Below are positions 1 to 64,000 of a DNA stretch of 64,000 nt, one piece after another. This DNA is from an uncultured Lachnospiraceae bacterium (GTDB lineage: Bacteria > Bacillota > Clostridia > Lachnospirales > Lachnospiraceae), in the NCBI GenBank assembly GCA_947564735.1, contig CANOEC010000013.1:36848-100847 (forward strand), written 5' to 3'. Within the stretch, counting starts at the first letter, position 1; every line of letters begins with the position of its first letter. The notes beneath the pieces were generated by a model. That model had not been told where the DNA came from. It saw nothing but the letters and a program-made list of their open reading frames with translations, and ran no database searches. The position numbers and the translations under genes were made by a program.

Positions 1-114
1 TTGTATAAACCAAATCTTTATAGAAAATTCCTTCAAAGAGCGGAAGAATGCGAAGCAAATTTTCTTGTAATATGTTTTTAGTATATATTTCCGGGCAGTA
101 AAACGCAAATCGGA

Positions 115-143
115 TTTACGGAGGGAGTGGATTTTGCTACAAT
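115..143 (+). promoter_or_regulatory. Candidate promoter for the AraC-family regulator
   Basis: TTTACG at 115-120 and TACAAT at 138-143 are separated by 17 bases, and a TGC immediately before the -10 box makes it an extended -10 promoter. Transcription would start about 20 bases before the regulator's start codon. This is pattern recognition only. Confidence 0.5.
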
Positions 144-170
144 AAAAATGAAGTGAAAAGCGGAGGAAGC

Positions 171-1112
171 ATGATGAAGAGCGGAGGCAGAAGAAAGAAG
201 GAAATACAGTTCAGATATTATGAGATACCACAGGATGAGCCGTGCCTTGCCTTGCTTGGAGAAGCGTGGGTACGTCCTTACGGAGACGGTGTAGACTGTC
301 TGCATTTTCACAATTATATGGAGATAGGCTTCTGTTACGGCGGTGACGGGGAAATGCTGCTGGAGGAAGAGAGCATACCGTATAAAGCGGAGATGTTTAC
401 GATTATCCCGAAAAACTACCCGCATAACACAAACAGCACGGGTTTTGCCCTCAGCCGCTGGGAGTATCTTTTTATCGATGTGGAGGCATTTTTGCATGAA
501 ATCTATCGGGAGAATCAGATATTTGCGGAGGATTTGATTGCGATTATAAATCATCGTGCGTGGACGGCGGAAGTGGCAAAATATCCGGAGACAGCAGGAT
601 TGATACGTAATATTATGGAAGAAATGCGCTACAAAAGAGAATTTTATGTGGAGAGTACGCGGGGAATGATCTTGGCGCTTTTAATGAATGTCGCACGGAT
701 GAACCATAAGGGTGCAAAAAAAGTCAGAAGGCAGAGCCGCGGGGTCTCGCAGATGACAGTCGCCCTGCACTATATCGGAAAACATTATGCGGAAGATTTG
801 ACGATTGGAGATCTGGCGCAGGTCAGTCACATGTCTGAGACGCATTTTAGAAGGGTTTTTCAGAAGACCATGAATATGACGCCGTCGGATTATGTGAATC
901 TGGTCAGAATACAGACCGCTTGCGAGCATATGAAAAAATCTACTGACAGTATGGAGCTGGTAGCGGAGAAGTGTGGGTTTCAATCCGTGTCTACCTTCAA
1001 CAGAAATTTCAAGAAAGTTCTGGGTATTACGCCTTATCAGTGGAAGATTCATCCGGAGAATTATGAAGGAAAATTGCTCAATTTCAAGATATCAGCTTAC
1101 AAAGGATGGTAG
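171..1112 (+). CDS. AraC-family transcriptional regulator with N-terminal cupin domain
   Basis: A 313-residue regulator. An N-terminal cupin-like sensing domain (about residues 25-110, with the HFHNYMEIGFCY segment) is followed by two helix-turn-helix units from about residue 195 to 292 (segments LTIGDLAQVSHMS and ELVAEKCGFQSVSTFNRNFK, then GITPYQWK), the normal AraC/XylS layout. ATG 171 or 174 is preferred to GTG 153 because GGAGG at 162-166 lies 4-7 bases before them. The gene sits directly upstream of a sugar ABC transporter and beta-galactosidase on the same strand, so it probably controls that operon in response to a galactoside. The effector and the activator or repressor role are inferred. 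It has its own promoter and terminator. Confidence 0.9.
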   Translation: MMKSGGRRKKEIQFRYYEIPQDEPCLALLGEAWVRPYGDGVDCLHFHNYMEIGFCYGGDGEMLLEEESIPYKAEMFTIIPKNYPHNTNSTGFALSRWEYLFIDVEAFLHEIYRENQIFAEDLIAIINHRAWTAEVAKYPETAGLIRNIMEEMRYKREFYVESTRGMILALLMNVARMNHKGAKKVRRQSRGVSQMTVALHYIGKHYAEDLTIGDLAQVSHMSETHFRRVFQKTMNMTPSDYVNLVRIQTACEHMKKSTDSMELVAEKCGFQSVSTFNRNFKKVLGITPYQWKIHPENYEGKLLNFKISAYKGW

Positions 1113-1246
1113 TTTTTGCCTTTTGTAATAGAGGATTGTCGATTTTTTTGGCAAGATTAAGGATATAAGATGGTGAACAAAGCCCGTAGAGGGTTGAAAA
1201 TACGTGTTTCAAAGAAATGTGATGAATGCAATAACGTAATCGTTTA

Positions 1247-1281
1247 AGATGTGGATTCGTGGTCGAATTTGCATCTTTTTT
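1247..1281 (+). terminator. Intrinsic terminator of the AraC-family gene
   Basis: AGATGTGGATTCG (1247-1259) pairs with CGAATTTGCATCT (1264-1276) across a four-base loop. The three central pairs are G-U wobbles. A run of T follows to 1281. It separates the regulator from the transport operon. Confidence 0.75.
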
Positions 1282-1308
1282 GATTTTTGTTAACAACACT
1301 TCTATACT
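1280..1308 (+). promoter_or_regulatory. Candidate promoter of the transporter / beta-galactosidase operon
   Basis: TTGATT at 1280-1285, a 17-base spacer and TATACT at 1303-1308. A second -10-like box, TATAAT at 1318-1323, lacks a well-spaced -35. The mRNA leader would be about 130 bases. Confidence 0.5.
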
Positions 1309-1408
1309 TCATAGAGTTATAATGCATACATAATCAATCTGAAAAGGGCATATAGTTATACAAAATGACGAAGCATATTTATGGATTGATTAAATAGCAA
1401 ACAAAATA

Positions 1409-1423
1409 GTGTACAATGTACAC
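1409..1423 (+). promoter_or_regulatory. Palindrome upstream of the binding-protein gene
   Basis: GTGTAC and GTACAC are separated by AAT, a perfect 6-bp inverted repeat ending 24 bases before the start codon. It could be an operator or a small leader hairpin. AraC proteins usually bind direct repeats, so a link to the neighbouring regulator is uncertain. Confidence 0.3.
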
Positions 1424-1447
1424 AAAAGTGAATGGGAGGAAACAGAG

Positions 1448-2845
1448 ATGAAAAGAAAGATTTTGGCAGCTTTATTAGCATCCACAATGATTCTTTCATT
1501 GGTAGGATGTGGAGGCGGTGACGGCGCGGCATCCACAGACAATGCGGCAGCAGACGCAGCACCCGCAGATGACGCGGCAGCACCGGCAGATGACGCAGCG
1601 CCCGCAGACGACGCAGCACCGGCAGACGATGCGGCAGCTTCTACAGGCGGCGCAGGTGAGCTGACTGTATGGTGCTGGGATCCGGCATTCAACTTAAATG
1701 CAATGTATGAGGCAGAGAAGGTTTATCAGAAAGACCATCCGGATTTCAAATTAAATGTGGTTGAGACACCTTGGGATGATATTCAGACCAAAATTACTAC
1801 GGCAGCTACTTCCGGCGATTTGAGCACACTGCCTGACATTTTCTTGATGCAGGACAATGCATTCCAGAAGAATGTTATCAGTTTTCCGGATGTATGCGCG
1901 GATCTGACAAGCAGTGGAATTGATTTTTCACAGTTTGCAGCAGGTAAGACAGCATACTCTGTAGTTGACGGAAAGAATTACGGTGTTCCTTTTGATAACG
2001 GCGCTGTTGTAGCATGTTATCGTACGGATTATCTTGAGCAGGCAGGTCTGACAGTTGATGATTTCACGGATATTACGTTTGACCAGTACCTTGAGAATGG
2101 TAAAAAAGTTCTGGATGCAACAGGCAAGCCCCTCATCTCCATGCAGGCAGGCGAGTGCGACTTGATTATGATGATGATGCAGTCAGCAGGTTCTTCTTTG
2201 TTCAATGAAGATGGAACAGCTAATATTGTCGGTAACGATACACTGAAGACTGTTATGGAAACATATAAGAAGCTGAAAGATGCAGGCGTTCTTATTGAAG
2301 TAAACAGCTGGGATGAGTATGTAGGCTCTATCGTAAGCGGCGACGTGGCAGGTACAATCAACGGCTGCTGGATTATGGCTTCCATCCAGACAGCAGAAGA
2401 CCAGTCCGGTAACTGGGCAATCACAAATATGCCGAGTCTGGTAGGCGTATCAAGTGCAACCAATTATTCTAACAACGGCGGTTCTTCATGGGCAGTTACA
2501 ACAAATTGTAAAGATCAGGCTCTGGCAGCAGACTTCCTTGCAAGCACATTTGCAGGCAGCACAGAACTGTATGACAACATTCTTCCGAGCGGCGCTTTAG
2601 CTACATGGGCTCCGGCAGGTGATTCCGATGCATACGGCGCTCCGAGCGATTTCTTCGGCGGCGACGCAGTGTCAGCTAAGATTGTTGACTTCTCTACGAA
2701 AGTACCGTCCAACATCACAGGCGTTTACTACTACGAGGCACGTAATGCAGTTGCTACTGCAATTACAAACTATATCAACGGCGCTGATATCGACGCAGAA
2801 ATGCAGACAGCAGCCGACACAGTAAACTTCAATATGGGACAGTAA
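1448..2845 (+). CDS. Carbohydrate ABC transporter substrate-binding lipoprotein
   Basis: A 465-residue family 1 extracellular solute-binding protein. MKRK is followed by a hydrophobic stretch and a lipobox ending LVGC, so Cys21 should be lipidated and the protein anchored outside the membrane. Residues about 25-68 form a low-complexity tether made of Ala, Asp and Pro repeats. The two-lobed binding domain follows from LTVWCWDP. ATG 1448 is chosen over GTG 1409 because GGGAGGA at 1434-1440 precedes it and the signal peptide begins there. It is the first gene of a sugar-uptake operon with two permeases and a beta-galactosidase, so the ligand is probably a galactose-containing oligosaccharide. 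That assignment is inferred. Confidence 0.93.
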   Translation: MKRKILAALLASTMILSLVGCGGGDGAASTDNAAADAAPADDAAAPADDAAPADDAAPADDAAASTGGAGELTVWCWDPAFNLNAMYEAEKVYQKDHPDFKLNVVETPWDDIQTKITTAATSGDLSTLPDIFLMQDNAFQKNVISFPDVCADLTSSGIDFSQFAAGKTAYSVVDGKNYGVPFDNGAVVACYRTDYLEQAGLTVDDFTDITFDQYLENGKKVLDATGKPLISMQAGECDLIMMMMQSAGSSLFNEDGTANIVGNDTLKTVMETYKKLKDAGVLIEVNSWDEYVGSIVSGDVAGTINGCWIMASIQTAEDQSGNWAITNMPSLVGVSSATNYSNNGGSSWAVTTNCKDQALAADFLASTFAGSTELYDNILPSGALATWAPAGDSDAYGAPSDFFGGDAVSAKIVDFSTKVPSNITGVYYYEARNAVATAITNYINGADIDAEMQTAADTVNFNMGQ

Positions 2846-2847
2846 CA

Positions 2848-2943
2848 GATTGAGCTACGTTCAATCACAAGATTCGCTTCGCGAACTCGGCAATTGTTAA
2901 GGAACCATGCGCAAGCCCGACATGAGGAAAAGGACGCGAAGCG
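2848..2943 (+). other. Structured RNA region after the binding-protein gene
   Basis: Immediately after the stop codon, GATTGA/TCAATC forms a small hairpin (2848-2866). CGCTTCGCG (2875-2883) is perfectly complementary to CGCGAAGCG (2935-2943), closing a 51-base interior. Such structure 3' of a binding-protein gene often stabilises the upstream mRNA segment. The GATTGA...TCAATC...GGCAATT order faintly resembles the hairpin repeats at 30594 and 40630. Confidence 0.4.
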
Positions 2944-2970
2944 GCATGGTAGAAGTACAGATAAGATATA

Positions 2971-3000
2971 GGGGAATGGTTTAGACTGTTCCCCTTTTTT
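2971..3000 (+). terminator. Partial terminator / attenuator between binding protein and permeases
   Basis: GGGGAA (2971-2976) pairs with TTCCCC (2989-2994), followed by a run of T. Its position inside the operon fits partial termination, giving more binding protein than permease, a common arrangement in sugar ABC operons. Confidence 0.6.
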
Positions 3001-3029
3001 TCTCCAAAGACAGAGAAGGAGGGAGTTTC

Positions 3030-3923
3030 TTGAGCAAGCCATCTAAAAAGTTAACACTTAGCAAAAAACATAATCTGACGGGGTGGGCGTTTCTGGCGCC
3101 CGGTGCGATTTTGATACTTATTATGAGTTTTATTCCGATGATAAGGGCATTGCTTTTGTCTTTTCAAAGCGGTGTCGGTGCGCAGATGAAACCTTGCGGT
3201 ATCATGAACTACACACGAATGTTTAAGGATACGGTGTTTATCCAATCCATTAAAAATACATTTTTCTATCTGATTATTCAAGTGCCTGTTATGTTGATAT
3301 TTGCATTGATTCTGGCATCTATACTGAATAATAAGGATTTGAAGTTTAAAGGACTTTTCCGCACGATGATTTTCCTGCCGTGCGCGACATCACTTGTAGC
3401 GTACGCAATCATCTTCCGTTCCTTGTTTGCCAACAACGGACTTGTTAATTTAGTATTAGTCAATCTGGGGATATTGGATCAGCCGTATTCCTTCCTGACG
3501 AATACGACTAGCGCAAGAATTGTAATTATCATTGCATTGTTGTGGAGATGGACCGGATATAATATGGTATTTTATCTGTCCGGATTACAGAATATAGAGT
3601 ATTCGGTTTATGAGGCGGCAAAGATTGACGGTGCGTCTGCGGTGCAGTCTTTCTTCCGGATTACGATTCCGCTCTTAAAACCGACAATTCTGTTGACAGC
3701 AATTATGTCTACGAATGGTACGCTGCAGTTGTTTGACGAGTCAGTAAACCTGACAAGCGGCGGTCCGGCAAATACATCGATTACTATGTCACATTACATA
3801 TATGATATGTCCTTTAAGTATGTGCCGAACTTCGGTTATTCGGCAGCGATGTCCTTCTTAATTTTGATACTGGTTGCCATCTTGGCATTCCTGCAGATGA
3901 AAGTAGGTGATAAACGTGACTAA
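3030..3923 (+). CDS. Sugar ABC transporter permease (MalF type)
   Basis: A 297-residue inner-membrane permease with about six membrane segments. The cytoplasmic EAA loop, which docks the ATPase, is visible near residues 194-213 (YEAAKIDGASAVQSF then the IPLL segment). The start is TTG at 3030, preceded by AAGGAGGGA at 3016-3024. The TTG start may lower translation relative to the binding protein. It overlaps the second permease gene by 8 bases, so the two are translationally coupled. It forms a heterodimer with the next product. The ATPase is not encoded here and is probably a shared MsmK-like protein. Confidence 0.93.
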   Translation: MSKPSKKLTLSKKHNLTGWAFLAPGAILILIMSFIPMIRALLLSFQSGVGAQMKPCGIMNYTRMFKDTVFIQSIKNTFFYLIIQVPVMLIFALILASILNNKDLKFKGLFRTMIFLPCATSLVAYAIIFRSLFANNGLVNLVLVNLGILDQPYSFLTNTTSARIVIIIALLWRWTGYNMVFYLSGLQNIEYSVYEAAKIDGASAVQSFFRITIPLLKPTILLTAIMSTNGTLQLFDESVNLTSGGPANTSITMSHYIYDMSFKYVPNFGYSAAMSFLILILVAILAFLQMKVGDKRD

Positions 3924-4722
3924 GGTTAAGAAATTTGGTATGTATTTATTTTTATGTATTGTATCCTTTATCTCTGTTTTTCCGTTGTACTGGATGGTAA
4001 GTGCGGCAACAAATAAGAGTGCGGAAGTTATTTCCGGGCGTTTGGTTCCGGGTACGTATTTCATACAGAATCTTAAGAACCTTATGGCGAATCAGAATAT
4101 TGGAAGAGCGCTTGGCAATTCATTTAAGTATTCCATTATTCTGACAGTGGTGTCGCTTGTTATCTGCTCACTTGCAGGTTATGGATTTGAAATTTATCAC
4201 GATAAAGCGAAAGATGTTGTTATGAGTATTATCCTGCTGGCGATGATGGTGCCTTTTGTGGCGACGATGATTCCATTGTTTCAGATGGTTTCTAAGGCAG
4301 GCTGGTTAAATACGACAATCGGATTTATTCTCCCGACGATTTCTACGCCGTTCTTGATTATGATGTTCAGACAAAGTGCGAGATCCTTCCCGCATGATAT
4401 CATGGAGGCGGCGAGGATTGATGGTCTTTCTGAGCTCCGTATTTTTTTCCAGATGTTTATGCCGACGATGAAATCAACTTACGCAGCGGCTATGACAATT
4501 ACTTTCATGAATGCGTGGAACAGCTATTTATGGCCGAAGGTAATCATGACTGATGCGACCAGCCAGACAATGCCGATGGTGGTGGCAAACCTGACGGAAG
4601 GATATGTGACCGATTATGGTATGCTGATGTTAGCAGTATTAATCTGTACCCTGCCAACGGCGATTGTATTCTTCTGTTTACAGAATGCATTTGCGGAAGG
4701 TATTACGGGTGCGGTCAAGTAA
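3916..4722 (+). CDS. Sugar ABC transporter permease (MalG type)
   Basis: A 268-residue permease with six predicted membrane segments and an EAA loop near residue 163 (MEAARIDGLSELRIFF). GTG 3916 is preferred because AGGTGA (3905-3910) lies five bases upstream. GTG 3907 is the longer alternative. It pairs with the preceding MalF-type subunit to form the translocation pore of a carbohydrate importer. The gene overlaps its upstream partner, and its stop is followed at once by a hairpin repeat (4723-4780). Confidence 0.92.
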   Translation: MTKVKKFGMYLFLCIVSFISVFPLYWMVSAATNKSAEVISGRLVPGTYFIQNLKNLMANQNIGRALGNSFKYSIILTVVSLVICSLAGYGFEIYHDKAKDVVMSIILLAMMVPFVATMIPLFQMVSKAGWLNTTIGFILPTISTPFLIMMFRQSARSFPHDIMEAARIDGLSELRIFFQMFMPTMKSTYAAAMTITFMNAWNSYLWPKVIMTDATSQTMPMVVANLTEGYVTDYGMLMLAVLICTLPTAIVFFCLQNAFAEGITGAVK

Positions 4723-4780
4723 TGAGACATGAAGTTATGTCAGGAAAAATGCCGCTTACAGTGAGCATTCTTTCGGATTG
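4723..4780 (+). repeat. Intergenic hairpin repeat C, copy 1
   Basis: The 17 bases ATGAGACATGAAGTTAT directly follow the stop codon and recur exactly at 39594-39610. Here GACAT/ATGTC forms a short hairpin (4725-4740), followed by a second hairpin whose 3' arm GCATTCTT is identical to that of copy 2. It lies between the permease gene and lacL. Confidence 0.5.
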
Positions 4781-4790
4781 AGGTATGATA

Positions 4791-4825
4791 AGAGGGCGGA
4801 TTGCATAACGGAGCAGGCGCCCTCT
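4791..4825 (+). other. Hairpin upstream of lacL
   Basis: AGAGGGCG (4791-4798) is perfectly complementary to CGCCCTCT (4818-4825), with a 19-base loop. No T run follows, so it is not a classical terminator. It may protect or process the mRNA before lacL. Confidence 0.4.
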
Positions 4826-4912
4826 GCTTATAGAAACTCATAAAAAATGGATAAGAGAACAAGCTGTTCTTTATTGTGAACATTGTTGAGAACAGGAAAG
4901 GAGGAGTATATT

Positions 4913-6808
4913 ATGCAGCCTGATATGAAGTGGCTGGACGACCCACAGACATTCCGCGTGAGTCAGCTTCCGGCACACAGCGACCACAAAATATATGCGT
5001 CCGTTGAGGAGATGGAGCGGCAGGACAGTTCGCTTTATCAGTCCCTAAACGGTACGTGGCAGTTTGCGTATTCCAAGAACCCGATGAGCCGTCCGACAGA
5101 GTTTTATCAGACGGATTATGATGCGGGTGGATTCGGAGAGATACAGGTTCCGTGCCATATAGAGATGGCAGGATATGATAAAATACATTACATTAATACG
5201 TTGTACCCATGGGAGGGCAAGGTATACCGCCGTCCGGCGTATGCATTGGGAAAAGATAAAACGGAAGAGGGTTCATTTAGTGAAGCTGAATATAATCCGG
5301 TTGGGTCTTACCGTAAGTTATTTGATTTGGACGAAGGACTTCGGGGCAAAAGAGTCTGTATTTGCTTTGAAGGAGCGGAACAGGCAATTTATGTATGGCT
5401 GAATGGACATTTTGTGGGCTATGCAGAAGACAGCTTTACGCCTTCGGAATTTGATTTGACGCCTTATATTAAGGAAAGCGGTAATCTGCTGGCGGTAGAA
5501 GTGTATAAGAACAGTACGGCGGCATATCTGGAAGACCAAGATTTCTTCCGTTTCTTCGGAATTTACAGGGATGTTGTTTTGTATGCGAAACCGTCGCTGC
5601 ATGTGGAAGATATGTGGGTGAAGCCGGTTCTTTCGGCAGACAACCAGTCGGGTACTTTGTCGCTTCAGTTGAAGGTTTCGGGAGAGAAGGAGGATTTACC
5701 GGCGGATTCTGTAGCTGAATTTGTCATGCTCGACCGGGAAAGCGGAGTGTGCATGAAGGGTACACTGCCGCTTGAGTCAGAAATGGACTTGCCGGCGCAG
5801 ACATTGGACAGCGTGAATCCGTGGAGCAATAGTAATCCGTATCTGTACCGGATGGAGATTATATTGCGGGACGGACAAGGGAATGTGGTGGAAACGGCGG
5901 CTTGTGACATAGGGTTCCGTCGTATTGAGATTTGTAATAAAGTAATTATGTTTAACGGCAAGAGGTTCATTATTAACGGTGTGAACCGTCATGAATGGAG
6001 CGCGGAAGGCGGAAGATGCATCACGATGGAAGATATGGAGTGGGATATCGAATGCTTTAAGCGCAACAATATCAATGCAGTCCGTACCTGCCATTATCCG
6101 GATCAGCTTGCATGGTATGAGCTGTGCGATAAAAACGGCATTTATATGATGTCAGAGACGAACTTGGAGAGCCATGGTTCATGGCAGAAGGATGCGGTGG
6201 AAGTTTCTTGGAATGTGCCGGGCAGCCTTCCGGAGTGGAAAGAAGCGGTAGTGGACAGGGCAAGAAGCAATTTTGAGACATTTAAGAATCATCCGTCAAT
6301 CTTGTTCTGGTCACTTGGGAATGAGTCTTATGTGGGCGATGATATCGAGGCAATGCAGACCTTTTTCAAGGAAAAGGATGACGGCAGGCTTGTCCATTAT
6401 GAGGGCGTGGTTCATAACCGCAGCTATGAGGACACGGTTTCCGAGGTGGAGAGCCGTATGTATGCGACGCCCGATGAGATCATAGAGTATCTTGAGAATC
6501 AGCCTAAGAAACCTTTTATCTTATGTGAATATATGCATGACATGGGCAATTCCATCGGCGGTATGAAATCTTATATCGATTTACTGGATCGTTTCGAGAT
6601 GTATCAGGGCGGATTTATCTGGGATTACATCGATCAGGCGGTCTATGCGCAGGATAAGGTGACGGGGCAGAAAGTACTGTGCTACGGCGGTGATTTTGAT
6701 GACAGACCAAGCAATTATGAATTTTCCGGTAATGGTATCGTGTTTGCGGACAGGACGGAGAAACCGGCTATACAGGAGGTGAAATACTACTATGGATTGC
6801 ACGACTAA
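4913..6808 (+). CDS. lacL: Beta-galactosidase large subunit (LacL type, GH2)
   Basis: A 631-residue glycoside hydrolase family 2 protein containing the sugar-binding, immunoglobulin-like and TIM-barrel domains. The general acid/base is Glu471 in SLGNES and the nucleophile is Glu539 in ILCEYMHDMGNS. The NGVNRHEW and TCHYPD segments are typical of LacZ. It ends where LacZ would continue into its small-chain region, which is supplied by the next gene, as in the LacL/LacM enzymes of lactobacilli (LacL is about 626-630 residues). ATG 4913 is used because AAAGGAGG at 4897-4904 is well spaced; a longer TTG start at 4883 lacks this. The enzyme is cytoplasmic and hydrolyses galactosides taken up by the adjacent transporter. 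Confidence 0.95.
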   Translation: MQPDMKWLDDPQTFRVSQLPAHSDHKIYASVEEMERQDSSLYQSLNGTWQFAYSKNPMSRPTEFYQTDYDAGGFGEIQVPCHIEMAGYDKIHYINTLYPWEGKVYRRPAYALGKDKTEEGSFSEAEYNPVGSYRKLFDLDEGLRGKRVCICFEGAEQAIYVWLNGHFVGYAEDSFTPSEFDLTPYIKESGNLLAVEVYKNSTAAYLEDQDFFRFFGIYRDVVLYAKPSLHVEDMWVKPVLSADNQSGTLSLQLKVSGEKEDLPADSVAEFVMLDRESGVCMKGTLPLESEMDLPAQTLDSVNPWSNSNPYLYRMEIILRDGQGNVVETAACDIGFRRIEICNKVIMFNGKRFIINGVNRHEWSAEGGRCITMEDMEWDIECFKRNNINAVRTCHYPDQLAWYELCDKNGIYMMSETNLESHGSWQKDAVEVSWNVPGSLPEWKEAVVDRARSNFETFKNHPSILFWSLGNESYVGDDIEAMQTFFKEKDDGRLVHYEGVVHNRSYEDTVSEVESRMYATPDEIIEYLENQPKKPFILCEYMHDMGNSIGGMKSYIDLLDRFEMYQGGFIWDYIDQAVYAQDKVTGQKVLCYGGDFDDRPSNYEFSGNGIVFADRTEKPAIQEVKYYYGLHD

Positions 6809-7757
6809 ATTACAGGTAATCGTGGGCGATGCGACGATTGGTATGCGCGGTGAAGGATTCTCCTATATTTTTTCCGGTGCGAGAGCGGGTATGGAATCAC
6901 TTGTGCGTGACGGAAAAGAATGGTTATACCGTTCGCCGATGCCGACGTTCTGGAGAGCGCTTACAGATAATGACAGAGGTTGCGGGCTGGCGCTTAAAAG
7001 CGGGATGTGGATTGGCGCCGACTGCTTTATCAAATGCGTCGGGATTATGGTTTCGATAGATGATACGCCGATTACTGTGCCTATGGCACCTGCAAATAAT
7101 GTCTATGGGGGCTCTGTGCCAGCAGATAAGGCGGCGGTTACTTATGTGTATGAGACGGTTACGCAGCCGCCAACACAGGTTACGGTAAAGTATGAAGTAG
7201 CTGCAGGCGGCGATATCCATGTGCAGGTGCACTATGAAGGCAAAAAAGGACTGCCGGAGCTGCCGGTGTTCGGGATGCGATTTGTCATGCCGACCTGCGC
7301 GGAGAGATACCGCTACGAAGGCTTGTCGGGCGAGACTTACCCGGACAGAATGGCTGGCGGTGTGCCCGGTATCTATGAAATCAAGGGACTGCCGGTGACG
7401 CCGTATCTGGTGCCGCAGGACTGCAATATGCATATGCAGACGAAATGGGTGGAAGTATACCGCAGTACGATACTTGACAATTCCTGCAAGGAGAACACAG
7501 AGAGCGGCATCCGGTTTTCGGCGCAGCCCGGCAAAGAGTTTGCTTTTGCATGTATTCCGTATACTGCGATGGAACTGGAGAATGCGACCCATCAGGAGGA
7601 ATTACCTCCGGCAAGAAGGACGGTGCTGACCGTCTTAGGCGCAGTGAGAGGTGTCGGCGGCATTAACAGCTGGGGCGCGGATGTGGAGGCGCCTTATCAT
7701 ATCAGTGCGGAAGAGGATATTGATTACGGGTTCTATATTGGCGGAGTGGAGAAGTAA
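6792..7757 (+). CDS. lacM: Beta-galactosidase small subunit (LacM type, domain 5)
   Basis: A 321-residue protein matching the C-terminal beta-sandwich (bgal small chain) of LacZ, with the typical early segments FSGARAGMESL and FWRALTDNDRG and the late SWGADVEAPYH. In LacL/LacM heterodimers this chain completes the active-site pocket. Its start lies inside the end of lacL with a 17-base overlap in another frame, so the two subunits are translationally coupled. The pair is equivalent to a LacZ split between domains 3 and 5. It is the last gene of the operon, followed by a strong terminator. Confidence 0.93.
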   Translation: MDCTTKLQVIVGDATIGMRGEGFSYIFSGARAGMESLVRDGKEWLYRSPMPTFWRALTDNDRGCGLALKSGMWIGADCFIKCVGIMVSIDDTPITVPMAPANNVYGGSVPADKAAVTYVYETVTQPPTQVTVKYEVAAGGDIHVQVHYEGKKGLPELPVFGMRFVMPTCAERYRYEGLSGETYPDRMAGGVPGIYEIKGLPVTPYLVPQDCNMHMQTKWVEVYRSTILDNSCKENTESGIRFSAQPGKEFAFACIPYTAMELENATHQEELPPARRTVLTVLGAVRGVGGINSWGADVEAPYHISAEEDIDYGFYIGGVEK

Positions 7758-7766
7758 TTAAAATGC

Positions 7767-7811
7767 AGAGTATTGCCAAATGTTGAAATTGACGTTTGGC
7801 AATACTCTTTA
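7767..7811. terminator. Strong bidirectional-type terminator ending the lac operon
   Basis: AGAGTATTGCCAAA (7767-7780) is perfectly complementary to TTTGGCAATACTCT (7795-7808), a 14-bp stem with a 14-base loop, followed by TTTATT on the plus side. On the minus strand it could also end transcription arriving from the decayed gene at 7841-8104. Confidence 0.85.
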
Positions 7812-7840
7812 TTAGATAAAGGATATAAAATTTTAAAGTA

Positions 7841-8104
7841 TCAAATGCAAGGATGTTCTTCGGAAACATCACAATACGGGGCGTCTTTTATATCAAGCCA
7901 GTTCGTAGGAAACCCCATATATTTGTACATTTGAGTCCGCTCTAGTCGTCTGGTGGAAATCAGCAAGGTATCCAGAGCGTCGTTTAGTAGTTATAGTTGG
8001 TCTTGTCAAGATAGAACTGTTGTGCTTCGCCGAAAACTTCGCAAAAAGAGTAGGAAATTAACGACTTGATATGCATAACCGCGCAGAAAAATTCGGATTG
8101 GAGT
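7841..8104 (-). pseudogene. Decayed gene fragment, possibly Abi-family C-terminus
   Basis: The 461 bases between the lac terminator and pseF carry no intact gene. On the minus strand, 7990 to 7841 reads as about 49 codons ending MYKYMGFPTNWLDIKDAPY and a short tail before a stop. The MGFPxNW motif near the C-terminus is characteristic of abortive-infection (Abi_2) family proteins. Upstream, from 8104, a second frame reads about 37 codons, then stops at 7986-7988, so the two parts are joined by a frameshift. No start or N-terminal half is visible. I read it as a relic; the Abi assignment rests on one motif. Confidence 0.38.
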
Positions 8105-8132
8105 TTTTAACAGTCATGGAAAATGAAGCAGA

Positions 8133-8161
8133 TTGTTTTACGCCCCTTTTTATGATAAAAT
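8133..8161 (+). promoter_or_regulatory. Candidate promoter at the head of the glycan locus
   Basis: TTGTTT (8133-8138), a 17-base spacer and TAAAAT (8156-8161) preceded by TGA, i.e. an extended -10. It lies 58 bases before pseF. The same TGA-TAAAAT arrangement recurs at 14264-14292. Confidence 0.5.
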
Positions 8162-8218
8162 ACCGTTGCAGCTTTTAACAGGAGTGAATAGATTTAAAAA
8201 GGAGACAGGGTTATCAGT

Positions 8219-8908
8219 ATGGGTTCAGCAATCGCAATCGTTACTGCCAGAGGCGGCAGTAAAAGAATACCTCGTAAAAATATCAAGGAATTTTGCGGGA
8301 AACCGATTATTGTATATTCCATTGAAGCGGCGCTTGCGTCGGGTGTTTTTGACGAGGTAATGGTGTCTACGGACGATGAGGAAATTGCCGAAGTGGCGAA
8401 GAAGGCAGGGGCAAAAGTGCCTTTTATGCGCAGCAGTGCAAGCGCGGGAGATTATGCGTCCACCGACGATGTACTGATGGAGGTGATGACGGCATATAAG
8501 GAGCAGGGGAGGGTGTTTGATGCGCTCTGCTGCATCTATCCTACGGCGCCTTTTGTGACGGCGGAGAAACTGAAAAAAGCCATGGAGATGTTAGAAAGGG
8601 CGGATTCCGTTATGCCGGTTGTGCCGTTTTCCTTTCCGCCGCAGCGGTGCATGGTGTTGAATGAGAAGGGTGAACTGCGCATGAAATGGAAGCAATATGC
8701 GACGACCCGTTCGCAGGACTTAGAATCATATTATCATGACTGCGGGCAGTTTTACTGCTGCAAGGCAGACCTTTTTATGGAATACAAAACAACGGATTTG
8801 CCACACATGCTGCCGATGATTATGAGCGAGCTGGAAGTGCAGGATATTGATAATCCGGACGATTGGGAGATTGCGGAGCTGAAGTATAGGAAGATGATGG
8901 GACAATAG
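8219..8908 (+). CDS. pseF: CMP-pseudaminic acid synthetase (cytidylyltransferase)
   Basis: A 229-residue acylneuraminate cytidylyltransferase-fold enzyme that activates a nonulosonic acid with CTP. The N-terminal nucleotide-binding loop TARGGSKRIPRKNI is clear, followed by STDDEEIA and CIYPTAPFVTAEKL. The segments PFSFPPQRCM, TRSQDLESYYHD and CGQFY are typical of PseF rather than of NeuA or LegF. ATG 8219 is the only reasonable start, although its AAAAGGAG lies about 15 bases upstream, longer than usual; this spacing recurs in several genes of the locus. It is paired with pseI downstream. PseB, PseC, PseG and PseH are not in the window, so the earlier steps must be encoded elsewhere or the sugar is a relative of pseudaminic acid. 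Confidence 0.9.
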   Translation: MGSAIAIVTARGGSKRIPRKNIKEFCGKPIIVYSIEAALASGVFDEVMVSTDDEEIAEVAKKAGAKVPFMRSSASAGDYASTDDVLMEVMTAYKEQGRVFDALCCIYPTAPFVTAEKLKKAMEMLERADSVMPVVPFSFPPQRCMVLNEKGELRMKWKQYATTRSQDLESYYHDCGQFYCCKADLFMEYKTTDLPHMLPMIMSELEVQDIDNPDDWEIAELKYRKMMGQ

Positions 8909-8910
8909 AA

Positions 8911-9013
8911 AAGGTTGAAAGAATTACATTCTTTCAACCGTGAGTTTGTGCTGACGCCGTTGGCATTAGTCCCAAACATCGCAGGCTGAGGAAGGTGCAT
9001 GGCTATAAAGATG
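8911..9013 (+). repeat. Intergenic hairpin repeat A, copy 1
   Basis: A 103-base segment about 92% identical (8 differences by eye) to 37530-37632. It contains a 12-bp perfect hairpin, GGTTGAAAGAAT/ATTCTTTCAACC with loop TAC, then a second imperfect hairpin (GTTTG/CAAAC with GCC-GTT-GGC at the tip), then the ribosome binding site and start of the next gene. One difference (T here, C in copy 2) changes a G-U pair to G-C in the second stem, consistent with a kept RNA fold. Confidence 0.8.
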
Positions 9014-10060
9014 AAGAAAGAGTTTAAGATTGGCAACAAAATGGTAGGGGGAAATCATCCGTGCTTCTGCGTGGCGGAAATGTCGGGGAATCATCTCAAG
9101 GATTACGGCAGAGCGGTTGAAATTGTTCACGCGGCGAAGGAGGCGGGCGCGGACGCCATTAAGTTACAGACTTATACGGCGGATAGTCTGACTGTGAACA
9201 GTGACAGGGAATGCTTCATGAATCATGGCGGACTGTGGGACGGCATGACAGAATACCAGTTGTACGAAGAGGCTTCTACCCCGTGGGACTGGCAGCCGAA
9301 GCTAAAGGAGATTGCCGAGGGACTGGGCTTGGAATGTTTTTCTTCGCCCTTTGATTTTGCGGCGGTAGACTTCATGAAGGAGTGCAACATGCCGGCATAT
9401 AAGATTGCGTCTTATGAGATTAACGATATCCCTTTGATTCGCAGGACAGCGGGGATGCACAGACCGGTGATCCTTGCCACGGGAATTGCGCGTACCGAAG
9501 ACATTGAACGTGCCCTTGCAGTATGTCGGGAGGAGGGAAATGATGAAGTGATGCTTCTTAAATGCGTGTCTGCTTATCCGACGCCCTATGAGGAGATTAA
9601 TTTAAAAATGATTCCTACGCTGGCGAAAATGTATGACTGTGCGGTGGGATTGTCCGACCATTCTATGGGAAGTGTGGTGCCGGTGGCGGCAGCGGCGCTT
9701 GGCATGAAGATGGTAGAGAAGCATTTGACGCTCCGGCGGTCGGATGGCGGTCCGGACGGCGCTTTTTCTATGGAGCCGGAAGAGTTTAAAGAGATGGTTG
9801 CGAATATCCGCATTGTCGAGAAGGCACTGGGGGTATCGGAATATCGATTGACCGAAAAACAGGAAAAAGAGCGTCATGGTTCCCGCTCGCTTTTTGTAGT
9901 AAAAGACATTAAGGCAGGAGAGAGGCTGACGCCGGAAAATGTGCGTTCCATCCGTCCCCATGACGGGCTTCACACCATGTATTACGAAGAGGTTCTTGGT
10001 AAGACAGCGGCTTGCGATGCACAGATGGGCACGCCGCTGTCGTGGGAGATGATACGATAA
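9011..10060 (+). CDS. pseI: Pseudaminic acid synthase (NeuB family)
   Basis: A 349-residue NeuB-type enzyme that condenses a 6-deoxy-hexosamine with phosphoenolpyruvate to give pseudaminic acid. The TIM-barrel shows ADAIKLQTY, YELYEEA-like YQLYEEASTPW, CFSSPFD, YKIASYEINDIPLI and GLSDHS. The RRSDGGPDGAFSMEPEEF segment is typical of PseI. Residues about 285-345 form the SAF (antifreeze-like) domain. ATG 9011 is favoured because GAGGAAGGTG lies about 12 bases upstream; the in-frame ATG at 8999 would be almost on top of it. Its leader is repeat A. The gene follows pseF, and together they give CMP-activated nonulosonic acid for the glycan. The next genes are on the opposite strand. Confidence 0.92.
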   Translation: MKKEFKIGNKMVGGNHPCFCVAEMSGNHLKDYGRAVEIVHAAKEAGADAIKLQTYTADSLTVNSDRECFMNHGGLWDGMTEYQLYEEASTPWDWQPKLKEIAEGLGLECFSSPFDFAAVDFMKECNMPAYKIASYEINDIPLIRRTAGMHRPVILATGIARTEDIERALAVCREEGNDEVMLLKCVSAYPTPYEEINLKMIPTLAKMYDCAVGLSDHSMGSVVPVAAAALGMKMVEKHLTLRRSDGGPDGAFSMEPEEFKEMVANIRIVEKALGVSEYRLTEKQEKERHGSRSLFVVKDIKAGERLTPENVRSIRPHDGLHTMYYEEVLGKTAACDAQMGTPLSWEMIR

Positions 10061-10090
10061 AAAGTAGGTTGAAAAGCATGGTTATTGGCG

Positions 10091-11080
10091 TCAGGAGAAC
10101 TCTTTCATGATTAAATCAGTATATTTTAACATACACATCCCCTCTTTGTAACTGCCGATGTTTTCTACGTTGGCTCTTCCGGCAATGTTTTCGGCAATCA
10201 GATGCGGGAAATTCACGCCGCAGTTATGGGCGTGGGGGTAGCCGCCGCCGAAACGGGGATTGATTTCGGAAATATAATACTGTCCGTCTATACGGAAAAT
10301 ATCCATATCAATGGGACCGGCTAATTTCAGCGGTTCTATTGTTTTTTGAATCAGTTCAAAAAGTTTCTTATCCCGGAAGGAAACGGATTTCTCCGTTTCG
10401 CCTGCGCGCATCCGCAACTTCTTTTTTACAAAAATAGACACGGGTTCTCCGGTCAGCAAATCCATATAGATATCCGCGCCAAATTCTTCGCCGTCGGCAT
10501 AATTCTGAATGATGTAGGAATCATCAATACTATCCTGATACTTGCAGAGCGCCTCCAGCAAATCAAGATGCTCCACTTTCTGTATGCCGATACTGCCACA
10601 GCCGTGGGTGGGCTTGATAAAGACCGGGAACTTCATGCTGCCGACATCACATGCCTGCATAAATGCCTCGAAGCTGTTGCAGCTTGTGACTGCCGGCAGG
10701 CTGTGTTGCTTCAAATATTGGTAAAAGGCGTATTTGTCGCGGCATAGATTGACTGTCTCCGCATCTGAAACGATAGGGGTTATGCCGGCGTCTTCAAAGA
10801 TGGCGCGATGGGAAGCAATCAGATACAGTTCGTCTTCCTGCAAAGGCAGAACGGCATCTATCTGTTCTCTGTGGCAGATGTCAAGCAGGGTGTCGAGATA
10901 ACCCGGCTCGGTCATACGGGGTACGATGTAATATGCATCTGTCTCGTACAATGCGGGTGCATAGATGCTGCAGTCTGTGCCGACGACTTTGCCGATGCCG
11001 TTTCCATATTCCTTAAAATAGCGCACCAGAAGCGTTCTTGTGCCGCAGCTTAATATTAATAGGTTGTGATTGTATGACAT
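10091..11080 (-). CDS. ATP-grasp ligase, paralogue 1
   Basis: A 329-residue ATP-grasp enzyme of the carbamoyl-phosphate-synthase-like group: an N-terminal Rossmann-like domain (LLILSCGTRTLLV), a nucleotide-binding segment FPVFIKPTHGCGSIGI and the metal-binding EINPRFGGGYPHA near residue 275. It shares long segments with the product at 32652 (KMRAGET-like KLRMRAGETEKSVSF, NPRFGGGYPHA), so the two are paralogues. Such enzymes join a carboxylate to an amine with ATP. It lies 80 bases downstream of a PLP decarboxylase gene on the same strand, a pairing that recalls BtrJ/BtrK in butirosin synthesis. The substrate is unknown. The gene runs against the rest of the locus and is convergent with pseI. 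Confidence 0.85.
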   Translation of the reverse strand: MSYNHNLLILSCGTRTLLVRYFKEYGNGIGKVVGTDCSIYAPALYETDAYYIVPRMTEPGYLDTLLDICHREQIDAVLPLQEDELYLIASHRAIFEDAGITPIVSDAETVNLCRDKYAFYQYLKQHSLPAVTSCNSFEAFMQACDVGSMKFPVFIKPTHGCGSIGIQKVEHLDLLEALCKYQDSIDDSYIIQNYADGEEFGADIYMDLLTGEPVSIFVKKKLRMRAGETEKSVSFRDKKLFELIQKTIEPLKLAGPIDMDIFRIDGQYYISEINPRFGGGYPHAHNCGVNFPHLIAENIAGRANVENIGSYKEGMCMLKYTDLIMKEFS

Positions 11081-11160
11081 GGTATGTTCAAGCCTTTCTG
11101 TTTAGGACGGTTTTTGGCTGTTTGAAAGAATTACTTAATTGTTCCGGTCTGTCAAGCGGA

Positions 11161-12375
11161 TTATAAGTTCCACTCGTTCCCCTGCACATATTCGGCGGGC
11201 GTCCATTTTTTGCGCACCATGCGCATGTGGTCGCCATTTTGCACGTATACGGCAGGAAAATACTGGATAAAAAGCGGGTTCAAGCTCATCGTGTAGCCGC
11301 CCACATTTTCGTAGATAATACGGTCGCCGGGAACAAGTTCGTGCTGATTCGTATAAGTGAAAAGTCTGTCCACCTCCATGCAGGTAAACCCGCTGATAAT
11401 CTGCTGGCTGATGACCGGGCGGACTGCATCATGGTCTGTTGAATATTCTACATGAAACAAATGGGACGATTTAATCATCGTTGGGTCAATGTTGAAACGG
11501 CTTCCGTCAGTCATAACATAACGGGTGCCTTTGATGTCGCGGGTGTCGAAAACCTTTGTCACGAAGGTTGTGCATTTGGAAATCAAGGAGATGCCCGGCT
11601 CCACGACCAGCCTTGTTTTATCCGGTGTAAAGCATTTATGAAGTTCTTCGGCAACAACCGGAAAATAATCGGGGTATTCCGGTCTGCCCTTCATGCCGCC
11701 ACAGTAGCCGCCACCGAGGTCAATATATTTCAGTGTAAGGTCAAACTCCGTCTTCAACTGACATGCCATCTGTGCAATGGAGCGGAAAACATTGACGCTC
11801 CGCGATTTGCTGCTGGAATGTAGATGCAGACCCGTTACGGATACATTGGGAAGCGCACGGAGTATGTTAAGCGCATCGGCAAATCTGCCGGTTTCATAGC
11901 AGAAACCAAATCTGCCGCTGACTTCGCCCATCGTCGTCTCTCCGGGACACATTTTTTCCAAGTTAAAATTGGCGCGGATACCAACCTCAAACGTTCTGTC
12001 CGGATGCGCGGCGGCAAATTCTGTCAGCCATCCGATTTCCTGCATGGAGTCAAGATTGATGATACCGCCTGCAAGAAGTACGTCGCAGAAGGATTGTTTT
12101 CCCTTGTAGGGACCGTTGTAAATGATTTCATCATCGCGATAGCCCATGTATTTTGCAAGGCTGTATTCATCTTCCGACACGACCTCGGCGTATGCGCCTT
12201 TTTCTTTGACATAAGAAACAAGCCACGGAAGAGAGTTGGTCTTGAAGGAATACCCAATCAGATAATTTTCCCAATTGGAGGATAACGATTCGGCTAACAT
12301 ATCGTAATAACGCTGCAAAATGGGTTCGTCTATCACAAAATAGGGTGTCTGTATTTTTTCTGCGTTAACTGCCAT
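11161..12375 (-). CDS. Fold-type III PLP-dependent decarboxylase (DAP/ornithine decarboxylase family)
   Basis: A 404-residue enzyme of the group IV decarboxylase family (LysA-like). Lys45 in YSFKTNS is the expected PLP lysine. Further family marks are the HLHSSSK segment, the glycine-rich phosphate-binding DLGGGYCGG, the EPG motif, and FTCMEVDRL with YENVGGYTMSL near the C-terminus. It likely removes a carboxylate from an amino acid or from an amino acid held on a carrier. The ATG is preceded on its strand by AGAAAGGCGG. With the adjacent ATP-grasp gene it forms an inverted two-gene cassette inside the glycan locus, presumably making an amine-containing decoration. A role in ordinary lysine synthesis is less likely given the context. 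Confidence 0.88.
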   Translation of the reverse strand: MAVNAEKIQTPYFVIDEPILQRYYDMLAESLSSNWENYLIGYSFKTNSLPWLVSYVKEKGAYAEVVSEDEYSLAKYMGYRDDEIIYNGPYKGKQSFCDVLLAGGIINLDSMQEIGWLTEFAAAHPDRTFEVGIRANFNLEKMCPGETTMGEVSGRFGFCYETGRFADALNILRALPNVSVTGLHLHSSSKSRSVNVFRSIAQMACQLKTEFDLTLKYIDLGGGYCGGMKGRPEYPDYFPVVAEELHKCFTPDKTRLVVEPGISLISKCTTFVTKVFDTRDIKGTRYVMTDGSRFNIDPTMIKSSHLFHVEYSTDHDAVRPVISQQIISGFTCMEVDRLFTYTNQHELVPGDRIIYENVGGYTMSLNPLFIQYFPAVYVQNGDHMRMVRKKWTPAEYVQGNEWNL

Positions 12376-12510
12376 CGGAGCCGCCTTTCTGCTGATATGA
12401 CTTACTTAAGGATTCTATTGCAATCTTACCTTATTTTTGGGAGAGATACAATGCTTCGGAGAGAAAAGTACAAAAGTTTGTCAAATCCCATTTATTCTCA
12501 TAGCCCAATC

Positions 12511-12519
12511 TGCTATAAT
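12511..12519 (+). promoter_or_regulatory. Extended -10 promoter for the AAA-ATPase gene
   Basis: TGCTATAAT is a perfect extended -10 element 55 bases before the start codon. The -35 region (TTTATT at 12491-12496, 17-base spacing) is weak. It lies in the 199-base divergent gap after the minus-strand decarboxylase gene. I saw no convincing minus-strand promoter there. Confidence 0.5.
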
Positions 12520-12574
12520 CAATCATGCAAAAGAGGTGAATTGGTAGATAACCATAATGACAGGGGGTACATGC

Positions 12575-14188
12575 ATGAGCGGAAAACCGTTAAAAAAGAA
12601 CTTTAACATAACAGGCTTATGCCTGTCTGACAGGCATTATATGGTAAACACGGAGGATAAACTGGCACAGATTAAGAAGCTTGTGGATGATGGGGATTAT
12701 TTTATCATGAATCGTTCACGCCAGTATGGAAAGACTACCACGCTTCGGTTGCTTGCCTCTTATCTGAAAGAGGAATATATTGTGATATTCCTTGATTTTC
12801 AGAAGATGGATCATACGAAATTCGAGACAGGGCAGACGTTTTCGCAAGCGTTTGCAGAATATTTTGTCAAAACGGTAAATAATCGACGAAATCCGGTGGA
12901 AGGATTGGACGAGGGCGTATTGGAGAAGTTAAGGGCAGGCGCTTGTACGAATCCGGCATTCAGCCAGATGGAGCTTTTCGGGTGTTTGATTGATTTATGT
13001 GATACGGCGGAGAAACCGGTGGTACTAATGATTGATGAGGTAGACAGTGCTACCAATAATCAAGTTTTTCTCGACTTTTTGGCACAGCTCAGGGCATATT
13101 ATCTGGAACGGGATATCACACCGACGTTCCACTCTGTAATCCTTGCAGGGGTACATGATATCCGCAATTTGAAACGCAAGATTCGTCCGAATGAAGACCA
13201 CAGGATAAACAGTCCATGGAACATAGCGACGCCTTTTACGGTGGACATGAGTCTGGCGGAAAAAGGTATTGAGGGGATGCTTGTAGAATATGAGGGGGAA
13301 CACCACACTGGAATGGATGTGGGAACGGTTGCGAAAGAAATCCGTGATTATACTTCCGGCTATCCATATCTGGTGTCCTTGATTTGCAAAACGATTGACG
13401 AAGAATTACAGGGGGAGGAGGGCAGGCTGAAAGGAAGTGCGGCATGGTCTGCGGAAGGTGTTTCCGAGGCGGTCAAGAGAATAGCGATGCGCCAGAATAC
13501 GCTTTTCGACAGCCTGACAAAGCGGATAAAAGATTATCCGGAGTTAAGGCGGATTTTGAATATCATTTTGTTCCAAGGAAGAAGCTTTTCCTATACAGGA
13601 TTAAATGAATCGCTCCGAATGGCGGAGACACTGGGATTTATCAAGGAAAAGAACGGCAAAGCAGTAATAGCGAACAGGATTTTTGAGATAGTGCTGTATA
13701 ACCTGTTCACATCAGAGGAGGAAACACAGAGCCTTTCCTACGATGCGGGAAGTCTTATGAAGAACCGCTTTATTGGGGACGGGAAGCTTAACATGGAGCT
13801 TATACTCGCGAAATTTGTTGAACATTTCCATGACGTGTACAGCGATAAAGACGAGGCGTTTGTGGAGAAGCAGGGCAGGAAACTTTTTCTGATGTATTTG
13901 AAGCCTATCATTAACGGTGTTGGCAACTACTATGTGGAGGCGGAGACGCGTGACGCGCTGCGCACGGATATTATTGTTGATTATCTGGGGCAAAAGTATG
14001 TCGTCGAATTGAAAATCTGGCATGGGGAAAAATACAATGAGGACGGTGAAAAGCAACTTGCAGAGTATCTGGATAGACACCGCCTGAAAGAAGGATATCT
14101 ACTGACCTTTAATTTTAATAAGCAGAAGGAGACAGGAGTGAAGCGTGTGCCTTATGAAGATAAGATGTTGATAGAGGCAATGGTATAG
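12575..14188 (+). CDS. AAA-ATPase-like protein with C-terminal PD-(D/E)XK nuclease-fold domain
   Basis: A 537-residue protein of the family common in gut anaerobes (AAA-ATPase_like with a DUF1703-type nuclease fold). The P-loop is atypical, NRSRQYGKTTT, with Lys53; Walker B is VVLMIDEVDS (Asp154, Glu155). The C-terminal domain has Asp465 (TDIIVDY), Glu478 and Lys480 (VELKIW) and a following QLAEYL, the order of a PD-(D/E)XK active site. ATG 12575 is chosen over 12557. The biological role of this family is not established to my knowledge. It has its own promoter and no evident link to glycan synthesis, so it is probably an inserted accessory gene. Confidence 0.85.
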   Translation: MSGKPLKKNFNITGLCLSDRHYMVNTEDKLAQIKKLVDDGDYFIMNRSRQYGKTTTLRLLASYLKEEYIVIFLDFQKMDHTKFETGQTFSQAFAEYFVKTVNNRRNPVEGLDEGVLEKLRAGACTNPAFSQMELFGCLIDLCDTAEKPVVLMIDEVDSATNNQVFLDFLAQLRAYYLERDITPTFHSVILAGVHDIRNLKRKIRPNEDHRINSPWNIATPFTVDMSLAEKGIEGMLVEYEGEHHTGMDVGTVAKEIRDYTSGYPYLVSLICKTIDEELQGEEGRLKGSAAWSAEGVSEAVKRIAMRQNTLFDSLTKRIKDYPELRRILNIILFQGRSFSYTGLNESLRMAETLGFIKEKNGKAVIANRIFEIVLYNLFTSEEETQSLSYDAGSLMKNRFIGDGKLNMELILAKFVEHFHDVYSDKDEAFVEKQGRKLFLMYLKPIINGVGNYYVEAETRDALRTDIIVDYLGQKYVVELKIWHGEKYNEDGEKQLAEYLDRHRLKEGYLLTFNFNKQKETGVKRVPYEDKMLIEAMV

Positions 14189-14263
14189 CAGATATGCTAT
14201 GGGAATGGTGTTTTTGTATGAATGACTGAAGATGGAAGCAGGCTGGGCAGGTTGATTGATAAT

Positions 14264-14292
14264 TTGCATACTGACTCTTCCTGTGATAAAAT
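14264..14292 (+). promoter_or_regulatory. Candidate promoter for the flippase-led gene string
   Basis: TTGCAT (14264-14269), a 17-base spacer and TAAAAT (14287-14292) preceded by TGA. It lies about 100 bases before the ABC transporter start and could drive the long plus-strand operon that follows. The rest of the 14189-14387 gap shows nothing else. Confidence 0.45.
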
Positions 14293-14387
14293 GTAATAAT
14301 ATTTTTGGGCTGATGCCATTTTGTGGGTGGAAATCCAAAGAATGGTCATGGATAAGACGGACAGATTGCGAAAGGATATACCGCGGC

Positions 14388-16145
14388 ATGATAAAGATAT
14401 ATAAAAAACTGATGGTTCTTCTGGACAGGCAGCAGAAGAAAAAGATGGTGCTGCTTGTTTTTCTCATGTTAATTGGCGCCGTGCTGGAGACGCTCGGCGT
14501 TTCCATGATTGTGCCGGTCATGAACGTGGTGTTGGAGGAAGACGCCATATCCAAACACGAATATTTACAGGTGATATGCAGTATCTTTCATCTGGATAAT
14601 TCTAATCAGCTGACAATCCTTGTGATGGTCGGGCTTGTTCTTGTGTTTGCAGTCAAAAATATTTTTCTCTTTTTCCAGCAGAAGGTGCAGCTCAAATTCG
14701 TCTATACGAACCAGTTTGCCACATCCAGAAGGATGATGATTAATTTTATGCAGCGTCCTTACGAGTATTATCTGAATGCAGACACGGCGGTCATCCAGAG
14801 GAGCATTACGTCGGATGTCAACAATATGTACGGACTGATTCTGGCGCTTTTGCAGCTCATCAGTGAGGGAATCGTTTTTGTCTGTCTTGCCGGCGTCAGT
14901 CTGGTGACGGACGTGTGGATGAGCCTTACGGTTACGGCGCTTCTGGTCGTCGCGCTTCTGGTAATTAAGTGTGTATTGAAGCCGATTATGAGAAAAGCGG
15001 GAGAAGAAAATCAGGAATTTTACAGCGGCTTATATAAGTGGATAGACCAGTCGGTCATGGGCATCAAGGAAATCAAGATTGCCCGCAAAGAGCATTATTT
15101 TATTCATGAGTATTCCAAATGCGGCGCCGGGTATGTGGGTGCGGTACAGCGTTATAATTTGTACAATTCAACGCCGAGACTGCTGATTGAAACGCTTGCC
15201 ATTGCGGGGATGATATTATATCTGATGATACAGCTTCTAAACGGGACGGAGGCGGCGGATATCGTACCGCAGCTTGGTCTACTCGCGGTGGCGGCAATGC
15301 GGCTGATTCCCTGCGCCAACAGGATTAACAACCACCTTACTTCCATTTCATATTTTGAGCCGTTTTTCATGGGGGTAAGCGACAACCTGCAGGAAGAGAT
15401 ACGGGACGAAAACATTGACTACGGGGAGGAGACCTATCAGAAAAGGGTTGACGTGGAAAAGCTTTCCATTAAAAAGGAGATTACGTTACGGGATATTACT
15501 TATAAGTATCCGAATACGGATGTCCTGATTTTTGACCATGCGGATATGACGATACCGATTGGAAATGCCGTGGGAATTGTGGGAACGTCCGGCGCAGGCA
15601 AGACGACGATTGTGGATATTCTGCTTGGACTGCTGCAGCTTGAGAGCGGAAGTATTCTGGCGGATGGCGTGGAAGTCAGGGAACACTACGATTCATGGCT
15701 GAAAAACATCGGTTATATTCCGCAGACCATTTTTATGCTGGACTCTACGATTCGCAAAAATGTAGCGTTTGGCTATCCGGACGAAGAGATAGATGATAAG
15801 AAGGTGTGGGAGGCGCTTAGGGAGGCGCAGCTTGACGAGTTTGTAAGAGGACTCCCCGAGGGGCTTGATACAGGCATCGGCGAGCGCGGCATTCGTCTGT
15901 CGGGCGGACAGAGACAGCGTATCGGCATTGCCAGAGCGCTTTTTGAAGACCCGGAGGTACTGGTGTTAGATGAGGCGACCTCTGCGCTGGACAATGAGAC
16001 GGAGGCGGCAATTATGGATTCCATCAACCGTCTGCATGGGCGTAAGACGCTGATTATCATTGCGCACAGATTGCAGACGATTGAAAAATGCGATATGGTA
16101 TACAGAGTTGTGGACGGAAAGGTAGTCACAGAGAAGAAGGCATAA
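14388..16145 (+). CDS. PglK-like ABC flippase / exporter, paralogue 1
   Basis: A 585-residue half-transporter: about six membrane segments in residues 1-330, with LIGAVLETLGVSMIVPVM near the N-terminus as in PglK-type lipid-linked-oligosaccharide flippases, then a nucleotide-binding domain. Walker A is GTSGAGKTT (Lys405), the signature is LSGGQRQR (504-511) and Walker B is VLVLDEAT. ATG 14388 is preferred because AAAGGA lies 11 bases upstream; a longer reading frame from 14256 has no such site and adds a non-conserved leader. It is expected to move a lipid-linked glycan or glycolipid across the membrane. The product at 62198 is a close paralogue, so two flippases bracket the glycan genes. Confidence 0.9.
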   Translation: MIKIYKKLMVLLDRQQKKKMVLLVFLMLIGAVLETLGVSMIVPVMNVVLEEDAISKHEYLQVICSIFHLDNSNQLTILVMVGLVLVFAVKNIFLFFQQKVQLKFVYTNQFATSRRMMINFMQRPYEYYLNADTAVIQRSITSDVNNMYGLILALLQLISEGIVFVCLAGVSLVTDVWMSLTVTALLVVALLVIKCVLKPIMRKAGEENQEFYSGLYKWIDQSVMGIKEIKIARKEHYFIHEYSKCGAGYVGAVQRYNLYNSTPRLLIETLAIAGMILYLMIQLLNGTEAADIVPQLGLLAVAAMRLIPCANRINNHLTSISYFEPFFMGVSDNLQEEIRDENIDYGEETYQKRVDVEKLSIKKEITLRDITYKYPNTDVLIFDHADMTIPIGNAVGIVGTSGAGKTTIVDILLGLLQLESGSILADGVEVREHYDSWLKNIGYIPQTIFMLDSTIRKNVAFGYPDEEIDDKKVWEALREAQLDEFVRGLPEGLDTGIGERGIRLSGGQRQRIGIARALFEDPEVLVLDEATSALDNETEAAIMDSINRLHGRKTLIIIAHRLQTIEKCDMVYRVVDGKVVTEKKA

Positions 16146-16232
16146 GACTGCACAAAATTGCGGACAGAGCGTCAGAAATCGACGTTTTGGTTTTTGGCGG
16201 GGCGTCGCGATGGGGTACAGGGGAGGCTGTGT

Positions 16233-16661
16233 ATGAAGAAATTATGGAATGTTTGCTGGGGGATATACAAGGAACATGAGGAAGGCATGAACTATCTGAT
16301 TTTTGGTTTTTTGGCGTTCCTCTTAAACTATGTGCTTTATTATCTGTTTTCCTCGGTTCTGCACGTGCATTATATGGCGGCGACAGCGCTGTCATGGTTG
16401 TTGACGGTGGTGTTTGCGTATTGGACAAACCGGACCTTTGTCTTTAAGAGCAAGAATAAGAGCGCGCAGTCGCTTGGCAAGGAGTTTGTCTCCTTTATCG
16501 GGGCAAGAATTGCCACGGAATTTCTGGAACTGGGGCTTATGTTTGCCATGGTGACGGTTGCGGGTATCAACGAGTATATTTCCAAATTTATCTGTCAGGT
16601 GATAGTGATATTGGCAAATTATTTCTTAAGCAAATTGTGGATTTTTAAGGAGAAAGAATGA
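16233..16661 (+). CDS. GtrA-family membrane protein
   Basis: A 142-residue protein with four predicted membrane segments and the GtrA-family pattern (NYLIFGFLAFLLNYVLYY, then FVFKSK after the second segment). GtrA proteins are thought to flip undecaprenyl-phosphate-linked sugars made by a GtrB-type GT2 so that a membrane transferase can attach them on the outside. A GtrB-like GT2 is encoded at 23268. ATG 16233 is selected because GGGAGG at 16221-16226 lies six bases upstream. The stop overlaps the next gene's start, so the two are coupled. Confidence 0.87.
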   Translation: MKKLWNVCWGIYKEHEEGMNYLIFGFLAFLLNYVLYYLFSSVLHVHYMAATALSWLLTVVFAYWTNRTFVFKSKNKSAQSLGKEFVSFIGARIATEFLELGLMFAMVTVAGINEYISKFICQVIVILANYFLSKLWIFKEKE

Positions 16662-17770
16662 TGAGGTCAAAACGGCAGGCGAACTTTGAACTATTGCGCA
16701 TTGTGGCAATGCTGATGATTATCGTCCTTCATTATCTGAACAAAAGCAATCTGACGCAGGTGTATGAGGAGGAACGCACGGCAGTCAATTATGCCGCGCA
16801 CTTTATCATGGCTTTCTGCATTGTTGCCGTGAACTGTTATGTGCTTCTGAGCGGTTATTTTTTGGTGGAGTCTGCATGGAAACCGGGACGGGTGGCGTCT
16901 TTGGTGGCGCAGATTCTTTTTTATTCTTTGCTGATACCACTCGTTCTGATTGGTATGGGTGTGGTTCCGGCAGGGGAATTGTCGGTTTATGACTGGCTGA
17001 ATTATGCGCTGCCGATTGAGACGGAGCACTACTGGTTTGCCACGGCGTATTTGCTTATGTATGTGTTGGCGCCGGTTCTGGCGGCGGGCGTCAGGGCGGT
17101 GGAAAAAAGGACGTTGCAGATAGTGATAGGAATGCTCCTGCTCTATTTTTCGGTTTGGAAGTCGATTCTTCCGGTCAGCTTTGCAACGGACAAATACGGA
17201 TATGAGTACGGATGGTTTGTGTGTCTGTTTTTGATTGCGGCATATTTACGGCTGTATGGGTGCCCTTTTTTGGAGAAGAAGAGGAATGCAGCGCTGTTTT
17301 ATGTCGGTATGAGTTTGGGTATCTTTTTGTTGGCGGCGGTATCGGGCATAGCGGCGAAGACGTTTCCTGCGTTCTCGTACTATATGGATATGACGACGAC
17401 TTACAATCATATCCTTTGTCTGCTTGGTTCCATCGGGTTATTTATGGCATTTAAGGACATGAAGCCGTGGGAAGGAAAGGCGGCGGAAGTTGTCAGACGG
17501 CTGGCACCGTATACTTTCGGTGTCTATCTTTTGCATGAGCATGTGCTTGTCCGCTATCAGTGGATGCAATGGCTGCATGTGGAGTCGGTGAAGGGAAGCT
17601 TTATGTTTATTCCGCATATGATTGGTTGTATTCTGCTTGTGTATGCAGTGGGCACGGCGGTGGATTTCGTGCGCGCATGGTTATTTGGAAAGGCTGGTAA
17701 GGGAATTGCACTTGCCAGAGCCAAGTTTCATAATAAAACGGACGGCGGCGTGGGGCGGGAGAATGTGTGA
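16658..17770 (+). CDS. Membrane acyltransferase family 3 (putative O-acetyltransferase)
   Basis: A 370-residue polytopic protein with the opening NFELLRIVAMLMIIVLHY of acyltransferase family 3 (OafA/WecH-like), whose conserved His and Arg/Glu lie in the first helix region. About ten membrane segments follow. Such enzymes move acetyl or other acyl groups onto surface sugars. It begins at ATG 16658, overlapping the GtrA stop, with AAGGAG upstream. O-acetylation of the glycan is the likely job; the acceptor is unknown. Confidence 0.87.
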   Translation: MMRSKRQANFELLRIVAMLMIIVLHYLNKSNLTQVYEEERTAVNYAAHFIMAFCIVAVNCYVLLSGYFLVESAWKPGRVASLVAQILFYSLLIPLVLIGMGVVPAGELSVYDWLNYALPIETEHYWFATAYLLMYVLAPVLAAGVRAVEKRTLQIVIGMLLLYFSVWKSILPVSFATDKYGYEYGWFVCLFLIAAYLRLYGCPFLEKKRNAALFYVGMSLGIFLLAAVSGIAAKTFPAFSYYMDMTTTYNHILCLLGSIGLFMAFKDMKPWEGKAAEVVRRLAPYTFGVYLLHEHVLVRYQWMQWLHVESVKGSFMFIPHMIGCILLVYAVGTAVDFVRAWLFGKAGKGIALARAKFHNKTDGGVGRENV

Positions 17771-17775
17771 AATAG

Positions 17776-19566
17776 ATGGATAGGATAGCGGCTGTATATC
17801 ATAAATATCAAAATTTTATAGAGAGGGTACTGTTTCCGGGGATGCTGTTTCTGTATCCGCTCACCAATATCCGGCAGGGCATTGACGTGTCGGATGCTGC
17901 CTATAGTCTGTCGAATTTTGAGTTTTTCGGGACGATGGACGGCACATGGATGGTGGCGACTTATCTGGCAAATGTTGTGGGCAGCCTGATGATGTGGCTT
18001 CCCTTTGGCAATACATTAATGGGCATGTATTTTTATACGTCCCTGCTACAGTCCGGGGCGGCTGTGGGCGTCTATGCGGTCTTGCGTAAGAGGATTCCGG
18101 CGACGCTTGTATTTGTGGGTGAGTGGATTGCGCTTGGGCTGTGCTGGTGTCCGTCAACGGTGCTGTACAATTATCTGACGTATCTTTTGATGACTGCGGG
18201 CGTGCTTTTTCTATATTATGGGATTCTGGATGAAAAGAAGGAATATTATCTGGCGGCGGGAATCTGCCTTGGCATGAATGTGGCGGTGAGGATGCCGAAT
18301 GTGGTGCAGATGGCATTCATCGTGGCGCTCTGGTATGCGGCGGTTTTATACCGGCGGACGGTGAAGCATACCGTACAGGATACCTTGTGGTGCATTCTGG
18401 GTTATGTCATTGGATTCGGGGTGCCATTTCTCACAATCTGTATCAGATATGGTGCGGGGGCTTATCCGGCGATGGTGCAGACAATGTTTGCGATGACGGA
18501 AAAGGCGCAGGACTATAAACCGGCTTCGATGGTTACGGGTATGCTGGGGGATTATCGGACGGGACTTTTCTGGATGATGTTCGCGGCGGTATGCATGGCG
18601 GGCGGGTGGCTGCTCTTTAGGATACAACGCAGGCTGTTTGGAGAGAAAGGCAGCCTGATGTGGGTGTGCAGGACGGTCTATGCGGCGGTACTTGTGGTCC
18701 TTCTTCGTTTTTATTGGGGGAAGGGTGTGTTTGACTTCCGTTATTATGATTATGGAAGTATTTATTATCCGACGGTGCTTCTACTGCTTGCAGCGATGAT
18801 TGCCGTGCTTTACTGCCTGCTTTCTAAGCATGTCAAAACAGGGCAGAAGGTTCTGGCAGCGCTGGTTCTTGTGCAGATTTTCGTGACGCCGCTCGGAAGC
18901 AACAATAGGCTGTATCCAATCATTAATAATCTGTTTCTAGTCGTGCCGTTTCTGTTGTGGATTGTCTGTGATCGGTTTGCGGAGGCAAAAAGCGGTGGAA
19001 AGCTATTCCCTATGGTGTGGGGAATGCCGTTTGTGATGCTTGTGGCGTTTGTGCTGGTGCAGAGTGTGGGCTTCCATATGCGCTTTGCTTTTCAGGATGG
19101 AATTTATGGGGAGGCGCGTCATGCGACGGTGGATGTCCCGACAAAAGCGGCAGGCGTCTATACAAATGAGGACAATGCAGCATGGTTGGAAGAATTGGCG
19201 CGGTATGTGGAAGATGCGAATCTGACGGGACATGCGGCACTCCTATACGGAGATATTCCGGGGCTCGGATACCTGCTTGACATGCCTTCAGCGCTTTCTA
19301 CGTTCTGGGCGGATTTGGACAGCTACCGCATGGTGGAGTACCAACGGGACATGGAGCGGCTTACGGTACCGCCGGTGGTCATTACGTCGTCTCCGATAGC
19401 GGCTTATCTGGCGGAGGACGCAGACGGCATGAACTGGTTCGGCGTGGACGTAAAAAAGCTTGACGATGATGAAAAACTGCAGATTCTGGCGGATTACATG
19501 AAAGAACATTCATATAAAGAAGTATTCGGAAATGGACGCTATGTGGTGTATGTGACAGAAGAATGA
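17776..19566 (+). CDS. Large polytopic membrane protein, GT-C glycosyltransferase-like
   Basis: A 596-residue protein with about ten to twelve membrane segments in residues 20-400 and a soluble, probably extracellular, C-terminal part of about 170 residues. After the first segment there is an acidic loop (GIDVSDAAYSLSNFEFF), the place where GT-C enzymes carry catalytic Asp residues. The C-terminal part contains YGDIPGLGYLLDMP. No close named family was recognised with certainty. Given the GtrA gene upstream and a GtrB-like gene downstream, it may be the third, sugar-transferring component of a Gtr-type system. It starts five bases after the acyltransferase stop. Confidence 0.65.
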   Translation: MDRIAAVYHKYQNFIERVLFPGMLFLYPLTNIRQGIDVSDAAYSLSNFEFFGTMDGTWMVATYLANVVGSLMMWLPFGNTLMGMYFYTSLLQSGAAVGVYAVLRKRIPATLVFVGEWIALGLCWCPSTVLYNYLTYLLMTAGVLFLYYGILDEKKEYYLAAGICLGMNVAVRMPNVVQMAFIVALWYAAVLYRRTVKHTVQDTLWCILGYVIGFGVPFLTICIRYGAGAYPAMVQTMFAMTEKAQDYKPASMVTGMLGDYRTGLFWMMFAAVCMAGGWLLFRIQRRLFGEKGSLMWVCRTVYAAVLVVLLRFYWGKGVFDFRYYDYGSIYYPTVLLLLAAMIAVLYCLLSKHVKTGQKVLAALVLVQIFVTPLGSNNRLYPIINNLFLVVPFLLWIVCDRFAEAKSGGKLFPMVWGMPFVMLVAFVLVQSVGFHMRFAFQDGIYGEARHATVDVPTKAAGVYTNEDNAAWLEELARYVEDANLTGHAALLYGDIPGLGYLLDMPSALSTFWADLDSYRMVEYQRDMERLTVPPVVITSSPIAAYLAEDADGMNWFGVDVKKLDDDEKLQILADYMKEHSYKEVFGNGRYVVYVTEE

Positions 19567-19601
19567 GAGTGTGGTACAATAAACGCAGAGGAGAAAGGAG
19601 C

Positions 19602-19622
19602 ATGGTTATTAAGGATGATTAA
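19602..19622 (+). other. Micro-ORF overlapping the wecE start
   Basis: GAAAGGAG at 19593-19600 is one base before an ATG that encodes MVIKDD and stops at 19620-19622, inside the first codons of wecE (ATG 19615) in another frame. Whether the short frame is translated is unknown; it would couple reading of wecE to the leader. The GGAGCATGGTTAT block is shared with other genes of the locus. Confidence 0.35.
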
Positions 19623-20742
19623 TTTTAACGTACCGCCTTATACGGGCAGGGAAATAGAATATATGAAAGAAGCCATCGAGAATCAGAAAATCTGTGGGGA
19701 CGGTCCGTTTACGATGAAATGCAACGAATGGATTGAGAAGCAGACAGGAACGACGAAGTGTCTGCTGACGACCTCCTGCACACATGCGACGGAGATGGCT
19801 GCGCTTCTTGCGAAGATAAAAGAAGGCGATGAGGTAATCATGCCCTCCTACACCTTTGTGTCCACGGCGGACGCATTCGTGCTGCGCGGTGCGACGGCGG
19901 TCTTTGTGGATATCAGACCGGACACGATGAATATGGACGAGACACTGATAGAGGATGCCATCACGGAGCGGACAAGGGCAATCGCACCGGTACATTATGC
20001 GGGCGTAGGCTGTGAGATGGACGCGATTATGGATATTGCGAAGCGGCACAATCTGATGGTGATAGAGGATGCCGCACAGGGAATCATGGCGTCTTATAAG
20101 GGGAAGCCGCTGGGGACCTTCGGTGATTTCGGCTGTTTCAGCTTTCATGAGACGAAGAACTTCAGTATGGGGGAGGGCGGCGCACTGCTCATACGGGAGG
20201 AAAAGTATATAGGGGATGCGGAAATCCTCAGAGAAAAGGGGACAGACAGAAGTAAGTATTTCCGTGGACAGGTGGACAAGTACCGCTGGCAGAATTACGG
20301 CTCCTCTTACCTGCCGAGCGACATGAATGCCGCTTATCTGTATGCGCAGCTAGAGCTTGCGGAGGAGATTACGCAGGCGAGAATGGACAGATGGAACCAG
20401 TACTGGGAGCAGCTTATGCCACTCGCGGATGCAGGAAAGATTGAACTGCCTTATATTCCGGAACACTGCAGCCACAATGCGCACATGTTCTATATTAAGA
20501 CAAAAGACTTGGAAGAGAGGAGCAGGCTGAAAGCCTTTTTGGCGCAAAGGGATATCATGGCGGTGTCCCATTATGAGCCGCTCCACTCTGCGCCTGCCGG
20601 AATCAAATTCGGCAGAATGCACGGAGAGGATAGGTATACGACTAAGGAAAGTGAGAGAATCTTACGTCTGCCGATGTTCTATAAGCTGACGGCGGATGAA
20701 ACGGAATATATTGCAAGTCAGGTCAAAGCGTTTTACTGTTAA
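19615..20742 (+). CDS. wecE: dTDP-4-amino-4,6-dideoxygalactose transaminase
   Basis: A 375-residue DegT/DnrJ/EryC1-family aminotransferase closely resembling WecE (RffA). It has TTSCTHATEMAALLAKI, EVIMPSYTFVSTADAFVLRG, PVHYAGVGCEMDAI and EDAAQGIMASYKGKPLG. The PLP lysine is Lys181 in SFHETKNFSMGEGG. WecE converts dTDP-4-keto-6-deoxyglucose and glutamate to dTDP-Fuc4N, the precursor of Fuc4NAc in enterobacterial common antigen. A GNAT acetyltransferase that could complete the sugar lies two genes downstream (22681). The dTDP-glucose enzymes RmlA and RmlB are not in the window. Confidence 0.93.
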   Translation: MINFNVPPYTGREIEYMKEAIENQKICGDGPFTMKCNEWIEKQTGTTKCLLTTSCTHATEMAALLAKIKEGDEVIMPSYTFVSTADAFVLRGATAVFVDIRPDTMNMDETLIEDAITERTRAIAPVHYAGVGCEMDAIMDIAKRHNLMVIEDAAQGIMASYKGKPLGTFGDFGCFSFHETKNFSMGEGGALLIREEKYIGDAEILREKGTDRSKYFRGQVDKYRWQNYGSSYLPSDMNAAYLYAQLELAEEITQARMDRWNQYWEQLMPLADAGKIELPYIPEHCSHNAHMFYIKTKDLEERSRLKAFLAQRDIMAVSHYEPLHSAPAGIKFGRMHGEDRYTTKESERILRLPMFYKLTADETEYIASQVKAFYC

Positions 20743-20785
20743 AGTGAAACATGCACCGGACAACGGAACTGAGGGTATGTGGTTC

Positions 20786-22651
20786 ATGGAAAGTAGCAAG
20801 GGATTCAAAAAATATGAGAACTGTATACTGACGTTTGTGGTGATGGCGGCAGGTGTTCTTTTGATGGCAATCTGCTTTGATTTTTACTATGATCTAAATG
20901 ACGATACCATGATGAAAGACATCATGTCCGGCATTTACAGCGGGACGCCGGACGGTCATAACATGCAGACCCTCTATCCGCTGGGAGCGTTTATTGCGTT
21001 GTGCTACAGACTGTGCGGGCAGATACCGTGGTATGGCTTGTTCTTGTGCGTATGCCAGTTCGGATGCTTTTATCTGATAGGGGTGCGTTTGTGTGCCATT
21101 GTAAAACGGTACGGGATGCGCGGGAAGATAGTGCTTCTGGCGCTGCTTATGCTGTTTCAGTGGGGAATCTGCCTATTTCATCTGGTTCATATACAGTATA
21201 CCATTACCTGCGCTGTAATGTCCGCGACGGCGCTTTTTCTCTTTCTGACGACACCGGATGGAATAAGCGCACAACAATTTGTTGTAAAAAATATTCCGTC
21301 AATTACTCTAGTTATCTTAGCATACCAGCTTCGGACGGAAATGCTCCTGTTGACGTTTCCTTTTATTTGTCTGGCGGGGCTTTACCGTATGGCGGAGGAA
21401 AAGAAACTGTTTGTTAAGGAAACTCTATGGAAATACGGGGCGGTTATCGGGCTGATTCTTTTGGGGATGGGCTTATCTTCGGCGGCGGACTATGCCGCCT
21501 ATTCCGGGGCGGAATGGAAAGCGTTCCGGGACTTTTTTGATGCAAGGACGACGGTCTATGATTTTTATCCTGAATTGATTACGGATAAGGCATATAGCGG
21601 GGCGTTAGATGAGCTTGGCGTTTCGGCTGCGCAGCAGACGCTTCTTACCAATTATAATTTTGGTCTGGACGATGCGATTGACACCCAGATGATGACGCAG
21701 ATGGCAGATTATGCTTCTCACACATTGGGAGGGGCGAAGGACTGGACAGCCATTGCCCGGAAACAGACGGCGTTTTATGGTTACCGGCTGTTTCACAAAC
21801 AGGATGCGCCCTATAACTTGTTGGTCCTGTGTGCATATGCGGCTGTGGCGGCAGCAGGGCTTGCAGTCTGCCATGGCAGCAGAGAGGATGAGGTGCAGGC
21901 GGTAGCCGCGGTACAGGGAGATGAAAGCGCACGGGATATGATACGAACTGTACGATGCCGGTATGCGTTTGTCTGGCAGCTTGTGCTGCTTGCGGCTGTG
22001 CGGAGCGCAATCTGGATGTTTATTCTGATGCGGGGACGCGACCCCGTGCGGATTACGGATTCTCTTTATCTCGTAGAGTTCGCACTGCTGTCCGGGCGTT
22101 TGGTACGGATGCTTGGTTCTTATCAACGTCGGGCGGATGCAGGAAAGCGCGGTGCGCTGCGGCTTGTTACAGCATTTTGTATGGTGCTGATGGCGGGAAC
22201 GATGGCAGCCGGTACGGCGGACGGCGTAAGAAAGGTGCGGGAAGAGCAGATGCGGCGCGCGCAGGTGAATGAGGACTGGTATGAGATAGATGCTTATTGC
22301 AGGAGACATCCGCAGGATTTTTATTTTGAGGATGTGTATTCGACGGTAGGTTTTTCACAGAAAATATTCGGGAAGACGGACAACAGCTACGCCAATTATG
22401 ATATACTGGGCGGATGGATGTGCAAGAGTCCGCTCTATGATGAAAAATTGCGGCGGTCTGATATCGTTTCGGCGGGCAGGGCGCTAATCGGGCAGGAGAA
22501 TGTGTATCTGATTATGTCCGATACGGAACTGTCTGTCCGGGGCACCGGCTGGCTTGAGGCGTATTATGCTTCACAGGGTGCGCGCGTTACGGTGGAGGAA
22601 ACCGGTAAAATCGGGGAACACTATTTGGTCTATCGTGTTGAGGAAGAGTGA
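20786..22651 (+). CDS. Large polytopic membrane protein, unknown (GT-C-like)
   Basis: A 621-residue membrane protein with around ten hydrophobic segments and a C-terminal extracytoplasmic stretch of roughly 130 residues. The loop after the first membrane segment reads FYYDLNDDTMMKDIMSG, an acidic site like that of GT-C glycosyltransferases. ATG 20786 is preferred, with GAGGG ten bases upstream; ATG 20777 and a longer start at 20696 (inside wecE) are alternatives. I do not recognise a named family. Its place between wecE and a GNAT gene suggests a role in transferring or polymerising the glycan. Confidence 0.6.
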   Translation: MESSKGFKKYENCILTFVVMAAGVLLMAICFDFYYDLNDDTMMKDIMSGIYSGTPDGHNMQTLYPLGAFIALCYRLCGQIPWYGLFLCVCQFGCFYLIGVRLCAIVKRYGMRGKIVLLALLMLFQWGICLFHLVHIQYTITCAVMSATALFLFLTTPDGISAQQFVVKNIPSITLVILAYQLRTEMLLLTFPFICLAGLYRMAEEKKLFVKETLWKYGAVIGLILLGMGLSSAADYAAYSGAEWKAFRDFFDARTTVYDFYPELITDKAYSGALDELGVSAAQQTLLTNYNFGLDDAIDTQMMTQMADYASHTLGGAKDWTAIARKQTAFYGYRLFHKQDAPYNLLVLCAYAAVAAAGLAVCHGSREDEVQAVAAVQGDESARDMIRTVRCRYAFVWQLVLLAAVRSAIWMFILMRGRDPVRITDSLYLVEFALLSGRLVRMLGSYQRRADAGKRGALRLVTAFCMVLMAGTMAAGTADGVRKVREEQMRRAQVNEDWYEIDAYCRRHPQDFYFEDVYSTVGFSQKIFGKTDNSYANYDILGGWMCKSPLYDEKLRRSDIVSAGRALIGQENVYLIMSDTELSVRGTGWLEAYYASQGARVTVEETGKIGEHYLVYRVEEE

Positions 22652-22680
22652 CGCGTGCATGGATAAAGGGAAGTGCGGAA

Positions 22681-23223
22681 ATGAGGAGAAGGATGGAATG
22701 TTCGGTACATTTGCGTCAGATGACGGTGGATGATACGGACCGGATTGTCGAATGGCGCAATAAGGAGTTTGTGAGAAGGAACTTTATTTATCAGGAGCTT
22801 TTTACGAGGAAGGGGCATCTTGCATGGATAAAAAATCAGGTGGAGCCCGGATATGTGGTACAGTTTATAATCTGTCTGTCAGATGGCAGGGAAATCGGGA
22901 GCGTTTATTTCCGGGACATTGACAAAAAAAGCGGGACTGCAGAGTACGGAATTTTTATCGGGGAAGAGGATGCACTGGGCTGCGGATACGGCACGCAGGC
23001 GGCGAAGAAAGCGCTTGCCTATGCGTTTACGGCGCTCGGTCTTAACAGAGTGTTTCTGCGTTTTTTGGCGGATAATATGGGTGCGTATTATAGTTATCTG
23101 CACGCAGGATTTCATATGACAAACCGGAAAGAAACGGTGGAGACGCTGCGGGGAGAGAGAGAAGTCTGTTTTATGGAGATAGAGCGCGATGCGTGGCAGG
23201 CAGCGAATAGAAAGAACGCATGA
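22681..23223 (+). CDS. GNAT-family N-acetyltransferase (RimJ/PseH-like)
   Basis: A 180-residue GNAT acetyltransferase with the typical LRQMTVDDTDRIVEWRN opening, the EYGIFIGEEDALGCGYGTQAAK acetyl-CoA loop (the Q/RxxGxG/A-type motif) split here by GCGYGT, and LGLNRVFLRFLADNMGAYYSYLHAGF. Members that begin ...EWRN and lie in glycan loci, such as PseH, N-acetylate amino groups of nucleotide sugars. The likely substrate is dTDP-Fuc4N from wecE or a pseudaminic acid precursor. The frame is open from GTG 22648, which overlaps the previous stop; ATG 22681 and 22693 are other options, and conservation fits the later ones. It overlaps the next frame's earliest start. Confidence 0.82.
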   Translation: MRRRMECSVHLRQMTVDDTDRIVEWRNKEFVRRNFIYQELFTRKGHLAWIKNQVEPGYVVQFIICLSDGREIGSVYFRDIDKKSGTAEYGIFIGEEDALGCGYGTQAAKKALAYAFTALGLNRVFLRFLADNMGAYYSYLHAGFHMTNRKETVETLRGEREVCFMEIERDAWQAANRKNA

Positions 23224-23267
23224 GCGGAAGGCAGGCGCTGGCGGCAGGGCGGAGCCCGGAGGGAAAT

Positions 23268-24248
23268 ATGAGCAGAGAGATTAGTTTTGTAATCCCCTGT
23301 TATCGTTCGGCACAGACGATAGGCAGGGTGATAGAAGAAATAGACAGGACGATGGAGAAGCTGACGGCGTATGCTTACGAGATTGTGCTGGTCAACGACA
23401 ATTCACCGGACGACACATACGAGGTTATCCGCAGACTTTGTGCGGAGCGCAAAGATATCTGCGGCATCCATCTGGCAAGAAACTTTGGACAGCACGCGGC
23501 GCTTATGGCAGGGTTTCGCTATACCCACGGCGAGATAGTCATATGTATGGATGATGACGGGCAGACGCCGGCGGATGAGGTCGGCAAACTGCTTGACAAG
23601 ATAGAGGAAGGATACGATGCGGTTTATGCAAAGTATGCGCATAAGCAGCATTCCGGCTTCCGCAACCTTGGGAGCAAGATGAATGAGTTGATGACAAGGG
23701 TGATGCTGGGCAAGCCAAAAGAGCTTTATCTGTCGAGTTATTTTGCGGTCAGACGGTTTATCGTGGACGAGATGATCCGCTACGTAAATCCGTATCCTTA
23801 TGTGATCGGGCTGGTGCTTCGCACGACCAAGAATATCGCCAATGTGGAAGTGACGCACAGAGAGCGGGAAATCGGGACGTCCGGATACACGATTGGCAAG
23901 CTGCTTGGCTTATGGTTTAATGGTTTCACGGCATTCAGCATCAAGCCGCTGCGGATTGCGACGGCAATAGGATGCATGACTGCTTTTGCTGGGTTTTTGT
24001 ACGGGATTTATACGATTGTCAAGAAGTTTGTGAATCCGGATGTACCTATCGGTTTCAGCGCCTTGATGGCGATGCTTGTGTTCCTTGGGGGTATGATGAT
24101 GCTGATGCTTGGGCTGATAGGGGAATATATCGGCAGAATCTATATATCGCTCAACAATTCGCCGCAGTATGTTATCAAAGAGTGCTTAAACGGAGAAGAT
24201 AGAGATTGTACACGGATAAAGAGAACGGATGACAATGAACGAGAATGA
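23268..24248 (+). CDS. GT2 polyprenyl-phosphate glycosyltransferase (GtrB/ArnC-like)
   Basis: A 326-residue family 2 glycosyltransferase: FVIPCYRSAQTIGRV, VLVNDNSPDDTYEV, HLARNFGQHAALMAGF and the metal-binding DDDGQTP, then two C-terminal membrane segments (about residues 225-300). This is the layout of GtrB, ArnC and DPM-type enzymes, which put a sugar onto undecaprenyl phosphate. ATG 23268 follows GGAGGG (23258-23263); ATG 23220, overlapping the GNAT stop, adds 16 unconserved residues. With the GtrA protein at 16233 it would supply an externally used lipid-linked sugar for the membrane transferases encoded nearby. Confidence 0.9.
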   Translation: MSREISFVIPCYRSAQTIGRVIEEIDRTMEKLTAYAYEIVLVNDNSPDDTYEVIRRLCAERKDICGIHLARNFGQHAALMAGFRYTHGEIVICMDDDGQTPADEVGKLLDKIEEGYDAVYAKYAHKQHSGFRNLGSKMNELMTRVMLGKPKELYLSSYFAVRRFIVDEMIRYVNPYPYVIGLVLRTTKNIANVEVTHREREIGTSGYTIGKLLGLWFNGFTAFSIKPLRIATAIGCMTAFAGFLYGIYTIVKKFVNPDVPIGFSALMAMLVFLGGMMMLMLGLIGEYIGRIYISLNNSPQYVIKECLNGEDRDCTRIKRTDDNERE

Positions 24249-26046
24249 ATTTAAAATAAAGATCAAATTGAATACGGCGGCTTTTGTGATTGCTACGGCG
24301 GGGACGCTGTGTTTTCCGCAGATTTTAAATTTGAAAGAGAATACGCTGGGATTTACGAACAGTATTTTCTCTGTTTTCGTATGGGTACTGTGCATATATG
24401 CGGTCAACTGGTCGCTGCATACGATAGACCTGACGGATAGGAGGGGATGGTGGATTGCGGGCGTATTTTCTTTTCTCTTTACGGCGGCAATGTTATTTGG
24501 CGTGCGTCTGGATGCGGTGGGAAATGTAAATTTCAAGGATCCGGGTCTCTGGATTGCGCTTCCGGTCTTAACGTGTCTGTTCACGATACTGGTACGGAAG
24601 TTCTGGAATTTTCTGGGAGGCATAAAAGACAGAAAAAACAGATATGCACAGCATATCCAGCTTCCGGCGACGCCGCAAAGGACGGAAAAATATAGGGATG
24701 TATTGACTTTCTGTTTCCTGATGATATGCTGGCTGCCGGTTTTTCTTGCGGTTTATCCCGGCTTCTTTGTCTACGATGCGCAGGATGAATGGCTGCAGGT
24801 GGCTTCGAGAACATTTAACACGCATCATCCGCTGGTTCATGTTCTGATGCTGGGTGGGATTGTCTGTGGCATGCACAAATATACCGGCTCATACAATCTG
24901 GGCATTGCATGTTATACGTTGATACAGATGATGATTGTAGCGGGCGGATTTACGTATTTACTTATCTTTATGAGAAGAAGGAAGGTTTCTAAGGCGGTGC
25001 GCATGGTTTCGCTGCTTTATTTCGCTTTTTTCCCTGTTATCGTTATGTTTACGCTCTGTTCCGCCAAGGATGCAATTTTTACGGTGGCGCTTTTGCTGCT
25101 CCTCCTGTCCCTGCTCGATATGGGAAGCGATGAAGATGCGTTTTTTTCCTCAAAAGGAAAAATGGCATTCTTTGTCTTTTGCGGTGTGTTTATGATGCTG
25201 TTTCGTAAGAACGGTGTCTACGCGTTTGCGGTGATGGCTCCGGTGCTTGTGATTTATCATAAAAACTATCTGAAGAAAATACTTCTGCTGCTTGCGGCGG
25301 CGCTTGGTTCGTATTTTTTAATTACGACAGGACTGACGGCAGTTCTGCACGCAGAGGGCGGGGAAAAGCAGGAGATGCTCACGGTGCCCATACAGCAGCT
25401 TGCGCGGACCTATAAATTCAATCGGGAAGCATTTACGCCGGAGGATATCGCTACACTTCACGAGGTTCTTCCCGAAGAGGCGCTTATGCTCTATAACCCG
25501 AAGCTGTCCGATCCGGTGAAGGTTCGCTTTGTGAACGATAGGTTTGCGGCTGACAAATCAAAATACGTCCGCCTGTGGGCGCGTATCGGCTTGAAAAAGC
25601 CATTGGCGTATGTGAATGCATGGCTGGTAAACTCTTATGGATTCTGGTATCCGGATACGGTAATCGACGTTTATGCGGGGAACACTGTGTTTACGTTTAC
25701 TTATGGAGACAGCTCCTATTTTGGCTATGAGGTGGAAGAGCCGGGGTACAGGGACAGCAAGATTCCGTGGCTGGATGAAGTATACAGAAAGCTTGCGCTG
25801 GAAATTTCGCAGGAGAAGATTCCGATTTATTCCATGCTGTATTCTCCGGGCGGTATTTTCTGGGGGATTGCATTTGTATTTGCCTATGTGCTGTACCGAA
25901 AAAAGTATCATCTGGTTATTCCGTATCTGATGGTGCTGCTCATCTGGCTGACCGTTATTCTTGGTCCGACCTACCTTCCGCGGTATGTATTGATCTTCTG
26001 GTTTGGGCTGCCGCTTTTTGCGGCTATGCTCTTAGAGGAAGTTTAG
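24229..26046 (+). CDS. DUF6020-like polytopic membrane protein, paralogue 1
   Basis: A 605-residue protein with a dozen or so membrane segments. Key segments are FVYDAQDEWLQV followed by NTHHPLVHVLML, then CSAKDAIFTVALLLL and FRKNGVYAF. The same order (FNNDAIWQLEQ, SNHHPYFHTM, MGKDAFFVAVLL, LRSNGIFIF) occurs in the product at 44181, so the two are homologues. I associate the HHP pattern with family DUF6020, whose function is not known to me; the shape is that of a GT-C enzyme. The start overlaps the preceding GT2 gene by 20 bases. It is followed by a candidate internal promoter. Confidence 0.7.
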   Translation: MTMNENEFKIKIKLNTAAFVIATAGTLCFPQILNLKENTLGFTNSIFSVFVWVLCIYAVNWSLHTIDLTDRRGWWIAGVFSFLFTAAMLFGVRLDAVGNVNFKDPGLWIALPVLTCLFTILVRKFWNFLGGIKDRKNRYAQHIQLPATPQRTEKYRDVLTFCFLMICWLPVFLAVYPGFFVYDAQDEWLQVASRTFNTHHPLVHVLMLGGIVCGMHKYTGSYNLGIACYTLIQMMIVAGGFTYLLIFMRRRKVSKAVRMVSLLYFAFFPVIVMFTLCSAKDAIFTVALLLLLLSLLDMGSDEDAFFSSKGKMAFFVFCGVFMMLFRKNGVYAFAVMAPVLVIYHKNYLKKILLLLAAALGSYFLITTGLTAVLHAEGGEKQEMLTVPIQQLARTYKFNREAFTPEDIATLHEVLPEEALMLYNPKLSDPVKVRFVNDRFAADKSKYVRLWARIGLKKPLAYVNAWLVNSYGFWYPDTVIDVYAGNTVFTFTYGDSSYFGYEVEEPGYRDSKIPWLDEVYRKLALEISQEKIPIYSMLYSPGGIFWGIAFVFAYVLYRKKYHLVIPYLMVLLIWLTVILGPTYLPRYVLIFWFGLPLFAAMLLEEV

Positions 26047-26075
26047 TTGTAAAATAAAGATATTCGTGATATACT
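26047..26075 (+). promoter_or_regulatory. Candidate internal promoter before the polymerase-like gene
   Basis: TTGTAA (26047-26052), a 17-base spacer and TATACT (26070-26075) with TGA before the -10. It starts at the base after the upstream stop codon and could re-initiate transcription within the long operon. Confidence 0.45.
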
Positions 26076-26150
26076 AAGCAATGATATTTTGCAATACTGT
26101 GCCCTTTGTGCGGTTTGCGTCTATTAAATAACAGGAATCAGGAACAGAAC

Positions 26151-28694
26151 ATGAACAAGGTAATCAATAGAAGACAAGCCATCTGCGGCACTGTCTGGAT
26201 TGTGGCATTGTGTGTGGTGCTTTCATTATGGCCCCTGCGGCTTGTGAAGGAGACAGTTGTTTCCGACAGCAATAAGAACATTGTGGCGCAGTCTGAGGCA
26301 ATTACGTCTGACTATGTCGTGCAGCAGATGTTTATCGCCCAGTATGACAGACTCAAAAATATCGATATTTATTTTGCCGACGGTACGATTGGGACAACCT
26401 TTAATTTTGTGCTGTATGACGCTTCCATGCAGATGATCATGCAGCAGGTCATTTCCACTGAGGATATGAAAGCAATGCCCGGATATTGTACGGTGCAGGT
26501 CAACATAGACACGCAGGTCGGCAAAGAATATTACTATCTGCTGCAGGGAATAGAGTCTCCGTTCTATGTGGCGTATGAAAACACTGAGGAATCGGGCAAT
26601 ATCTATAACGGCACGCTGTATTATGGGAATGTGGAAGATACGGAGCATTGTATGATTGCTTCTTATGAATATGAAGTACCGCTTAGAAAGGGCAAAACAC
26701 TCGTCTGTGATGCTCTCTTTGTGTTGCTTGCTATTCTTGTCACTTATCTTACGGGAGTATATTATAAGAAACGACCGGAGAAAAACATACTGGTCACGGT
26801 GGAGCGGACGGTGAAGGCTGTGTGCAATCCGCTCATCGTTCTTGCGGGCGCGGCGGCATTCGCAGCCGTTTGGCCGGGTAAGATGTTTACGAAGAACACC
26901 GTGTCCGTTATTTTTTACGGGGCGAGCATACTGCTGGCGGCAGCCATTGCACTCTATGCGGTCAATCACAACAGGACGGGGATTGCCTCGGACAGAACGC
27001 TCTTCGATATTCTTAAGAAGGACTGGCAGAATTATTTGCAGGCGGCGCTTTTTGCGGGGGCAATCTGGGCGTGCTGTAATTACATGAACGGTCTGTATGA
27101 GATTCATCACAGTGTTGCCTATAGACAGATGCTGGTTTTCTTTGCGCTGGCGGTGATTGTTACTTATAAGTTCAAAGATATTTTCAATGTGGTGAATCTG
27201 GTCTATCTTGTCATTGCGGCTGTGGCGGGTTATCAATACTATGTAAGAACGTCGGCTGCATTGGAGAACCCGGAGGAGCTGGATTATCTTGTGGTGAAAC
27301 TCACGGCATGGGTGGGGATTCTGGCGGGAATGGTCATCATTGGCACGGTGCGTTTTCTTATAAGGAGACAGATAAAGGATATTTCTCTCTGGTACAGCAT
27401 TCTGGTGGGGATATTTTTTGCCTTGATTATATGGCGCCGTAATACGAGAGGATGGCCGATTTATCTCGTATGCTCTTTTACGTTATTTTATTTAAATATG
27501 GCGGCTTGGGAAAAAAAGGCGGTGCTTCTTAGGAACATATGCAATGGGATTCTGTTTCATTTTGGAGCGATGGTTCTGTACTGTCTGCTCCACAGACCGT
27601 ATATGTTTTTTATCTATTACAGGTATCCGTTTATTTTCCATACGGTGACGATGTCGGCGGTTTATCTGGCGCTTGTAGTGTGCGCCGCATTGGTGAAATT
27701 CATGGACGCATACAGAAGGCGGCAGCCTCTGGCGGCAGTGTATAAGGAATTGATTGTATTTGGCGTGTCGGCGGTTTATCTTCTGCTCACGCTCTCAAGG
27801 ACAGGATATCTGGCAATTATCGTCATGGCGGTCGTGGTGATACCGGTGATGTGTTTTTCCATGCGGAGAAGGTGGCGCAGCATGTTTGGCGGTATCGGGC
27901 TGATGCTTCTTGCGGTGGTTCTTTGTTTTCCGGCGACCTTTACCGCGCAGAGAATGATTCCTGCTGTAGTGGCAAGACCGGAGGCGCATGAAATCGAGGA
28001 GTTTCCGACGGAGATTGTGCATGGCAGGGATATGGATTCGCGGTTTTACATTACGATACAGCGCTTTATACAGGTGTTCCAGATGAAAGTGCTGGGGGTA
28101 TCGGAGGAGAACAGCTTAAAGGCAATCTATATGGTGGTTGATGCAAAAGATGCGCCCAAAGATGAGCCGTTTGGAAGCAGACTGTTTCTTCCCGAATACC
28201 TGACCGGCGCCCATGTAATTCTGGTCGCTTCCACAGAGGATACGGCGGCAGGTGCGGAAACGGAAGGCGCTGCTTTGATAGGCGAGTCCGGGGAGACGGA
28301 AGAAGAATATTCTTACACGAATGGCAGACTGGAAATTTTCAAGGTCTATTATAACAACTTGAACAAAATAGGCCATGACGATATGGGGATTATGGAGCCG
28401 AATGGACATTTTAATGTTCATGCGCATAATATCTATCTTCAGGTTGCATTTGACCATGGGATTTATGTCGGAATCGTGTTTATTCTGCTGGGCGCCGGAA
28501 CGCTGGTGCAGGCGGCTGTCTATTATCACAAACGCAAAGAGGACAGGGCATGCGCCGCATTACCGCTTGCCGTTTTGATTTTATTTGCAGTGGCAGGTCT
28601 TACAGAGTGGATTTTCCACCCATGCAGTCCCATTGCATATTGCTTACTGTTGACGCTGACACCGTTGCTTGTTGACAGACCGGGGAGAGCGTAA
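26151..28694 (+). CDS. O-antigen ligase / polymerase-like membrane protein
   Basis: An 847-residue membrane protein. After one N-terminal membrane segment there is an extracytoplasmic domain of about 150 residues (from VSDSNKNIVAQ to about LRKGK), then a dozen or so membrane segments. Near the C-terminus the motif HNIYLQVAFDHGIYVGIVF matches the conserved His-x-x-Tyr-Leu...Gly region of O-antigen ligases and Wzy-type polymerases, preceded by a large external loop of about 120 residues that carries the usual catalytic Arg/His sites. ATG 26151 has AGGAAC seven bases upstream. It probably polymerises the glycan or joins it to its acceptor. It is longer than typical Wzy (400-450) because of the added N-terminal domain. 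Confidence 0.75.
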   Translation: MNKVINRRQAICGTVWIVALCVVLSLWPLRLVKETVVSDSNKNIVAQSEAITSDYVVQQMFIAQYDRLKNIDIYFADGTIGTTFNFVLYDASMQMIMQQVISTEDMKAMPGYCTVQVNIDTQVGKEYYYLLQGIESPFYVAYENTEESGNIYNGTLYYGNVEDTEHCMIASYEYEVPLRKGKTLVCDALFVLLAILVTYLTGVYYKKRPEKNILVTVERTVKAVCNPLIVLAGAAAFAAVWPGKMFTKNTVSVIFYGASILLAAAIALYAVNHNRTGIASDRTLFDILKKDWQNYLQAALFAGAIWACCNYMNGLYEIHHSVAYRQMLVFFALAVIVTYKFKDIFNVVNLVYLVIAAVAGYQYYVRTSAALENPEELDYLVVKLTAWVGILAGMVIIGTVRFLIRRQIKDISLWYSILVGIFFALIIWRRNTRGWPIYLVCSFTLFYLNMAAWEKKAVLLRNICNGILFHFGAMVLYCLLHRPYMFFIYYRYPFIFHTVTMSAVYLALVVCAALVKFMDAYRRRQPLAAVYKELIVFGVSAVYLLLTLSRTGYLAIIVMAVVVIPVMCFSMRRRWRSMFGGIGLMLLAVVLCFPATFTAQRMIPAVVARPEAHEIEEFPTEIVHGRDMDSRFYITIQRFIQVFQMKVLGVSEENSLKAIYMVVDAKDAPKDEPFGSRLFLPEYLTGAHVILVASTEDTAAGAETEGAALIGESGETEEEYSYTNGRLEIFKVYYNNLNKIGHDDMGIMEPNGHFNVHAHNIYLQVAFDHGIYVGIVFILLGAGTLVQAAVYYHKRKEDRACAALPLAVLILFAVAGLTEWIFHPCSPIAYCLLLTLTPLLVDRPGRA

Positions 28695-28722
28695 GGGACG
28701 AAGGACGGCGCAGGAAAAGGAT

Positions 28723-30594
28723 ATGGAGAAGAAGAGAAAACCATTTAATGTAAAATTATTTTATAGAAGAACCTGTCTGATTATCTATGATATTATCAGT
28801 GTGATTCTGGCAAGTTATATGGCAATCATCCTCCGGTACGAGTTTAAGGTGGATGAGATACCGAGGCACTTCATTAACCCGATTGAGCGGGTAATGCCGC
28901 TTAACATCATAGTGACGCTGGCGATTTTTTACTGTTTCCGTCTCTATAGCAGTCTGTGGGCGTTCGCAGGCGAGACGGAATTACAGAATATTGTGGTCTC
29001 CTGCGCTTTGTCTACGCTTGTGAACAGTATCTGCCTGCAATTTTTTAAGACGACGTCGCAGGCGGTGCCAAAGAGTTACTACTTTTTCTATTTGTTTCTG
29101 CTGATTACATGTATTTTCAGCAGCCGCTTTTCCTACCGCTTTTTCAGAAGCTTAAAGCACAAACAGCAGAATAAGAAAAACCATATATCTGTCATGGTAA
29201 TCGGTGCAGGGGAAGCTGCAAATATGATCATCAAAGAGATTGTGAACAGCAATTTCTCTACGATGGTTATCAAATGTATTATTGATGATGACAAGGGAAA
29301 ATGGGGAAGATATATTCAAGGCATCAAGGTTGTCGGCGGACAGGATAAGATTGTTGAGTGCGCCGACGTGTATGATGTGGATGAGATTATCGTGGCAATG
29401 CCTTCGGCGAGCAGAGCGGAAATCAAAAATATTCTTGAAATCTGCAAGGATACCAACTGTAAGCTTCGATCTCTGCCGGGTATGTATCAGCTTGTAAATG
29501 GAGAAGTCAGTGTTTCCAAGCTGCGGGATGTGGAAGTGGAAGATCTTTTGGGCAGAGACCCCATCAGCGTGGATTTAAATTCCATTCTCGGTTATGTGCA
29601 GGGAAAGGTGGTGCTGGTCACCGGAGGCGGCGGTTCTATCGGCAGCGAGCTGTGCAGGCAGATTGCGACCCATAAGCCGAAACAGCTTGTGATAGTGGAT
29701 ATTTATGAAAATTCTGTTTATGATATCCAGCAGGAATTAAAGGGGAAATACCCGGATCTGGATTTGGTTGTGTTGATCGCTTCGGTGCGGAACACGAACC
29801 GGATGAATTATATATTTTCGGCGTATCGTCCCGATATTGTATATCACGCGGCGGCGCATAAGCATGTACCGCTGATGGAGGACAGCCCCACGGAGGCGAT
29901 TAAAAACAATGTGTTCGGTACGTTTAAGACGGCGCAGGCGGCGGCAATGAGCGGTGTACGGCGTTTTGTTATGATTTCTACGGACAAGGCGGTGAATCCG
30001 ACCAATATCATGGGCGCGAGCAAGCGTATCTGTGAGATGATTATCCAGACCTTTGACAAACATTATGATACAGAGTTTGTGGCAGTACGCTTCGGTAATG
30101 TACTCGGAAGCAATGGAAGTGTCATCCCCCTGTTTCGTAAGCAGATTGCCGCGGGCGGTCCGGTGACGGTGACACATCCGGATATCATACGTTATTTTAT
30201 GACCATACCCGAAGCGGTTTCTCTTGTGCTCCAAGCGGGCGCATATGCGCGGGGCGGAGAGATATTTGTACTGGATATGGGCGAGCCGGTCAGAATACTG
30301 GATTTGGCGCAGAATCTGATTAAGCTGTCGGGATACCGTGTGGGTGAAGATATCAAAATTGAGTTTACGGGGCTTCGTCCGGGTGAGAAGCTGTATGAAG
30401 AACTCCTGATGGACGAGGAAGGCATGAAGGATACGGCAAATAAGATGATTCACATCGGAAAGCCGATTGAATTGGATGAGCATGAATTTTTCACTCAGTT
30501 GAAGGAGCTGAAAGACGAATGCCAGATTGAAAGCTCGGATATCAGACCGCTTATTAAGAAGATTGTTCCAACTTATCATCATACAGGTGATTAG
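28723..30594 (+). CDS. UDP-sugar 4,6-dehydratase, PglF/CapD/WbpM type
   Basis: A 623-residue membrane-bound nucleotide-sugar dehydratase. Four N-terminal membrane segments (about residues 15-130), a Rossmann domain (VMVIGAGEAANMI) and an extended SDR domain (VTGGGGSIGSELCRQI, HAAAHKHVPLME, ISTDKAVNPTNIMGASKR) follow one another. PglF and WbpM convert UDP-GlcNAc to the 4-keto-6-deoxy sugar, the first step to bacillosamine- or QuiNAc-type residues. ATG 28723 begins the conserved protein; an upstream TTG frame overlaps the previous gene. An aminotransferase, sugar-phosphate transferase, ATP-grasp enzyme and PglA-like transferase follow. A 16-bp hairpin (repeat B) begins in the last base of its stop codon. 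Confidence 0.93.
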   Translation: MEKKRKPFNVKLFYRRTCLIIYDIISVILASYMAIILRYEFKVDEIPRHFINPIERVMPLNIIVTLAIFYCFRLYSSLWAFAGETELQNIVVSCALSTLVNSICLQFFKTTSQAVPKSYYFFYLFLLITCIFSSRFSYRFFRSLKHKQQNKKNHISVMVIGAGEAANMIIKEIVNSNFSTMVIKCIIDDDKGKWGRYIQGIKVVGGQDKIVECADVYDVDEIIVAMPSASRAEIKNILEICKDTNCKLRSLPGMYQLVNGEVSVSKLRDVEVEDLLGRDPISVDLNSILGYVQGKVVLVTGGGGSIGSELCRQIATHKPKQLVIVDIYENSVYDIQQELKGKYPDLDLVVLIASVRNTNRMNYIFSAYRPDIVYHAAAHKHVPLMEDSPTEAIKNNVFGTFKTAQAAAMSGVRRFVMISTDKAVNPTNIMGASKRICEMIIQTFDKHYDTEFVAVRFGNVLGSNGSVIPLFRKQIAAGGPVTVTHPDIIRYFMTIPEAVSLVLQAGAYARGGEIFVLDMGEPVRILDLAQNLIKLSGYRVGEDIKIEFTGLRPGEKLYEELLMDEEGMKDTANKMIHIGKPIELDEHEFFTQLKELKDECQIESSDIRPLIKKIVPTYHHTGD

Positions 30595-30754
30595 ATTGAA
30601 AAATAAGCTTGATAGCTTATTTTTCAATCGGCAATTTGAGTCAAGGTCTCAAATATGCCTTGAGCGCAGATGAGATAATCGCAATACTGCAAGCAGTATG
30701 CGAGTTTCTCATCGCGTGTCATCGCAGCAAGCTGCTCTGACATGGATGATTAGC
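30594..30754 (+). repeat. Intergenic hairpin array, repeat B copy 1
   Basis: A chain of hairpins fills the gap before the aminotransferase gene. Hairpin 1 is a perfect 16-bp stem (30594-30609 with 30614-30629, loop TGAT). Hairpin 2 pairs GGCAATTTGAG (30630-30640) with CTCAAATATGCC (30648-30659), one bulged A. Hairpin 3 pairs GATGAGA (30669-30675) with TCTCATC (30707-30713) and has ATACTGC/GCAGTAT at its tip. A fourth pairs TGTCA with TGACA around GCAGC/GCTGC. The first 45 bases are identical to 40630-40674. No T run follows the stems, so they are not ordinary terminators. Confidence 0.85.
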
Positions 30755-30784
30755 ATAAGGATAGAGGAAGGCATGGAGGTTAGT

Positions 30785-31915
30785 ATGGAAAAGAAGAGAA
30801 TCTATTTATCCTCGCCCACGATGCACGGGGACGAACAAAGGTATGTACAGGAGGCTTTTGACACGAACTGGGTCGCTCCGCTTGGACCAAATGTCAATGC
30901 CTTTGAAAAGGAGATAGCGGAATATACGCACTGCGGCTATGCGGCGGCGCTTGATTCGGGTACGGCAGCCATTCATTTGTCGTTGAAATTGCTCGGCGCA
31001 GGGCAGGGGGATGTAGTGTTTGTGTCCGATTTAACGTTTTCAGCGTCCTGCAATCCCATCAGATACGAGAATGCAACGCCGGTTTTTATTGACGCGGAGC
31101 CGGATACATGGAATATGTCACCCGAGGCGCTTAAGAGAGCATTCGAGAAATATCCGCATCCGAAGGCGGTTCTCTGCGTGCATCTATACGGTACGCCGGC
31201 AAAACTTGATGAGATTATGGCGATCTGTGAAGAACATCATGTACCGCTTATTGAGGATGCGGCGGAGTCCTTAGGCAGTACCTATAAAGGGCGTCACACG
31301 GGTACGTTTGGAACATACGGAATTTATTCTTTTAATGGCAATAAGATTATCACCACTTCCGGCGGAGGGATGTTTGTCTCTGCGAGGGAGGAGGCGGCGA
31401 AGAAAGTAACGTTTCTTGCAACGCAGGCGAGAGACCCGGCAAGACATTACCAGCATTCGCAGATTGGATATAACTATCGTATGAGTAATATTACGGCAGG
31501 TATCGGCAGAGGACAGCTTATGCATCTGGAAGAGCATAAGGCTAAGAAGAAGGCAATTTACGAGCAGTATCGGGAAGCCTTTGCAGATATTCCGGAGTTG
31601 ACTATGAATCCGCTCAATCCGGATGGTGACGCAAACTGCTGGCTGTCCTGCATGACAATTGCTGAGGAATGTAAAGTAACACCTGATATGATAATGGATG
31701 CGCTGGCGGAAGAAAATATTGAAACCAGACCCATCTGGAAACCGATGCATTTACAGCCGGTATTCGCAGAATATGATTTTATACCGTACAATGAGGATGG
31801 AAGCAGTGTTGGCGAAGATATTTTTGACAGAGGATTATGTCTGCCAAGCGATATCAAGAATACGCCGGAGGATATGGGACTGATTATCGGGATTGTGAGA
31901 AGATTTTTTCGGTAG
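30785..31915 (+). CDS. PglE-like UDP-4-keto-sugar aminotransferase (DegT family)
   Basis: A 376-residue DegT/DnrJ-family PLP enzyme: SSPTMHGDEQRYVQEAF, DSGTAAIHLSLKLLG, VHLYGTPA, EDAAESLGSTYKG and the PLP lysine Lys187 in FNGNKIITTSGGGM. The sequence fits PglE/EpsN enzymes, which aminate the C4 keto group produced by PglF, giving a UDP-4-amino-4,6-dideoxy-GlcNAc. ATG 30785 follows GGAGG at 30775-30779; the longer frame from 30698 is read from the hairpin array and is unlikely to be protein. No PglD-type acetyltransferase follows; an ATP-grasp enzyme stands in its place. Confidence 0.92.
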   Translation: MEKKRIYLSSPTMHGDEQRYVQEAFDTNWVAPLGPNVNAFEKEIAEYTHCGYAAALDSGTAAIHLSLKLLGAGQGDVVFVSDLTFSASCNPIRYENATPVFIDAEPDTWNMSPEALKRAFEKYPHPKAVLCVHLYGTPAKLDEIMAICEEHHVPLIEDAAESLGSTYKGRHTGTFGTYGIYSFNGNKIITTSGGGMFVSAREEAAKKVTFLATQARDPARHYQHSQIGYNYRMSNITAGIGRGQLMHLEEHKAKKKAIYEQYREAFADIPELTMNPLNPDGDANCWLSCMTIAEECKVTPDMIMDALAEENIETRPIWKPMHLQPVFAEYDFIPYNEDGSSVGEDIFDRGLCLPSDIKNTPEDMGLIIGIVRRFFR

Positions 31916-32013
31916 TTGTAAGAAACTGCATAGCAAGCGTTATTAATATACACTAAGGAATGAACTTTGTATGCGTCTATATGGATCAAGAGCGGGAAAG
32001 GGAGGAATCACGT

Positions 32014-32655
32014 ATGTATAAAAATGGTATCAAGAGATGTCTGGATTTCTTGCTTTCGCTTGCCGGAATCATCGTACTTAGTCCGGTTCTGCTCGTTTTG
32101 GCAGCTCTGGTGCGTGTGAAACTCGGTGCCCCGGTACTCTTTAAGCAGGAAAGACCGGGAAAGAATGAGAAGATTTTTACACTGTGTAAGTTTCGGACGA
32201 TGACGGACGCACGGGATGAGAAGGGGAATCTTCTGCCGGATACGGCAAGACTGACAAAGTTCGGTAAATTTCTGCGCGGGACAAGCTTGGATGAACTCCC
32301 GGAACTGTTCAATATATTAAAGGGCGATATGAGCATTGTCGGTCCCAGACCGCTTCTCGTATCGTATCTGCCCTATTACAGCGAAAAGGAGCGGCTGCGC
32401 CATAGTGTACGTCCGGGCTTGACGGGGCTTGCGCAGGTCAGCGGGCGCAACTTTATCGACTGGGACAGACGGCTTGCGAAGGATGTAGAATACGTGGAAA
32501 ACCTGTCCTTTCGGATGGATATGAAGGTGCTGTGGATGACCGTGCAGACAGTGCTTGGGCATACGGAGGAAGTGGCGCAGGACACGAATGCGGTGGAAGG
32601 GAACTTTGCCGAGATTCGGAAAAAGAGACTGGAGGAGACGGGAACATTAGTATGA
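32014..32655 (+). CDS. PglC-like phosphoglycosyl transferase
   Basis: A 213-residue monotopic bacterial sugar transferase. It has an N-terminal membrane helix (KRCLDFLLSLAGIIVLSPVL), then FKQERPGKNEKIF, LCKFRTM, SLDELPELFNILKGDMSIVGPRPL and VRPGLTGLAQVSGRN. The Asp-Glu of SLDELPE is the catalytic dyad of this superfamily. At about 200 residues it matches PglC/WecA-independent initiators rather than the long WbaP type. It should transfer the phospho-4-amino-sugar to undecaprenyl phosphate and start the glycan. ATG 32014 has GGAGG eight bases upstream. Its stop overlaps the next start (ATGA). Confidence 0.93.
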   Translation: MYKNGIKRCLDFLLSLAGIIVLSPVLLVLAALVRVKLGAPVLFKQERPGKNEKIFTLCKFRTMTDARDEKGNLLPDTARLTKFGKFLRGTSLDELPELFNILKGDMSIVGPRPLLVSYLPYYSEKERLRHSVRPGLTGLAQVSGRNFIDWDRRLAKDVEYVENLSFRMDMKVLWMTVQTVLGHTEEVAQDTNAVEGNFAEIRKKRLEETGTLV

Positions 32656-33635
32656 ATATATTGATTTTGAGCGCCGGCACCCGGGACAAGGTGGTGCAGT
32701 ATTTTAAGAGAGAAATTGCAGATTTAGGCAGAATCATTGCGACTGATTGCAGTAATCTTGCGCCGGCGGTCTATGATGCGGATGCCTTTTATCTGGTGCC
32801 GAGAATTACGGCGCCGGGGTATATGGACAGGATTCTGGAGATTTGCAGGAAAGAAAAAATAACAGGTGTCTTTTCGCTGATCGACCCGGAGCTGAGTATG
32901 CTGGCAAAAGAACGAGAGAGGTTTCTGGAAATCGGCACAACGCCGATTATCTCTGGCTATGATTTGGTGGAAACCTGCTTTGACAAATATAAAATGTACG
33001 AGATGCTCTGCAAGATGCAGATTCCGACCGGCAGATGCTACCCGGATAAAGAGACCTTTTATCAGGCGGCGGAAAAGGGAAAAATCTCTTATCCGGTGTT
33101 CGTAAAGCCGGTGAAGGGAAGCGCCAGCCTTTACATTAATAAGGTGTATAGTCGTGAAGAGATAGAGGTGCTGTTTGGTCTGCATGAGGATTTGATGATT
33201 CAGGAGTATATGGACGGACAGGAGTACGGTGCAGACGTATATGTGGATATGATTTCCGGCAAGTGTACCTCTGTGTTTGTGAAGAAGAAGATAAAGATGC
33301 GTGCCGGGGAGACAGATAAATCGGTTTCCTTTAAAGATGCGCGTCTGTTTGACATGATAAAACAGTTCGTGGAGAACTGCGGGTTCCGGGGCATGATAGA
33401 TATCGATATTTTTGAGATTGAAGGCACGTATTATATCTCAGAGGTCAATCCCCGGTTTGGCGGCGGTTATCCGCACGCTTATGCCTGTGGCGTGAATATG
33501 CCGGCGCAGGTTATCCGTAATCTTGCAGGGCAGGAGAATCCGGTAAGAATAGGGGATTATGAGGAAAATATCGTGATGATGAAATATAATGAGATAGCGA
33601 TCCGCGATATGGAAGGGGAAGAGATTGTCCCATGA
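32652..33635 (+). CDS. ATP-grasp ligase, paralogue 2
   Basis: A 327-residue ATP-grasp enzyme paralogous to that at 10091: ILILSAGTRDKVVQYF, VFVKPVKGSASLYI, KIKMRAGETDKSVSF and EVNPRFGGGYPHAYACGVN. It is coupled by ATGA overlaps to the PglC-like gene before it and the PglA-like gene after it. ATP-grasp enzymes make amide or ester bonds from a carboxylate and ATP. In this module the expected acetyltransferase PglD is missing, so this enzyme may acylate the free 4-amino group with an amino acid or other acid. That is an inference from position; the substrates are unknown. Confidence 0.87.
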   Translation: MNILILSAGTRDKVVQYFKREIADLGRIIATDCSNLAPAVYDADAFYLVPRITAPGYMDRILEICRKEKITGVFSLIDPELSMLAKERERFLEIGTTPIISGYDLVETCFDKYKMYEMLCKMQIPTGRCYPDKETFYQAAEKGKISYPVFVKPVKGSASLYINKVYSREEIEVLFGLHEDLMIQEYMDGQEYGADVYVDMISGKCTSVFVKKKIKMRAGETDKSVSFKDARLFDMIKQFVENCGFRGMIDIDIFEIEGTYYISEVNPRFGGGYPHAYACGVNMPAQVIRNLAGQENPVRIGDYEENIVMMKYNEIAIRDMEGEEIVP

Positions 33636-34717
33636 GCAGAGTATTGATTTTGACAAATTCTTCCGGCGGACTGTATGATTTCCGCAATGAGTTTGTGCAG
33701 GCGCTGTTGTCCGGACATGAGGTAACGGTCAGTATGCCGGATGATGTGAAGGAGAAGGAGCTTGCGAAAGAGGGTTGCCGGATTATCAAGACGGATATCA
33801 ACCGCAGGGGTATGAATCCGCTGGAAGACTTGAAGTTATATCGTGCCTACAGCCGGCTTATGAGGGAACTTCAGCCGGATTTGGTGGTGACATACACGAT
33901 CAAACCGAATATTTACGGAGGCTTGGCGGCGGCAAGACGAAAGATTCCTTATATTGCCACAATTACCGGACTTGGCGGCGCTTTCGACAGAACTGGCATA
34001 TTGCTTAGACTGATTGTTGCAATGTATAAGGCAGGACTGAAGAAGGCGGCATGCGTTTTTTTTCAGAATGAAGAGAACAGAGGTATTTTTCATAGGCTTG
34101 GCATTACGGCGAAGAAGACGCGCATGGTCATGGGTTCCGGCGTGAATCTGGAAAGACACCGTTATGAGGAATATCCTGCGGGAGAGGAAACCCATTTTCT
34201 CTTTGTGGGCAGAGTGATGAAAGAGCGCGGCATATTGGAATATATAGAGGCGGCGAAGGCGTTACATAGCGAGAAAGTCTTTTTTGACATTATGGGCTAC
34301 TGTGATGAAGATTATCAGGATATGCTGGATAGCTTGGAGCAGGAAGGAATCGTACATCAGATTGGATTTCACACGGAGGTGCATCCCTATCTGACGGCGG
34401 CGGGCGCTATCGTGGTCGCTTCTTTTCACGAGGGGATGTCCAATGCGCTGATTGAGGGTGCGGCGACAGGCAGACCGGTCATTGCCTCCAATATCAGCGG
34501 GTGCCTTGAGGCATTCGAAGAAGGAAAAACGGGATTCGGTTTTACACCCGGACATGCGGACGAACTGATTTGCGCGATGAAAAAATTTCTTGCGTTATCT
34601 TATGAAGAGCGAGCAACGATGGGGCGGCTTGCAAGAGAGAAGATGGAACGTGAATTTGACAGAAGGCTGGTCACCGGAGCGTATATGGACGAGACCCGGC
34701 TGATATTGCATCAATAA
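33632..34717 (+). CDS. PglA-like glycosyltransferase (GT4)
   Basis: A 361-residue GT-B fold transferase. The opening VLILTNSSGGLYDFRNEFVQAL and the segments YTIKPNIYGGLAA and ATITGLGGAFDRTG are those of the PglA/EpsD group, which adds a HexNAc to an undecaprenyl-linked initiating sugar. The C-terminal donor site shows FLFVGRVMKERGILEYIEA and SFHEGMSNALIEGAATGRPVI, with the retaining-GT Glu. The start overlaps the ATP-grasp stop by ATGA. It probably adds the second sugar of the lipid-linked glycan. Confidence 0.9.
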   Translation: MSRVLILTNSSGGLYDFRNEFVQALLSGHEVTVSMPDDVKEKELAKEGCRIIKTDINRRGMNPLEDLKLYRAYSRLMRELQPDLVVTYTIKPNIYGGLAAARRKIPYIATITGLGGAFDRTGILLRLIVAMYKAGLKKAACVFFQNEENRGIFHRLGITAKKTRMVMGSGVNLERHRYEEYPAGEETHFLFVGRVMKERGILEYIEAAKALHSEKVFFDIMGYCDEDYQDMLDSLEQEGIVHQIGFHTEVHPYLTAAGAIVVASFHEGMSNALIEGAATGRPVIASNISGCLEAFEEGKTGFGFTPGHADELICAMKKFLALSYEERATMGRLAREKMEREFDRRLVTGAYMDETRLILHQ

Positions 34718-34803
34718 GGTAAATGCCGGTTGGGCTTACCAATTGGGTTTGACGTTCGGATACGATATGATAGTTGAAAGGCAGATTCACAAGGAGGTAG
34801 CAG

Positions 34804-36120
34804 ATGGATTTATATGAGAAGATTGTAAGTGGAGAGGAAAAACTGTCGCTGGTGGGGTTAGGGTATGTCGGTATGCCGATTGCGGTTGCTTTCGCCAGAA
34901 AAATCAAGGTGGTAGGATTCGACCTCAATGAGAAGAAAATTGAGCTGTACCAGAGCGGTATCGACCCCACCAGCGAGGTGGGAGACGAGGTAATCAAAAA
35001 TTCAACGGTGGAATTTACGGCGGATCCGGAGAAGCTTCGCGAGGCAAAATTCCACATTGTTGCGGTGCCGACGCCGGTCAACGACGACCATACGCCTGAC
35101 TTGACACCGGTGGAAGGTGCGAGCCGCATCTTAGGAAAACATCTGACCAAGGGTTCCGTTGTCGTATTCGAGTCTACGGTTTATCCGGGCGTCACGGAGG
35201 AAATCTGCGTACCGATTCTGGAGAAGGAATCGGGATTACAATGCGGTGTGGACTTTAAAATCGGTTACTCGCCGGAACGAATCAATCCCGGCGATAAAGT
35301 GCACAGATTAGAGACAATCACCAAAATCGTATCCGGTATGGATGAGGAGACGCTTGACGTGGTCGCCAAAGTGTATGAGCTTGTCGTGGATGCCGGCGTA
35401 TACCGTGCCGAGTCCATCAAGGTGGCTGAGGCGGCGAAGGTGATTGAAAACAGCCAGAGAGATATCAATATTGCGTTCATGAATGAACTTTCCATGATTT
35501 TTCACAAGATGAACATTGACACGAAAGCAGTGCTTGACGCAGCGGGAACGAAGTGGAATTTCCTGAAATTTATGCCGGGGCTCGTGGGCGGACACTGTAT
35601 CGGGGTAGACCCGTATTATCTGACATACAAAGCGGAAGAGCTTGGATATCATTCACAGATTATCCTGTCCGGGCGACGTATCAATGACGATATGGGAAAA
35701 TATGTGGCGGAGAGTCTGGTCAAGAATCTGATCAAAGCGAGCATTCCGGTGAGAAAGGCACGGGTGGCAATCTTAGGATTTACGTTTAAGGAGAACTGCC
35801 CCGACACAAGAAATACGAAGGTGATAGATATCTATAAGGAATTGGGCGAGTACGGTATTGTGCCGGTTGTGGTGGATCCGGCGGCGGATGCCGAGGAGGC
35901 AAAGCGGCTGTACGGCATTACTTTTGGGACAATGGAAGATGTCACCGATATGGATGCCGTGGTGATTGCAGTGGCGCATGAGAGCTTCATGGAACTTACG
36001 AAAGAACAAATTGGCGCCTTCTACAACCCTGCGCATCAGCAGAAGGTTTTGATGGATATCAAAGGATTGTTGGACAGAAAAGAATATCTGACAGAGGATT
36101 ATCTGTATTGGAGATTGTAA
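34804..36120 (+). CDS. UDP-N-acetylhexosamine 6-dehydrogenase (TviB/WbpA type)
   Basis: A 438-residue UDP-sugar dehydrogenase that oxidises C6 of UDP-GlcNAc or UDP-GalNAc to the uronic acid with NAD+. The NAD site is LSLVGLGYVGMPIAVAFARK, the catalytic cysteine is Cys265 in GGHCIGVDPYYL, and FTFKENCPDTRNTKV marks the C-terminal domain. The similarity is to TviB/VipA. An excellent AAGGAGG precedes ATG 34804 by six bases. TTGGGT (34743-34748) and TATGAT (34766-34771), 17 bases apart, could be a weak promoter in the 86-base gap. A TviC/WbpP-like epimerase at 37630 would complete UDP-GalNAcA. Confidence 0.94.
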   Translation: MDLYEKIVSGEEKLSLVGLGYVGMPIAVAFARKIKVVGFDLNEKKIELYQSGIDPTSEVGDEVIKNSTVEFTADPEKLREAKFHIVAVPTPVNDDHTPDLTPVEGASRILGKHLTKGSVVVFESTVYPGVTEEICVPILEKESGLQCGVDFKIGYSPERINPGDKVHRLETITKIVSGMDEETLDVVAKVYELVVDAGVYRAESIKVAEAAKVIENSQRDINIAFMNELSMIFHKMNIDTKAVLDAAGTKWNFLKFMPGLVGGHCIGVDPYYLTYKAEELGYHSQIILSGRRINDDMGKYVAESLVKNLIKASIPVRKARVAILGFTFKENCPDTRNTKVIDIYKELGEYGIVPVVVDPAADAEEAKRLYGITFGTMEDVTDMDAVVIAVAHESFMELTKEQIGAFYNPAHQQKVLMDIKGLLDRKEYLTEDYLYWRL

Positions 36121-37487
36121 GAATAAAAAAGATATCAATTAAATCATGGTGTATTCTGGCGGGACTTTGCCTCTTTTTCCTAGGGGCGCTTGCGGCTTTT
36201 GGGGTGGGCGTGTACAATGACTCCGAGCAGTATATTACGATGCATATCCACAGGGAACCCTTGTATCCGCTCTTTCTTGCTTTTTTCCGTAAACTATGCA
36301 AAGAGGGGTATCTGACGGTGGCGGCAGCGGCGCAGGGAATCCTTACGGCGGTCGCCATATGGCTTTTGTCGGAGTACATTACGCGGCATTTTAAGCTGCA
36401 TCTGTGGGAAGAACTGCTCGTGGTGGGAATACAGTTACTTCCCCACGTGATGACGCGGTATGTTTCAGCGCTGCATATTTTTTTGGAAAGCTCGGTGATG
36501 AGCGAGGCGCTCTGTATTCCGCTGTTCCATTTCTTCCTGTACTTTTTGCTGCGCATGTTGTTTGAACAGCGGGGAAGGGATTGTGCTTTTGCACTGGTCT
36601 TTGCGTTTCTGCTGTCGATGACCAGAGGGCAGATGATGACCACGATTCTGTTGTGGATGGCGCTGCGGCTGTTGCAACTGGCATTACAGAAAAAATATCG
36701 ATTGTTATTAATTCCGATTATCGCTGTAGCCGCAGTATTTGGGATGCGGAGTCTGGCGGTTCATGTATATAATTATGCGGTGACCGGATATTTTATGGGA
36801 AATACCTACGGACAGGTCAATACGCTGACGAACGTTATGTATGCCTGCGATGAGGAGGATGGAGAGGTCTTTGAGGCGGGAAGCCTTGAACGGACGTTTT
36901 TTGACCGTTTTTATGCCGAGGCGGACGCTATGGGGCTGAATTATAAATATGGCGGCGGGACGTTCAGACAGAGAGCAGAACACTTGGAAGAGTATCATGA
37001 CGTGCTGAAATTCCAAGTGCTGGAGGCGGATTTGTCGGCGTACTATTTCAGTCTGGGAGAGATTGATTATTATGAGCAGAGCAGCATGTCCGATGATATG
37101 GCGGGTGTTATGCTAAGGAAACTACTGCCTGCATGTTTCGGACAATGGCTGTATGATTATATGCTGCTTTGCAGCGGCGGATTTATCAGGAGCATTGCGG
37201 TGGTGCATCCGCTGATCAACCTGATTGCACTTTTGATTTATGCAGTAGCGGTTTTCTTTGTCGTATGGCATATATGGCGCAGTAAGCAACATGATGCTGC
37301 ATGGATGATGGGAACGGCGCTGTTGTTTATTGTGGCGAATGTGTGTGCCACTTCCATGACAATCATGTGTCTTTCGCGGTATATGATATATGGATTTTCA
37401 TTCTTCTATACGGCGTTCTATTTGTCGTTTAGGGCGATATGTTTCAATACATGGCGTTATGGAAAGAAAGATGCAGGGAAGAAATAG
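36108..37487 (+). CDS. Polytopic membrane protein, unknown (GT-C-like)
   Basis: A 459-residue membrane protein with about nine membrane segments. The first external loop reads GVYNDSEQYITMHIHREPLYPLFLAFF, an acidic GT-C-like site followed by a conserved-looking EPLYP. The only plausible start is TTG at 36108, which overlaps the dehydrogenase gene by 13 bases, with AGAGGA ten bases upstream. No named family was recognised. Position suggests a role in glycan transfer or in polymerisation. Confidence 0.6.
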   Translation: MEIVRIKKISIKSWCILAGLCLFFLGALAAFGVGVYNDSEQYITMHIHREPLYPLFLAFFRKLCKEGYLTVAAAAQGILTAVAIWLLSEYITRHFKLHLWEELLVVGIQLLPHVMTRYVSALHIFLESSVMSEALCIPLFHFFLYFLLRMLFEQRGRDCAFALVFAFLLSMTRGQMMTTILLWMALRLLQLALQKKYRLLLIPIIAVAAVFGMRSLAVHVYNYAVTGYFMGNTYGQVNTLTNVMYACDEEDGEVFEAGSLERTFFDRFYAEADAMGLNYKYGGGTFRQRAEHLEEYHDVLKFQVLEADLSAYYFSLGEIDYYEQSSMSDDMAGVMLRKLLPACFGQWLYDYMLLCSGGFIRSIAVVHPLINLIALLIYAVAVFFVVWHIWRSKQHDAAWMMGTALLFIVANVCATSMTIMCLSRYMIYGFSFFYTAFYLSFRAICFNTWRYGKKDAGKK

Positions 37488-37529
37488 AATGTGAATGAAC
37501 CGGGCGGTGTGATGCCTTGGAACGGAGGA

Positions 37530-37632
37530 AAGGTTGAAAGAATTACATTCTTTCAACCGCGAGTTTGTGCTGACGCCGTTGGCATCAGGCTCAAACATCG
37601 CAGGCTGAGAAAGGAGCATGGTTATAAAAATG
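37530..37632 (+). repeat. Intergenic hairpin repeat A, copy 2
   Basis: The second copy of the 103-base element at 8911-9013, with the same 12-bp perfect hairpin (37532-37543 with 37547-37558) and an improved second stem in which CTGA pairs with TCAG around GCC-GTT-GGC. Again it ends in the ribosome binding site and start codon of the next gene. The two copies are 28.6 kb apart and precede unrelated genes. Confidence 0.8.
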
Positions 37633-38607
37633 GGATATCGTGATGTAAAATTTGATGAAAACAGTGTGTTTCTGGTAGGCGGCGGCGCCGGGTTTATCGG
37701 GTCTAATATCTGCGATGCGCTAATCGACATGGGCTATACCGTGCGTTGTCTGGATAATCTTTCTACCGGCAAATATGAAAATATCAGGCATCTGGAAGAA
37801 AACGACAGATTTACTTTTATCAAAGGCGATATCAGAGAGTTAGATACTTGTATGGAGGCGGCAAAAGGCGTCGATTACGTGCTTAATCAGGCGGCGTGGG
37901 GCAGTGTGCCGCGCAGCATTGAGATGCCGCTTCTCTATGAAGAAATCAATATACGTGGAACGCTGAATATGATGGAGGCGGCGCGGGTGTGCGGCGTGAA
38001 GAAATTTGTGTACGCTTCCAGCTCTTCGGTTTATGGAGATTCGACGACGCTCCCGAAGAAGGAAGGACAAGAGGGAAAAGTGATTTCACCCTATGCGCTT
38101 ACTAAACGGGTGGACGAGGAATACGGACGGCTGTACAAAGAGCTGTATGGGCTTGACACTTACGGGCTTCGTTACTTTAATGTATTCGGACGCAGACAGG
38201 ATCCCGAGGGGATGTATGCGGCTGTCATTCCGAAATTTATCAAACAGCTTCTGCATGACGAGGTTCCGACCATCAACGGTGACGGGAAACAGTCCAGAGA
38301 TTTTACTTATATCGACAATGTGATCGAGGCAAATCTGCGTGCCTGCCATGCGCCAAGTGAAGCGGCGGGACAGACGTTTAATATTGGTGCAGGAGGAAGA
38401 CTGTTCCTGATTGATATCTATCATAATTTGTGTAAAGCGCTCGGAAAGGATATTGCGCCGAACTACGGACCGGAGCGCAGAGGCGATGTGCGTGACTCTA
38501 ACGCGGATATCAGCAAGGCGAGGGAACTGCTCGGTTATGATCCGGAGTATGATTTTGAGAAAGGGATTATGCTGGCGATTGACTGGTACAAGGATTATTT
38601 GAAATAA
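37630..38607 (+). CDS. UDP-GlcNAc(A) C4-epimerase (TviC/WbpP type)
   Basis: A 325-residue extended SDR epimerase. The NAD loop is LVGGGAGFIGSNICDAL; the active site has YASSSSVYG and Tyr155/Lys159 in SPYALTKR. The AAWGSVPRSIEMP segment is the GSVPRS mark of WbpP/TviC enzymes that act on N-acetylated sugars. With the TviB-like dehydrogenase it should make UDP-GalNAcA. ATG 37630 is favoured, with AAAGGAG 13 bases upstream, over the in-frame ATG 37618 that directly abuts it. The leader is repeat A. This resembles the Vi-antigen precursor pair. Confidence 0.93.
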   Translation: MGYRDVKFDENSVFLVGGGAGFIGSNICDALIDMGYTVRCLDNLSTGKYENIRHLEENDRFTFIKGDIRELDTCMEAAKGVDYVLNQAAWGSVPRSIEMPLLYEEINIRGTLNMMEAARVCGVKKFVYASSSSVYGDSTTLPKKEGQEGKVISPYALTKRVDEEYGRLYKELYGLDTYGLRYFNVFGRRQDPEGMYAAVIPKFIKQLLHDEVPTINGDGKQSRDFTYIDNVIEANLRACHAPSEAAGQTFNIGAGGRLFLIDIYHNLCKALGKDIAPNYGPERRGDVRDSNADISKARELLGYDPEYDFEKGIMLAIDWYKDYLK

Positions 38608-38677
38608 ACGGCGTTTATGGAACATAAATAATATGCGCCGCGCGGCTGCGCAGAGTGCAGGATGCAGAGGGACGGGT

Positions 38678-39604
38678 ATGGAGCTTTACATTGCCGGCTA
38701 TCACATACAGATAGCAAAGGAATATAAGATTGACGGCACAAAGCCTAAGATATATAATGCCGAGGGCAGGCTGTTGGAAACTTATTTTATTAAAAACAGG
38801 CATTCCCGCCATGCACCCTACGGACATGAAGGAAAGTATTTCTTCTGGGATCGTTATAATTACGGACTGGACACACATTTTTACGGTCCGGAGTCCATGA
38901 GAAAGACATTGGGAAGTCCGCAGGTGAAATATGGTATGCTGACGGAATCAAGGATTATCGTGCCGCAGGATTATGAAGTATTCCATAAGCATAAGGGGCT
39001 TGAGAAGGAGTTCCGTTATATTTTTACTTATGACGAACGGATTCTCAACGAGCTTGAGAATGCCAGATTTTATCCTGTTGCGGCGGGCATTTGGAACCAT
39101 GACAGGAAAGATGATTTATATCGGATAAAGGATAAAGATTTGTCGATTTTATCCTCTGACAAAGTGATGTGTGAGCTTCACCGCTTCCGGCTGGAGCTTG
39201 CCAGAATGTGCAAGCAGGAAGGGCTTGCCGATACCTACGGCAGATTTGACGGCGGAGCGTATGTGAAGAGTGTGGACGAGACGCTAGACCGGTATCGGTT
39301 TGCACTAATCATTGAGAATGATATTTCGGATTATTATTTTTCGGAGCGGCTCACAAGCTGTTTTGCGGCGCAGACGATACCGGTGTACTTGGGGGCACGT
39401 AAGATTACGGAGTTTTTTAATGGCGACGGCATGATTCTGTTAGAGAAGCCGGATATCGATGAGGCGAGACGAACGATCCGGGAGTGCACGCGGGAGAATT
39501 ATGAGGAGAGGCTGCCGGCGGTGCTCGACAATTTCAAACGGGTACAGGAATATGTGAACATGCAGGATTATCTGTATGAAAAATATCTGGCGCATGAGAC
39601 ATGA
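38678..39604 (+). CDS. GT10 fucosyltransferase-like glycosyltransferase
   Basis: A 308-residue protein whose C-terminal half carries the family 10 pattern FALIIENDISDYYFSERLTSCFAAQTIPVYLGA in two parts: the FxLxxEN donor-site segment and the YFSERL...PVYLG segment. GT10 enzymes transfer L-fucose (alpha-1,3/1,4) from GDP-fucose, or related sugars. ATG 38678 follows GAGGGA by five bases. The N-terminal half is less typical. No GDP-fucose synthesis genes are in the window; a GT11 fucosyltransferase lies at 61253. Its last codons overlap repeat C copy 2. Confidence 0.82.
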   Translation: MELYIAGYHIQIAKEYKIDGTKPKIYNAEGRLLETYFIKNRHSRHAPYGHEGKYFFWDRYNYGLDTHFYGPESMRKTLGSPQVKYGMLTESRIIVPQDYEVFHKHKGLEKEFRYIFTYDERILNELENARFYPVAAGIWNHDRKDDLYRIKDKDLSILSSDKVMCELHRFRLELARMCKQEGLADTYGRFDGGAYVKSVDETLDRYRFALIIENDISDYYFSERLTSCFAAQTIPVYLGARKITEFFNGDGMILLEKPDIDEARRTIRECTRENYEERLPAVLDNFKRVQEYVNMQDYLYEKYLAHET

Positions 39605-39670
39605 AGTTATACTAGAATATAGCTATGTCATGTCTGGAAGAATGCAGAAAAGCCATGCATTCTTCTAGGC
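39594..39670 (+). repeat. Intergenic hairpin repeat C, copy 2
   Basis: It shares ATGAGACATGAAGTTAT exactly with 4723-4739. Here GACATGA (39598-39604) pairs with TCATGTC and encloses a long inner stem (AGTTATA/TATAGCT). A second hairpin pairs AAGAATGC with GCATTCTT. As in copy 1, it begins at the stop codon of the upstream gene and ends before the next ribosome binding site. Confidence 0.55.
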
Positions 39671-39691
39671 TAAAAATGAAAGGAAGAATGG

Positions 39692-40618
39692 ATGCATATG
39701 CAATACAAAGTGGTAGTGTTCGGGGTGAAAGACACTTCGGAGAATATCGTAAACTTTATACAGGAACAGATTTGTCCGGTGGATTTGGTGATTACCATCA
39801 GTCCGGAGGTAACGAAGAAAAATCAGGTGTCCGGTTATAAGGGACTGGGGGTGCTGACGGAAAAATATGGAATCCCTGTGCATGAGGCGGACAGTTATTT
39901 TTTGACGGACGACAAGACGCAGAAATTTATGAGCGAGAACGAGTTTGACATCGGTATTTCCATGGGCTGGCAGAGACTGATCCCGAAATCCGTGTTAGAC
40001 TGCTTCAAATACGGCATTTATGGATTCCACGGCAACTGCGGATATCTGCCCTTCGGAAGAGGACGTTCACCGCTCAATTGGTCGATTATTCTGGGAGATA
40101 CACGTTTTAATTTAAATATGTTCCGCTATGACGAGCGGGCGGACAGCCCGAACGTGTTTGCGACGGAGCTGTTTTCCATTACGCCCCATGATGATATACG
40201 GACGGCGCAGTATAAGAATATGATTTGCTCGAAAAATCTGATTCGCAGGCTTCTTAGGGCATATGCAGAAGGACATATTGAAATCCGCAGGGAGTCGAAG
40301 GATTTTGATTCGTGGTACGGTAAAAGGACGGCGGCAGACGGCAAGGTTGACTTCCATGCAAGGACGCGGGAAATCTACAATCTGATTCGGGGCGTTGCGG
40401 CTCCTTTTCCGGGCGCCTATGCGATGCTTGGCGGTGAGCAGGTTACTCTGTGGGAGGCGCATCCTTTTGATGAAATGATAGATTTTTCGGCATATGCGCC
40501 GGGAGAGGTGATTGATATTTTTGACGGGAAACCTATCGTGCGCACGGTGGACGGCTCTCTGCTGATCGACAGATACGAGAGTGAAAGACAGATTAGGGTG
40601 GGAGATTTACTGGAGTAA
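39692..40618 (+). CDS. ArnA/Fmt-like formyltransferase, paralogue 1 (altered catalytic motif)
   Basis: A 308-residue formyltransferase-fold protein. The segment YLPFGRGRSPLNWSIILG closely matches the SLLPKYRGRAPLNW segment of ArnA, which formylates a 4-amino sugar with N10-formyl-tetrahydrofolate. The catalytic His (His113) and Asp (Asp151, in DERADSP) are present, but the Asn expected two residues before the His is Gly111 (GFHG instead of NxH). The enzyme may therefore be weakened or use a different mechanism. A C-terminal Fmt-like domain follows. ATG 39692 has AGGAAG five bases upstream. The likely substrate is an amino-sugar nucleotide made in this locus. Confidence 0.82.
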   Translation: MHMQYKVVVFGVKDTSENIVNFIQEQICPVDLVITISPEVTKKNQVSGYKGLGVLTEKYGIPVHEADSYFLTDDKTQKFMSENEFDIGISMGWQRLIPKSVLDCFKYGIYGFHGNCGYLPFGRGRSPLNWSIILGDTRFNLNMFRYDERADSPNVFATELFSITPHDDIRTAQYKNMICSKNLIRRLLRAYAEGHIEIRRESKDFDSWYGKRTAADGKVDFHARTREIYNLIRGVAAPFPGAYAMLGGEQVTLWEAHPFDEMIDFSAYAPGEVIDIFDGKPIVRTVDGSLLIDRYESERQIRVGDLLE

Positions 40619-40629
40619 CATGGAGGATA

Positions 40630-40780
40630 GATTGAAAAATAAGCTTGATAGCTTATTTTTCAATCGGCAATTTGTGCCGGAGCGTCACAAATATGCCTTG
40701 ATGGCAGACGGAAATAAAAGTATTCCTTCGGAAAACTTTGAAATTTGCGTCGCCCCGTCGCGTAAAACGCTCCGGAATGG
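40630..40780 (+). repeat. Intergenic hairpin array, repeat B copy 2
   Basis: Hairpin 1 (40630-40645 with 40650-40665) is identical to copy 1. Hairpin 2 pairs GGCAATTTGTG (40666-40676) with CACAAATATGCC (40686-40697), and differs from copy 1 by a compensated A-T to T-A change. Hairpin 3 pairs GACGG (40707-40711) with CCGTC (40755-40759), where copy 1 has GATGA/TCATC, two more compensated pairs. The loop of hairpin 2, CCGGAGCGT (40677-40685), is the exact reverse complement of ACGCTCCGG (40767-40775), 13 bases before the next start codon, so a pseudoknot covering the initiation region is possible. Confidence 0.85.
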
Positions 40781-40788
40781 GGATTAGG

Positions 40789-41958
40789 ATGTCAGATACA
40801 ATTCGGGTGCTGCATGTGCTTGGCGGGGTGGGACTTGGCGGCGCGGAGAGCCGTATCATGGACTTGTACCGCCAGATGAACAGGGACGAGATACAGTTTG
40901 ACTTTCTGGTACATAGCGAAGCTATGAACCATATCCATGGCAGGACGGAAAGTGACAGATGTATCAGAAAACCGGAATTTTATGATGAGGAAATTACGCG
41001 TTTGGGAGGACATATTTATGCGCTTCCCAAGTTTAAGGTATATAATTATTTTGCTTACCGGAGAGCGGTGCGGGATTTTTTTGAAAAGCATCATGCATTC
41101 CGGGTAGTGCAGGGACATATGACGAGCACTGCAGGCATTTATCTCCCCATCGCTAAGAAGTACGGGATTTCCATTACGGTGGCGCATTCCAGAAATGCCG
41201 GTGTGGTAAAAGGTGCAAAGGGCATCGCCACGAAATTTTTCAGAAGGAATCTGGCAAAGAAGGCGGACTACTGTTTCGCCTGCTCCAAGTTTGCCGGGGA
41301 GGATGTGTTCGGCAAAGAGGCGATGCGGCAGGGCAGGGTGAAGATTATCCACAATGCCATAGATGCGGGAAGGTTTACTTATAATCCCGACAGGCGTGCG
41401 AAAGTCCGGGAACGTCTGGGATTGACGGACCGGTTTGTGCTCGGACATGTGGGGCGGTTTAATTATCAGAAGAACCACCCCTATTTGATAGATATTTTTG
41501 CCGCCGTGTGCAGCAAACGGCAGGATGCGGTACTGCTTCTTCTCGGCGAGGGACCGGATATGGAGCGTATCAGAGAAAAGTGCAGGCAGCTTAAGATTGA
41601 GGATCGCGTCCGGTTTATGGGGAACCAGAAACAGCCGGAGGAGTTTTATCAGGCGATGGACATTTTTTTGCTCCCCTCTTTTTTTGAGGGACTTCCGGGG
41701 GTACTTGTCGAGGCGCAGGCGGCAGGACTTAGATGTTTTGTGTCAGATACGGTCACGCGGGAAGCGCAGGCTGTGGATTCGGTTACCTACCTGAGCATTG
41801 CACAGCCTGCGTCCGAGTGGGCAGAGAGAATATGTGAGGCGGCGGACTATGAGCGGCGCGACACCTATCAGAAGATGCGGGACGCCGGGTTTGACGTGGA
41901 AACACAGGCGGAGGGCTACCGGATCTTTTACCGGAAAGGGGACAATACGCTGTTATGA
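40789..41958 (+). CDS. GT4 glycosyltransferase (EpsF-like)
   Basis: A 389-residue GT-B enzyme. N-terminal acceptor domain: VLHVLGGVGLGGAESRIMDLY. C-terminal donor domain: GHVGRFNYQKNHPYLIDIF and LPSFFEGLPGVLVEAQAAGL, where the EGLPxxxxE Glu contacts the nucleotide sugar. The overall pattern, including VVQGHMTSTAGIYLPIAKK, is that of EpsF-type exopolysaccharide transferases. ATG 40789 is used; ATG 40777 is a close alternative. Upstream codons are read from repeat B and are not protein-like. The stop overlaps the next gene by ATGA, the first of three consecutive GT4 genes. Confidence 0.9.
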   Translation: MSDTIRVLHVLGGVGLGGAESRIMDLYRQMNRDEIQFDFLVHSEAMNHIHGRTESDRCIRKPEFYDEEITRLGGHIYALPKFKVYNYFAYRRAVRDFFEKHHAFRVVQGHMTSTAGIYLPIAKKYGISITVAHSRNAGVVKGAKGIATKFFRRNLAKKADYCFACSKFAGEDVFGKEAMRQGRVKIIHNAIDAGRFTYNPDRRAKVRERLGLTDRFVLGHVGRFNYQKNHPYLIDIFAAVCSKRQDAVLLLLGEGPDMERIREKCRQLKIEDRVRFMGNQKQPEEFYQAMDIFLLPSFFEGLPGVLVEAQAAGLRCFVSDTVTREAQAVDSVTYLSIAQPASEWAERICEAADYERRDTYQKMRDAGFDVETQAEGYRIFYRKGDNTLL

Positions 41959-43061
41959 AGAAATTACTGTTGATTGTGCCGTCCTTGCATCAGGGCGGAA
42001 CGGAAAAGGTCTGTGCGGCGACGGCAAAGGTGCTGCAGCCTTATTTTGATATACAGATCGTGGTCTTTGATTCTCGTGACATTGCATTTGATGTGGAGGA
42101 AATCGAGATAACGGATTTCGGACTGCCGAGCCGTCCGGGAAAGGTTGGAAAGATTCTCAATGTCTGGAAACGGGCGTACAAATTGAGAAAGCTGAAGAAG
42201 AGCGAAGAGATTGAGATAGCTTACAGCTTTGGACCGACTGCCAATCTGGCGAATATTTTTTCGGGCAAAAAGGCGAAAAGATGGCTGGGCATCATGAGTT
42301 ATATGGATATGGACAGTCCGTGGAGACTTAAATTATTCTGCAGGCGTTCCGAAAAGGTGTTATGCTGCTCCGAGACGCTGCATCGGATGATGGAGGAGCA
42401 GTATCACTGTAAGCATGTCTATACACTGCAAGGTTTTTTTGATATTGCGGAAATATCTAAGCTTTCCATGACCGGGGAAGCTGTTCTGCCGTGGCAGGAT
42501 GGGAGAATCATTGTTTCCATGGGACGGGAAGATGTGGTGAAGGGATTCTGGCATCTGATTAAAATTTTTTCAGTGATACATGAGGCTCTCCCGGATACGA
42601 AATTAATGATTATAGGCAAGGGTGAATTTACGGAGTACCGTAAACTTACAAAGGAACTGGGAATTGAGGAGGCAGTATTTTTTGCCGGATTACAAAGGAA
42701 CCCATACCCTTATTTAAAAAGAGGGAGTTTGTATATGCTGACTTCTTATTTCGAGGGATTTCCCAATGCCTTGGTGGAAGCGATGTCATTGGGGCTTCCG
42801 GCGGTGGCGACGGACTGCATGACCGGTCCGAAAGAGATTTTTGAGGACAAGTACGGTATTTTACTGCCGAATATGAGTCCGGAACCGGATATGAATGCGG
42901 ACAGTATAGAACCGGACGAAATCCGGGCGGCGCAGAGTGTCATTAAACTGCTGCAAAATGACGGGGAGATGGAGAAATACAGCCGTCTTTCGGTGGAGCG
43001 GGCTTCTTTTTACTCTAAAGAGGAATATATCCGGAAAATCAGAGAGTGGTCTCTTGACTAA
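41955..43061 (+). CDS. GT4 glycosyltransferase
   Basis: A 368-residue GT-B transferase beginning LLLIVPSLHQGGTEKVC and carrying IIVSMGREDVVKGFWHLIKIF and LTSYFEGFPNALVEAMSLGLP in the donor domain. It overlaps the previous GT4 gene (ATGA) and precedes another, suggesting ordered addition of successive sugars at the cytoplasmic face. Specificity cannot be told from sequence. Confidence 0.9.
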   Translation: MKKLLLIVPSLHQGGTEKVCAATAKVLQPYFDIQIVVFDSRDIAFDVEEIEITDFGLPSRPGKVGKILNVWKRAYKLRKLKKSEEIEIAYSFGPTANLANIFSGKKAKRWLGIMSYMDMDSPWRLKLFCRRSEKVLCCSETLHRMMEEQYHCKHVYTLQGFFDIAEISKLSMTGEAVLPWQDGRIIVSMGREDVVKGFWHLIKIFSVIHEALPDTKLMIIGKGEFTEYRKLTKELGIEEAVFFAGLQRNPYPYLKRGSLYMLTSYFEGFPNALVEAMSLGLPAVATDCMTGPKEIFEDKYGILLPNMSPEPDMNADSIEPDEIRAAQSVIKLLQNDGEMEKYSRLSVERASFYSKEEYIRKIREWSLD

Positions 43062-43096
43062 GAATAGACCGCCGCGAATGAAGGAGGGCATCGGCT

Positions 43097-44221
43097 ATGG
43101 TGCGTAAGATTGCATTTCATTTAAATTGTCTGGAACAGGGCGGTGCAGAGCGGGTGGTGTCAAATCTGGCAAACCGTTTTTCAAAAGCCGGTTATGAAGT
43201 GATCGTTGCAACGGAATGGCAGGGAGAAAATGAATTTCAGATTAGCAGTAAAGTAAGGCGGGTGCATGTCGGGCTGCGTGACGAAGATAAGAAAAAAAAC
43301 CGTCTGACACAATTTTTTCTGCGGATTTACTATCTAAAAAAATTTTTGAAAGAAGAGAAGCCGGATATTCTGATTCCCTTTGCCCGTAAGGCGTTATACA
43401 GGGGGCTTACGGCGGCGTATTTTATGAAAATCCCGGTGTTGATTTCCATACGGACCGATCCGGTGGGACATTACGACAGACCCTTTGACAAGGTTCAGAT
43501 ACCGTTTCTGTTTCCGAGGGCGGACGGCTGCGTGTTTCAGACGGAAGGTGCCAGAGAGTTTTTTGCACCGCGGCTGCAGGATAATTCCCGTATTATTTTG
43601 AATCCGCTGAATCCCAAATATATCGGCGTGCCGCAGCCGGCGCAGAGGAGTAAGACGGTGGTACAGTCCGGAAGACTGGTAGATTTCAAAAATCAGGCGA
43701 TGCTCATCCGGGCATTTCACGAGGTGCACAAAAAGCATCCGGATTATGATTTGAAAATTTACGGCAGGGATACGGGCGACGGTACGAAGGAGCTTTTGGA
43801 GACGGTCATCGCCGAATTAAATGCGCAGGACTATGTTCATCTGATGGGCGCCAGTGATAGTCTGGAAAAAGATTTGACAGATGCGGCGGTATTTGCCTTC
43901 AGCTCCGACTGGGAAGGGCTGCCCAACGCGCTGATGGAAGCGATGGCGCTGGGACTGCCTATCGTAGCGACGGACTGTCCGTGTGGCGGACCGCGCACGA
44001 TTATGACCAATGAAGTGGACGGTCTTCTGATTCCGATTAAGAACCAGAAGGCGATGGAGGATGGCATTAACCGGCTGATAGAAGACGAACAATTGGCAAA
44101 GCGGCTGGGACAGGAAGCACGCAAAATTGCGGGGCGGGCTAATGATGAGGCTATTTTCAGGCAGTGGGAGACATATATAGATGAAGTTTGCGAGGCATAT
44201 GAAAACAAGCATAAACGATGA
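43097..44221 (+). CDS. GT4 glycosyltransferase
   Basis: A 374-residue GT-B transferase with the glycine-rich opening NCLEQGGAERVVSNLANRF, SGRLVDFKNQAMLIRAF and FSSDWEGLPNALMEAMALGLP. It resembles the product at 55841 (HKGGAERVFVNLAEF). ATG 43097 has AAGGAGGG eight bases upstream. The 3' end overlaps the next gene by up to 41 bases. Donor and acceptor are unknown. Confidence 0.9.
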   Translation: MVRKIAFHLNCLEQGGAERVVSNLANRFSKAGYEVIVATEWQGENEFQISSKVRRVHVGLRDEDKKKNRLTQFFLRIYYLKKFLKEEKPDILIPFARKALYRGLTAAYFMKIPVLISIRTDPVGHYDRPFDKVQIPFLFPRADGCVFQTEGAREFFAPRLQDNSRIILNPLNPKYIGVPQPAQRSKTVVQSGRLVDFKNQAMLIRAFHEVHKKHPDYDLKIYGRDTGDGTKELLETVIAELNAQDYVHLMGASDSLEKDLTDAAVFAFSSDWEGLPNALMEAMALGLPIVATDCPCGGPRTIMTNEVDGLLIPIKNQKAMEDGINRLIEDEQLAKRLGQEARKIAGRANDEAIFRQWETYIDEVCEAYENKHKR

Positions 44222-45887
44222 TGCATTGGAAGGGCAGAGCAGGGCAGTGCGGTTACCGGTAAGACGGCAGTTTCTTTTGCTGCTTTTCTTTGCCCCGTTC
44301 TATGCAGTATTCATTGTTTTAGGCAATTGGCAGAAGTCCGCTGATTATAGTAATCTGCAGAATATGGGAAGGTTTTTTTTGTGGACGGTTATCAGCTATG
44401 TGGTACTTCTGATTCTGTGTTTTTTGATTTCTAACAGGGATAAGCTGGCGGACTATCTTCCATTTTATAGTAAAATGCAGCCACAGCGGCGGCGAAGCGG
44501 CAAATGGTATACGTTTCCGGTGTGTTTTCTTTTTTGTCTGTGCAGTTATCTGCCGTACTATCTGATGTATTATCCGACATGGTTTAATAATGATGCGATA
44601 TGGCAGCTGGAACAGATACTGGGGTGGAAGGCAAAATCAAATCATCATCCGTATTTTCATACAATGGTGATTCGGTTTTTTTTTCATATCGGTTATCAGT
44701 TGTTCGGAAACAATACGGATGCGGTTGGCTTTTATACGTTCTGGCAGATGGCGGTTGTTGCCGCAGTGTTTGCCTTTTATCTGTATGTGCTGTATAGAAG
44801 GGGGACGCGTCCATTATGGATTGGAGTGGCAGCCGCTTTTTATGTTTTGCTGCCCGTGCATGGAATGCTCAGCATCTGTATGGGAAAGGACGCCTTTTTT
44901 GTGGCGGTATTATTGATGTTTGCATGGCTTTGCCAGAACTGTGTGGCACAGCGGGAGGAAAAAAGTTTTTATCTTATTTATTTTGCGGCAGGACTGTTGC
45001 TGTGTATGCTGCGCAGCAACGGTATTTTTATTTTTCTTGGCACCGAGGTGGTGCTGCTCCTTTCCGGAATCCGGGACAAAAGGTTTCTTGCAAGGCAGTC
45101 GGTATGTGCGTTTTCTGTGCTGTTATGTTATCTGCTCTATCAGGGTCCTGTTTTGAAAGCCATGCAGGTGGAACCGCCGGATACGATTGAAGGGCTTTCC
45201 ATGCCCACCCAGCATCTTATGTGCACATACGTCAAGGGAGGAAATCTGACGGAGGAAGAGGTGGCGATGATTGATGCGGTGGCGCCGGTGGAGAACATGG
45301 AAGAACACTACAATCCTTATTTGTTTGACATTGCCAAGGCATATATCAGAGAGGAAGGAAATCAGCAGGTAATCAAGGACAATAAGGGGCAGTATCTGAT
45401 GCTCTGGATTCGGGCAGGACTTAGGAATCCTATGCTGTATCTGGAAGCGGAGGTCCGGCAGACAGCCGGCTATTGGGCGTACAGGACGCCCCATGAGGAG
45501 TATTTGTACGGTGAGTATTTTATGGTTGATAATCCCTTTGGAATTACGGCAGAAAGAAAGCTCTTTTCTTATGACGCCAGTCTTGCCATGGGCAGTATGC
45601 TGATGAAATTCCAGCAGCTTTATCGCAAGGTCTGGAGTATGGGACTTAATACATGGGTATTGGTGTTTGCATTGGCATATATGGCATATCAGAAAAAAAG
45701 GGCAGCATTTGGCGTTCCTTTTATCATGCTTCTTGGAAGTCTGCTTCTGGCGACGCCGGTGTATAACGAGTTCCGTTATGCGTACGGGCTGTTTGCGGCG
45801 CTTCCGCTGTTGTTTTCCTATGCTTTTGGGTCTTCCGGTCTATACAATCAAAAGAAGGAGGGGGATGTCAATGAGGAAATGGCTTAA
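44181..45887 (+). CDS. DUF6020-like polytopic membrane protein, paralogue 2
   Basis: A 568-residue membrane protein with about eleven membrane segments, homologous to that at 24229: WFNNDAIWQLEQ, SNHHPYFHTMVIRF, CMGKDAFFVAVLL and LRSNGIFIFLG appear in the same order. The acidic loop followed by HHP suggests a catalytic site facing the outside, as in GT-C transferases, but no activity is established. ATG 44181 or 44199 may be the start; both overlap the GT4 gene. Its end overlaps the next gene by 17 bases, so it is coupled to the dlt-like cassette. Confidence 0.7.
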   Translation: MKFARHMKTSINDDALEGQSRAVRLPVRRQFLLLLFFAPFYAVFIVLGNWQKSADYSNLQNMGRFFLWTVISYVVLLILCFLISNRDKLADYLPFYSKMQPQRRRSGKWYTFPVCFLFCLCSYLPYYLMYYPTWFNNDAIWQLEQILGWKAKSNHHPYFHTMVIRFFFHIGYQLFGNNTDAVGFYTFWQMAVVAAVFAFYLYVLYRRGTRPLWIGVAAAFYVLLPVHGMLSICMGKDAFFVAVLLMFAWLCQNCVAQREEKSFYLIYFAAGLLLCMLRSNGIFIFLGTEVVLLLSGIRDKRFLARQSVCAFSVLLCYLLYQGPVLKAMQVEPPDTIEGLSMPTQHLMCTYVKGGNLTEEEVAMIDAVAPVENMEEHYNPYLFDIAKAYIREEGNQQVIKDNKGQYLMLWIRAGLRNPMLYLEAEVRQTAGYWAYRTPHEEYLYGEYFMVDNPFGITAERKLFSYDASLAMGSMLMKFQQLYRKVWSMGLNTWVLVFALAYMAYQKKRAAFGVPFIMLLGSLLLATPVYNEFRYAYGLFAALPLLFSYAFGSSGLYNQKKEGDVNEEMA

Positions 45888-46986
45888 GGCGGCGCTTTTT
45901 CTTCTTCCGCTTTTTTGTATGGTGGCGGCGGTTAACTGGTATGTGGATTCGTATGCGTATCTGAGAATTACATATGACCAGATTGGCGGGCAGATGATAG
46001 GAAATTCCATGAATGTGGCAGGACTGGAGGAGTCGGATTTCAACGACAGAAAACTGCTTCTTGCTTGCCTTAAGCAGCAGAAGGAGGCAAAAAAGCTGAT
46101 CGTTGCGGGTTCCAGCAGGGTGATGAATTTCGAGTATGGGATGTTTGGAACGGATTCCTTTTACAATACCGGGCTGTCTGAGTCTACCATTTATGACCTG
46201 CTGGCGGTCACGGGGATTCTCGTGGAGGAGAATAAGCTGCCGGAAAAGATGCTGATAGGGGTAGACGCGTTTCTGTTCAATGCCAGTCATAACAATGACA
46301 GATGGAAAGAACTGGAGGAGTACGCGGTTTACATGGAAGCGCAGCTTGAAGGGGCAGATGCCGGCGGCAGTGCACGGCCGGAGCCGATGGACGGCAGTGG
46401 TACGGCAAAGGAGCCGGAGGCGCCGTCTGTTTCTACCGGCACAGATGCCCGTAAGTGGCTGTCCTTGGATTATTTCCGTTACAATGTGACGCTTTTGCCG
46501 GAGGGAAAACGGTTTGATGTAAGTTATACGCGGGACTGGCAGACGGAACAATATCTGAAACATTATGACGGGAGCATTGCTTATCAGAGGACGCTTCGCG
46601 AAGTTGACGTGCAGGAAGTGGAGGAGCTGACCAGACAGTCCATAGAGGAGCAGGTTGTCTACCGTATGACAGATTTTAAGGAGATTGACGAAGAGAGTAT
46701 GCGGCTTCTTTCTGCGCTCATAGCGTATCTTTCAGACAGGGGCGTGGAGGTTATCTTATACTTGCCACCCTATTCGCCCATGATGTATAATTACATAGAA
46801 TCTGCCGGACAGTATCAGATTACTTTTCAGGTGGAAGAGAGGGTGAAGCAGCTTGCCAAAGAACAGGGCGTGCCATTGTACGGCTCCTATGATCCGGCAG
46901 GCTGTGGGCTTGAGATGACGGATTTATATGATATTTATCATGTGAAGACGGAGAAGATGATGGATACATTTTATTTGGTCAATTAA
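45871..46986 (+). CDS. DltD/AlgJ-like SGNH-fold membrane-anchored protein
   Basis: A 371-residue protein: one N-terminal membrane anchor (about residues 5-24), then an extracytoplasmic domain. The nucleophile segment VAGSSRVMNFE (Ser81 or Ser82) and the late DLYDIYHVKTE (Asp354, His357) are the SGNH block I and the DxxH block V, as in DltD and AlgJ/AlgX-type acyl-transfer partners. It opens a cassette whose next genes encode a DltA-like enzyme, a formyltransferase, a carrier protein and an MBOAT. It most likely passes the acyl group from the MBOAT to the glycan. ATG 45871 follows AAGGAGGGGG; the frame is open much further upstream inside the preceding gene but without support. Confidence 0.8.
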   Translation: MRKWLKAALFLLPLFCMVAAVNWYVDSYAYLRITYDQIGGQMIGNSMNVAGLEESDFNDRKLLLACLKQQKEAKKLIVAGSSRVMNFEYGMFGTDSFYNTGLSESTIYDLLAVTGILVEENKLPEKMLIGVDAFLFNASHNNDRWKELEEYAVYMEAQLEGADAGGSARPEPMDGSGTAKEPEAPSVSTGTDARKWLSLDYFRYNVTLLPEGKRFDVSYTRDWQTEQYLKHYDGSIAYQRTLREVDVQEVEELTRQSIEEQVVYRMTDFKEIDEESMRLLSALIAYLSDRGVEVILYLPPYSPMMYNYIESAGQYQITFQVEERVKQLAKEQGVPLYGSYDPAGCGLEMTDLYDIYHVKTEKMMDTFYLVN

Positions 46987-47024
46987 GGCAAAGCGTGTGA
47001 AGAGAAAGGGCATGGTAATGATAT

Positions 47025-48530
47025 ATGAAGGCGAACGTTACATACTGGCTGGATAAAACAGCAGACAGATTTCCGGATAAAACTGCCTTTGCAGACGAAC
47101 ATAAAGAAGTTACCTTCGGGCAGCTTAGGATGCAGGCTATGGCGCTGGCAACACAAATGCTTCAAATGGGATTATTTAAGAAACCGGTAGTCATTTATCT
47201 GGAAAAGGGGGTCGATGTACTGGTTTCTTTTATGGGCGCGGCATATAGCTGCAATTTCTATTCCCCCATTGACGTTGACATGCCGGCGAGCCGTGTCAAT
47301 AAGATTCTGGAAGTATTGCAGCCGCAGCTTGTCATTACCACCAAGACGCTTCGTGTTGCATTTGAGAGTTATGATTATGAGGGAGATTATCTGATTTACG
47401 AAGAAGGCATCGGGACGACGGCTGATCATGAGATGGTGGAGGCGGCAAGGTGCAGGGGAATCGATACGGATTTGCTGTACGTATTGTTTACTTCCGGTTC
47501 CACCGGCATTCCGAAGGGCGTGACAATTAACCACCGTTCGGTGATTGACTATATTGACTGGGTGACGGAAACCTTTGACATTACAGAGGAGGACAGCTTC
47601 GGGAATCAGGCGCCTTTTTATTTTGATAATTCGATTCTGGACATCTACAGTACGATTAAGAGCGGTGCAACGACCTATATTATTCCGAAAAATTTGTTTG
47701 CACAGCCGGTTCCGCTTTTGGAGTATCTGAAAGAAAAGCAAATCAACACAATTTTCTGGGTGCCCTCGGCGCTCATTGTGGTGGCAAAGCTGAAGGCGTT
47801 TCGCAATGTGGATTTGTCTAAAACGCTGCACCGGGTTTTGTTCTGCGGTGAGGTCATGCCGAATAAACAGCTTAACGCATGGCGGAAATATCTGCCCGAT
47901 GTTCTGTACGCGAATCTGTACGGTCCCACTGAAATTACGGATGCATGTACCTATTATATTGTAGACCGTGAATTTGCGGACGATGAACCGCTTCCCATCG
48001 GCATTCCGATGGCGAATACGGATATTTTGATTCTGAATGAGCGCGACGAACTTGTGAAGGACGATGAAATCGGGGAACTCTGTGTCAGAGGCACTTCGCT
48101 TTCTATGGGATATTATCATAATCCGGAGAAAACGAAGGAAGCGTTTGTCCAGAATCCTTTAAACCCTGCCGTGCCGGAGACAATCTACCGCACGGGGGAT
48201 CTGGTGAAATATAATGAATATGGCGAGATTGTATATTTGTCCCGTAAGGATTTCCAGATAAAACATATGGGACACCGGATTGAGCTTGGCGAGATAGAGA
48301 CAGCCGTTTCCTCACTTGAGGAAATTGCGCTTTGCTGCTGTCTGTATGATACGAAGCGTCAAAAGATTGTGCTGTTCATTGAAGAAGAGCTGGACAAGGC
48401 ATATATCAACGAGCGGATTTCCGGTCTGGTGCCCGAGTATATGCTTCCGGGCAAAGTCATTTCGCTTCCGAAGATGCCAATCAATGCCAACGGTAAGATT
48501 GACAGGGTGAAGCTGAAGGAGCTGCTGTAG
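47025..48530 (+). CDS. DltA-like amino acid adenylating enzyme
   Basis: A 501-residue stand-alone adenylation enzyme, the same size as DltA (about 504). Core motifs are FTSGSTGIPKGV (about 155-166), NLYGPTE, YRTGD and NANGKIDR with Lys491. The amino-group-binding Asp201 in FDNSILD and Cys274 in FCGEVMP match the DltA substrate pocket, where the Cys is linked to D-alanine preference. It should activate D-alanine or another small amino acid with ATP and load it on the carrier encoded at 49496. It starts 38 bases after the SGNH gene; its AAAGGG is 17 bases upstream, with an out-of-frame ATG between. Confidence 0.9.
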   Translation: MKANVTYWLDKTADRFPDKTAFADEHKEVTFGQLRMQAMALATQMLQMGLFKKPVVIYLEKGVDVLVSFMGAAYSCNFYSPIDVDMPASRVNKILEVLQPQLVITTKTLRVAFESYDYEGDYLIYEEGIGTTADHEMVEAARCRGIDTDLLYVLFTSGSTGIPKGVTINHRSVIDYIDWVTETFDITEEDSFGNQAPFYFDNSILDIYSTIKSGATTYIIPKNLFAQPVPLLEYLKEKQINTIFWVPSALIVVAKLKAFRNVDLSKTLHRVLFCGEVMPNKQLNAWRKYLPDVLYANLYGPTEITDACTYYIVDREFADDEPLPIGIPMANTDILILNERDELVKDDEIGELCVRGTSLSMGYYHNPEKTKEAFVQNPLNPAVPETIYRTGDLVKYNEYGEIVYLSRKDFQIKHMGHRIELGEIETAVSSLEEIALCCCLYDTKRQKIVLFIEEELDKAYINERISGLVPEYMLPGKVISLPKMPINANGKIDRVKLKELL

Positions 48531-48582
48531 GAAAATGTTAAGCAGTTTTATGGAAATAACAGGAGAGGGGTAGAAGATCCCT

Positions 48583-49473
48583 ATGAATACCAATACATCA
48601 TTTCAGCAGGTCGTTATCATAGGCTATGGGAAAGTGACGGGCGAAGTCTTACAGTATGTATATGACAGAAAAGAAGAATACGGTTATGAGCTTGCCTTTA
48701 TTGAGCATGAGGTGCATCCCTTTGGCGTCACGGAGAATATCTGTCGTCAGAACAAAATTTCTTTTGAGCGGATTACGGATAAAAGAAAGCTTGCCGCCCA
48801 GCTGGATAAACTTACGAAAGAAACGCTGATTATAAGCGCCAGCAATAATTTTCTGTTTCCGGCGGCGTTAGTTGCCAAGCCGAATGTTACGATTATTAAC
48901 TTCCACAACGCCCTTTTACCGGATTATCCCGGTAGAAATGCGCCCACATGGGTGATTTTTATGGGAGAGAAGTTGACAGGCATCACATGGCACTATGTGA
49001 CGGCTGGTGTGGACGAAGGCAATATCATCATACAGAAGCAGTGTGAAATAACGGGTGATATGAAAGCCTACGAGCTGACGGAACAGCTTATGGAACTTGC
49101 AGGGGAAGCGTTCAGGGAGAGTTTTGCGGATATCATGGCGCGGCGGGTGCAGGCAAGAGAACAGGGCTTTGCAAAAGACCGCAGAATGTATCGTTCTTAT
49201 GAAGTGCCCTCGGACGGCTTTTTTGACTTGACAGACGAACCGGAAGATATTTACCGCCTGCTTCGGAGCGTGGATTATGGGAAAAACGATATTTTTCCAC
49301 TGATGCGGACCGTCATGGACGGACAGCAGGTACAAATCTTAAGATATCGTAAGATTACGGCGGATAAAGCAAAGTCCGAGCAGGACAGCGGTCAGGAGGA
49401 CAAAGGGTTTTGTTATCTGCCGCTTGGGGAGAATATGGTTTTAAAGTTAAAATATGCCAGTATCATTGTGTAA
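48583..49473 (+). CDS. Formyltransferase-family protein within dlt-like cassette, paralogue 2
   Basis: A 296-residue protein with the formyl-transfer fold. After an N-terminal Rossmann region (VVIIGYGKVTGEVL) comes INFHNALLPDYPGRNAPTWVI, containing the catalytic Asn106-x-His108, and YVTAGVDEGNIII with Asp144. The complete Asn-His-Asp triad predicts N10-formyl-tetrahydrofolate-dependent transfer to an amine. It lies between the adenylating enzyme and the carrier protein genes, all closely spaced on one strand. The formylated amine may be the carrier-bound amino acid, as in the F domain of linear gramicidin synthetase, or an amino sugar. The position favours the former, but this is inference. 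Confidence 0.87.
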   Translation: MNTNTSFQQVVIIGYGKVTGEVLQYVYDRKEEYGYELAFIEHEVHPFGVTENICRQNKISFERITDKRKLAAQLDKLTKETLIISASNNFLFPAALVAKPNVTIINFHNALLPDYPGRNAPTWVIFMGEKLTGITWHYVTAGVDEGNIIIQKQCEITGDMKAYELTEQLMELAGEAFRESFADIMARRVQAREQGFAKDRRMYRSYEVPSDGFFDLTDEPEDIYRLLRSVDYGKNDIFPLMRTVMDGQQVQILRYRKITADKAKSEQDSGQEDKGFCYLPLGENMVLKLKYASIIV

Positions 49474-49495
49474 GCGGAAAGGAGAACAACAGAAA

Positions 49496-49726
49496 ATGGA
49501 AGAGAAGATTTTGGAGATTTTAGGAGAGCATTGTGAGGAGGCGCTTGATTATGACGGCGACAGCATGATGGAGGACGGGATTATAGACTCTTTTACCGTC
49601 ATTAATGTCATCAGCGACATAGAGGATGAATTTGATATTGAAATAGATGCAAAATATGTGGTAGCGGAGAACTTCAAGAATAAGGAAGCAATCATTGCGC
49701 TGGTGCAGCGGTTGTTGGAGGAATAA
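49496..49726 (+). CDS. DltC-like acyl carrier protein
   Basis: A 76-residue acidic carrier protein (DltC is about 79). Ser32 in GIIDSFTVINVI is the expected phosphopantetheine site, followed by the acidic helix ISDIEDEFDIEID and a FKNKEAI helix. ATG 49496 has GGAG 11 bases upstream. Its stop is directly followed by the MBOAT start, with no gap. It would carry the activated amino acid from the DltA-like enzyme to the membrane. Confidence 0.9.
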   Translation: MEEKILEILGEHCEEALDYDGDSMMEDGIIDSFTVINVISDIEDEFDIEIDAKYVVAENFKNKEAIIALVQRLLEE

Positions 49727-51301
49727 ATGCAGTTTACATCATATGCCTTTATCATACTCTGGATGGCTGTCTTTGCACTATATTATCTTTGCCCGAAAAA
49801 GATGCAGTGGTATCTTCTGCTTGCGGCGAGTGTGATATTTTATAGTATCGGGTTAAAAGGGATTCCGCTCGGTCTTCTTTTGACGGGCGTGACGACTTAC
49901 GGCTGCGGGCTGTATCTGAAAGGGAATCTTGCGCGGGAGAAGGAAGAACGCAGCCGGTGCGGCGACAAAGAGAGCAAAAAAGCGCTGAAAGCAGTATACC
50001 AAAAGAAAAGAAAAAGAGTGCAGGCGCTCTATATCCTGTGCAATCTGGGAGTGCTGGTATGCTATAAATATGCGGTCATTGCGGTGCCGGTGATTGAGAG
50101 GCTGACCGGTTCCCATGTCGGTTTTCTGGAAAAAGTGGTGATGCCGCTCGGTATTTCTTTCTATACGCTGACGGCAATCAGCTATGTGATCGATGCCGGC
50201 AGGGAAAATTGTGAGGTAGAAACCAATTTTCTGAAAGTGATATTGTTTCTGTCTTATTTTCCGGCGGTGACGCAGGGACCTTTCAACCGCTTTGCGCAGA
50301 TGAAGGAGCAGTTTGAAAAGGAGCATGTTTTTGAGTATGACAGAATGCTCCGTGGGATTCAGCGGTTTGTGTGGGGCGCGTTCAAGAAGATGGTGATTGC
50401 CGACCGTCTGGGCATTTTTGTGGACAGGGTGTACGGGACTGAGTCGTCTGTTGTTGCAGGCAGTATTTATATCTGCGCTACGGTTTTCTACATGCTGCAG
50501 CTCTATGCGGATTTTTCGGGATATATTGATATGGCATCGGGTATCAGCGAAACCTTTGACATTGTGCTGCCGGATAACTTTAAAAGACCCTATTTCTCGA
50601 AATCGGTGGCGGAATTCTGGCGCAGATGGCACATCACGCTGGGCACATGGTTTAAGGATTACGTGATGTTTTCTTTCGTGATGTCGGGCGTAGGACGGAA
50701 GATTTCCAAAACCTGTAAGAATAAGTGGAAGGGCTTGGGCAGGCAGGTGACGCCTATTATCGGCACGCTGCTTGTCTGGTTTTTTACAGGCATCTGGCAT
50801 GGCAGGACGGTGAGTTATATGCTCTGGGGCGTTTATTACGGCGTGATTATGAGCATGTCGCTTATTTTGGAGCCGTCCTTTGGTGTGTGGAAAAGAAAAC
50901 TCCATATTGAGGAGGGCAGGATATGGAGTGTTGTCTGTATGATTAGGACGTGGCTGATTGTTTTCGTGGCTGATGTGCTTATCAGAAGCGTGAGTCTGGC
51001 GCAGGCAGGTGCAATCTATGCTTCCTTTGTGACGAGACTGAACATCCGTAGTGTACTTTCTAAGGAGTTTACCTCTTACGGATTGAATAAATACGAGTTT
51101 CTGCTGTTGTTTATGGTACTGCTTATCTGGCTGGCGGTTTCTTTGGCGGAGGAGCGAGGTGTGGATGTGCGGACGTATCTTGCAGGCAGACCGGCAGTCA
51201 TCAGATGGGGCTGCTATTACGGAATCGTGCTGTTGCTATTGTTCACGGGCATTTATGGCGGCGGATATGATACGGCGGTGTTTATGTATCAAAGCTTCTG
51301 A
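49727..51301 (+). CDS. AlgI-like MBOAT acyltransferase
   Basis: A 524-residue membrane-bound O-acyltransferase with about eleven membrane segments. The conserved region runs LPDNFKRPYFSKSVAEFWRR, then WHITLG (His302) and WFFTGIWHG with the invariant His358. The length and these motifs are closer to AlgI/PatA (about 470-520) than to DltB (about 400). In dlt systems the MBOAT takes the aminoacyl group from the carrier protein to the outside. The start directly follows the carrier gene's stop, with GGAGG six bases upstream inside that gene, so the two are tightly coupled. Confidence 0.92.
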   Translation: MQFTSYAFIILWMAVFALYYLCPKKMQWYLLLAASVIFYSIGLKGIPLGLLLTGVTTYGCGLYLKGNLAREKEERSRCGDKESKKALKAVYQKKRKRVQALYILCNLGVLVCYKYAVIAVPVIERLTGSHVGFLEKVVMPLGISFYTLTAISYVIDAGRENCEVETNFLKVILFLSYFPAVTQGPFNRFAQMKEQFEKEHVFEYDRMLRGIQRFVWGAFKKMVIADRLGIFVDRVYGTESSVVAGSIYICATVFYMLQLYADFSGYIDMASGISETFDIVLPDNFKRPYFSKSVAEFWRRWHITLGTWFKDYVMFSFVMSGVGRKISKTCKNKWKGLGRQVTPIIGTLLVWFFTGIWHGRTVSYMLWGVYYGVIMSMSLILEPSFGVWKRKLHIEEGRIWSVVCMIRTWLIVFVADVLIRSVSLAQAGAIYASFVTRLNIRSVLSKEFTSYGLNKYEFLLLFMVLLIWLAVSLAEERGVDVRTYLAGRPAVIRWGCYYGIVLLLLFTGIYGGGYDTAVFMYQSF

Positions 51302-51330
51302 GAAAGTTGACAAAGAGACGGGTTTAGGAT

Positions 51331-52788
51331 ATGAGAAAAATAAGGGATAAAAAAACGATTGTTATTGCATTGAACGTTATCATCATTGGGGTGATGGCGA
51401 TTGTCATGTGCGTATGTGCAGGTTATACCGTGCTGGTCGGGGATGATTTTACCAACGCCGTCAGGATTGATGCTTTTCATGTACCATTCTTTCAATATGC
51501 GGGAGCGTCTTTTGCCTATGTAAAATCAATGTATATGGATTGGCAGGGACCGTATTTTGCCATGTTTGTGCAGGCGTTTTTATCTCCTATAAACAATTTT
51601 GGATTAACACAGCTTAGGGTTGTGATGGTTTGCAATGTGCTGTTTTTTATGGGGTCGTTGCTTTTTATGGTCTGGGCGGTACTTGGCTATGTGTATAACA
51701 GACAGGATAGGAAGCTGCATGTGAGGCTGACCCTGTTTTCCATAGTTCTCTTTTCCATTCTGGATGCCAGAATATTTAGTGAAATCTTTTTCTGGTACTG
51801 TGGAGCGTCTGCTTATTGTATGCCCTTGTCCGTCCTGCAGGTTTCTATAGGACTCTTTCTAATGTCAAACAATGAACCGGTAAGCAAAAGAAAAAGAAAT
51901 GTTCTGACTGCGGCATCGGCGGTGACGCTTTTTTTGGCGTCGGGTGGTTCCCTTGCAATTACGGGGACAGGCTGTTATGTGATTCTTCTCCTGACGGTTG
52001 GGTTTTATCTTGCTTCTAAGAAATTTTCCATAACAAACATTATCATTACGGTTTCGGGAATTGTGGGCGCGCTTGTGAATGTGGCGGCGCCGGGCAATTA
52101 TGCGAGACATGCGGAGTCTGCCGGAGAAGGGTTTCTTTTGTTTAAGGCAGTGAAATGGACGGTTAAAAACGTATGCATGGAGACAGAGAGACTCTCGAAG
52201 GAGACGCTGTTTGGCGTGATGGTTATCGCTATGATACTGATAGGCGTATATTTGTCTGACAGGATACGGACGTCGCTTGTGCCTTATGGAATGGTCAGTG
52301 TGTTTGCTCTGCTGTCGGGGTTTGTTACAGTCTTTCCGGTGGTATTCGGATATGGCGGTTCCTATTTGCCGAACAGATGTTATTTTATTTTGGATGTGGC
52401 GCTTGTTGTCTCAATCTTGAATTTTGCCGTTTTTATCGGCTGCTGTATTGACAGATGGAGCGGACTTAAGCAGAACAGGAGTGCAGTTGCTGTATTGTTG
52501 ATTGTAATGTTTGCCATGCTTCTTTCTGGCAGGGAGACGATGGACAATTCGGCATTTCTTACGGTGGCAAAGGCAATGGGTAACGGTTCCTACCGTGACT
52601 ACTATGAACAGTGCACGGCGGTTTATGATTATCTGGAAAATTGCCCGGAGGAGGATGTGGTCATTGCACTGCCGGGATTTATCGAGAATTTTGAGTGCTT
52701 CTATCTGGATGAAGATGCAGACGGCTGGGTGAATGTGGGCGTGGCGCGGTATTATCATAAAAATTCCGTCAGGGCGAAACCGCAGTGA
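51331..52788 (+). CDS. Polytopic membrane protein, possibly DUF6056-like
   Basis: A 485-residue protein with about ten membrane segments. The first external loop has VLVGDDFTNAVRIDAF and then YMDWQGPYFA, a DD-containing site seen in GT-C-like membrane transferases and in the uncharacterised DUF6056 group, which I recall only loosely. Other features are WYCGASAYCMP and ASGGSLAITG. It follows the MBOAT gene after 29 bases. Its role may be transfer of a sugar on the outside of the membrane. Function not established. Confidence 0.55.
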   Translation: MRKIRDKKTIVIALNVIIIGVMAIVMCVCAGYTVLVGDDFTNAVRIDAFHVPFFQYAGASFAYVKSMYMDWQGPYFAMFVQAFLSPINNFGLTQLRVVMVCNVLFFMGSLLFMVWAVLGYVYNRQDRKLHVRLTLFSIVLFSILDARIFSEIFFWYCGASAYCMPLSVLQVSIGLFLMSNNEPVSKRKRNVLTAASAVTLFLASGGSLAITGTGCYVILLLTVGFYLASKKFSITNIIITVSGIVGALVNVAAPGNYARHAESAGEGFLLFKAVKWTVKNVCMETERLSKETLFGVMVIAMILIGVYLSDRIRTSLVPYGMVSVFALLSGFVTVFPVVFGYGGSYLPNRCYFILDVALVVSILNFAVFIGCCIDRWSGLKQNRSAVAVLLIVMFAMLLSGRETMDNSAFLTVAKAMGNGSYRDYYEQCTAVYDYLENCPEEDVVIALPGFIENFECFYLDEDADGWVNVGVARYYHKNSVRAKPQ

Positions 52789-52804
52789 GGCGGATATTCG
52801 GCAC

Positions 52805-52833
52805 TTGCGGCGGCGTCCGCCAGCGTATATAAT
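52805..52833 (+). promoter_or_regulatory. Candidate promoter before the deacetylase-like gene
   Basis: TTGCGG (52805-52810), a 17-base GC-rich spacer and a perfect TATAAT (52828-52833), 36 bases before the start codon. The spacer contains a short inverted repeat (GGCGG/CCGCC). Confidence 0.55.
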
Positions 52834-52869
52834 GAATTAAGAAATCTTTCTGTGACAAAGGAGAAACCT

Positions 52870-53628
52870 ATGTTTTCATATAACGATTATAAAGAAATCA
52901 TCAGAATCATACAGTCCACAGGACGACAATGTAATTATGCGGAGGCGCTTCATAAGGACAAGTTTGTGATTATGCGCCACGATGTGGAGTATAGTGTGGA
53001 GAGGGCTTACCAGATGGCGAAAGTGGAGCAGAGTATGGATTTTGTATCCACGTACTTTTTCCAGTGGACGAATAATTCCTACAACATATTATCCAGAAGG
53101 AATATGGATATGATTAAGGATATGCACGAGAGAGGACAGCATATCGGTCTGCATTTTGCATTAAACGGCATGACGGATATGCAGCAGATTCGCAAGCGCA
53201 TCAAGATGGAGATTACAATCTTAAGCGAGATGTTCGGATTTGAGATTACGGAATTTTCGGTACACAGACCGTCTAAAGATATCCTGAGGGAGAACATTAA
53301 GCTGGATGGAATACTGAATGCGTATCAGAACGAGTTTTTCACCTTTGCTGATAGAATAACAGATGATACAGAATTGAATGTCAAGTATATGTCGGATGCA
53401 AACCATATCTGGCGTTACGGGTATCCGGACGAGGCGAATATCACGGGATATGATAAAGTACAGATTTTGGTGCATCCTTTTGCATGGTGTAAGGCAGGTT
53501 ATGATAACTTCGATAATTACAAGTCCTTGATGCAGGAAAAGTATGTGGAACTGGTAAATTCGATAGACAATGAGTGTAAGGACTTCGGGGAATTTAAGGA
53601 ATATTTTCTGGACAAGGACGTCAGATAG
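52870..53628 (+). CDS. Polysaccharide deacetylase-like protein
   Basis: A 252-residue protein with features of the NodB-like deacetylase fold: FVIMRHDVEYSVERAYQMA near the start (the metal-binding Asp region), QHIGLHFALNG (His), FSVHRPSKDI and ILVHPFAWC near the end. No signal peptide is evident, so it may act in the cytoplasm on a nucleotide- or lipid-linked sugar. ATG 52870 follows AAAGGAG by six bases; GTG 52852 lies before that site and is rejected. Removal of an N-acetyl group from a glycan precursor is the likely reaction. Confidence 0.75.
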   Translation: MFSYNDYKEIIRIIQSTGRQCNYAEALHKDKFVIMRHDVEYSVERAYQMAKVEQSMDFVSTYFFQWTNNSYNILSRRNMDMIKDMHERGQHIGLHFALNGMTDMQQIRKRIKMEITILSEMFGFEITEFSVHRPSKDILRENIKLDGILNAYQNEFFTFADRITDDTELNVKYMSDANHIWRYGYPDEANITGYDKVQILVHPFAWCKAGYDNFDNYKSLMQEKYVELVNSIDNECKDFGEFKEYFLDKDVR

Positions 53629-53688
53629 CTGTCCGGAGGATATAGGTAAACAAATAGCGGGCAAAATGTTATAGAAGAAAGGAATCAT

Positions 53689-55611
53689 ATGTGTGGAATA
53701 TGCGGGTATATCAGTAAGAAGAACATAACCGTGTCCCAGCTTTGCAGGATGAATGATACGCTGCATCACAGGGGACCGGATGACGGCGGCGTGGAAATCT
53801 ATGACATGCCGGGCGGCTGGCAGGTGGGATTTGCGCAGAGGCGGCTGGCAATTCTGGATTTGTCAGCGCTGGGACATCAGCCGATGCATTCGGCGGACGG
53901 GCGGATATCTGTCGTCTACAATGGGGAAATTTATAATTATCTGGAATTGAAGGAAGAATTGGCGGACTATCCCTTTCGGTCGAATTGTGACACGGAAGTT
54001 ATCATAGCCGCCTATTTAAAATGGGGCATACAATGTGTGGAGCGGTTTAACGGCATGTTTGCGATTGCCCTTTATGACAGAGAGACGCAGGATATCTATC
54101 TGATTCGCGACCGCATCGGCAAGAAACCTCTTTATTATTGGTACGAGGACAGTAATCTTGTATTTGCATCGGAATTAAAACCGATTATGATGTGCCCCGG
54201 TTTTGCCGGCAAAATTGAAAAACGCGTGTTATCGCGCTACTTGTTCCAGCAATATATCAATGCGCCAGAGAGTATTTATCGGAACGTGTATAAGCTGGAG
54301 CCGGGCGCTGTTTTACAGTTTTCTAAGGGGACGCTGAACATATGGAAATACTGGGACGTTAAGAGCGTATATCATGAAGCGCTTCATAATCCGTTTACGG
54401 ATTATGAAGACGCGAAGCAACAGTTGAAGGCGGCGCTGCTAAAGTCTGTCAAGGCACGTATGATAGCCGATGTGCCTCTCGGTTCATTTTTGAGCGGTGG
54501 GTATGACTCCTCGCTGGTGACTGCTATGGCACAGGAATGCTCAGAGGAACCGGTTAAGACGTTTTCCATAGGCTTTTATGAGGAGAAGTATAACGAAGCG
54601 AAATACGCGAAAGCGGTGGCGGACTATCTGGGTACGAACCACACGGAGTTCTATATTGACGAGAAGGATATGTTTGACTTAGTAGAGAGCATTCCGGTGT
54701 ATTATGACGAGCCCTTTGCGGACAGTTCCGAGATTGCGACAATGATGGTGTCAAAGCTGGCGAAAGAGCATGTTACGGTCGCCCTTTCGGGGGACGGCGG
54801 AGACGAGTTCTTCTGTGGCTATCCTATCTACCAGATGGTTGCGCAGGCGCAGAAGCTGGATTTTGCGGGGGCACTGATACACGGCGTCTGCTCGCTTCCC
54901 GGATTGAAGCAGTTAGGCGTGGAAGACAGGCTTCCGTTTAAGGTGCGTGTGGTTGCCGGAAATCGTGCGAGGGAGAGCAAGACTCAGTTCGGTTCTGGAA
55001 ATTATCTTGTGAGAGCAAAGGCAATGGTGAAAGAGATGGACCAGACCAGACAGGCGGCAGGACAGAATGAGCCGTTCTCCATTCATTATTTGGTAGAAAG
55101 TCAGTATGCTGTGAAGGACTGGCAGGTAAGAAGGATGCTGCTTGATATGGATACTTATCTGCCGGGAGACATTCTCTGCAAGGTGGACAGAGCCTCTATG
55201 AAGTACTCGTTAGAGTCCAGATGCCCCATTTTAGATACGAATGTTATGGAATTGTCTTATAGGATACCACATGTATTTAAATATGCTGGCGGCGATAAAA
55301 AACATATTTTAAAAGACATTGCTTACGATTATATTCCGAAGAATTTGCTAGAAAGACCGAAGATGGGATTCAGTGTCCCAATCGATAAATGGCTGCGGGG
55401 ACCGTTAAAAGAACAGCTGTTAGATTACAGTAGTTACGATTTTCTTGCACGACAGGACATCTTTGATGCAGGGTATGTTTCGGACATGATTACACAGTAT
55501 ATGAAGACGGGAGATGCGGGTCCGGCGACGGGGGCGAACTACTCAAAACTGACGTGGTCATTCTTTGTTTTCCAACAGTGGTATCAAAAATATTGTGGAA
55601 ATGCGCGGTGA
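53689..55611 (+). CDS. Asparagine synthase-type glutamine amidotransferase, paralogue 1
   Basis: A 640-residue AsnB-family protein. Cys2 after Met1 (MCGICGY) is the glutaminase nucleophile; RLAILDLS, NGEIYN and SNCDTEV belong to the same domain. The synthetase domain has the ATP loop SGGYDSSLV and ALSGDGGDEFFCGY, with PGDILCKVDRASM later. In polysaccharide loci such proteins (for example WbpS) amidate uronic acids rather than make asparagine. A TviB/TviC pair for GalNAcA is encoded upstream, so conversion of a uronic acid to its amide is plausible. GAAAGGAAT precedes the ATG. A homologue lies at 58117. Confidence 0.9.
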   Translation: MCGICGYISKKNITVSQLCRMNDTLHHRGPDDGGVEIYDMPGGWQVGFAQRRLAILDLSALGHQPMHSADGRISVVYNGEIYNYLELKEELADYPFRSNCDTEVIIAAYLKWGIQCVERFNGMFAIALYDRETQDIYLIRDRIGKKPLYYWYEDSNLVFASELKPIMMCPGFAGKIEKRVLSRYLFQQYINAPESIYRNVYKLEPGAVLQFSKGTLNIWKYWDVKSVYHEALHNPFTDYEDAKQQLKAALLKSVKARMIADVPLGSFLSGGYDSSLVTAMAQECSEEPVKTFSIGFYEEKYNEAKYAKAVADYLGTNHTEFYIDEKDMFDLVESIPVYYDEPFADSSEIATMMVSKLAKEHVTVALSGDGGDEFFCGYPIYQMVAQAQKLDFAGALIHGVCSLPGLKQLGVEDRLPFKVRVVAGNRARESKTQFGSGNYLVRAKAMVKEMDQTRQAAGQNEPFSIHYLVESQYAVKDWQVRRMLLDMDTYLPGDILCKVDRASMKYSLESRCPILDTNVMELSYRIPHVFKYAGGDKKHILKDIAYDYIPKNLLERPKMGFSVPIDKWLRGPLKEQLLDYSSYDFLARQDIFDAGYVSDMITQYMKTGDAGPATGANYSKLTWSFFVFQQWYQKYCGNAR

Positions 55612-55840
55612 TTGTATAACCCACGAAATACTATAAAGAGTAGAATAACGGTAGCTTTAAGAGAAAATTACGAGCAAAAAGAGTTAGAAAAAAGAAAAAA
55701 TAGTCCATACAATTTAAAACTCGAAAATAAAATCAAATTTAATAAAAAAAGTTTTTACAGGAGATTTTGCAGGAAAAATGCAATAAATTTGCAAAAAAAG
55801 ACTAAAAAATAAAAAATATGAAGGATTTTATTCAAATGAC
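55612..55840 (+). other. AT-rich gap with no supported gene
   Basis: This 229-base stretch is much richer in A and T than its surroundings and dominated by A on the plus strand. A 66-codon frame from TTG 55612 is full of Lys and Asn and lacks a ribosome binding site, so I do not call it a gene. It may hold a promoter or leader for the following transferase gene, or mark a junction between two blocks. Confidence 0.5.
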
Positions 55841-56956
55841 ATGAAAACAGTCGAAGAAAAAAAACACATTGCATTTTATATTGGTTCACTTCACAAGGGA
55901 GGGGCGGAAAGAGTCTTCGTGAATCTGGCAGAATTTTTCTTGAAGGAAGGATATCGGGTAACGATGGTGACCCAGTATCAGTATCCAGAGGAGGAAGAGT
56001 ATGCGCTGCCAAAGGAAGTAAAACGAGTGTTATCCGAACTTGCCCCGAAGGAGATTCATAACAGTCGTGTCGTGAATTTTTTGAAACGCGTGAATAAATT
56101 ACACAAGATATGGAAAAATGAAAAACCGGATTTGGTTTTGTCCTGCATTGGCAAGAACAATTTCATGACGATTGTTACGACAATGGGTACAAAAACGAAA
56201 CCGGTGGTGTCGGTAGTCGGGGAGGCGAAGGAAGAATATCCGAACAGGCTGATGCGTATGCTTGCTGATTTTTTATTTCCCTTTGCCGCGGGTGTTATTT
56301 TGCAGACCGAACGATCCAAAAATTTTTTCTGCAGGAGGATACAGAAAACGGCTGTTATACTTCCGAACTCTTTGAACCCGGATTTTATCAAACCGAGATA
56401 TATGGGTGAGCGGGAGAAACGAATTGTGACGGTGGGGCGTCTGGATGCAAACAAAAATCATGAGATGATGATTCGCGCCTTCGCAGCAATGAAAGAGAAA
56501 TATCCGGAGTATACATTGACGATTTACGGAGAGGGAGAATTGCGAGGTTATCTGGAAAATCTGACGAGAGAGCTTGGCGTCTTAGAAGCGGTATTTCTGC
56601 CGGGAGTGATTCCTGATGTGGCGGCGCAGATTGAAAGGGCATCGCTGTTCGTACTGGCTTCTTATTCGGAAGGCGTTTCCAATGCTCTGATTGAAGCGCT
56701 TGCCTTGGGACTGCCCGTGATTGCGACGGATGTGCCAAGCGGCGGCACGGTGGAGCTGATGGCGGATGGAGTAAATGGGCTGGTGATTCCGACCGGAGAC
56801 CGTCAGGCATTGGAGCAGGCGATGGACCGTATTCTCGGCGATGCCGCGTATGCCGACAGACTTGGCGGGGAAGCAGCGAAGCTTCAGGAGCGCCTTGCAC
56901 CGGAGAGAGTGAACCGGCTGTGGCAGGAATATTTTGAGCGGATTATGAATAGTTAG
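55841..56956 (+). CDS. GT4 glycosyltransferase
   Basis: A 371-residue GT-B transferase: FYIGSLHKGGAERVFVNLAEF at the N-terminus, IVTVGRLDANKNHEMMIRAF and LASYSEGVSNALIEALALGLP in the donor domain. It resembles the product at 43097. The start ATG 55841 lies in an AT-rich leader; AAGGA is 15 bases upstream and an overlapping ATGACATGA gives a two-codon frame ending at the start codon. It probably adds one sugar of the repeat unit. Confidence 0.88.
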   Translation: MKTVEEKKHIAFYIGSLHKGGAERVFVNLAEFFLKEGYRVTMVTQYQYPEEEEYALPKEVKRVLSELAPKEIHNSRVVNFLKRVNKLHKIWKNEKPDLVLSCIGKNNFMTIVTTMGTKTKPVVSVVGEAKEEYPNRLMRMLADFLFPFAAGVILQTERSKNFFCRRIQKTAVILPNSLNPDFIKPRYMGEREKRIVTVGRLDANKNHEMMIRAFAAMKEKYPEYTLTIYGEGELRGYLENLTRELGVLEAVFLPGVIPDVAAQIERASLFVLASYSEGVSNALIEALALGLPVIATDVPSGGTVELMADGVNGLVIPTGDRQALEQAMDRILGDAAYADRLGGEAAKLQERLAPERVNRLWQEYFERIMNS

Positions 56957-57014
56957 CTTATCATATATAGAAGAAACATAACAGATGATACGATTGAACA
57001 GAAAGGGATGCGGA

Positions 57015-58106
57015 ATGATTCGGAGCAGTAAAGTGCGGAATGCGCTGCAAGGTGCTATTTTTATCATAATTTTTGTGATACTGTTTGTTCTGGTATCTTA
57101 TATGGTAAGAACGAATGGCGATGTGAAGGATCGGTTTTCTGGTTTTTATGCGGAGAAGAATGATACGCTGGATATTGTGATGATTGGTTCCAGCCCGGTC
57201 TTTCCTTATTATAGTGCGCCGAAGCTGTGGGGAGAGACAGGAATTGCGATGTACCCGCTTTCCTCCAATGTGCAGCGTCCGATTGCCATGAAATATCTGG
57301 TGCGGGAGGCGGAAAAGTCCCAGTCTCCGGCGCTGTATATTTTTGAGATGAGGATGTTTACGATGGAGGATGCCGGGTTAAGTGAAAATATGGCATATAC
57401 CCGCGGCGTGACGGATAACATGAAGTATTCTCCGCTCCGATACGAGACCATACAGGCGATGGTGCCGAAGGACGATGAGGAGGGGCGGATTACTTTCCAT
57501 ATGGATATGATGAAATATCATACGAACTGGAAGATGCTGGCGCTTCCTTCCGAGTGGGCAAATATGCTTTATCATAAAGCGCATCCTTTGAAGGGTTATA
57601 CTTTTAAAGACGAAGTGGGTCCTTTGCCGATGCCGGATTGCGGCGGTGCGGAAGGGACGATGAAGATTCCGGCGGAACAGGAAGGATATTTAAGGGACTT
57701 GCTTGCATTTTTGCAGGAGGAAGAGCAGGATGCATTGTTTATCGTTTCGCCCTATGGAGAGTCGCTGCATGACCAGCAGATGTTCAATTATATGGAAGAA
57801 ATCGTGACTTCTTACGGATATTCTTTTTTAAACATGAACAATTATTATGAAGAAATCGGGATTGTCTTCGAGGAGGATTTTGCGGATTACGGCAGCCACA
57901 CCAATGCCGTGGGCGCAGAAAAATGTACGGACTTTCTACGAGAGTATTTATCGGAGCACTACGCATTTACAGATAAACGGGGCGATGCGGCATATGCGTC
58001 GTGGGATGAGGCGTATACGCGATGGGAGAATGAGATGGCGTCGGCAAGACAGGTGATACAGGACAGGATTGCCAAGGAAGAATATGCGGTGATTGAGGAA
58101 GAATGA
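57015..58106 (+). CDS. SGNH-like membrane-anchored protein
   Basis: A 363-residue protein with an N-terminal membrane anchor (about residues 12-33) and an external domain. IVMIGSSPVFPYYS (Ser59 or Ser60) and DYGSHTNAVGAEKC (Asp291, His295) fit SGNH-hydrolase blocks I and V as in AlgX/DltD-type partners. It has the same general plan as the protein at 45871 but low similarity. It lies between a GT4 and the second amidotransferase gene. No MBOAT is adjacent, so it may share the one at 49727. AAAGGG lies seven bases before ATG 57015. Confidence 0.65.
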   Translation: MIRSSKVRNALQGAIFIIIFVILFVLVSYMVRTNGDVKDRFSGFYAEKNDTLDIVMIGSSPVFPYYSAPKLWGETGIAMYPLSSNVQRPIAMKYLVREAEKSQSPALYIFEMRMFTMEDAGLSENMAYTRGVTDNMKYSPLRYETIQAMVPKDDEEGRITFHMDMMKYHTNWKMLALPSEWANMLYHKAHPLKGYTFKDEVGPLPMPDCGGAEGTMKIPAEQEGYLRDLLAFLQEEEQDALFIVSPYGESLHDQQMFNYMEEIVTSYGYSFLNMNNYYEEIGIVFEEDFADYGSHTNAVGAEKCTDFLREYLSEHYAFTDKRGDAAYASWDEAYTRWENEMASARQVIQDRIAKEEYAVIEEE

Positions 58107-58116
58107 GGGAAAACAC

Positions 58117-60057
58117 ATGTGCGGAATTGCCGGTTTATGTAATTGGGGCGATAGTTGGCAGAAGAATATCGAGCGGATGAATGCGAAGTTGTACCACCGG
58201 GGACCGGATGCCTCAGGCATCTGGGCATCCAAAGACTATAAGGTGGTTCTAGGACACAGGCGGCTTTCCATTGTGGATCTGACGCCGTCCGGCGCGCAGC
58301 CGATGGAGTCACATAACGATCGATATGTCATTGCGTATAACGGGGAAATTTACAATCACCAGCAGGTCAGAGAAAAACTTCTGCGCGAGAAGAAGGTAGA
58401 CGCTTTTCGGGGCACGTCCGATACGGAAGTCCTGTTGGAAGCGGTTTCGGCATATGGGCTGGAAGATACCCTTGGCATGGTGAAAGGGATGTTTGCCATC
58501 GCCTTATACGATAAAAAAAATGAAACGCTGTTATTGGCGCGCGACCGGGTGGGGGAGAAACCGCTGTACTACGGATTCGTGAATAACAACTGTTTTGTAT
58601 TTGCCTCCGATTTGAATGCAATTGCTGCCTTGGATGGTTTTGGGAACCCAATCAATACAGGTGTTTTGGAAAATTATTTCCGTTATGGATATATTGCTGC
58701 GCCTTGCTCCATTTATGAGAATATCTATAAATTACAGCCGGGAAAATACTTGGAAGTCAAAGCGCCGTTTCAGAAAGTTACGATAAAAACATACTGGTCG
58801 ATGATGGACACAGCCGTTTATGGGCAGACACATCTCTTTCGGGGGAGCGAGGCAGAAGCGGCGGAAGAATTGGAGCGTCTGCTCAAAGAGTCTGTGAAAG
58901 GGCAGATGGTGGCGGATGTACCGGTGGGTGCATTCCTCTCTGCCGGGATTGACAGCAGTACAATCGTATCGCTCATGCAGTCTTTGAGCGGGCGGAAGGT
59001 GCAGAGCTTCACAATCGGCATGTGGGATGCGAAATTTAATGAGGCGGATACCGCGAAAAAGATTGCACAACATCTGGGGACACAGCATACGGAGTTATAT
59101 ATTACGGAGCAGGACGCCAAGGCTGTGATTCCGCAGCTTGCCGGAATGTTCGGCGAACCCTATGCGGATTCGTCACAGATACCGACTTATCTCGTAAGTA
59201 AGATGACGAGAGAACATGTGACAGTGTCTCTTAGCGGCGATGGCGGTGACGAGCTGTTCTGCGGTTATAATACCTATGGTTCCATTGACCGGATTTGGAA
59301 TAGGACAAGACGGGTTCCCTATGTGGTCCGTAAGCCGGCAAGTGTGCTGTTGGGAGCAGTCTGCGGCGTGGGAGGCGGTGCGGCGGCGACCAGGGCAAGA
59401 CTGCTTGGCGCGCGCAGCATGGAAGATATGTACCTGCGCTCTGAAATAGGAGAAGGCTTCGGGATTGTCAGAAGGGATTGTCGAAAACCACGGGTAGGCG
59501 GGAATATCACGATGGATACCGCGATACTTGAGGAAAACTGCCTGACCGTTATGGATACCTATCCTGCCGGCACGTTGAAGGAACCACAGCACAATCTGAT
59601 GCTGATGGATTTGTTAATGTATCACCCCGATGATATCTTGAATAAAGTGGACAGAACCGCGATGGCGGTCTCGCTTGAAACGAGGGTGCCGATGTTAGAC
59701 AGGGATGTGGTGGAATTTGCGTGGACACTGCCCCTATCTTATAGGAAGAAAGACGGAGTGACCAAGAAGATTCTGCGGGATATCCTCTACCGTTATGTGC
59801 CGCGTGAACTGATGGAACGACCGAAAACGGGATTCAGCATTCCCCTGCATAAGTGGCTGAAGGAGCCGGAGCTGCGCCGATGGGCGGAAGAATTGATTGA
59901 CAGGGATACATTGGAAGAACAGTCGTTATTGAACGTGGATACAGTTTGGAGATTGTGGAATGATTATATTGAGCGGGATATCTGGCGTGTGCAGATATGG
60001 TATATTTTGATGTTTCAGGAATGGATGCGGTATGCAGATGAAAAATCGCCTTCGTGA
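58117..60057 (+). CDS. Asparagine synthase-type glutamine amidotransferase, paralogue 2
   Basis: A 646-residue AsnB-family protein: MCGIAGLCNWG with nucleophile Cys2, YHRGPDASG, HRRLSIVDLTPSG, NGEIYNH and TSDTEVLLEA in the glutaminase domain; SAGIDSSTIVSLM (SAG replacing the usual SGG) and SLSGDGGDELFCGYN in the synthetase domain. ATG 58117 is needed to place Cys2; the frame opens 24 bases earlier. It probably amidates a uronic acid or related carboxylate of the glycan. The end of the coding sequence, from about 60034, overlaps the hairpin of repeat B copy 3. Confidence 0.9.
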   Translation: MCGIAGLCNWGDSWQKNIERMNAKLYHRGPDASGIWASKDYKVVLGHRRLSIVDLTPSGAQPMESHNDRYVIAYNGEIYNHQQVREKLLREKKVDAFRGTSDTEVLLEAVSAYGLEDTLGMVKGMFAIALYDKKNETLLLARDRVGEKPLYYGFVNNNCFVFASDLNAIAALDGFGNPINTGVLENYFRYGYIAAPCSIYENIYKLQPGKYLEVKAPFQKVTIKTYWSMMDTAVYGQTHLFRGSEAEAAEELERLLKESVKGQMVADVPVGAFLSAGIDSSTIVSLMQSLSGRKVQSFTIGMWDAKFNEADTAKKIAQHLGTQHTELYITEQDAKAVIPQLAGMFGEPYADSSQIPTYLVSKMTREHVTVSLSGDGGDELFCGYNTYGSIDRIWNRTRRVPYVVRKPASVLLGAVCGVGGGAAATRARLLGARSMEDMYLRSEIGEGFGIVRRDCRKPRVGGNITMDTAILEENCLTVMDTYPAGTLKEPQHNLMLMDLLMYHPDDILNKVDRTAMAVSLETRVPMLDRDVVEFAWTLPLSYRKKDGVTKKILRDILYRYVPRELMERPKTGFSIPLHKWLKEPELRRWAEELIDRDTLEEQSLLNVDTVWRLWNDYIERDIWRVQIWYILMFQEWMRYADEKSPS

Positions 60058-60100
60058 ATTTCTCATCGCGCGTCATCACGGTAAACAGCTCTGACATGGA
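60034..60100 (+). repeat. Partial hairpin array, repeat B copy 3
   Basis: GCAGATGA (60034-60041) and TCTCATCGCG (60061-60070) match the arms of hairpin 3 in copy 1, and GCTCTGACATGGA is identical to copy 1 near 30734. The hairpin pairs GATGA (60037-60041) with TCATC (60063-60067), with AAAT/ATTT inside. It spans the stop codon of the upstream amidotransferase gene and ends in the ribosome binding site of the next gene. Hairpins 1 and 2 are absent. Confidence 0.65.
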
Positions 60101-60107
60101 GGGAATC

Positions 60108-61208
60108 ATGAAAATATTAGAGCATTATTATCCGGCACAGATTCGGATGCGGGATCAGACCGATTTGATTTCAGTCGTTGTGGCAGCATATAACATTGCG
60201 GATTATATTGAGAGAGGTATAAACTCCATCCGCAGCCAGACCTATGAGAATCTGGAGATTATCATTGTGGACGATGGTTCGACAGACGCTACGGGCGAGA
60301 TTTGTGATTGTCTTGCCCGAAAGGATGCAAGGATACATGTGCTCCATAAGGAAAATGGAGGACCAGCACAGGCGCGGAATATGGGAATGACACGGGCAAG
60401 AGGACGCTATATTGGTTTTGTGGACGGAGATGACTGGATAGATTCCGATATGTATGAGAACATGCTCAGCGCCATGCGGGAGCAGGACGCCGATCTTGCT
60501 GTCTGCCGTTACCGGCAGGTGCATAAGACACATACCGAAGATGAGTCGGTGGACAGGGCGGTTGTGTTTGAGGGGCAGGAGGCGCTGCAGCATTATGTGC
60601 AGGAGACGAAAGAATATGCCATTCAGAATGCGGCGTGGAATAAGCTGTATAGACGGCAGCTTTTGACGGGGATAACTTTTCCGGAAGGAAAATGGTATGA
60701 GGATATCATGTTTGCCACATTGGCGCTCGCCCATGCAAACCGATGTGTTTACCTTGACACTGCCTATTATAACTATATAATAGACAGAGAGGGAAGCATC
60801 ATGAATACGCAAATCAATCCTCGTACTTTTACGGATCAGATTCCCGCTTATTATGAGAAGACAAAGTTTTTAAAGGAGCTGGGGAGAGAGGATCTTGCAG
60901 ACATTCATGATTATTTTTTTTATAAAAGACTGCTGCTCTTCTATGACCGGCTGCAAAAGACAGAGGTAGCCGAGAAAGAACAATATATAGAACAGATTAC
61001 GCAGGTCATCCGGGATAACAGGGAGCACTATGCGCGCGCATACCATTGCCCGGTGGCGGACCGGCGGGATTATGAGAAGATAAAGCTGTTCTTAAAGTCT
61101 CCGGCACGTTATAGATGCAGAATACGGTGGGAGGAGCAGGTGGTGATTCCGCTTAAGGTAAAGGTTAAGAGATGCCTTAAGGGCATGAAGGGGCAGTCAG
61201 ACAAATAG
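60108..61208 (+). CDS. GT2 glycosyltransferase (EpsJ/CpsI-like)
   Basis: A 366-residue family 2 transferase: ISVVVAAYNIADYIERGINSI, IIIVDDGSTDATGEICD, ENGGPAQARNMGMTRARG and the metal-binding FVDGDDWIDSDMYE. There are no membrane segments, so it acts in the cytoplasm on a lipid-linked acceptor, unlike the GT2 at 23268. ATG 60108 follows GGAGG by five bases; the frame is open to 60054 through repeat B but this is not protein-like. Confidence 0.92.
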   Translation: MKILEHYYPAQIRMRDQTDLISVVVAAYNIADYIERGINSIRSQTYENLEIIIVDDGSTDATGEICDCLARKDARIHVLHKENGGPAQARNMGMTRARGRYIGFVDGDDWIDSDMYENMLSAMREQDADLAVCRYRQVHKTHTEDESVDRAVVFEGQEALQHYVQETKEYAIQNAAWNKLYRRQLLTGITFPEGKWYEDIMFATLALAHANRCVYLDTAYYNYIIDREGSIMNTQINPRTFTDQIPAYYEKTKFLKELGREDLADIHDYFFYKRLLLFYDRLQKTEVAEKEQYIEQITQVIRDNREHYARAYHCPVADRRDYEKIKLFLKSPARYRCRIRWEEQVVIPLKVKVKRCLKGMKGQSDK

Positions 61209-61252
61209 GGCGGGAAAAAAGCCTCGGCTGAAAGGGTATACGGCAGACAGAA

Positions 61253-62158
61253 ATGATAATCATACAGCTTGCAGGCGGGCTGGGCAACCAGATGTTCCAG
61301 TATGCCTTGTATCTACAACTGAAGAATCTTGGAAAAGATGTGAAGATTGACGATAAAACCGGTTTTGCAAACGACTTACAGCGCACGCCGGCGCTTGCCC
61401 CTTTCGGGATTTCCTATGAGACGGCGACGGCAAAAGAGATGGAGTGTATGCTGGATGCATCGCTTCGGTTGCGTGACAGGATAAGAAGGAAGCTTCGCGG
61501 CAGGAATAAGAAAGCCTATTTTGAGGCGGACAAGCGCTACAAGCCGGAGATTTTGTCGTGGGACGATATTTATCTGGAAGGATACTGGCAGACGGAGAAG
61601 TATTTTAACGGGGTATCCGAAGAGGTGCGGAAAGCTTTTGATATGGAGAAGCTGTTAAGCTATGTCAGAGAACAGAATGATAAAAAAACAGGCGTTTTGT
61701 TTGAGGAGTATCTTGCGCAGATTACATCCGAAGAATCTGTAAGCGTGCATATCCGCGGCGGTGACTATCTTCTTCCGGAGAATCAGAAGCTGTTTGGCGG
61801 CATCTGTACGGCAGAGTATTACAGGAAGGCAATGGAACAGATGAAAAAAGAACATCCCCACGCCAGATTCTATCTGTTTACCAACGATAAACAATGGGCG
61901 GGGCAGCAGAACGCGCAGGAAACGCTGGTAGACCTTGGCGGGCAGAGCGATTATCAGGAATTTGTTCTGATGAGTAAGTGCAGGCATCATATCTTGGCAA
62001 ACAGCAGCTTTAGCTGGTGGGCGTCCTATCTGAACAACAATCCGTGCAAGACGGTGTATGCGCCGGATAAGTGGCTGAACGGATGGGACTGTACGGATTT
62101 TTACAGAGAAGATATGCAGAAGATTGCGGCTGCAAAAGAGAGCGGTGCGATGATTTAA
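61253..62158 (+). CDS. GT11 alpha-1,2-fucosyltransferase-like protein
   Basis: A 301-residue family 11 transferase. The start MIIIQLAGGLGNQMFQYALY is the family's first motif, VSVHIRGGDYL corresponds to HxRRxDY, and ILANSSFSWWASYLN is the third. These enzymes transfer L-fucose from GDP-fucose to a galactose or similar residue in alpha-1,2 linkage. The start is fixed by motif 1. AAAGGG lies 16 bases upstream, so initiation may be weak. It follows the GT2 gene after 44 bases. Confidence 0.92.
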   Translation: MIIIQLAGGLGNQMFQYALYLQLKNLGKDVKIDDKTGFANDLQRTPALAPFGISYETATAKEMECMLDASLRLRDRIRRKLRGRNKKAYFEADKRYKPEILSWDDIYLEGYWQTEKYFNGVSEEVRKAFDMEKLLSYVREQNDKKTGVLFEEYLAQITSEESVSVHIRGGDYLLPENQKLFGGICTAEYYRKAMEQMKKEHPHARFYLFTNDKQWAGQQNAQETLVDLGGQSDYQEFVLMSKCRHHILANSSFSWWASYLNNNPCKTVYAPDKWLNGWDCTDFYREDMQKIAAAKESGAMI

Positions 62159-62197
62159 AGTTTTCAAAAGCAAAACCATGGGAGCAGGGTTATTAAT

Positions 62198-63985
62198 ATG
62201 GATAGAAAAGATACGGGGAAGAAGGTTACGATGCTGCAGAAGGTCGGCTATCTGTTTGACAAGAAACAGAAGCGGCAGATGGCGGGACTGGCGGTGTTGA
62301 TTTTAATCGGCGGTATGTTAGAGACCCTTGGGGTGTCGCTGCTTTTGCCGGTCGTGCAGGTTTTAATGAATCCGGAAGATATTCTGGAGAATAAATTAGT
62401 GGCAGCTGTGGTAGCATATCTGCATATCCAGACGAGCAGGCAGTTGATTATCATTATGCTTGGCACGCTGATTGTTCTGTATATCGTCAAGAATGCGTAC
62501 CTGCTGTTTCAGACATATGTGCAGAACACCTTTGTGACGCGTAACCGTAACCGTATGATCAGCCGTGTGATGCGGGAATTTCTGAACAGGCCTTACGAGG
62601 TCTATCTTGGAGCGGATATTCCCACTGTATTTCGGCTGACGGACAGCGATATTCCAAACGCTTTCCAGTTGATTCTGGTGTTGATTCAGATGGTGACGGA
62701 GATTGTGGTTGTCGTATCGTTGTGTATTGTGGTGGTGATCATCAGTCCGGCGATGAGTCTTTTTATTGTCACGGTATTTCTGGGAATGACGCTTATCATT
62801 ACCAAGGTTTTAAAACCCCGTTTAAATCATATCGGGCACAGGAATCAGGAAATCCAGTCCCGTATTGCCAAGTGGCGTATCCAGTCTATTTACGGGTTAA
62901 AGGATGTAAAAGTGCTGCACAGGGAAGAATTTTTTGTGCGCAATTATTATGAGAGCGGCGCAATAGGTGCCAATGTGGCGAGAAATTATGCAGTGTTGAA
63001 CAACCTGCCGCGGCTTTTGATTGAAACGGTTTTTATGGTATCGGTGCTTTTTTTCATATTGCTGTACATGCTGCGCGGCGGGGATATTAAGGTACTTGTA
63101 CCGCAGTTATCGGCGATGGCGGTGGCGGGAATCCGCGTGATGCCGGGCACGAACCGCATCAATACGTACCTATCGGAGATAGCCTATTCACAGCCCTGTC
63201 TGGATTATCTGTATGAAAATCTAAACGAGAGCATGAAGATGGACGTAAACGGCAGCGTGACCGGTCTGACCAAGGAAGACGGAGAAAGCGCACCCAGAGT
63301 GGAATTACAGGATAAGATTGTGCTGGATCATATCACCTATGCCTATCCGAACACGGAAAAGAACATTTTCACGGACGCACACATGGAAGTGAAGAAGGGA
63401 CAGTCTGTGGGAATCATGGGTCCCTCCGGTGCAGGAAAATCGACGATTGTGGATATCCTGCTGGGACTATTGCATGTGCAGGGGGGAACGATTACCTGTG
63501 ACGGCGTGAATATCTTTGACAATTACGCGGACTGGCTGGCGAAGATTGGTTATATCCCACAATCCATTTATCTGATAGACGAGTCCATTCGCGACAATAT
63601 TGCATTTGGTATTGACGCGGATAGAATAGATGATAAGCGCATCTGGGAAGTGCTTGAGGAGGCGCAGCTTAAGGAGTTCGTGGAGGAGCTTCCGGAAGGG
63701 CTGGATACGACCATAGGTGACAGGGGTGTCAGAATATCCGGCGGGCAGAGGCAGCGTCTCGGCATCGCGAGAGCGCTTTATCACAATCCGGAGATTCTCG
63801 TGTTCGACGAGGCGACTTCCGCGCTTGATACAGATACGGAGAAGGCGGTTATGGATGCGATTAACAGCTTCCACGGCAGAAAGACGATGGTGATTATTGC
63901 ACACAGGCTTAACACGATTGCCAAGTGCGATGTCATTTACAAGGTGGAAGACGAGAAGATTACGGAGACGACATTATCATGTTAG
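62198..63985 (+). CDS. PglK-like ABC flippase / exporter, paralogue 2
   Basis: A 595-residue half-transporter paralogous to that at 14388: LIGGMLETLGVSLLLPVVQVL near the N-terminus, six membrane segments, then an ATPase domain with GPSGAGKST (Lys414), ISGGQRQRLGIARAL and ILVFDEATSALD. It should flip a lipid-linked oligosaccharide. Compared with paralogue 1 it has a similar AMRxxPGxNRI-like region (GIRVMPGTNRINTYL). The last codons overlap the next gene start by seven bases. Two such flippases suggest two different lipid-linked substrates. Confidence 0.92.
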   Translation: MDRKDTGKKVTMLQKVGYLFDKKQKRQMAGLAVLILIGGMLETLGVSLLLPVVQVLMNPEDILENKLVAAVVAYLHIQTSRQLIIIMLGTLIVLYIVKNAYLLFQTYVQNTFVTRNRNRMISRVMREFLNRPYEVYLGADIPTVFRLTDSDIPNAFQLILVLIQMVTEIVVVVSLCIVVVIISPAMSLFIVTVFLGMTLIITKVLKPRLNHIGHRNQEIQSRIAKWRIQSIYGLKDVKVLHREEFFVRNYYESGAIGANVARNYAVLNNLPRLLIETVFMVSVLFFILLYMLRGGDIKVLVPQLSAMAVAGIRVMPGTNRINTYLSEIAYSQPCLDYLYENLNESMKMDVNGSVTGLTKEDGESAPRVELQDKIVLDHITYAYPNTEKNIFTDAHMEVKKGQSVGIMGPSGAGKSTIVDILLGLLHVQGGTITCDGVNIFDNYADWLAKIGYIPQSIYLIDESIRDNIAFGIDADRIDDKRIWEVLEEAQLKEFVEELPEGLDTTIGDRGVRISGGQRQRLGIARALYHNPEILVFDEATSALDTDTEKAVMDAINSFHGRKTMVIIAHRLNTIAKCDVIYKVEDEKITETTLSC

Positions 63986-64000
63986 GAATTGAGACACAGG
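63979..64000 (+). CDS. Start of next gene, cut by the window edge
   Basis: ATG 63979 overlaps the flippase stop codon and opens MLGIETQ before the sequence ends. The overlap resembles other coupled genes of the locus. Too little is visible to say what it encodes. Confidence 0.3.

Follow-up and report, generated by a model that had tools for sequence, protein, structure and literature searches.

A formyltransferase gene in a dlt-like candidate aminoacylation cassette of a Lachnospiraceae polysaccharide cluster

What might a formyltransferase do among genes that resemble those for aminoacylation of the cell envelope? D-alanine esters matter on envelope polymers because their amine carries a positive charge. 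A formyl cap, if true, would remove this charge. The purpose that dlt systems usually serve could then not apply, and the surface would bear a group of a new kind. It would also join NRPS-type formylation, carrier-dependent transfer by an MBOAT and a fused acyl shuttle, three chemistries that have been studied separately. Mammalian formyl-peptide receptors sense N-formyl amino acids, so the product is worth seeking in gut commensals. Named strains, as well as many genomes of gut Lachnospiraceae, carry the cassette, so that this reading can be tested. In agreement with the original prediction made for this locus, no dlt-type system with a formyltransferase was found in the open-licence literature on DltA and MBOAT proteins.

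Gene order and parts of the cassette

The window, i.e. the whole stretch of 64,000 nt that was analysed, carries the cassette at positions 45871-51301 of the + strand. The ORF list gives the order SGNH-like protein, adenylating enzyme (A), formyltransferase (F), carrier (C) and MBOAT acyltransferase. The ORF coordinates confirmed that the five genes, all on the + strand, are co-directional and ordered as predicted, and direct reading found every residue named in the original prediction at its claimed position. The cassette sits within a polysaccharide cluster, with DegT aminotransferase, dehydratase, Polysacc_synt_2 and initiating transferase genes upstream. The parts, their motifs, their order and their co-inheritance are visible directly in the DNA.

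The amino-acid adenylating enzyme A (501 aa, 47025-48530) carries Asp201, Cys274 and Lys491. It scored 337.9 bits against TIGR01733 (cut-off 317.4) and stayed below the cut-offs of the DltA models TIGR01734 (321.6 bits, cut-off 559.85) and NF003417 (326.8 bits, cut-off 476). The DltC-like carrier C (76 aa, 49496-49726), with its phosphopantetheine site at Ser32, was also below the cut-offs of the DltC models (34.2 bits for a cut-off of 68, and 22.3 bits for 52.35). An alternative, longer ORF for C begins at 49454.

The gene for the MBOAT (524 aa, 49727-51301) is adjacent to that for C. The protein scored 46.5 bits against PF03062 (cut-off 27) and 154.1 bits against the DltB model TIGR04091, below its cut-off of 375; solved DltB was matched at E 1.4e-24. 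His358 lies in GIWHG, which is aligned with the WHG of DltB, and His302 is also present. By motif reading, the C-terminus holds FMYQSF (51281-51298), the window version of an FXYXX[FY] shuttle that was fused in 100 of 108 MBOATs. Passages of PMC12148441 describe an acyl-shuttle role for FXYXXF; with a conserved His and this C-terminal motif, the window MBOAT has the feature of MBOAT-SGNH acyltransferases.

The SGNH-like protein (371 aa, 45871-46986) has a hydrophobic N-terminal segment and the residues Ser81/Ser82, Asp354 and His357. No Pfam family was above cut-off (DUF1574 reached 18 bits), neither Pfam nor NCBIfam identified the protein as DltD, and its AlphaFold model was poor (mean pLDDT 52.9). 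The SGNH assignment draws on GSSR and D-x-Y-H blocks, invariant across 13 close homologues, and on a modest profile match to the SGNH-like partners of other MBOATs (70% probability, E 3.9e-5, 62 columns), and it is the weakest among the five.

Coupling of the formyltransferase to amino acid activation

F (296 aa, 48583-49473) matched PF00551 with 77.4 bits (cut-off 26.1), its triad Asn106/His108/Asp144 is invariant in 32 aligned relatives, and its predicted structure was confident (pLDDT 94.4). The solved structures closest to this model, among the matches listed by Foldseek and VIA-align, were the sugar formyltransferases WbkC, QdtF, FdtF, WlaRD and ArnA, a likeness that counts against formylation on a carrier. 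The closest folds listed also included tRNA formyltransferases. LgrA was not among the 50 matches listed for F by Foldseek or VIA-align, which excludes nothing, and F matched LgrA with 29 bits only.

A genome scan with one F peptide pattern yielded 77 F loci, of which 17 are close to the window (the close clade); they include five genomes already met earlier in the analysis (L040, L047, L051, L059 and L088). In 56 loci A and F share a strand and lie no more than 400 nt apart; this holds for 40 of the 60 loci beyond the close clade. Genes for all four partners, A, C, MBOAT and SGNH, are near F in 32 loci, in several gene orders. Loci with no nearby MBOAT hold A and C only (21/77) or A only (9/77), and in 19 of the 77 neither A nor C is found within 400 nt of F. 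Because the five-part set turns up again in distant genera, with its genes variously ordered, it is real and beyond chance.

In two loci (L062 and L092), A and F form a single uninterrupted protein, in the order A-F, with both active sites intact and followed by C, MBOAT and SGNH genes; the two fusions are sisters and probably arose in one event. In another genome (G176), an A-C-MBOAT-SGNH cassette lacks F although its A and MBOAT group with the F cassettes, and F is located elsewhere, beside a second SGNH-MBOAT pair. When the F label was placed on the trees of A and MBOAT, 7 changes were needed on each, far under the shuffled means of 35.9 and 33.8, indicating that the label follows the cassettes. 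The MBOAT tree suggested that F is tracked more closely by the MBOAT than by A, but this was rejected, since 7 changes suffice on the A tree too. The discordances L059/L065 and L164/L176 point to the MBOAT tracking F and are too few to claim.

Taken together, the recurrence, the A-F adjacency, the fusions and the F encoded in trans in G176 make N-formylation of a carrier-bound amino acid the most likely role of F. Another explanation is that F is a sugar N-formyltransferase acting on an amino sugar nucleotide of the repeat unit, and merely shares an operon with the aminoacylation cassette. This would agree with the sugar-modifying enzymes closest to the F model and with the DegT, Polysacc_synt_2 and initiating transferase genes upstream; the DegT aminotransferase and the dehydratase mean that an amino sugar substrate for F may exist in the window, and a DegT relative is found in 7 of the 77 F loci. 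However, beyond the window clade there are 18 F-MBOAT loci, and none of them showed a DegT relative in flanks of up to 8 kb; the existence of A-F fusion proteins also argues against a sugar substrate, as do the lone A-F pairs of L064 and L075, which lie among genes that, read by eye, are unlike glycan genes. We regard the sugar-nucleotide explanation as unlikely.

The coupling of A and F is also compatible with formylation before loading, in which F acts on a free amino acid or on a side-chain amine, e.g. of a diamino acid, and A selects the formylated product. The pocket positions of A, mapped by motif and taken by us to follow GrsA numbering, give the 10-residue code DNLWLCLDAK, which is common to all 17 close-clade A sequences read and to L141; A codes separate the cassette types. 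Within the code, D306 is an unusual acidic residue, presumably at a side-chain position, and favours this order of events. The DAK and DVK codes of A contain a lysine that is reminiscent of glutamate codes. On the other side, A retains Asp201, the residue that binds a free alpha-amine in A domains. Formylation on the carrier also has a precedent in LgrA, whose F domain, according to passages of PMC5053139, N-formylates valine in an F-A-PCP module. Formylation ahead of loading is considered distinctly improbable, and formylation on the carrier is retained as the preferred reading.

Cassettes without the formyltransferase

The A family was surveyed in 90 contexts out of the 94 best-ranked matches, leaving out G174 and three A genes (L017, L018 and L019) that had already been fetched as F loci. 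C and MBOAT were both present in 70 of these contexts, of which 63 had neither F nor GNAT, and the A code DVKWMSLCNK was found both with and without F, indicating that F is dispensable; judged from this gene content, it is an optional tailoring step. The original prediction had named the absence of F from the cassettes of relatives as evidence against itself, and this absence is what the 63 contexts display. Its proposal of formylation on the carrier is indirectly supported insofar as F belongs to a carrier-loading unit, by adjacency, by fusion and in trans, and has to be amended in that F is optional. L216 was labelled as having F in the survey, but its match was weak (85.9 bits) and it was left out of the count for F of the window type; formyltransferase matches in G026, G184, G338 and G195 (75-84 bits) were taken as other family members.

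GNAT occupies the F slot in two cassettes with the A code of the window, and each of the three GNAT cassettes of the A survey has an MBOAT, with F absent from the flanks that were fetched. The GNAT in this slot perhaps provides an acetyl cap. A model built from the three GNAT cassettes, which themselves score 382.9-473.9 bits, matched proteins beside F in 12 of the 77 F loci at 20.6-72.8 bits, and most of these clusters lack a nearby MBOAT; in L090 another GNAT adjoins F, and L044 has both GNAT and MBOAT, the latter with a weak match. No such match was present in any of the 17 close-clade loci or of the 18 F-MBOAT loci elsewhere. GNAT-like genes beside F and without an MBOAT weaken the acetyl-cap reading, and the GNAT may have a role other than capping; they also lower somewhat our confidence in formylation on the carrier and in an exchangeable cap. 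L210, whose A code is that of the GNAT cassette L139, has no GNAT within 7.6 kb. L087, with the A code of the window, has the order MBOAT, A, a match to the GNAT model (58.1 bits) and C; this protein was not counted as a GNAT, having no Pfam match at E <= 0.01.

AAC(3)-type genes lie beside A in 4 of the 90 contexts, none with an MBOAT, and AAC(3)-like proteins occur in 13 of the 77 F loci; such a protein may be the transferase where the MBOAT is missing. The frequent A-C-F sets without a nearby MBOAT, which often hold AAC(3)-like or GNAT-like proteins, would also fit a cassette that serves intracellular N-acyl transfer to an amino sugar, with the MBOAT-SGNH pair using another acyl donor; the source genome has ten MBOATs. 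Against this stand the adjacency of the C and MBOAT genes in the window and the joint presence of C and MBOAT in most A contexts, and we consider intracellular transfer very unlikely.

More broadly, and tentatively, these cassettes could form a modular family of carrier-fed MBOAT-SGNH systems in which, ahead of export, the amine of the carrier-bound amino acid is left free, formylated by F or acetylated by GNAT, the capping enzyme being exchangeable. A WbuX/NASAT-like amidotransferase, which in one branch lies beside F, would produce N-formimidoyl (amidine) from the N-formyl amide. Envelope glycans would then carry esters of N-formyl, N-acetyl or N-formimidoyl amino acids.

Proposed mechanism and comparison with known systems

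From these sequences we infer the chemical steps, the amino acid and the acceptor, including the small amino acid and the surface glycan of the original prediction. A would activate an alpha-amino acid with ATP and load it onto the phosphopantetheine of C, and F would N-formylate the carrier-bound amino acid with a formyl-folate donor. The MBOAT would take over the N-formyl-aminoacyl group from C and deliver it, on the outer side of the membrane, to the Tyr in its C-terminal FMYQSF shuttle. From there the SGNH-like protein would move the group onto a hydroxyl of the polysaccharide that the surrounding genes produce. For this mechanism as a whole, our judgement leans slightly in favour.

The window cassette resembles DltABCDX, which D-alanylates teichoic acids, in its adenylating enzyme, small carrier, MBOAT, SGNH-type partner and acyl-Tyr shuttle motif. 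It differs in that A, C and MBOAT fall under the DltA, DltC and DltB cut-offs, the shuttle is fused to the MBOAT, the SGNH-like protein is not recognised as DltD, a formyltransferase is present and the genes lie in a polysaccharide cluster. A true dlt operon was rejected because of the missed cut-offs and the fused shuttle; the label dlt-like survives in the sense that the same working parts are present and the cassette may work like Dlt. The fused C-terminal FXYXXF and the SGNH-like partner are shared with PatA-PatB and AlgI-type acetyltransferases, which, in the passages of PMC12148441, use acyl-CoA as donor and no carrier, whereas in the window A and C would supply the acyl group. LgrA likewise brings F, A and carrier together, as L062 and L092 do for A and F in a single protein; in the window, however, F and A are separate ORFs and there is no peptide synthesis, and F is not N-terminal in the two fusions. 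With the sugar N-formyltransferases WbkC, QdtF and ArnA, the closest solved structures listed, F shares its fold and the Asn-His-Asp triad, but F of the window type is coupled to A and carrier genes and is fused to A in two loci.

The cassette and its surroundings in the window

The window lies on a contig of 100,847 bases in an assembly of 4.5 Mb. Five genes follow one another on the + strand: an SGNH-like gene (45871-46986), the gene for the adenylating enzyme A (47025-48530), which scored above the cut-off of TIGR01733 (337.9 bits) and is an amino-acid adenylating enzyme, the formyltransferase gene F (48583-49473; PF00551, 77.4 bits), the DltC-like carrier gene C (49496-49726), which scored under the DltC cut-offs, and the membrane acyltransferase gene MBOAT (49727-51301; PF03062). 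The five genes described by the original prediction were confirmed, and every residue it had named was found in place. A search of the 4.5 Mb genome returned 10 PF03062 matches, 5 PF00551 matches and, at E <= 0.001, a single match to A, which was A itself.

The cassette is part of a polysaccharide cluster that encodes glycosyltransferases, a protein matching Wzy_C, a UDP-sugar dehydrogenase, an initiating sugar transferase, a DegT aminotransferase and a Polysacc_synt_2 protein. The cluster also contains a PylC-like ATP-grasp ligase, which comes after the initiating sugar transferase (32532-33635), and, downstream of the cassette, two genes resembling asparagine synthase (53689-60057). A second formyltransferase-family gene, F2 (39692-40618; Formyl_trans_C 59.7 bits, Formyl_trans_N 25.6 bits), was detected in 9 of 17 close relatives, within the flanks fetched for them. 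Alignment by eye placed GFH at the N-x-H position of F, and because of this replacement the catalytic Asn of F2 seems to be lost.

Coupling of F to the adenylating enzyme and its probable substrate

In the genome scan, an uncultured Lachnospiraceae MAG had the closest F (82% identity), and F relatives at E <= 1e-20 were found in 7 of 200 family genomes, counting the window's own. The species-genome scan with an F alignment yielded 77 loci, in which the other parts were sought within 6 kb of F and on its strand; the models for this were derived from the window and a few relatives. All four other parts (A, C, MBOAT and SGNH) were near F in 32 loci, A, C and MBOAT in 3, C and MBOAT in 1 (cut by a contig end), only A and C in 21, only A in 9 and only C in 3; MBOAT and SGNH were solely on the opposite strand in 3, and none of the parts was detected in 5. 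The order S-A-F-C-MB characterized the window clade, A-F-C-MB-S was found in L058, L066 (from a record named Ornatilinea sp., a genus of Chloroflexota) and L077, and S-MB-A-C-F in L059. The Selenomonas-type loci L055, L061 and L083 carry two different A genes in tandem before F (pocket codes DNLW.. and DILW.., mapped from GrsA numbering), which might mean that two amino acids are loaded. In L023 (8932-10203) and L034 (8865-10412), an additional ORF that looks hydrophobic by eye separates F from C within the cassette.

A was located at most 400 nt from F in 56 of the 77 loci (40 of the 60 that are not in the close clade), and A or C in 58. A and F form a single open frame in L062 and L092 (796 and 808 residues, 57% mutual identity); both parts retain their active-site motifs, and C, MBOAT and SGNH come next. 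Since the two are sisters on the A tree, the fusion probably arose in one event. The A and F frames overlap in L064 and L075, whose neighbours, read by eye, were not glycan-like.

The AlphaFold model of F was confident (pLDDT 94.4), and its closest solved folds among the matches listed were WbkC, QdtF, FdtF, WlaRD, ArnA and tRNA formyltransferases, so that the modelled fold and the sequence are equally compatible with a sugar substrate and with an aminoacyl one. Valine is described as N-formylated by the F domain in the F-A-PCP module of LgrA (PMC5053139). In the window, DegT lies ~17 kb upstream of F, past the flanks fetched for close relatives. Relatives of this DegT, sought with phmmer at E <= 1e-8, occurred in 7 of the 77 F loci, as would suit formylation of a sugar, but in none of the 18 F-MBOAT loci that fall outside the window's clade, nor in L044, which has a weak MBOAT match and stands outside the 18. 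Because of this absence from the 18 loci and the A-F fusions, a sugar substrate is less likely, and formylation of a carrier-bound amino acid by F appears the best reading, which we favour with modest confidence.

In genome G176, an F-less A-C-MBOAT-SGNH cassette (L110/L140) is accompanied, on a different contig, by F adjoining a divergent SGNH-MBOAT pair (L020/L088), an arrangement that recurs in L081 and L099; F is far from A and C in all three loci. The A and MBOAT of L140 are sisters of those from L058, an F cassette. The G176 arrangement would fit F acting in trans on the same carrier type. In L088, L081 and L099, F directly follows genes resembling gyrA and recF, which were recognized by eye in the L020 translations.

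F as an optional part of the cassette

A homologues (E <= 1e-60) were far commoner than F: of 397 family genomes, 179 have one. The survey covered the contexts of 90 of the best-ranked 94 A matches, leaving out the A of L017, L018 and L019, already F loci, and of G174. C and MBOAT were both present in 70 contexts, with F in 4 (the window, L141, L182 and L205) and GNAT in 3; counting L017, L018 and L019 as well, F was present in 7 of 73. F is optional in A-C-MBOAT cassettes. The original prediction had named absence of F from otherwise identical cassettes in relatives as counting against it, and F was indeed absent from most of the similar cassettes surveyed, 63 of the 70 having neither F nor GNAT.

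Four survey contexts combine the window's A code, DNLWLCLDAK, with MBOAT; F is present in two of them (the window and L141) and GNAT in the other two (L132 and L133), and no bare cassette was found among these four. The code DVKWMSLCNK was found in 2 survey contexts with F and 6 without adjacent F, including L140. A genome-wide search of 13 F-less DVKW[ML]SLCNK genomes gave no F match at E <= 1e-20 in 11; the matches in G026 and G195 (84 and 75 bits) were taken for other formyltransferases and rejected as this F. The same search found a separate F cassette in G082. In the code SM[LT]WLALDIK (L175, L203, L206, L207, L212, L213, L216 and L220, most with C and MBOAT), Ser stands in place of the Asp with which amino-acid A domains bind the alpha-amine; these enzymes may load something besides an alpha-amino acid.

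Three GNAT genes occupy the slot between A and C in the F-less MBOAT cassettes L100 (570-1451), L101 (3075-3935) and L108 (3000-3806); the window's A code is found in L100 and L101. In the survey contexts, the GNATs of L132 and L133 scored 40.2 and 34.7 bits with PF00583, and the third, in L139 with a different A code, scored 42.5 bits. The shared slot, shared A code and retained MBOAT suggest that the substrate formylated by F is acetylated by GNAT, an idea that serves as a lead and carries little of the argument. GNAT-model matches inside 12 of the 77 F loci, mostly clusters without nearby MBOAT, count against GNAT as a replacement cap; L044, whose MBOAT match is weak, has both GNAT and MBOAT, and no GNAT match was found in the 17 close-clade or the 18 other F-MBOAT loci. 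AAC(3)-type proteins (PF02522, in a scan covering the L104 and L107 proteins) lie beside A and C in L104 (3003-3779), L107 (3009-3806), L134 and L168, in whose fetched flanks MBOAT was not found, and are possibly the acyl transferases of those clusters.

A PP-loop protein was encoded in 13 of the 77 F loci (>=400 bits; L047:5437-6471, L054, L062, L076, L077, L080, L081, L084, L088, L091, L092, L095 and L099), adjoining A-F in 8, after SGNH in 2 and beside the trans MBOAT in 3, with weak matches (94-100 bits) in three further F loci. It was found in 0 of 88 survey loci, where flanks were shorter and only three had F cassettes, and not among the neighbours of the window cassette. The seven scanned of the 13 scored 145-178 bits with TIGR03573 (WbuX), under the cut-off of 203.2. 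NASAT enzymes are described as ligating ammonia to a sugar N-acetyl group (PMC10607449), and a WbuX/NASAT-like protein beside F suggests a possible second step that yields an N-formimidoyl group.

Inheritance and the transfer step

The labels F, GNAT and none required 7 changes on both the MBOAT tree (108 sequences; shuffled mean 35.9) and the A tree (104 sequences; shuffled mean 33.8), a value reached in 0 of 200 shufflings for either, a contrast inflated by near-copies; after thinning to 76 rows, 7 changes were still required (shuffled means 25.0 and 25.1). By these trees, the label is inherited together with the cassette; sensing of the formyl group by MBOAT is beyond their reach.

The window MBOAT ends in FMYQSF, and a C-terminal FXYXX[FY] was found in 100 of the 108 MBOATs; of the other 8, L031 and L120 are cut by a contig end. 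In PatA-PatB, the Tyr of the C-terminal motif is described as handing the acyl group on to SGNH, while in the Dlt pathway the same motif is borne by DltX, and other MBOAT-SGNH pathways are presented there as lacking a carrier (PMC12148441). Like Dlt, the window cassette has a carrier, and like PatA-PatB, its MBOAT has a fused shuttle; as judged from its genes, it joins a Dlt-type carrier with a PatA-type fused shuttle.
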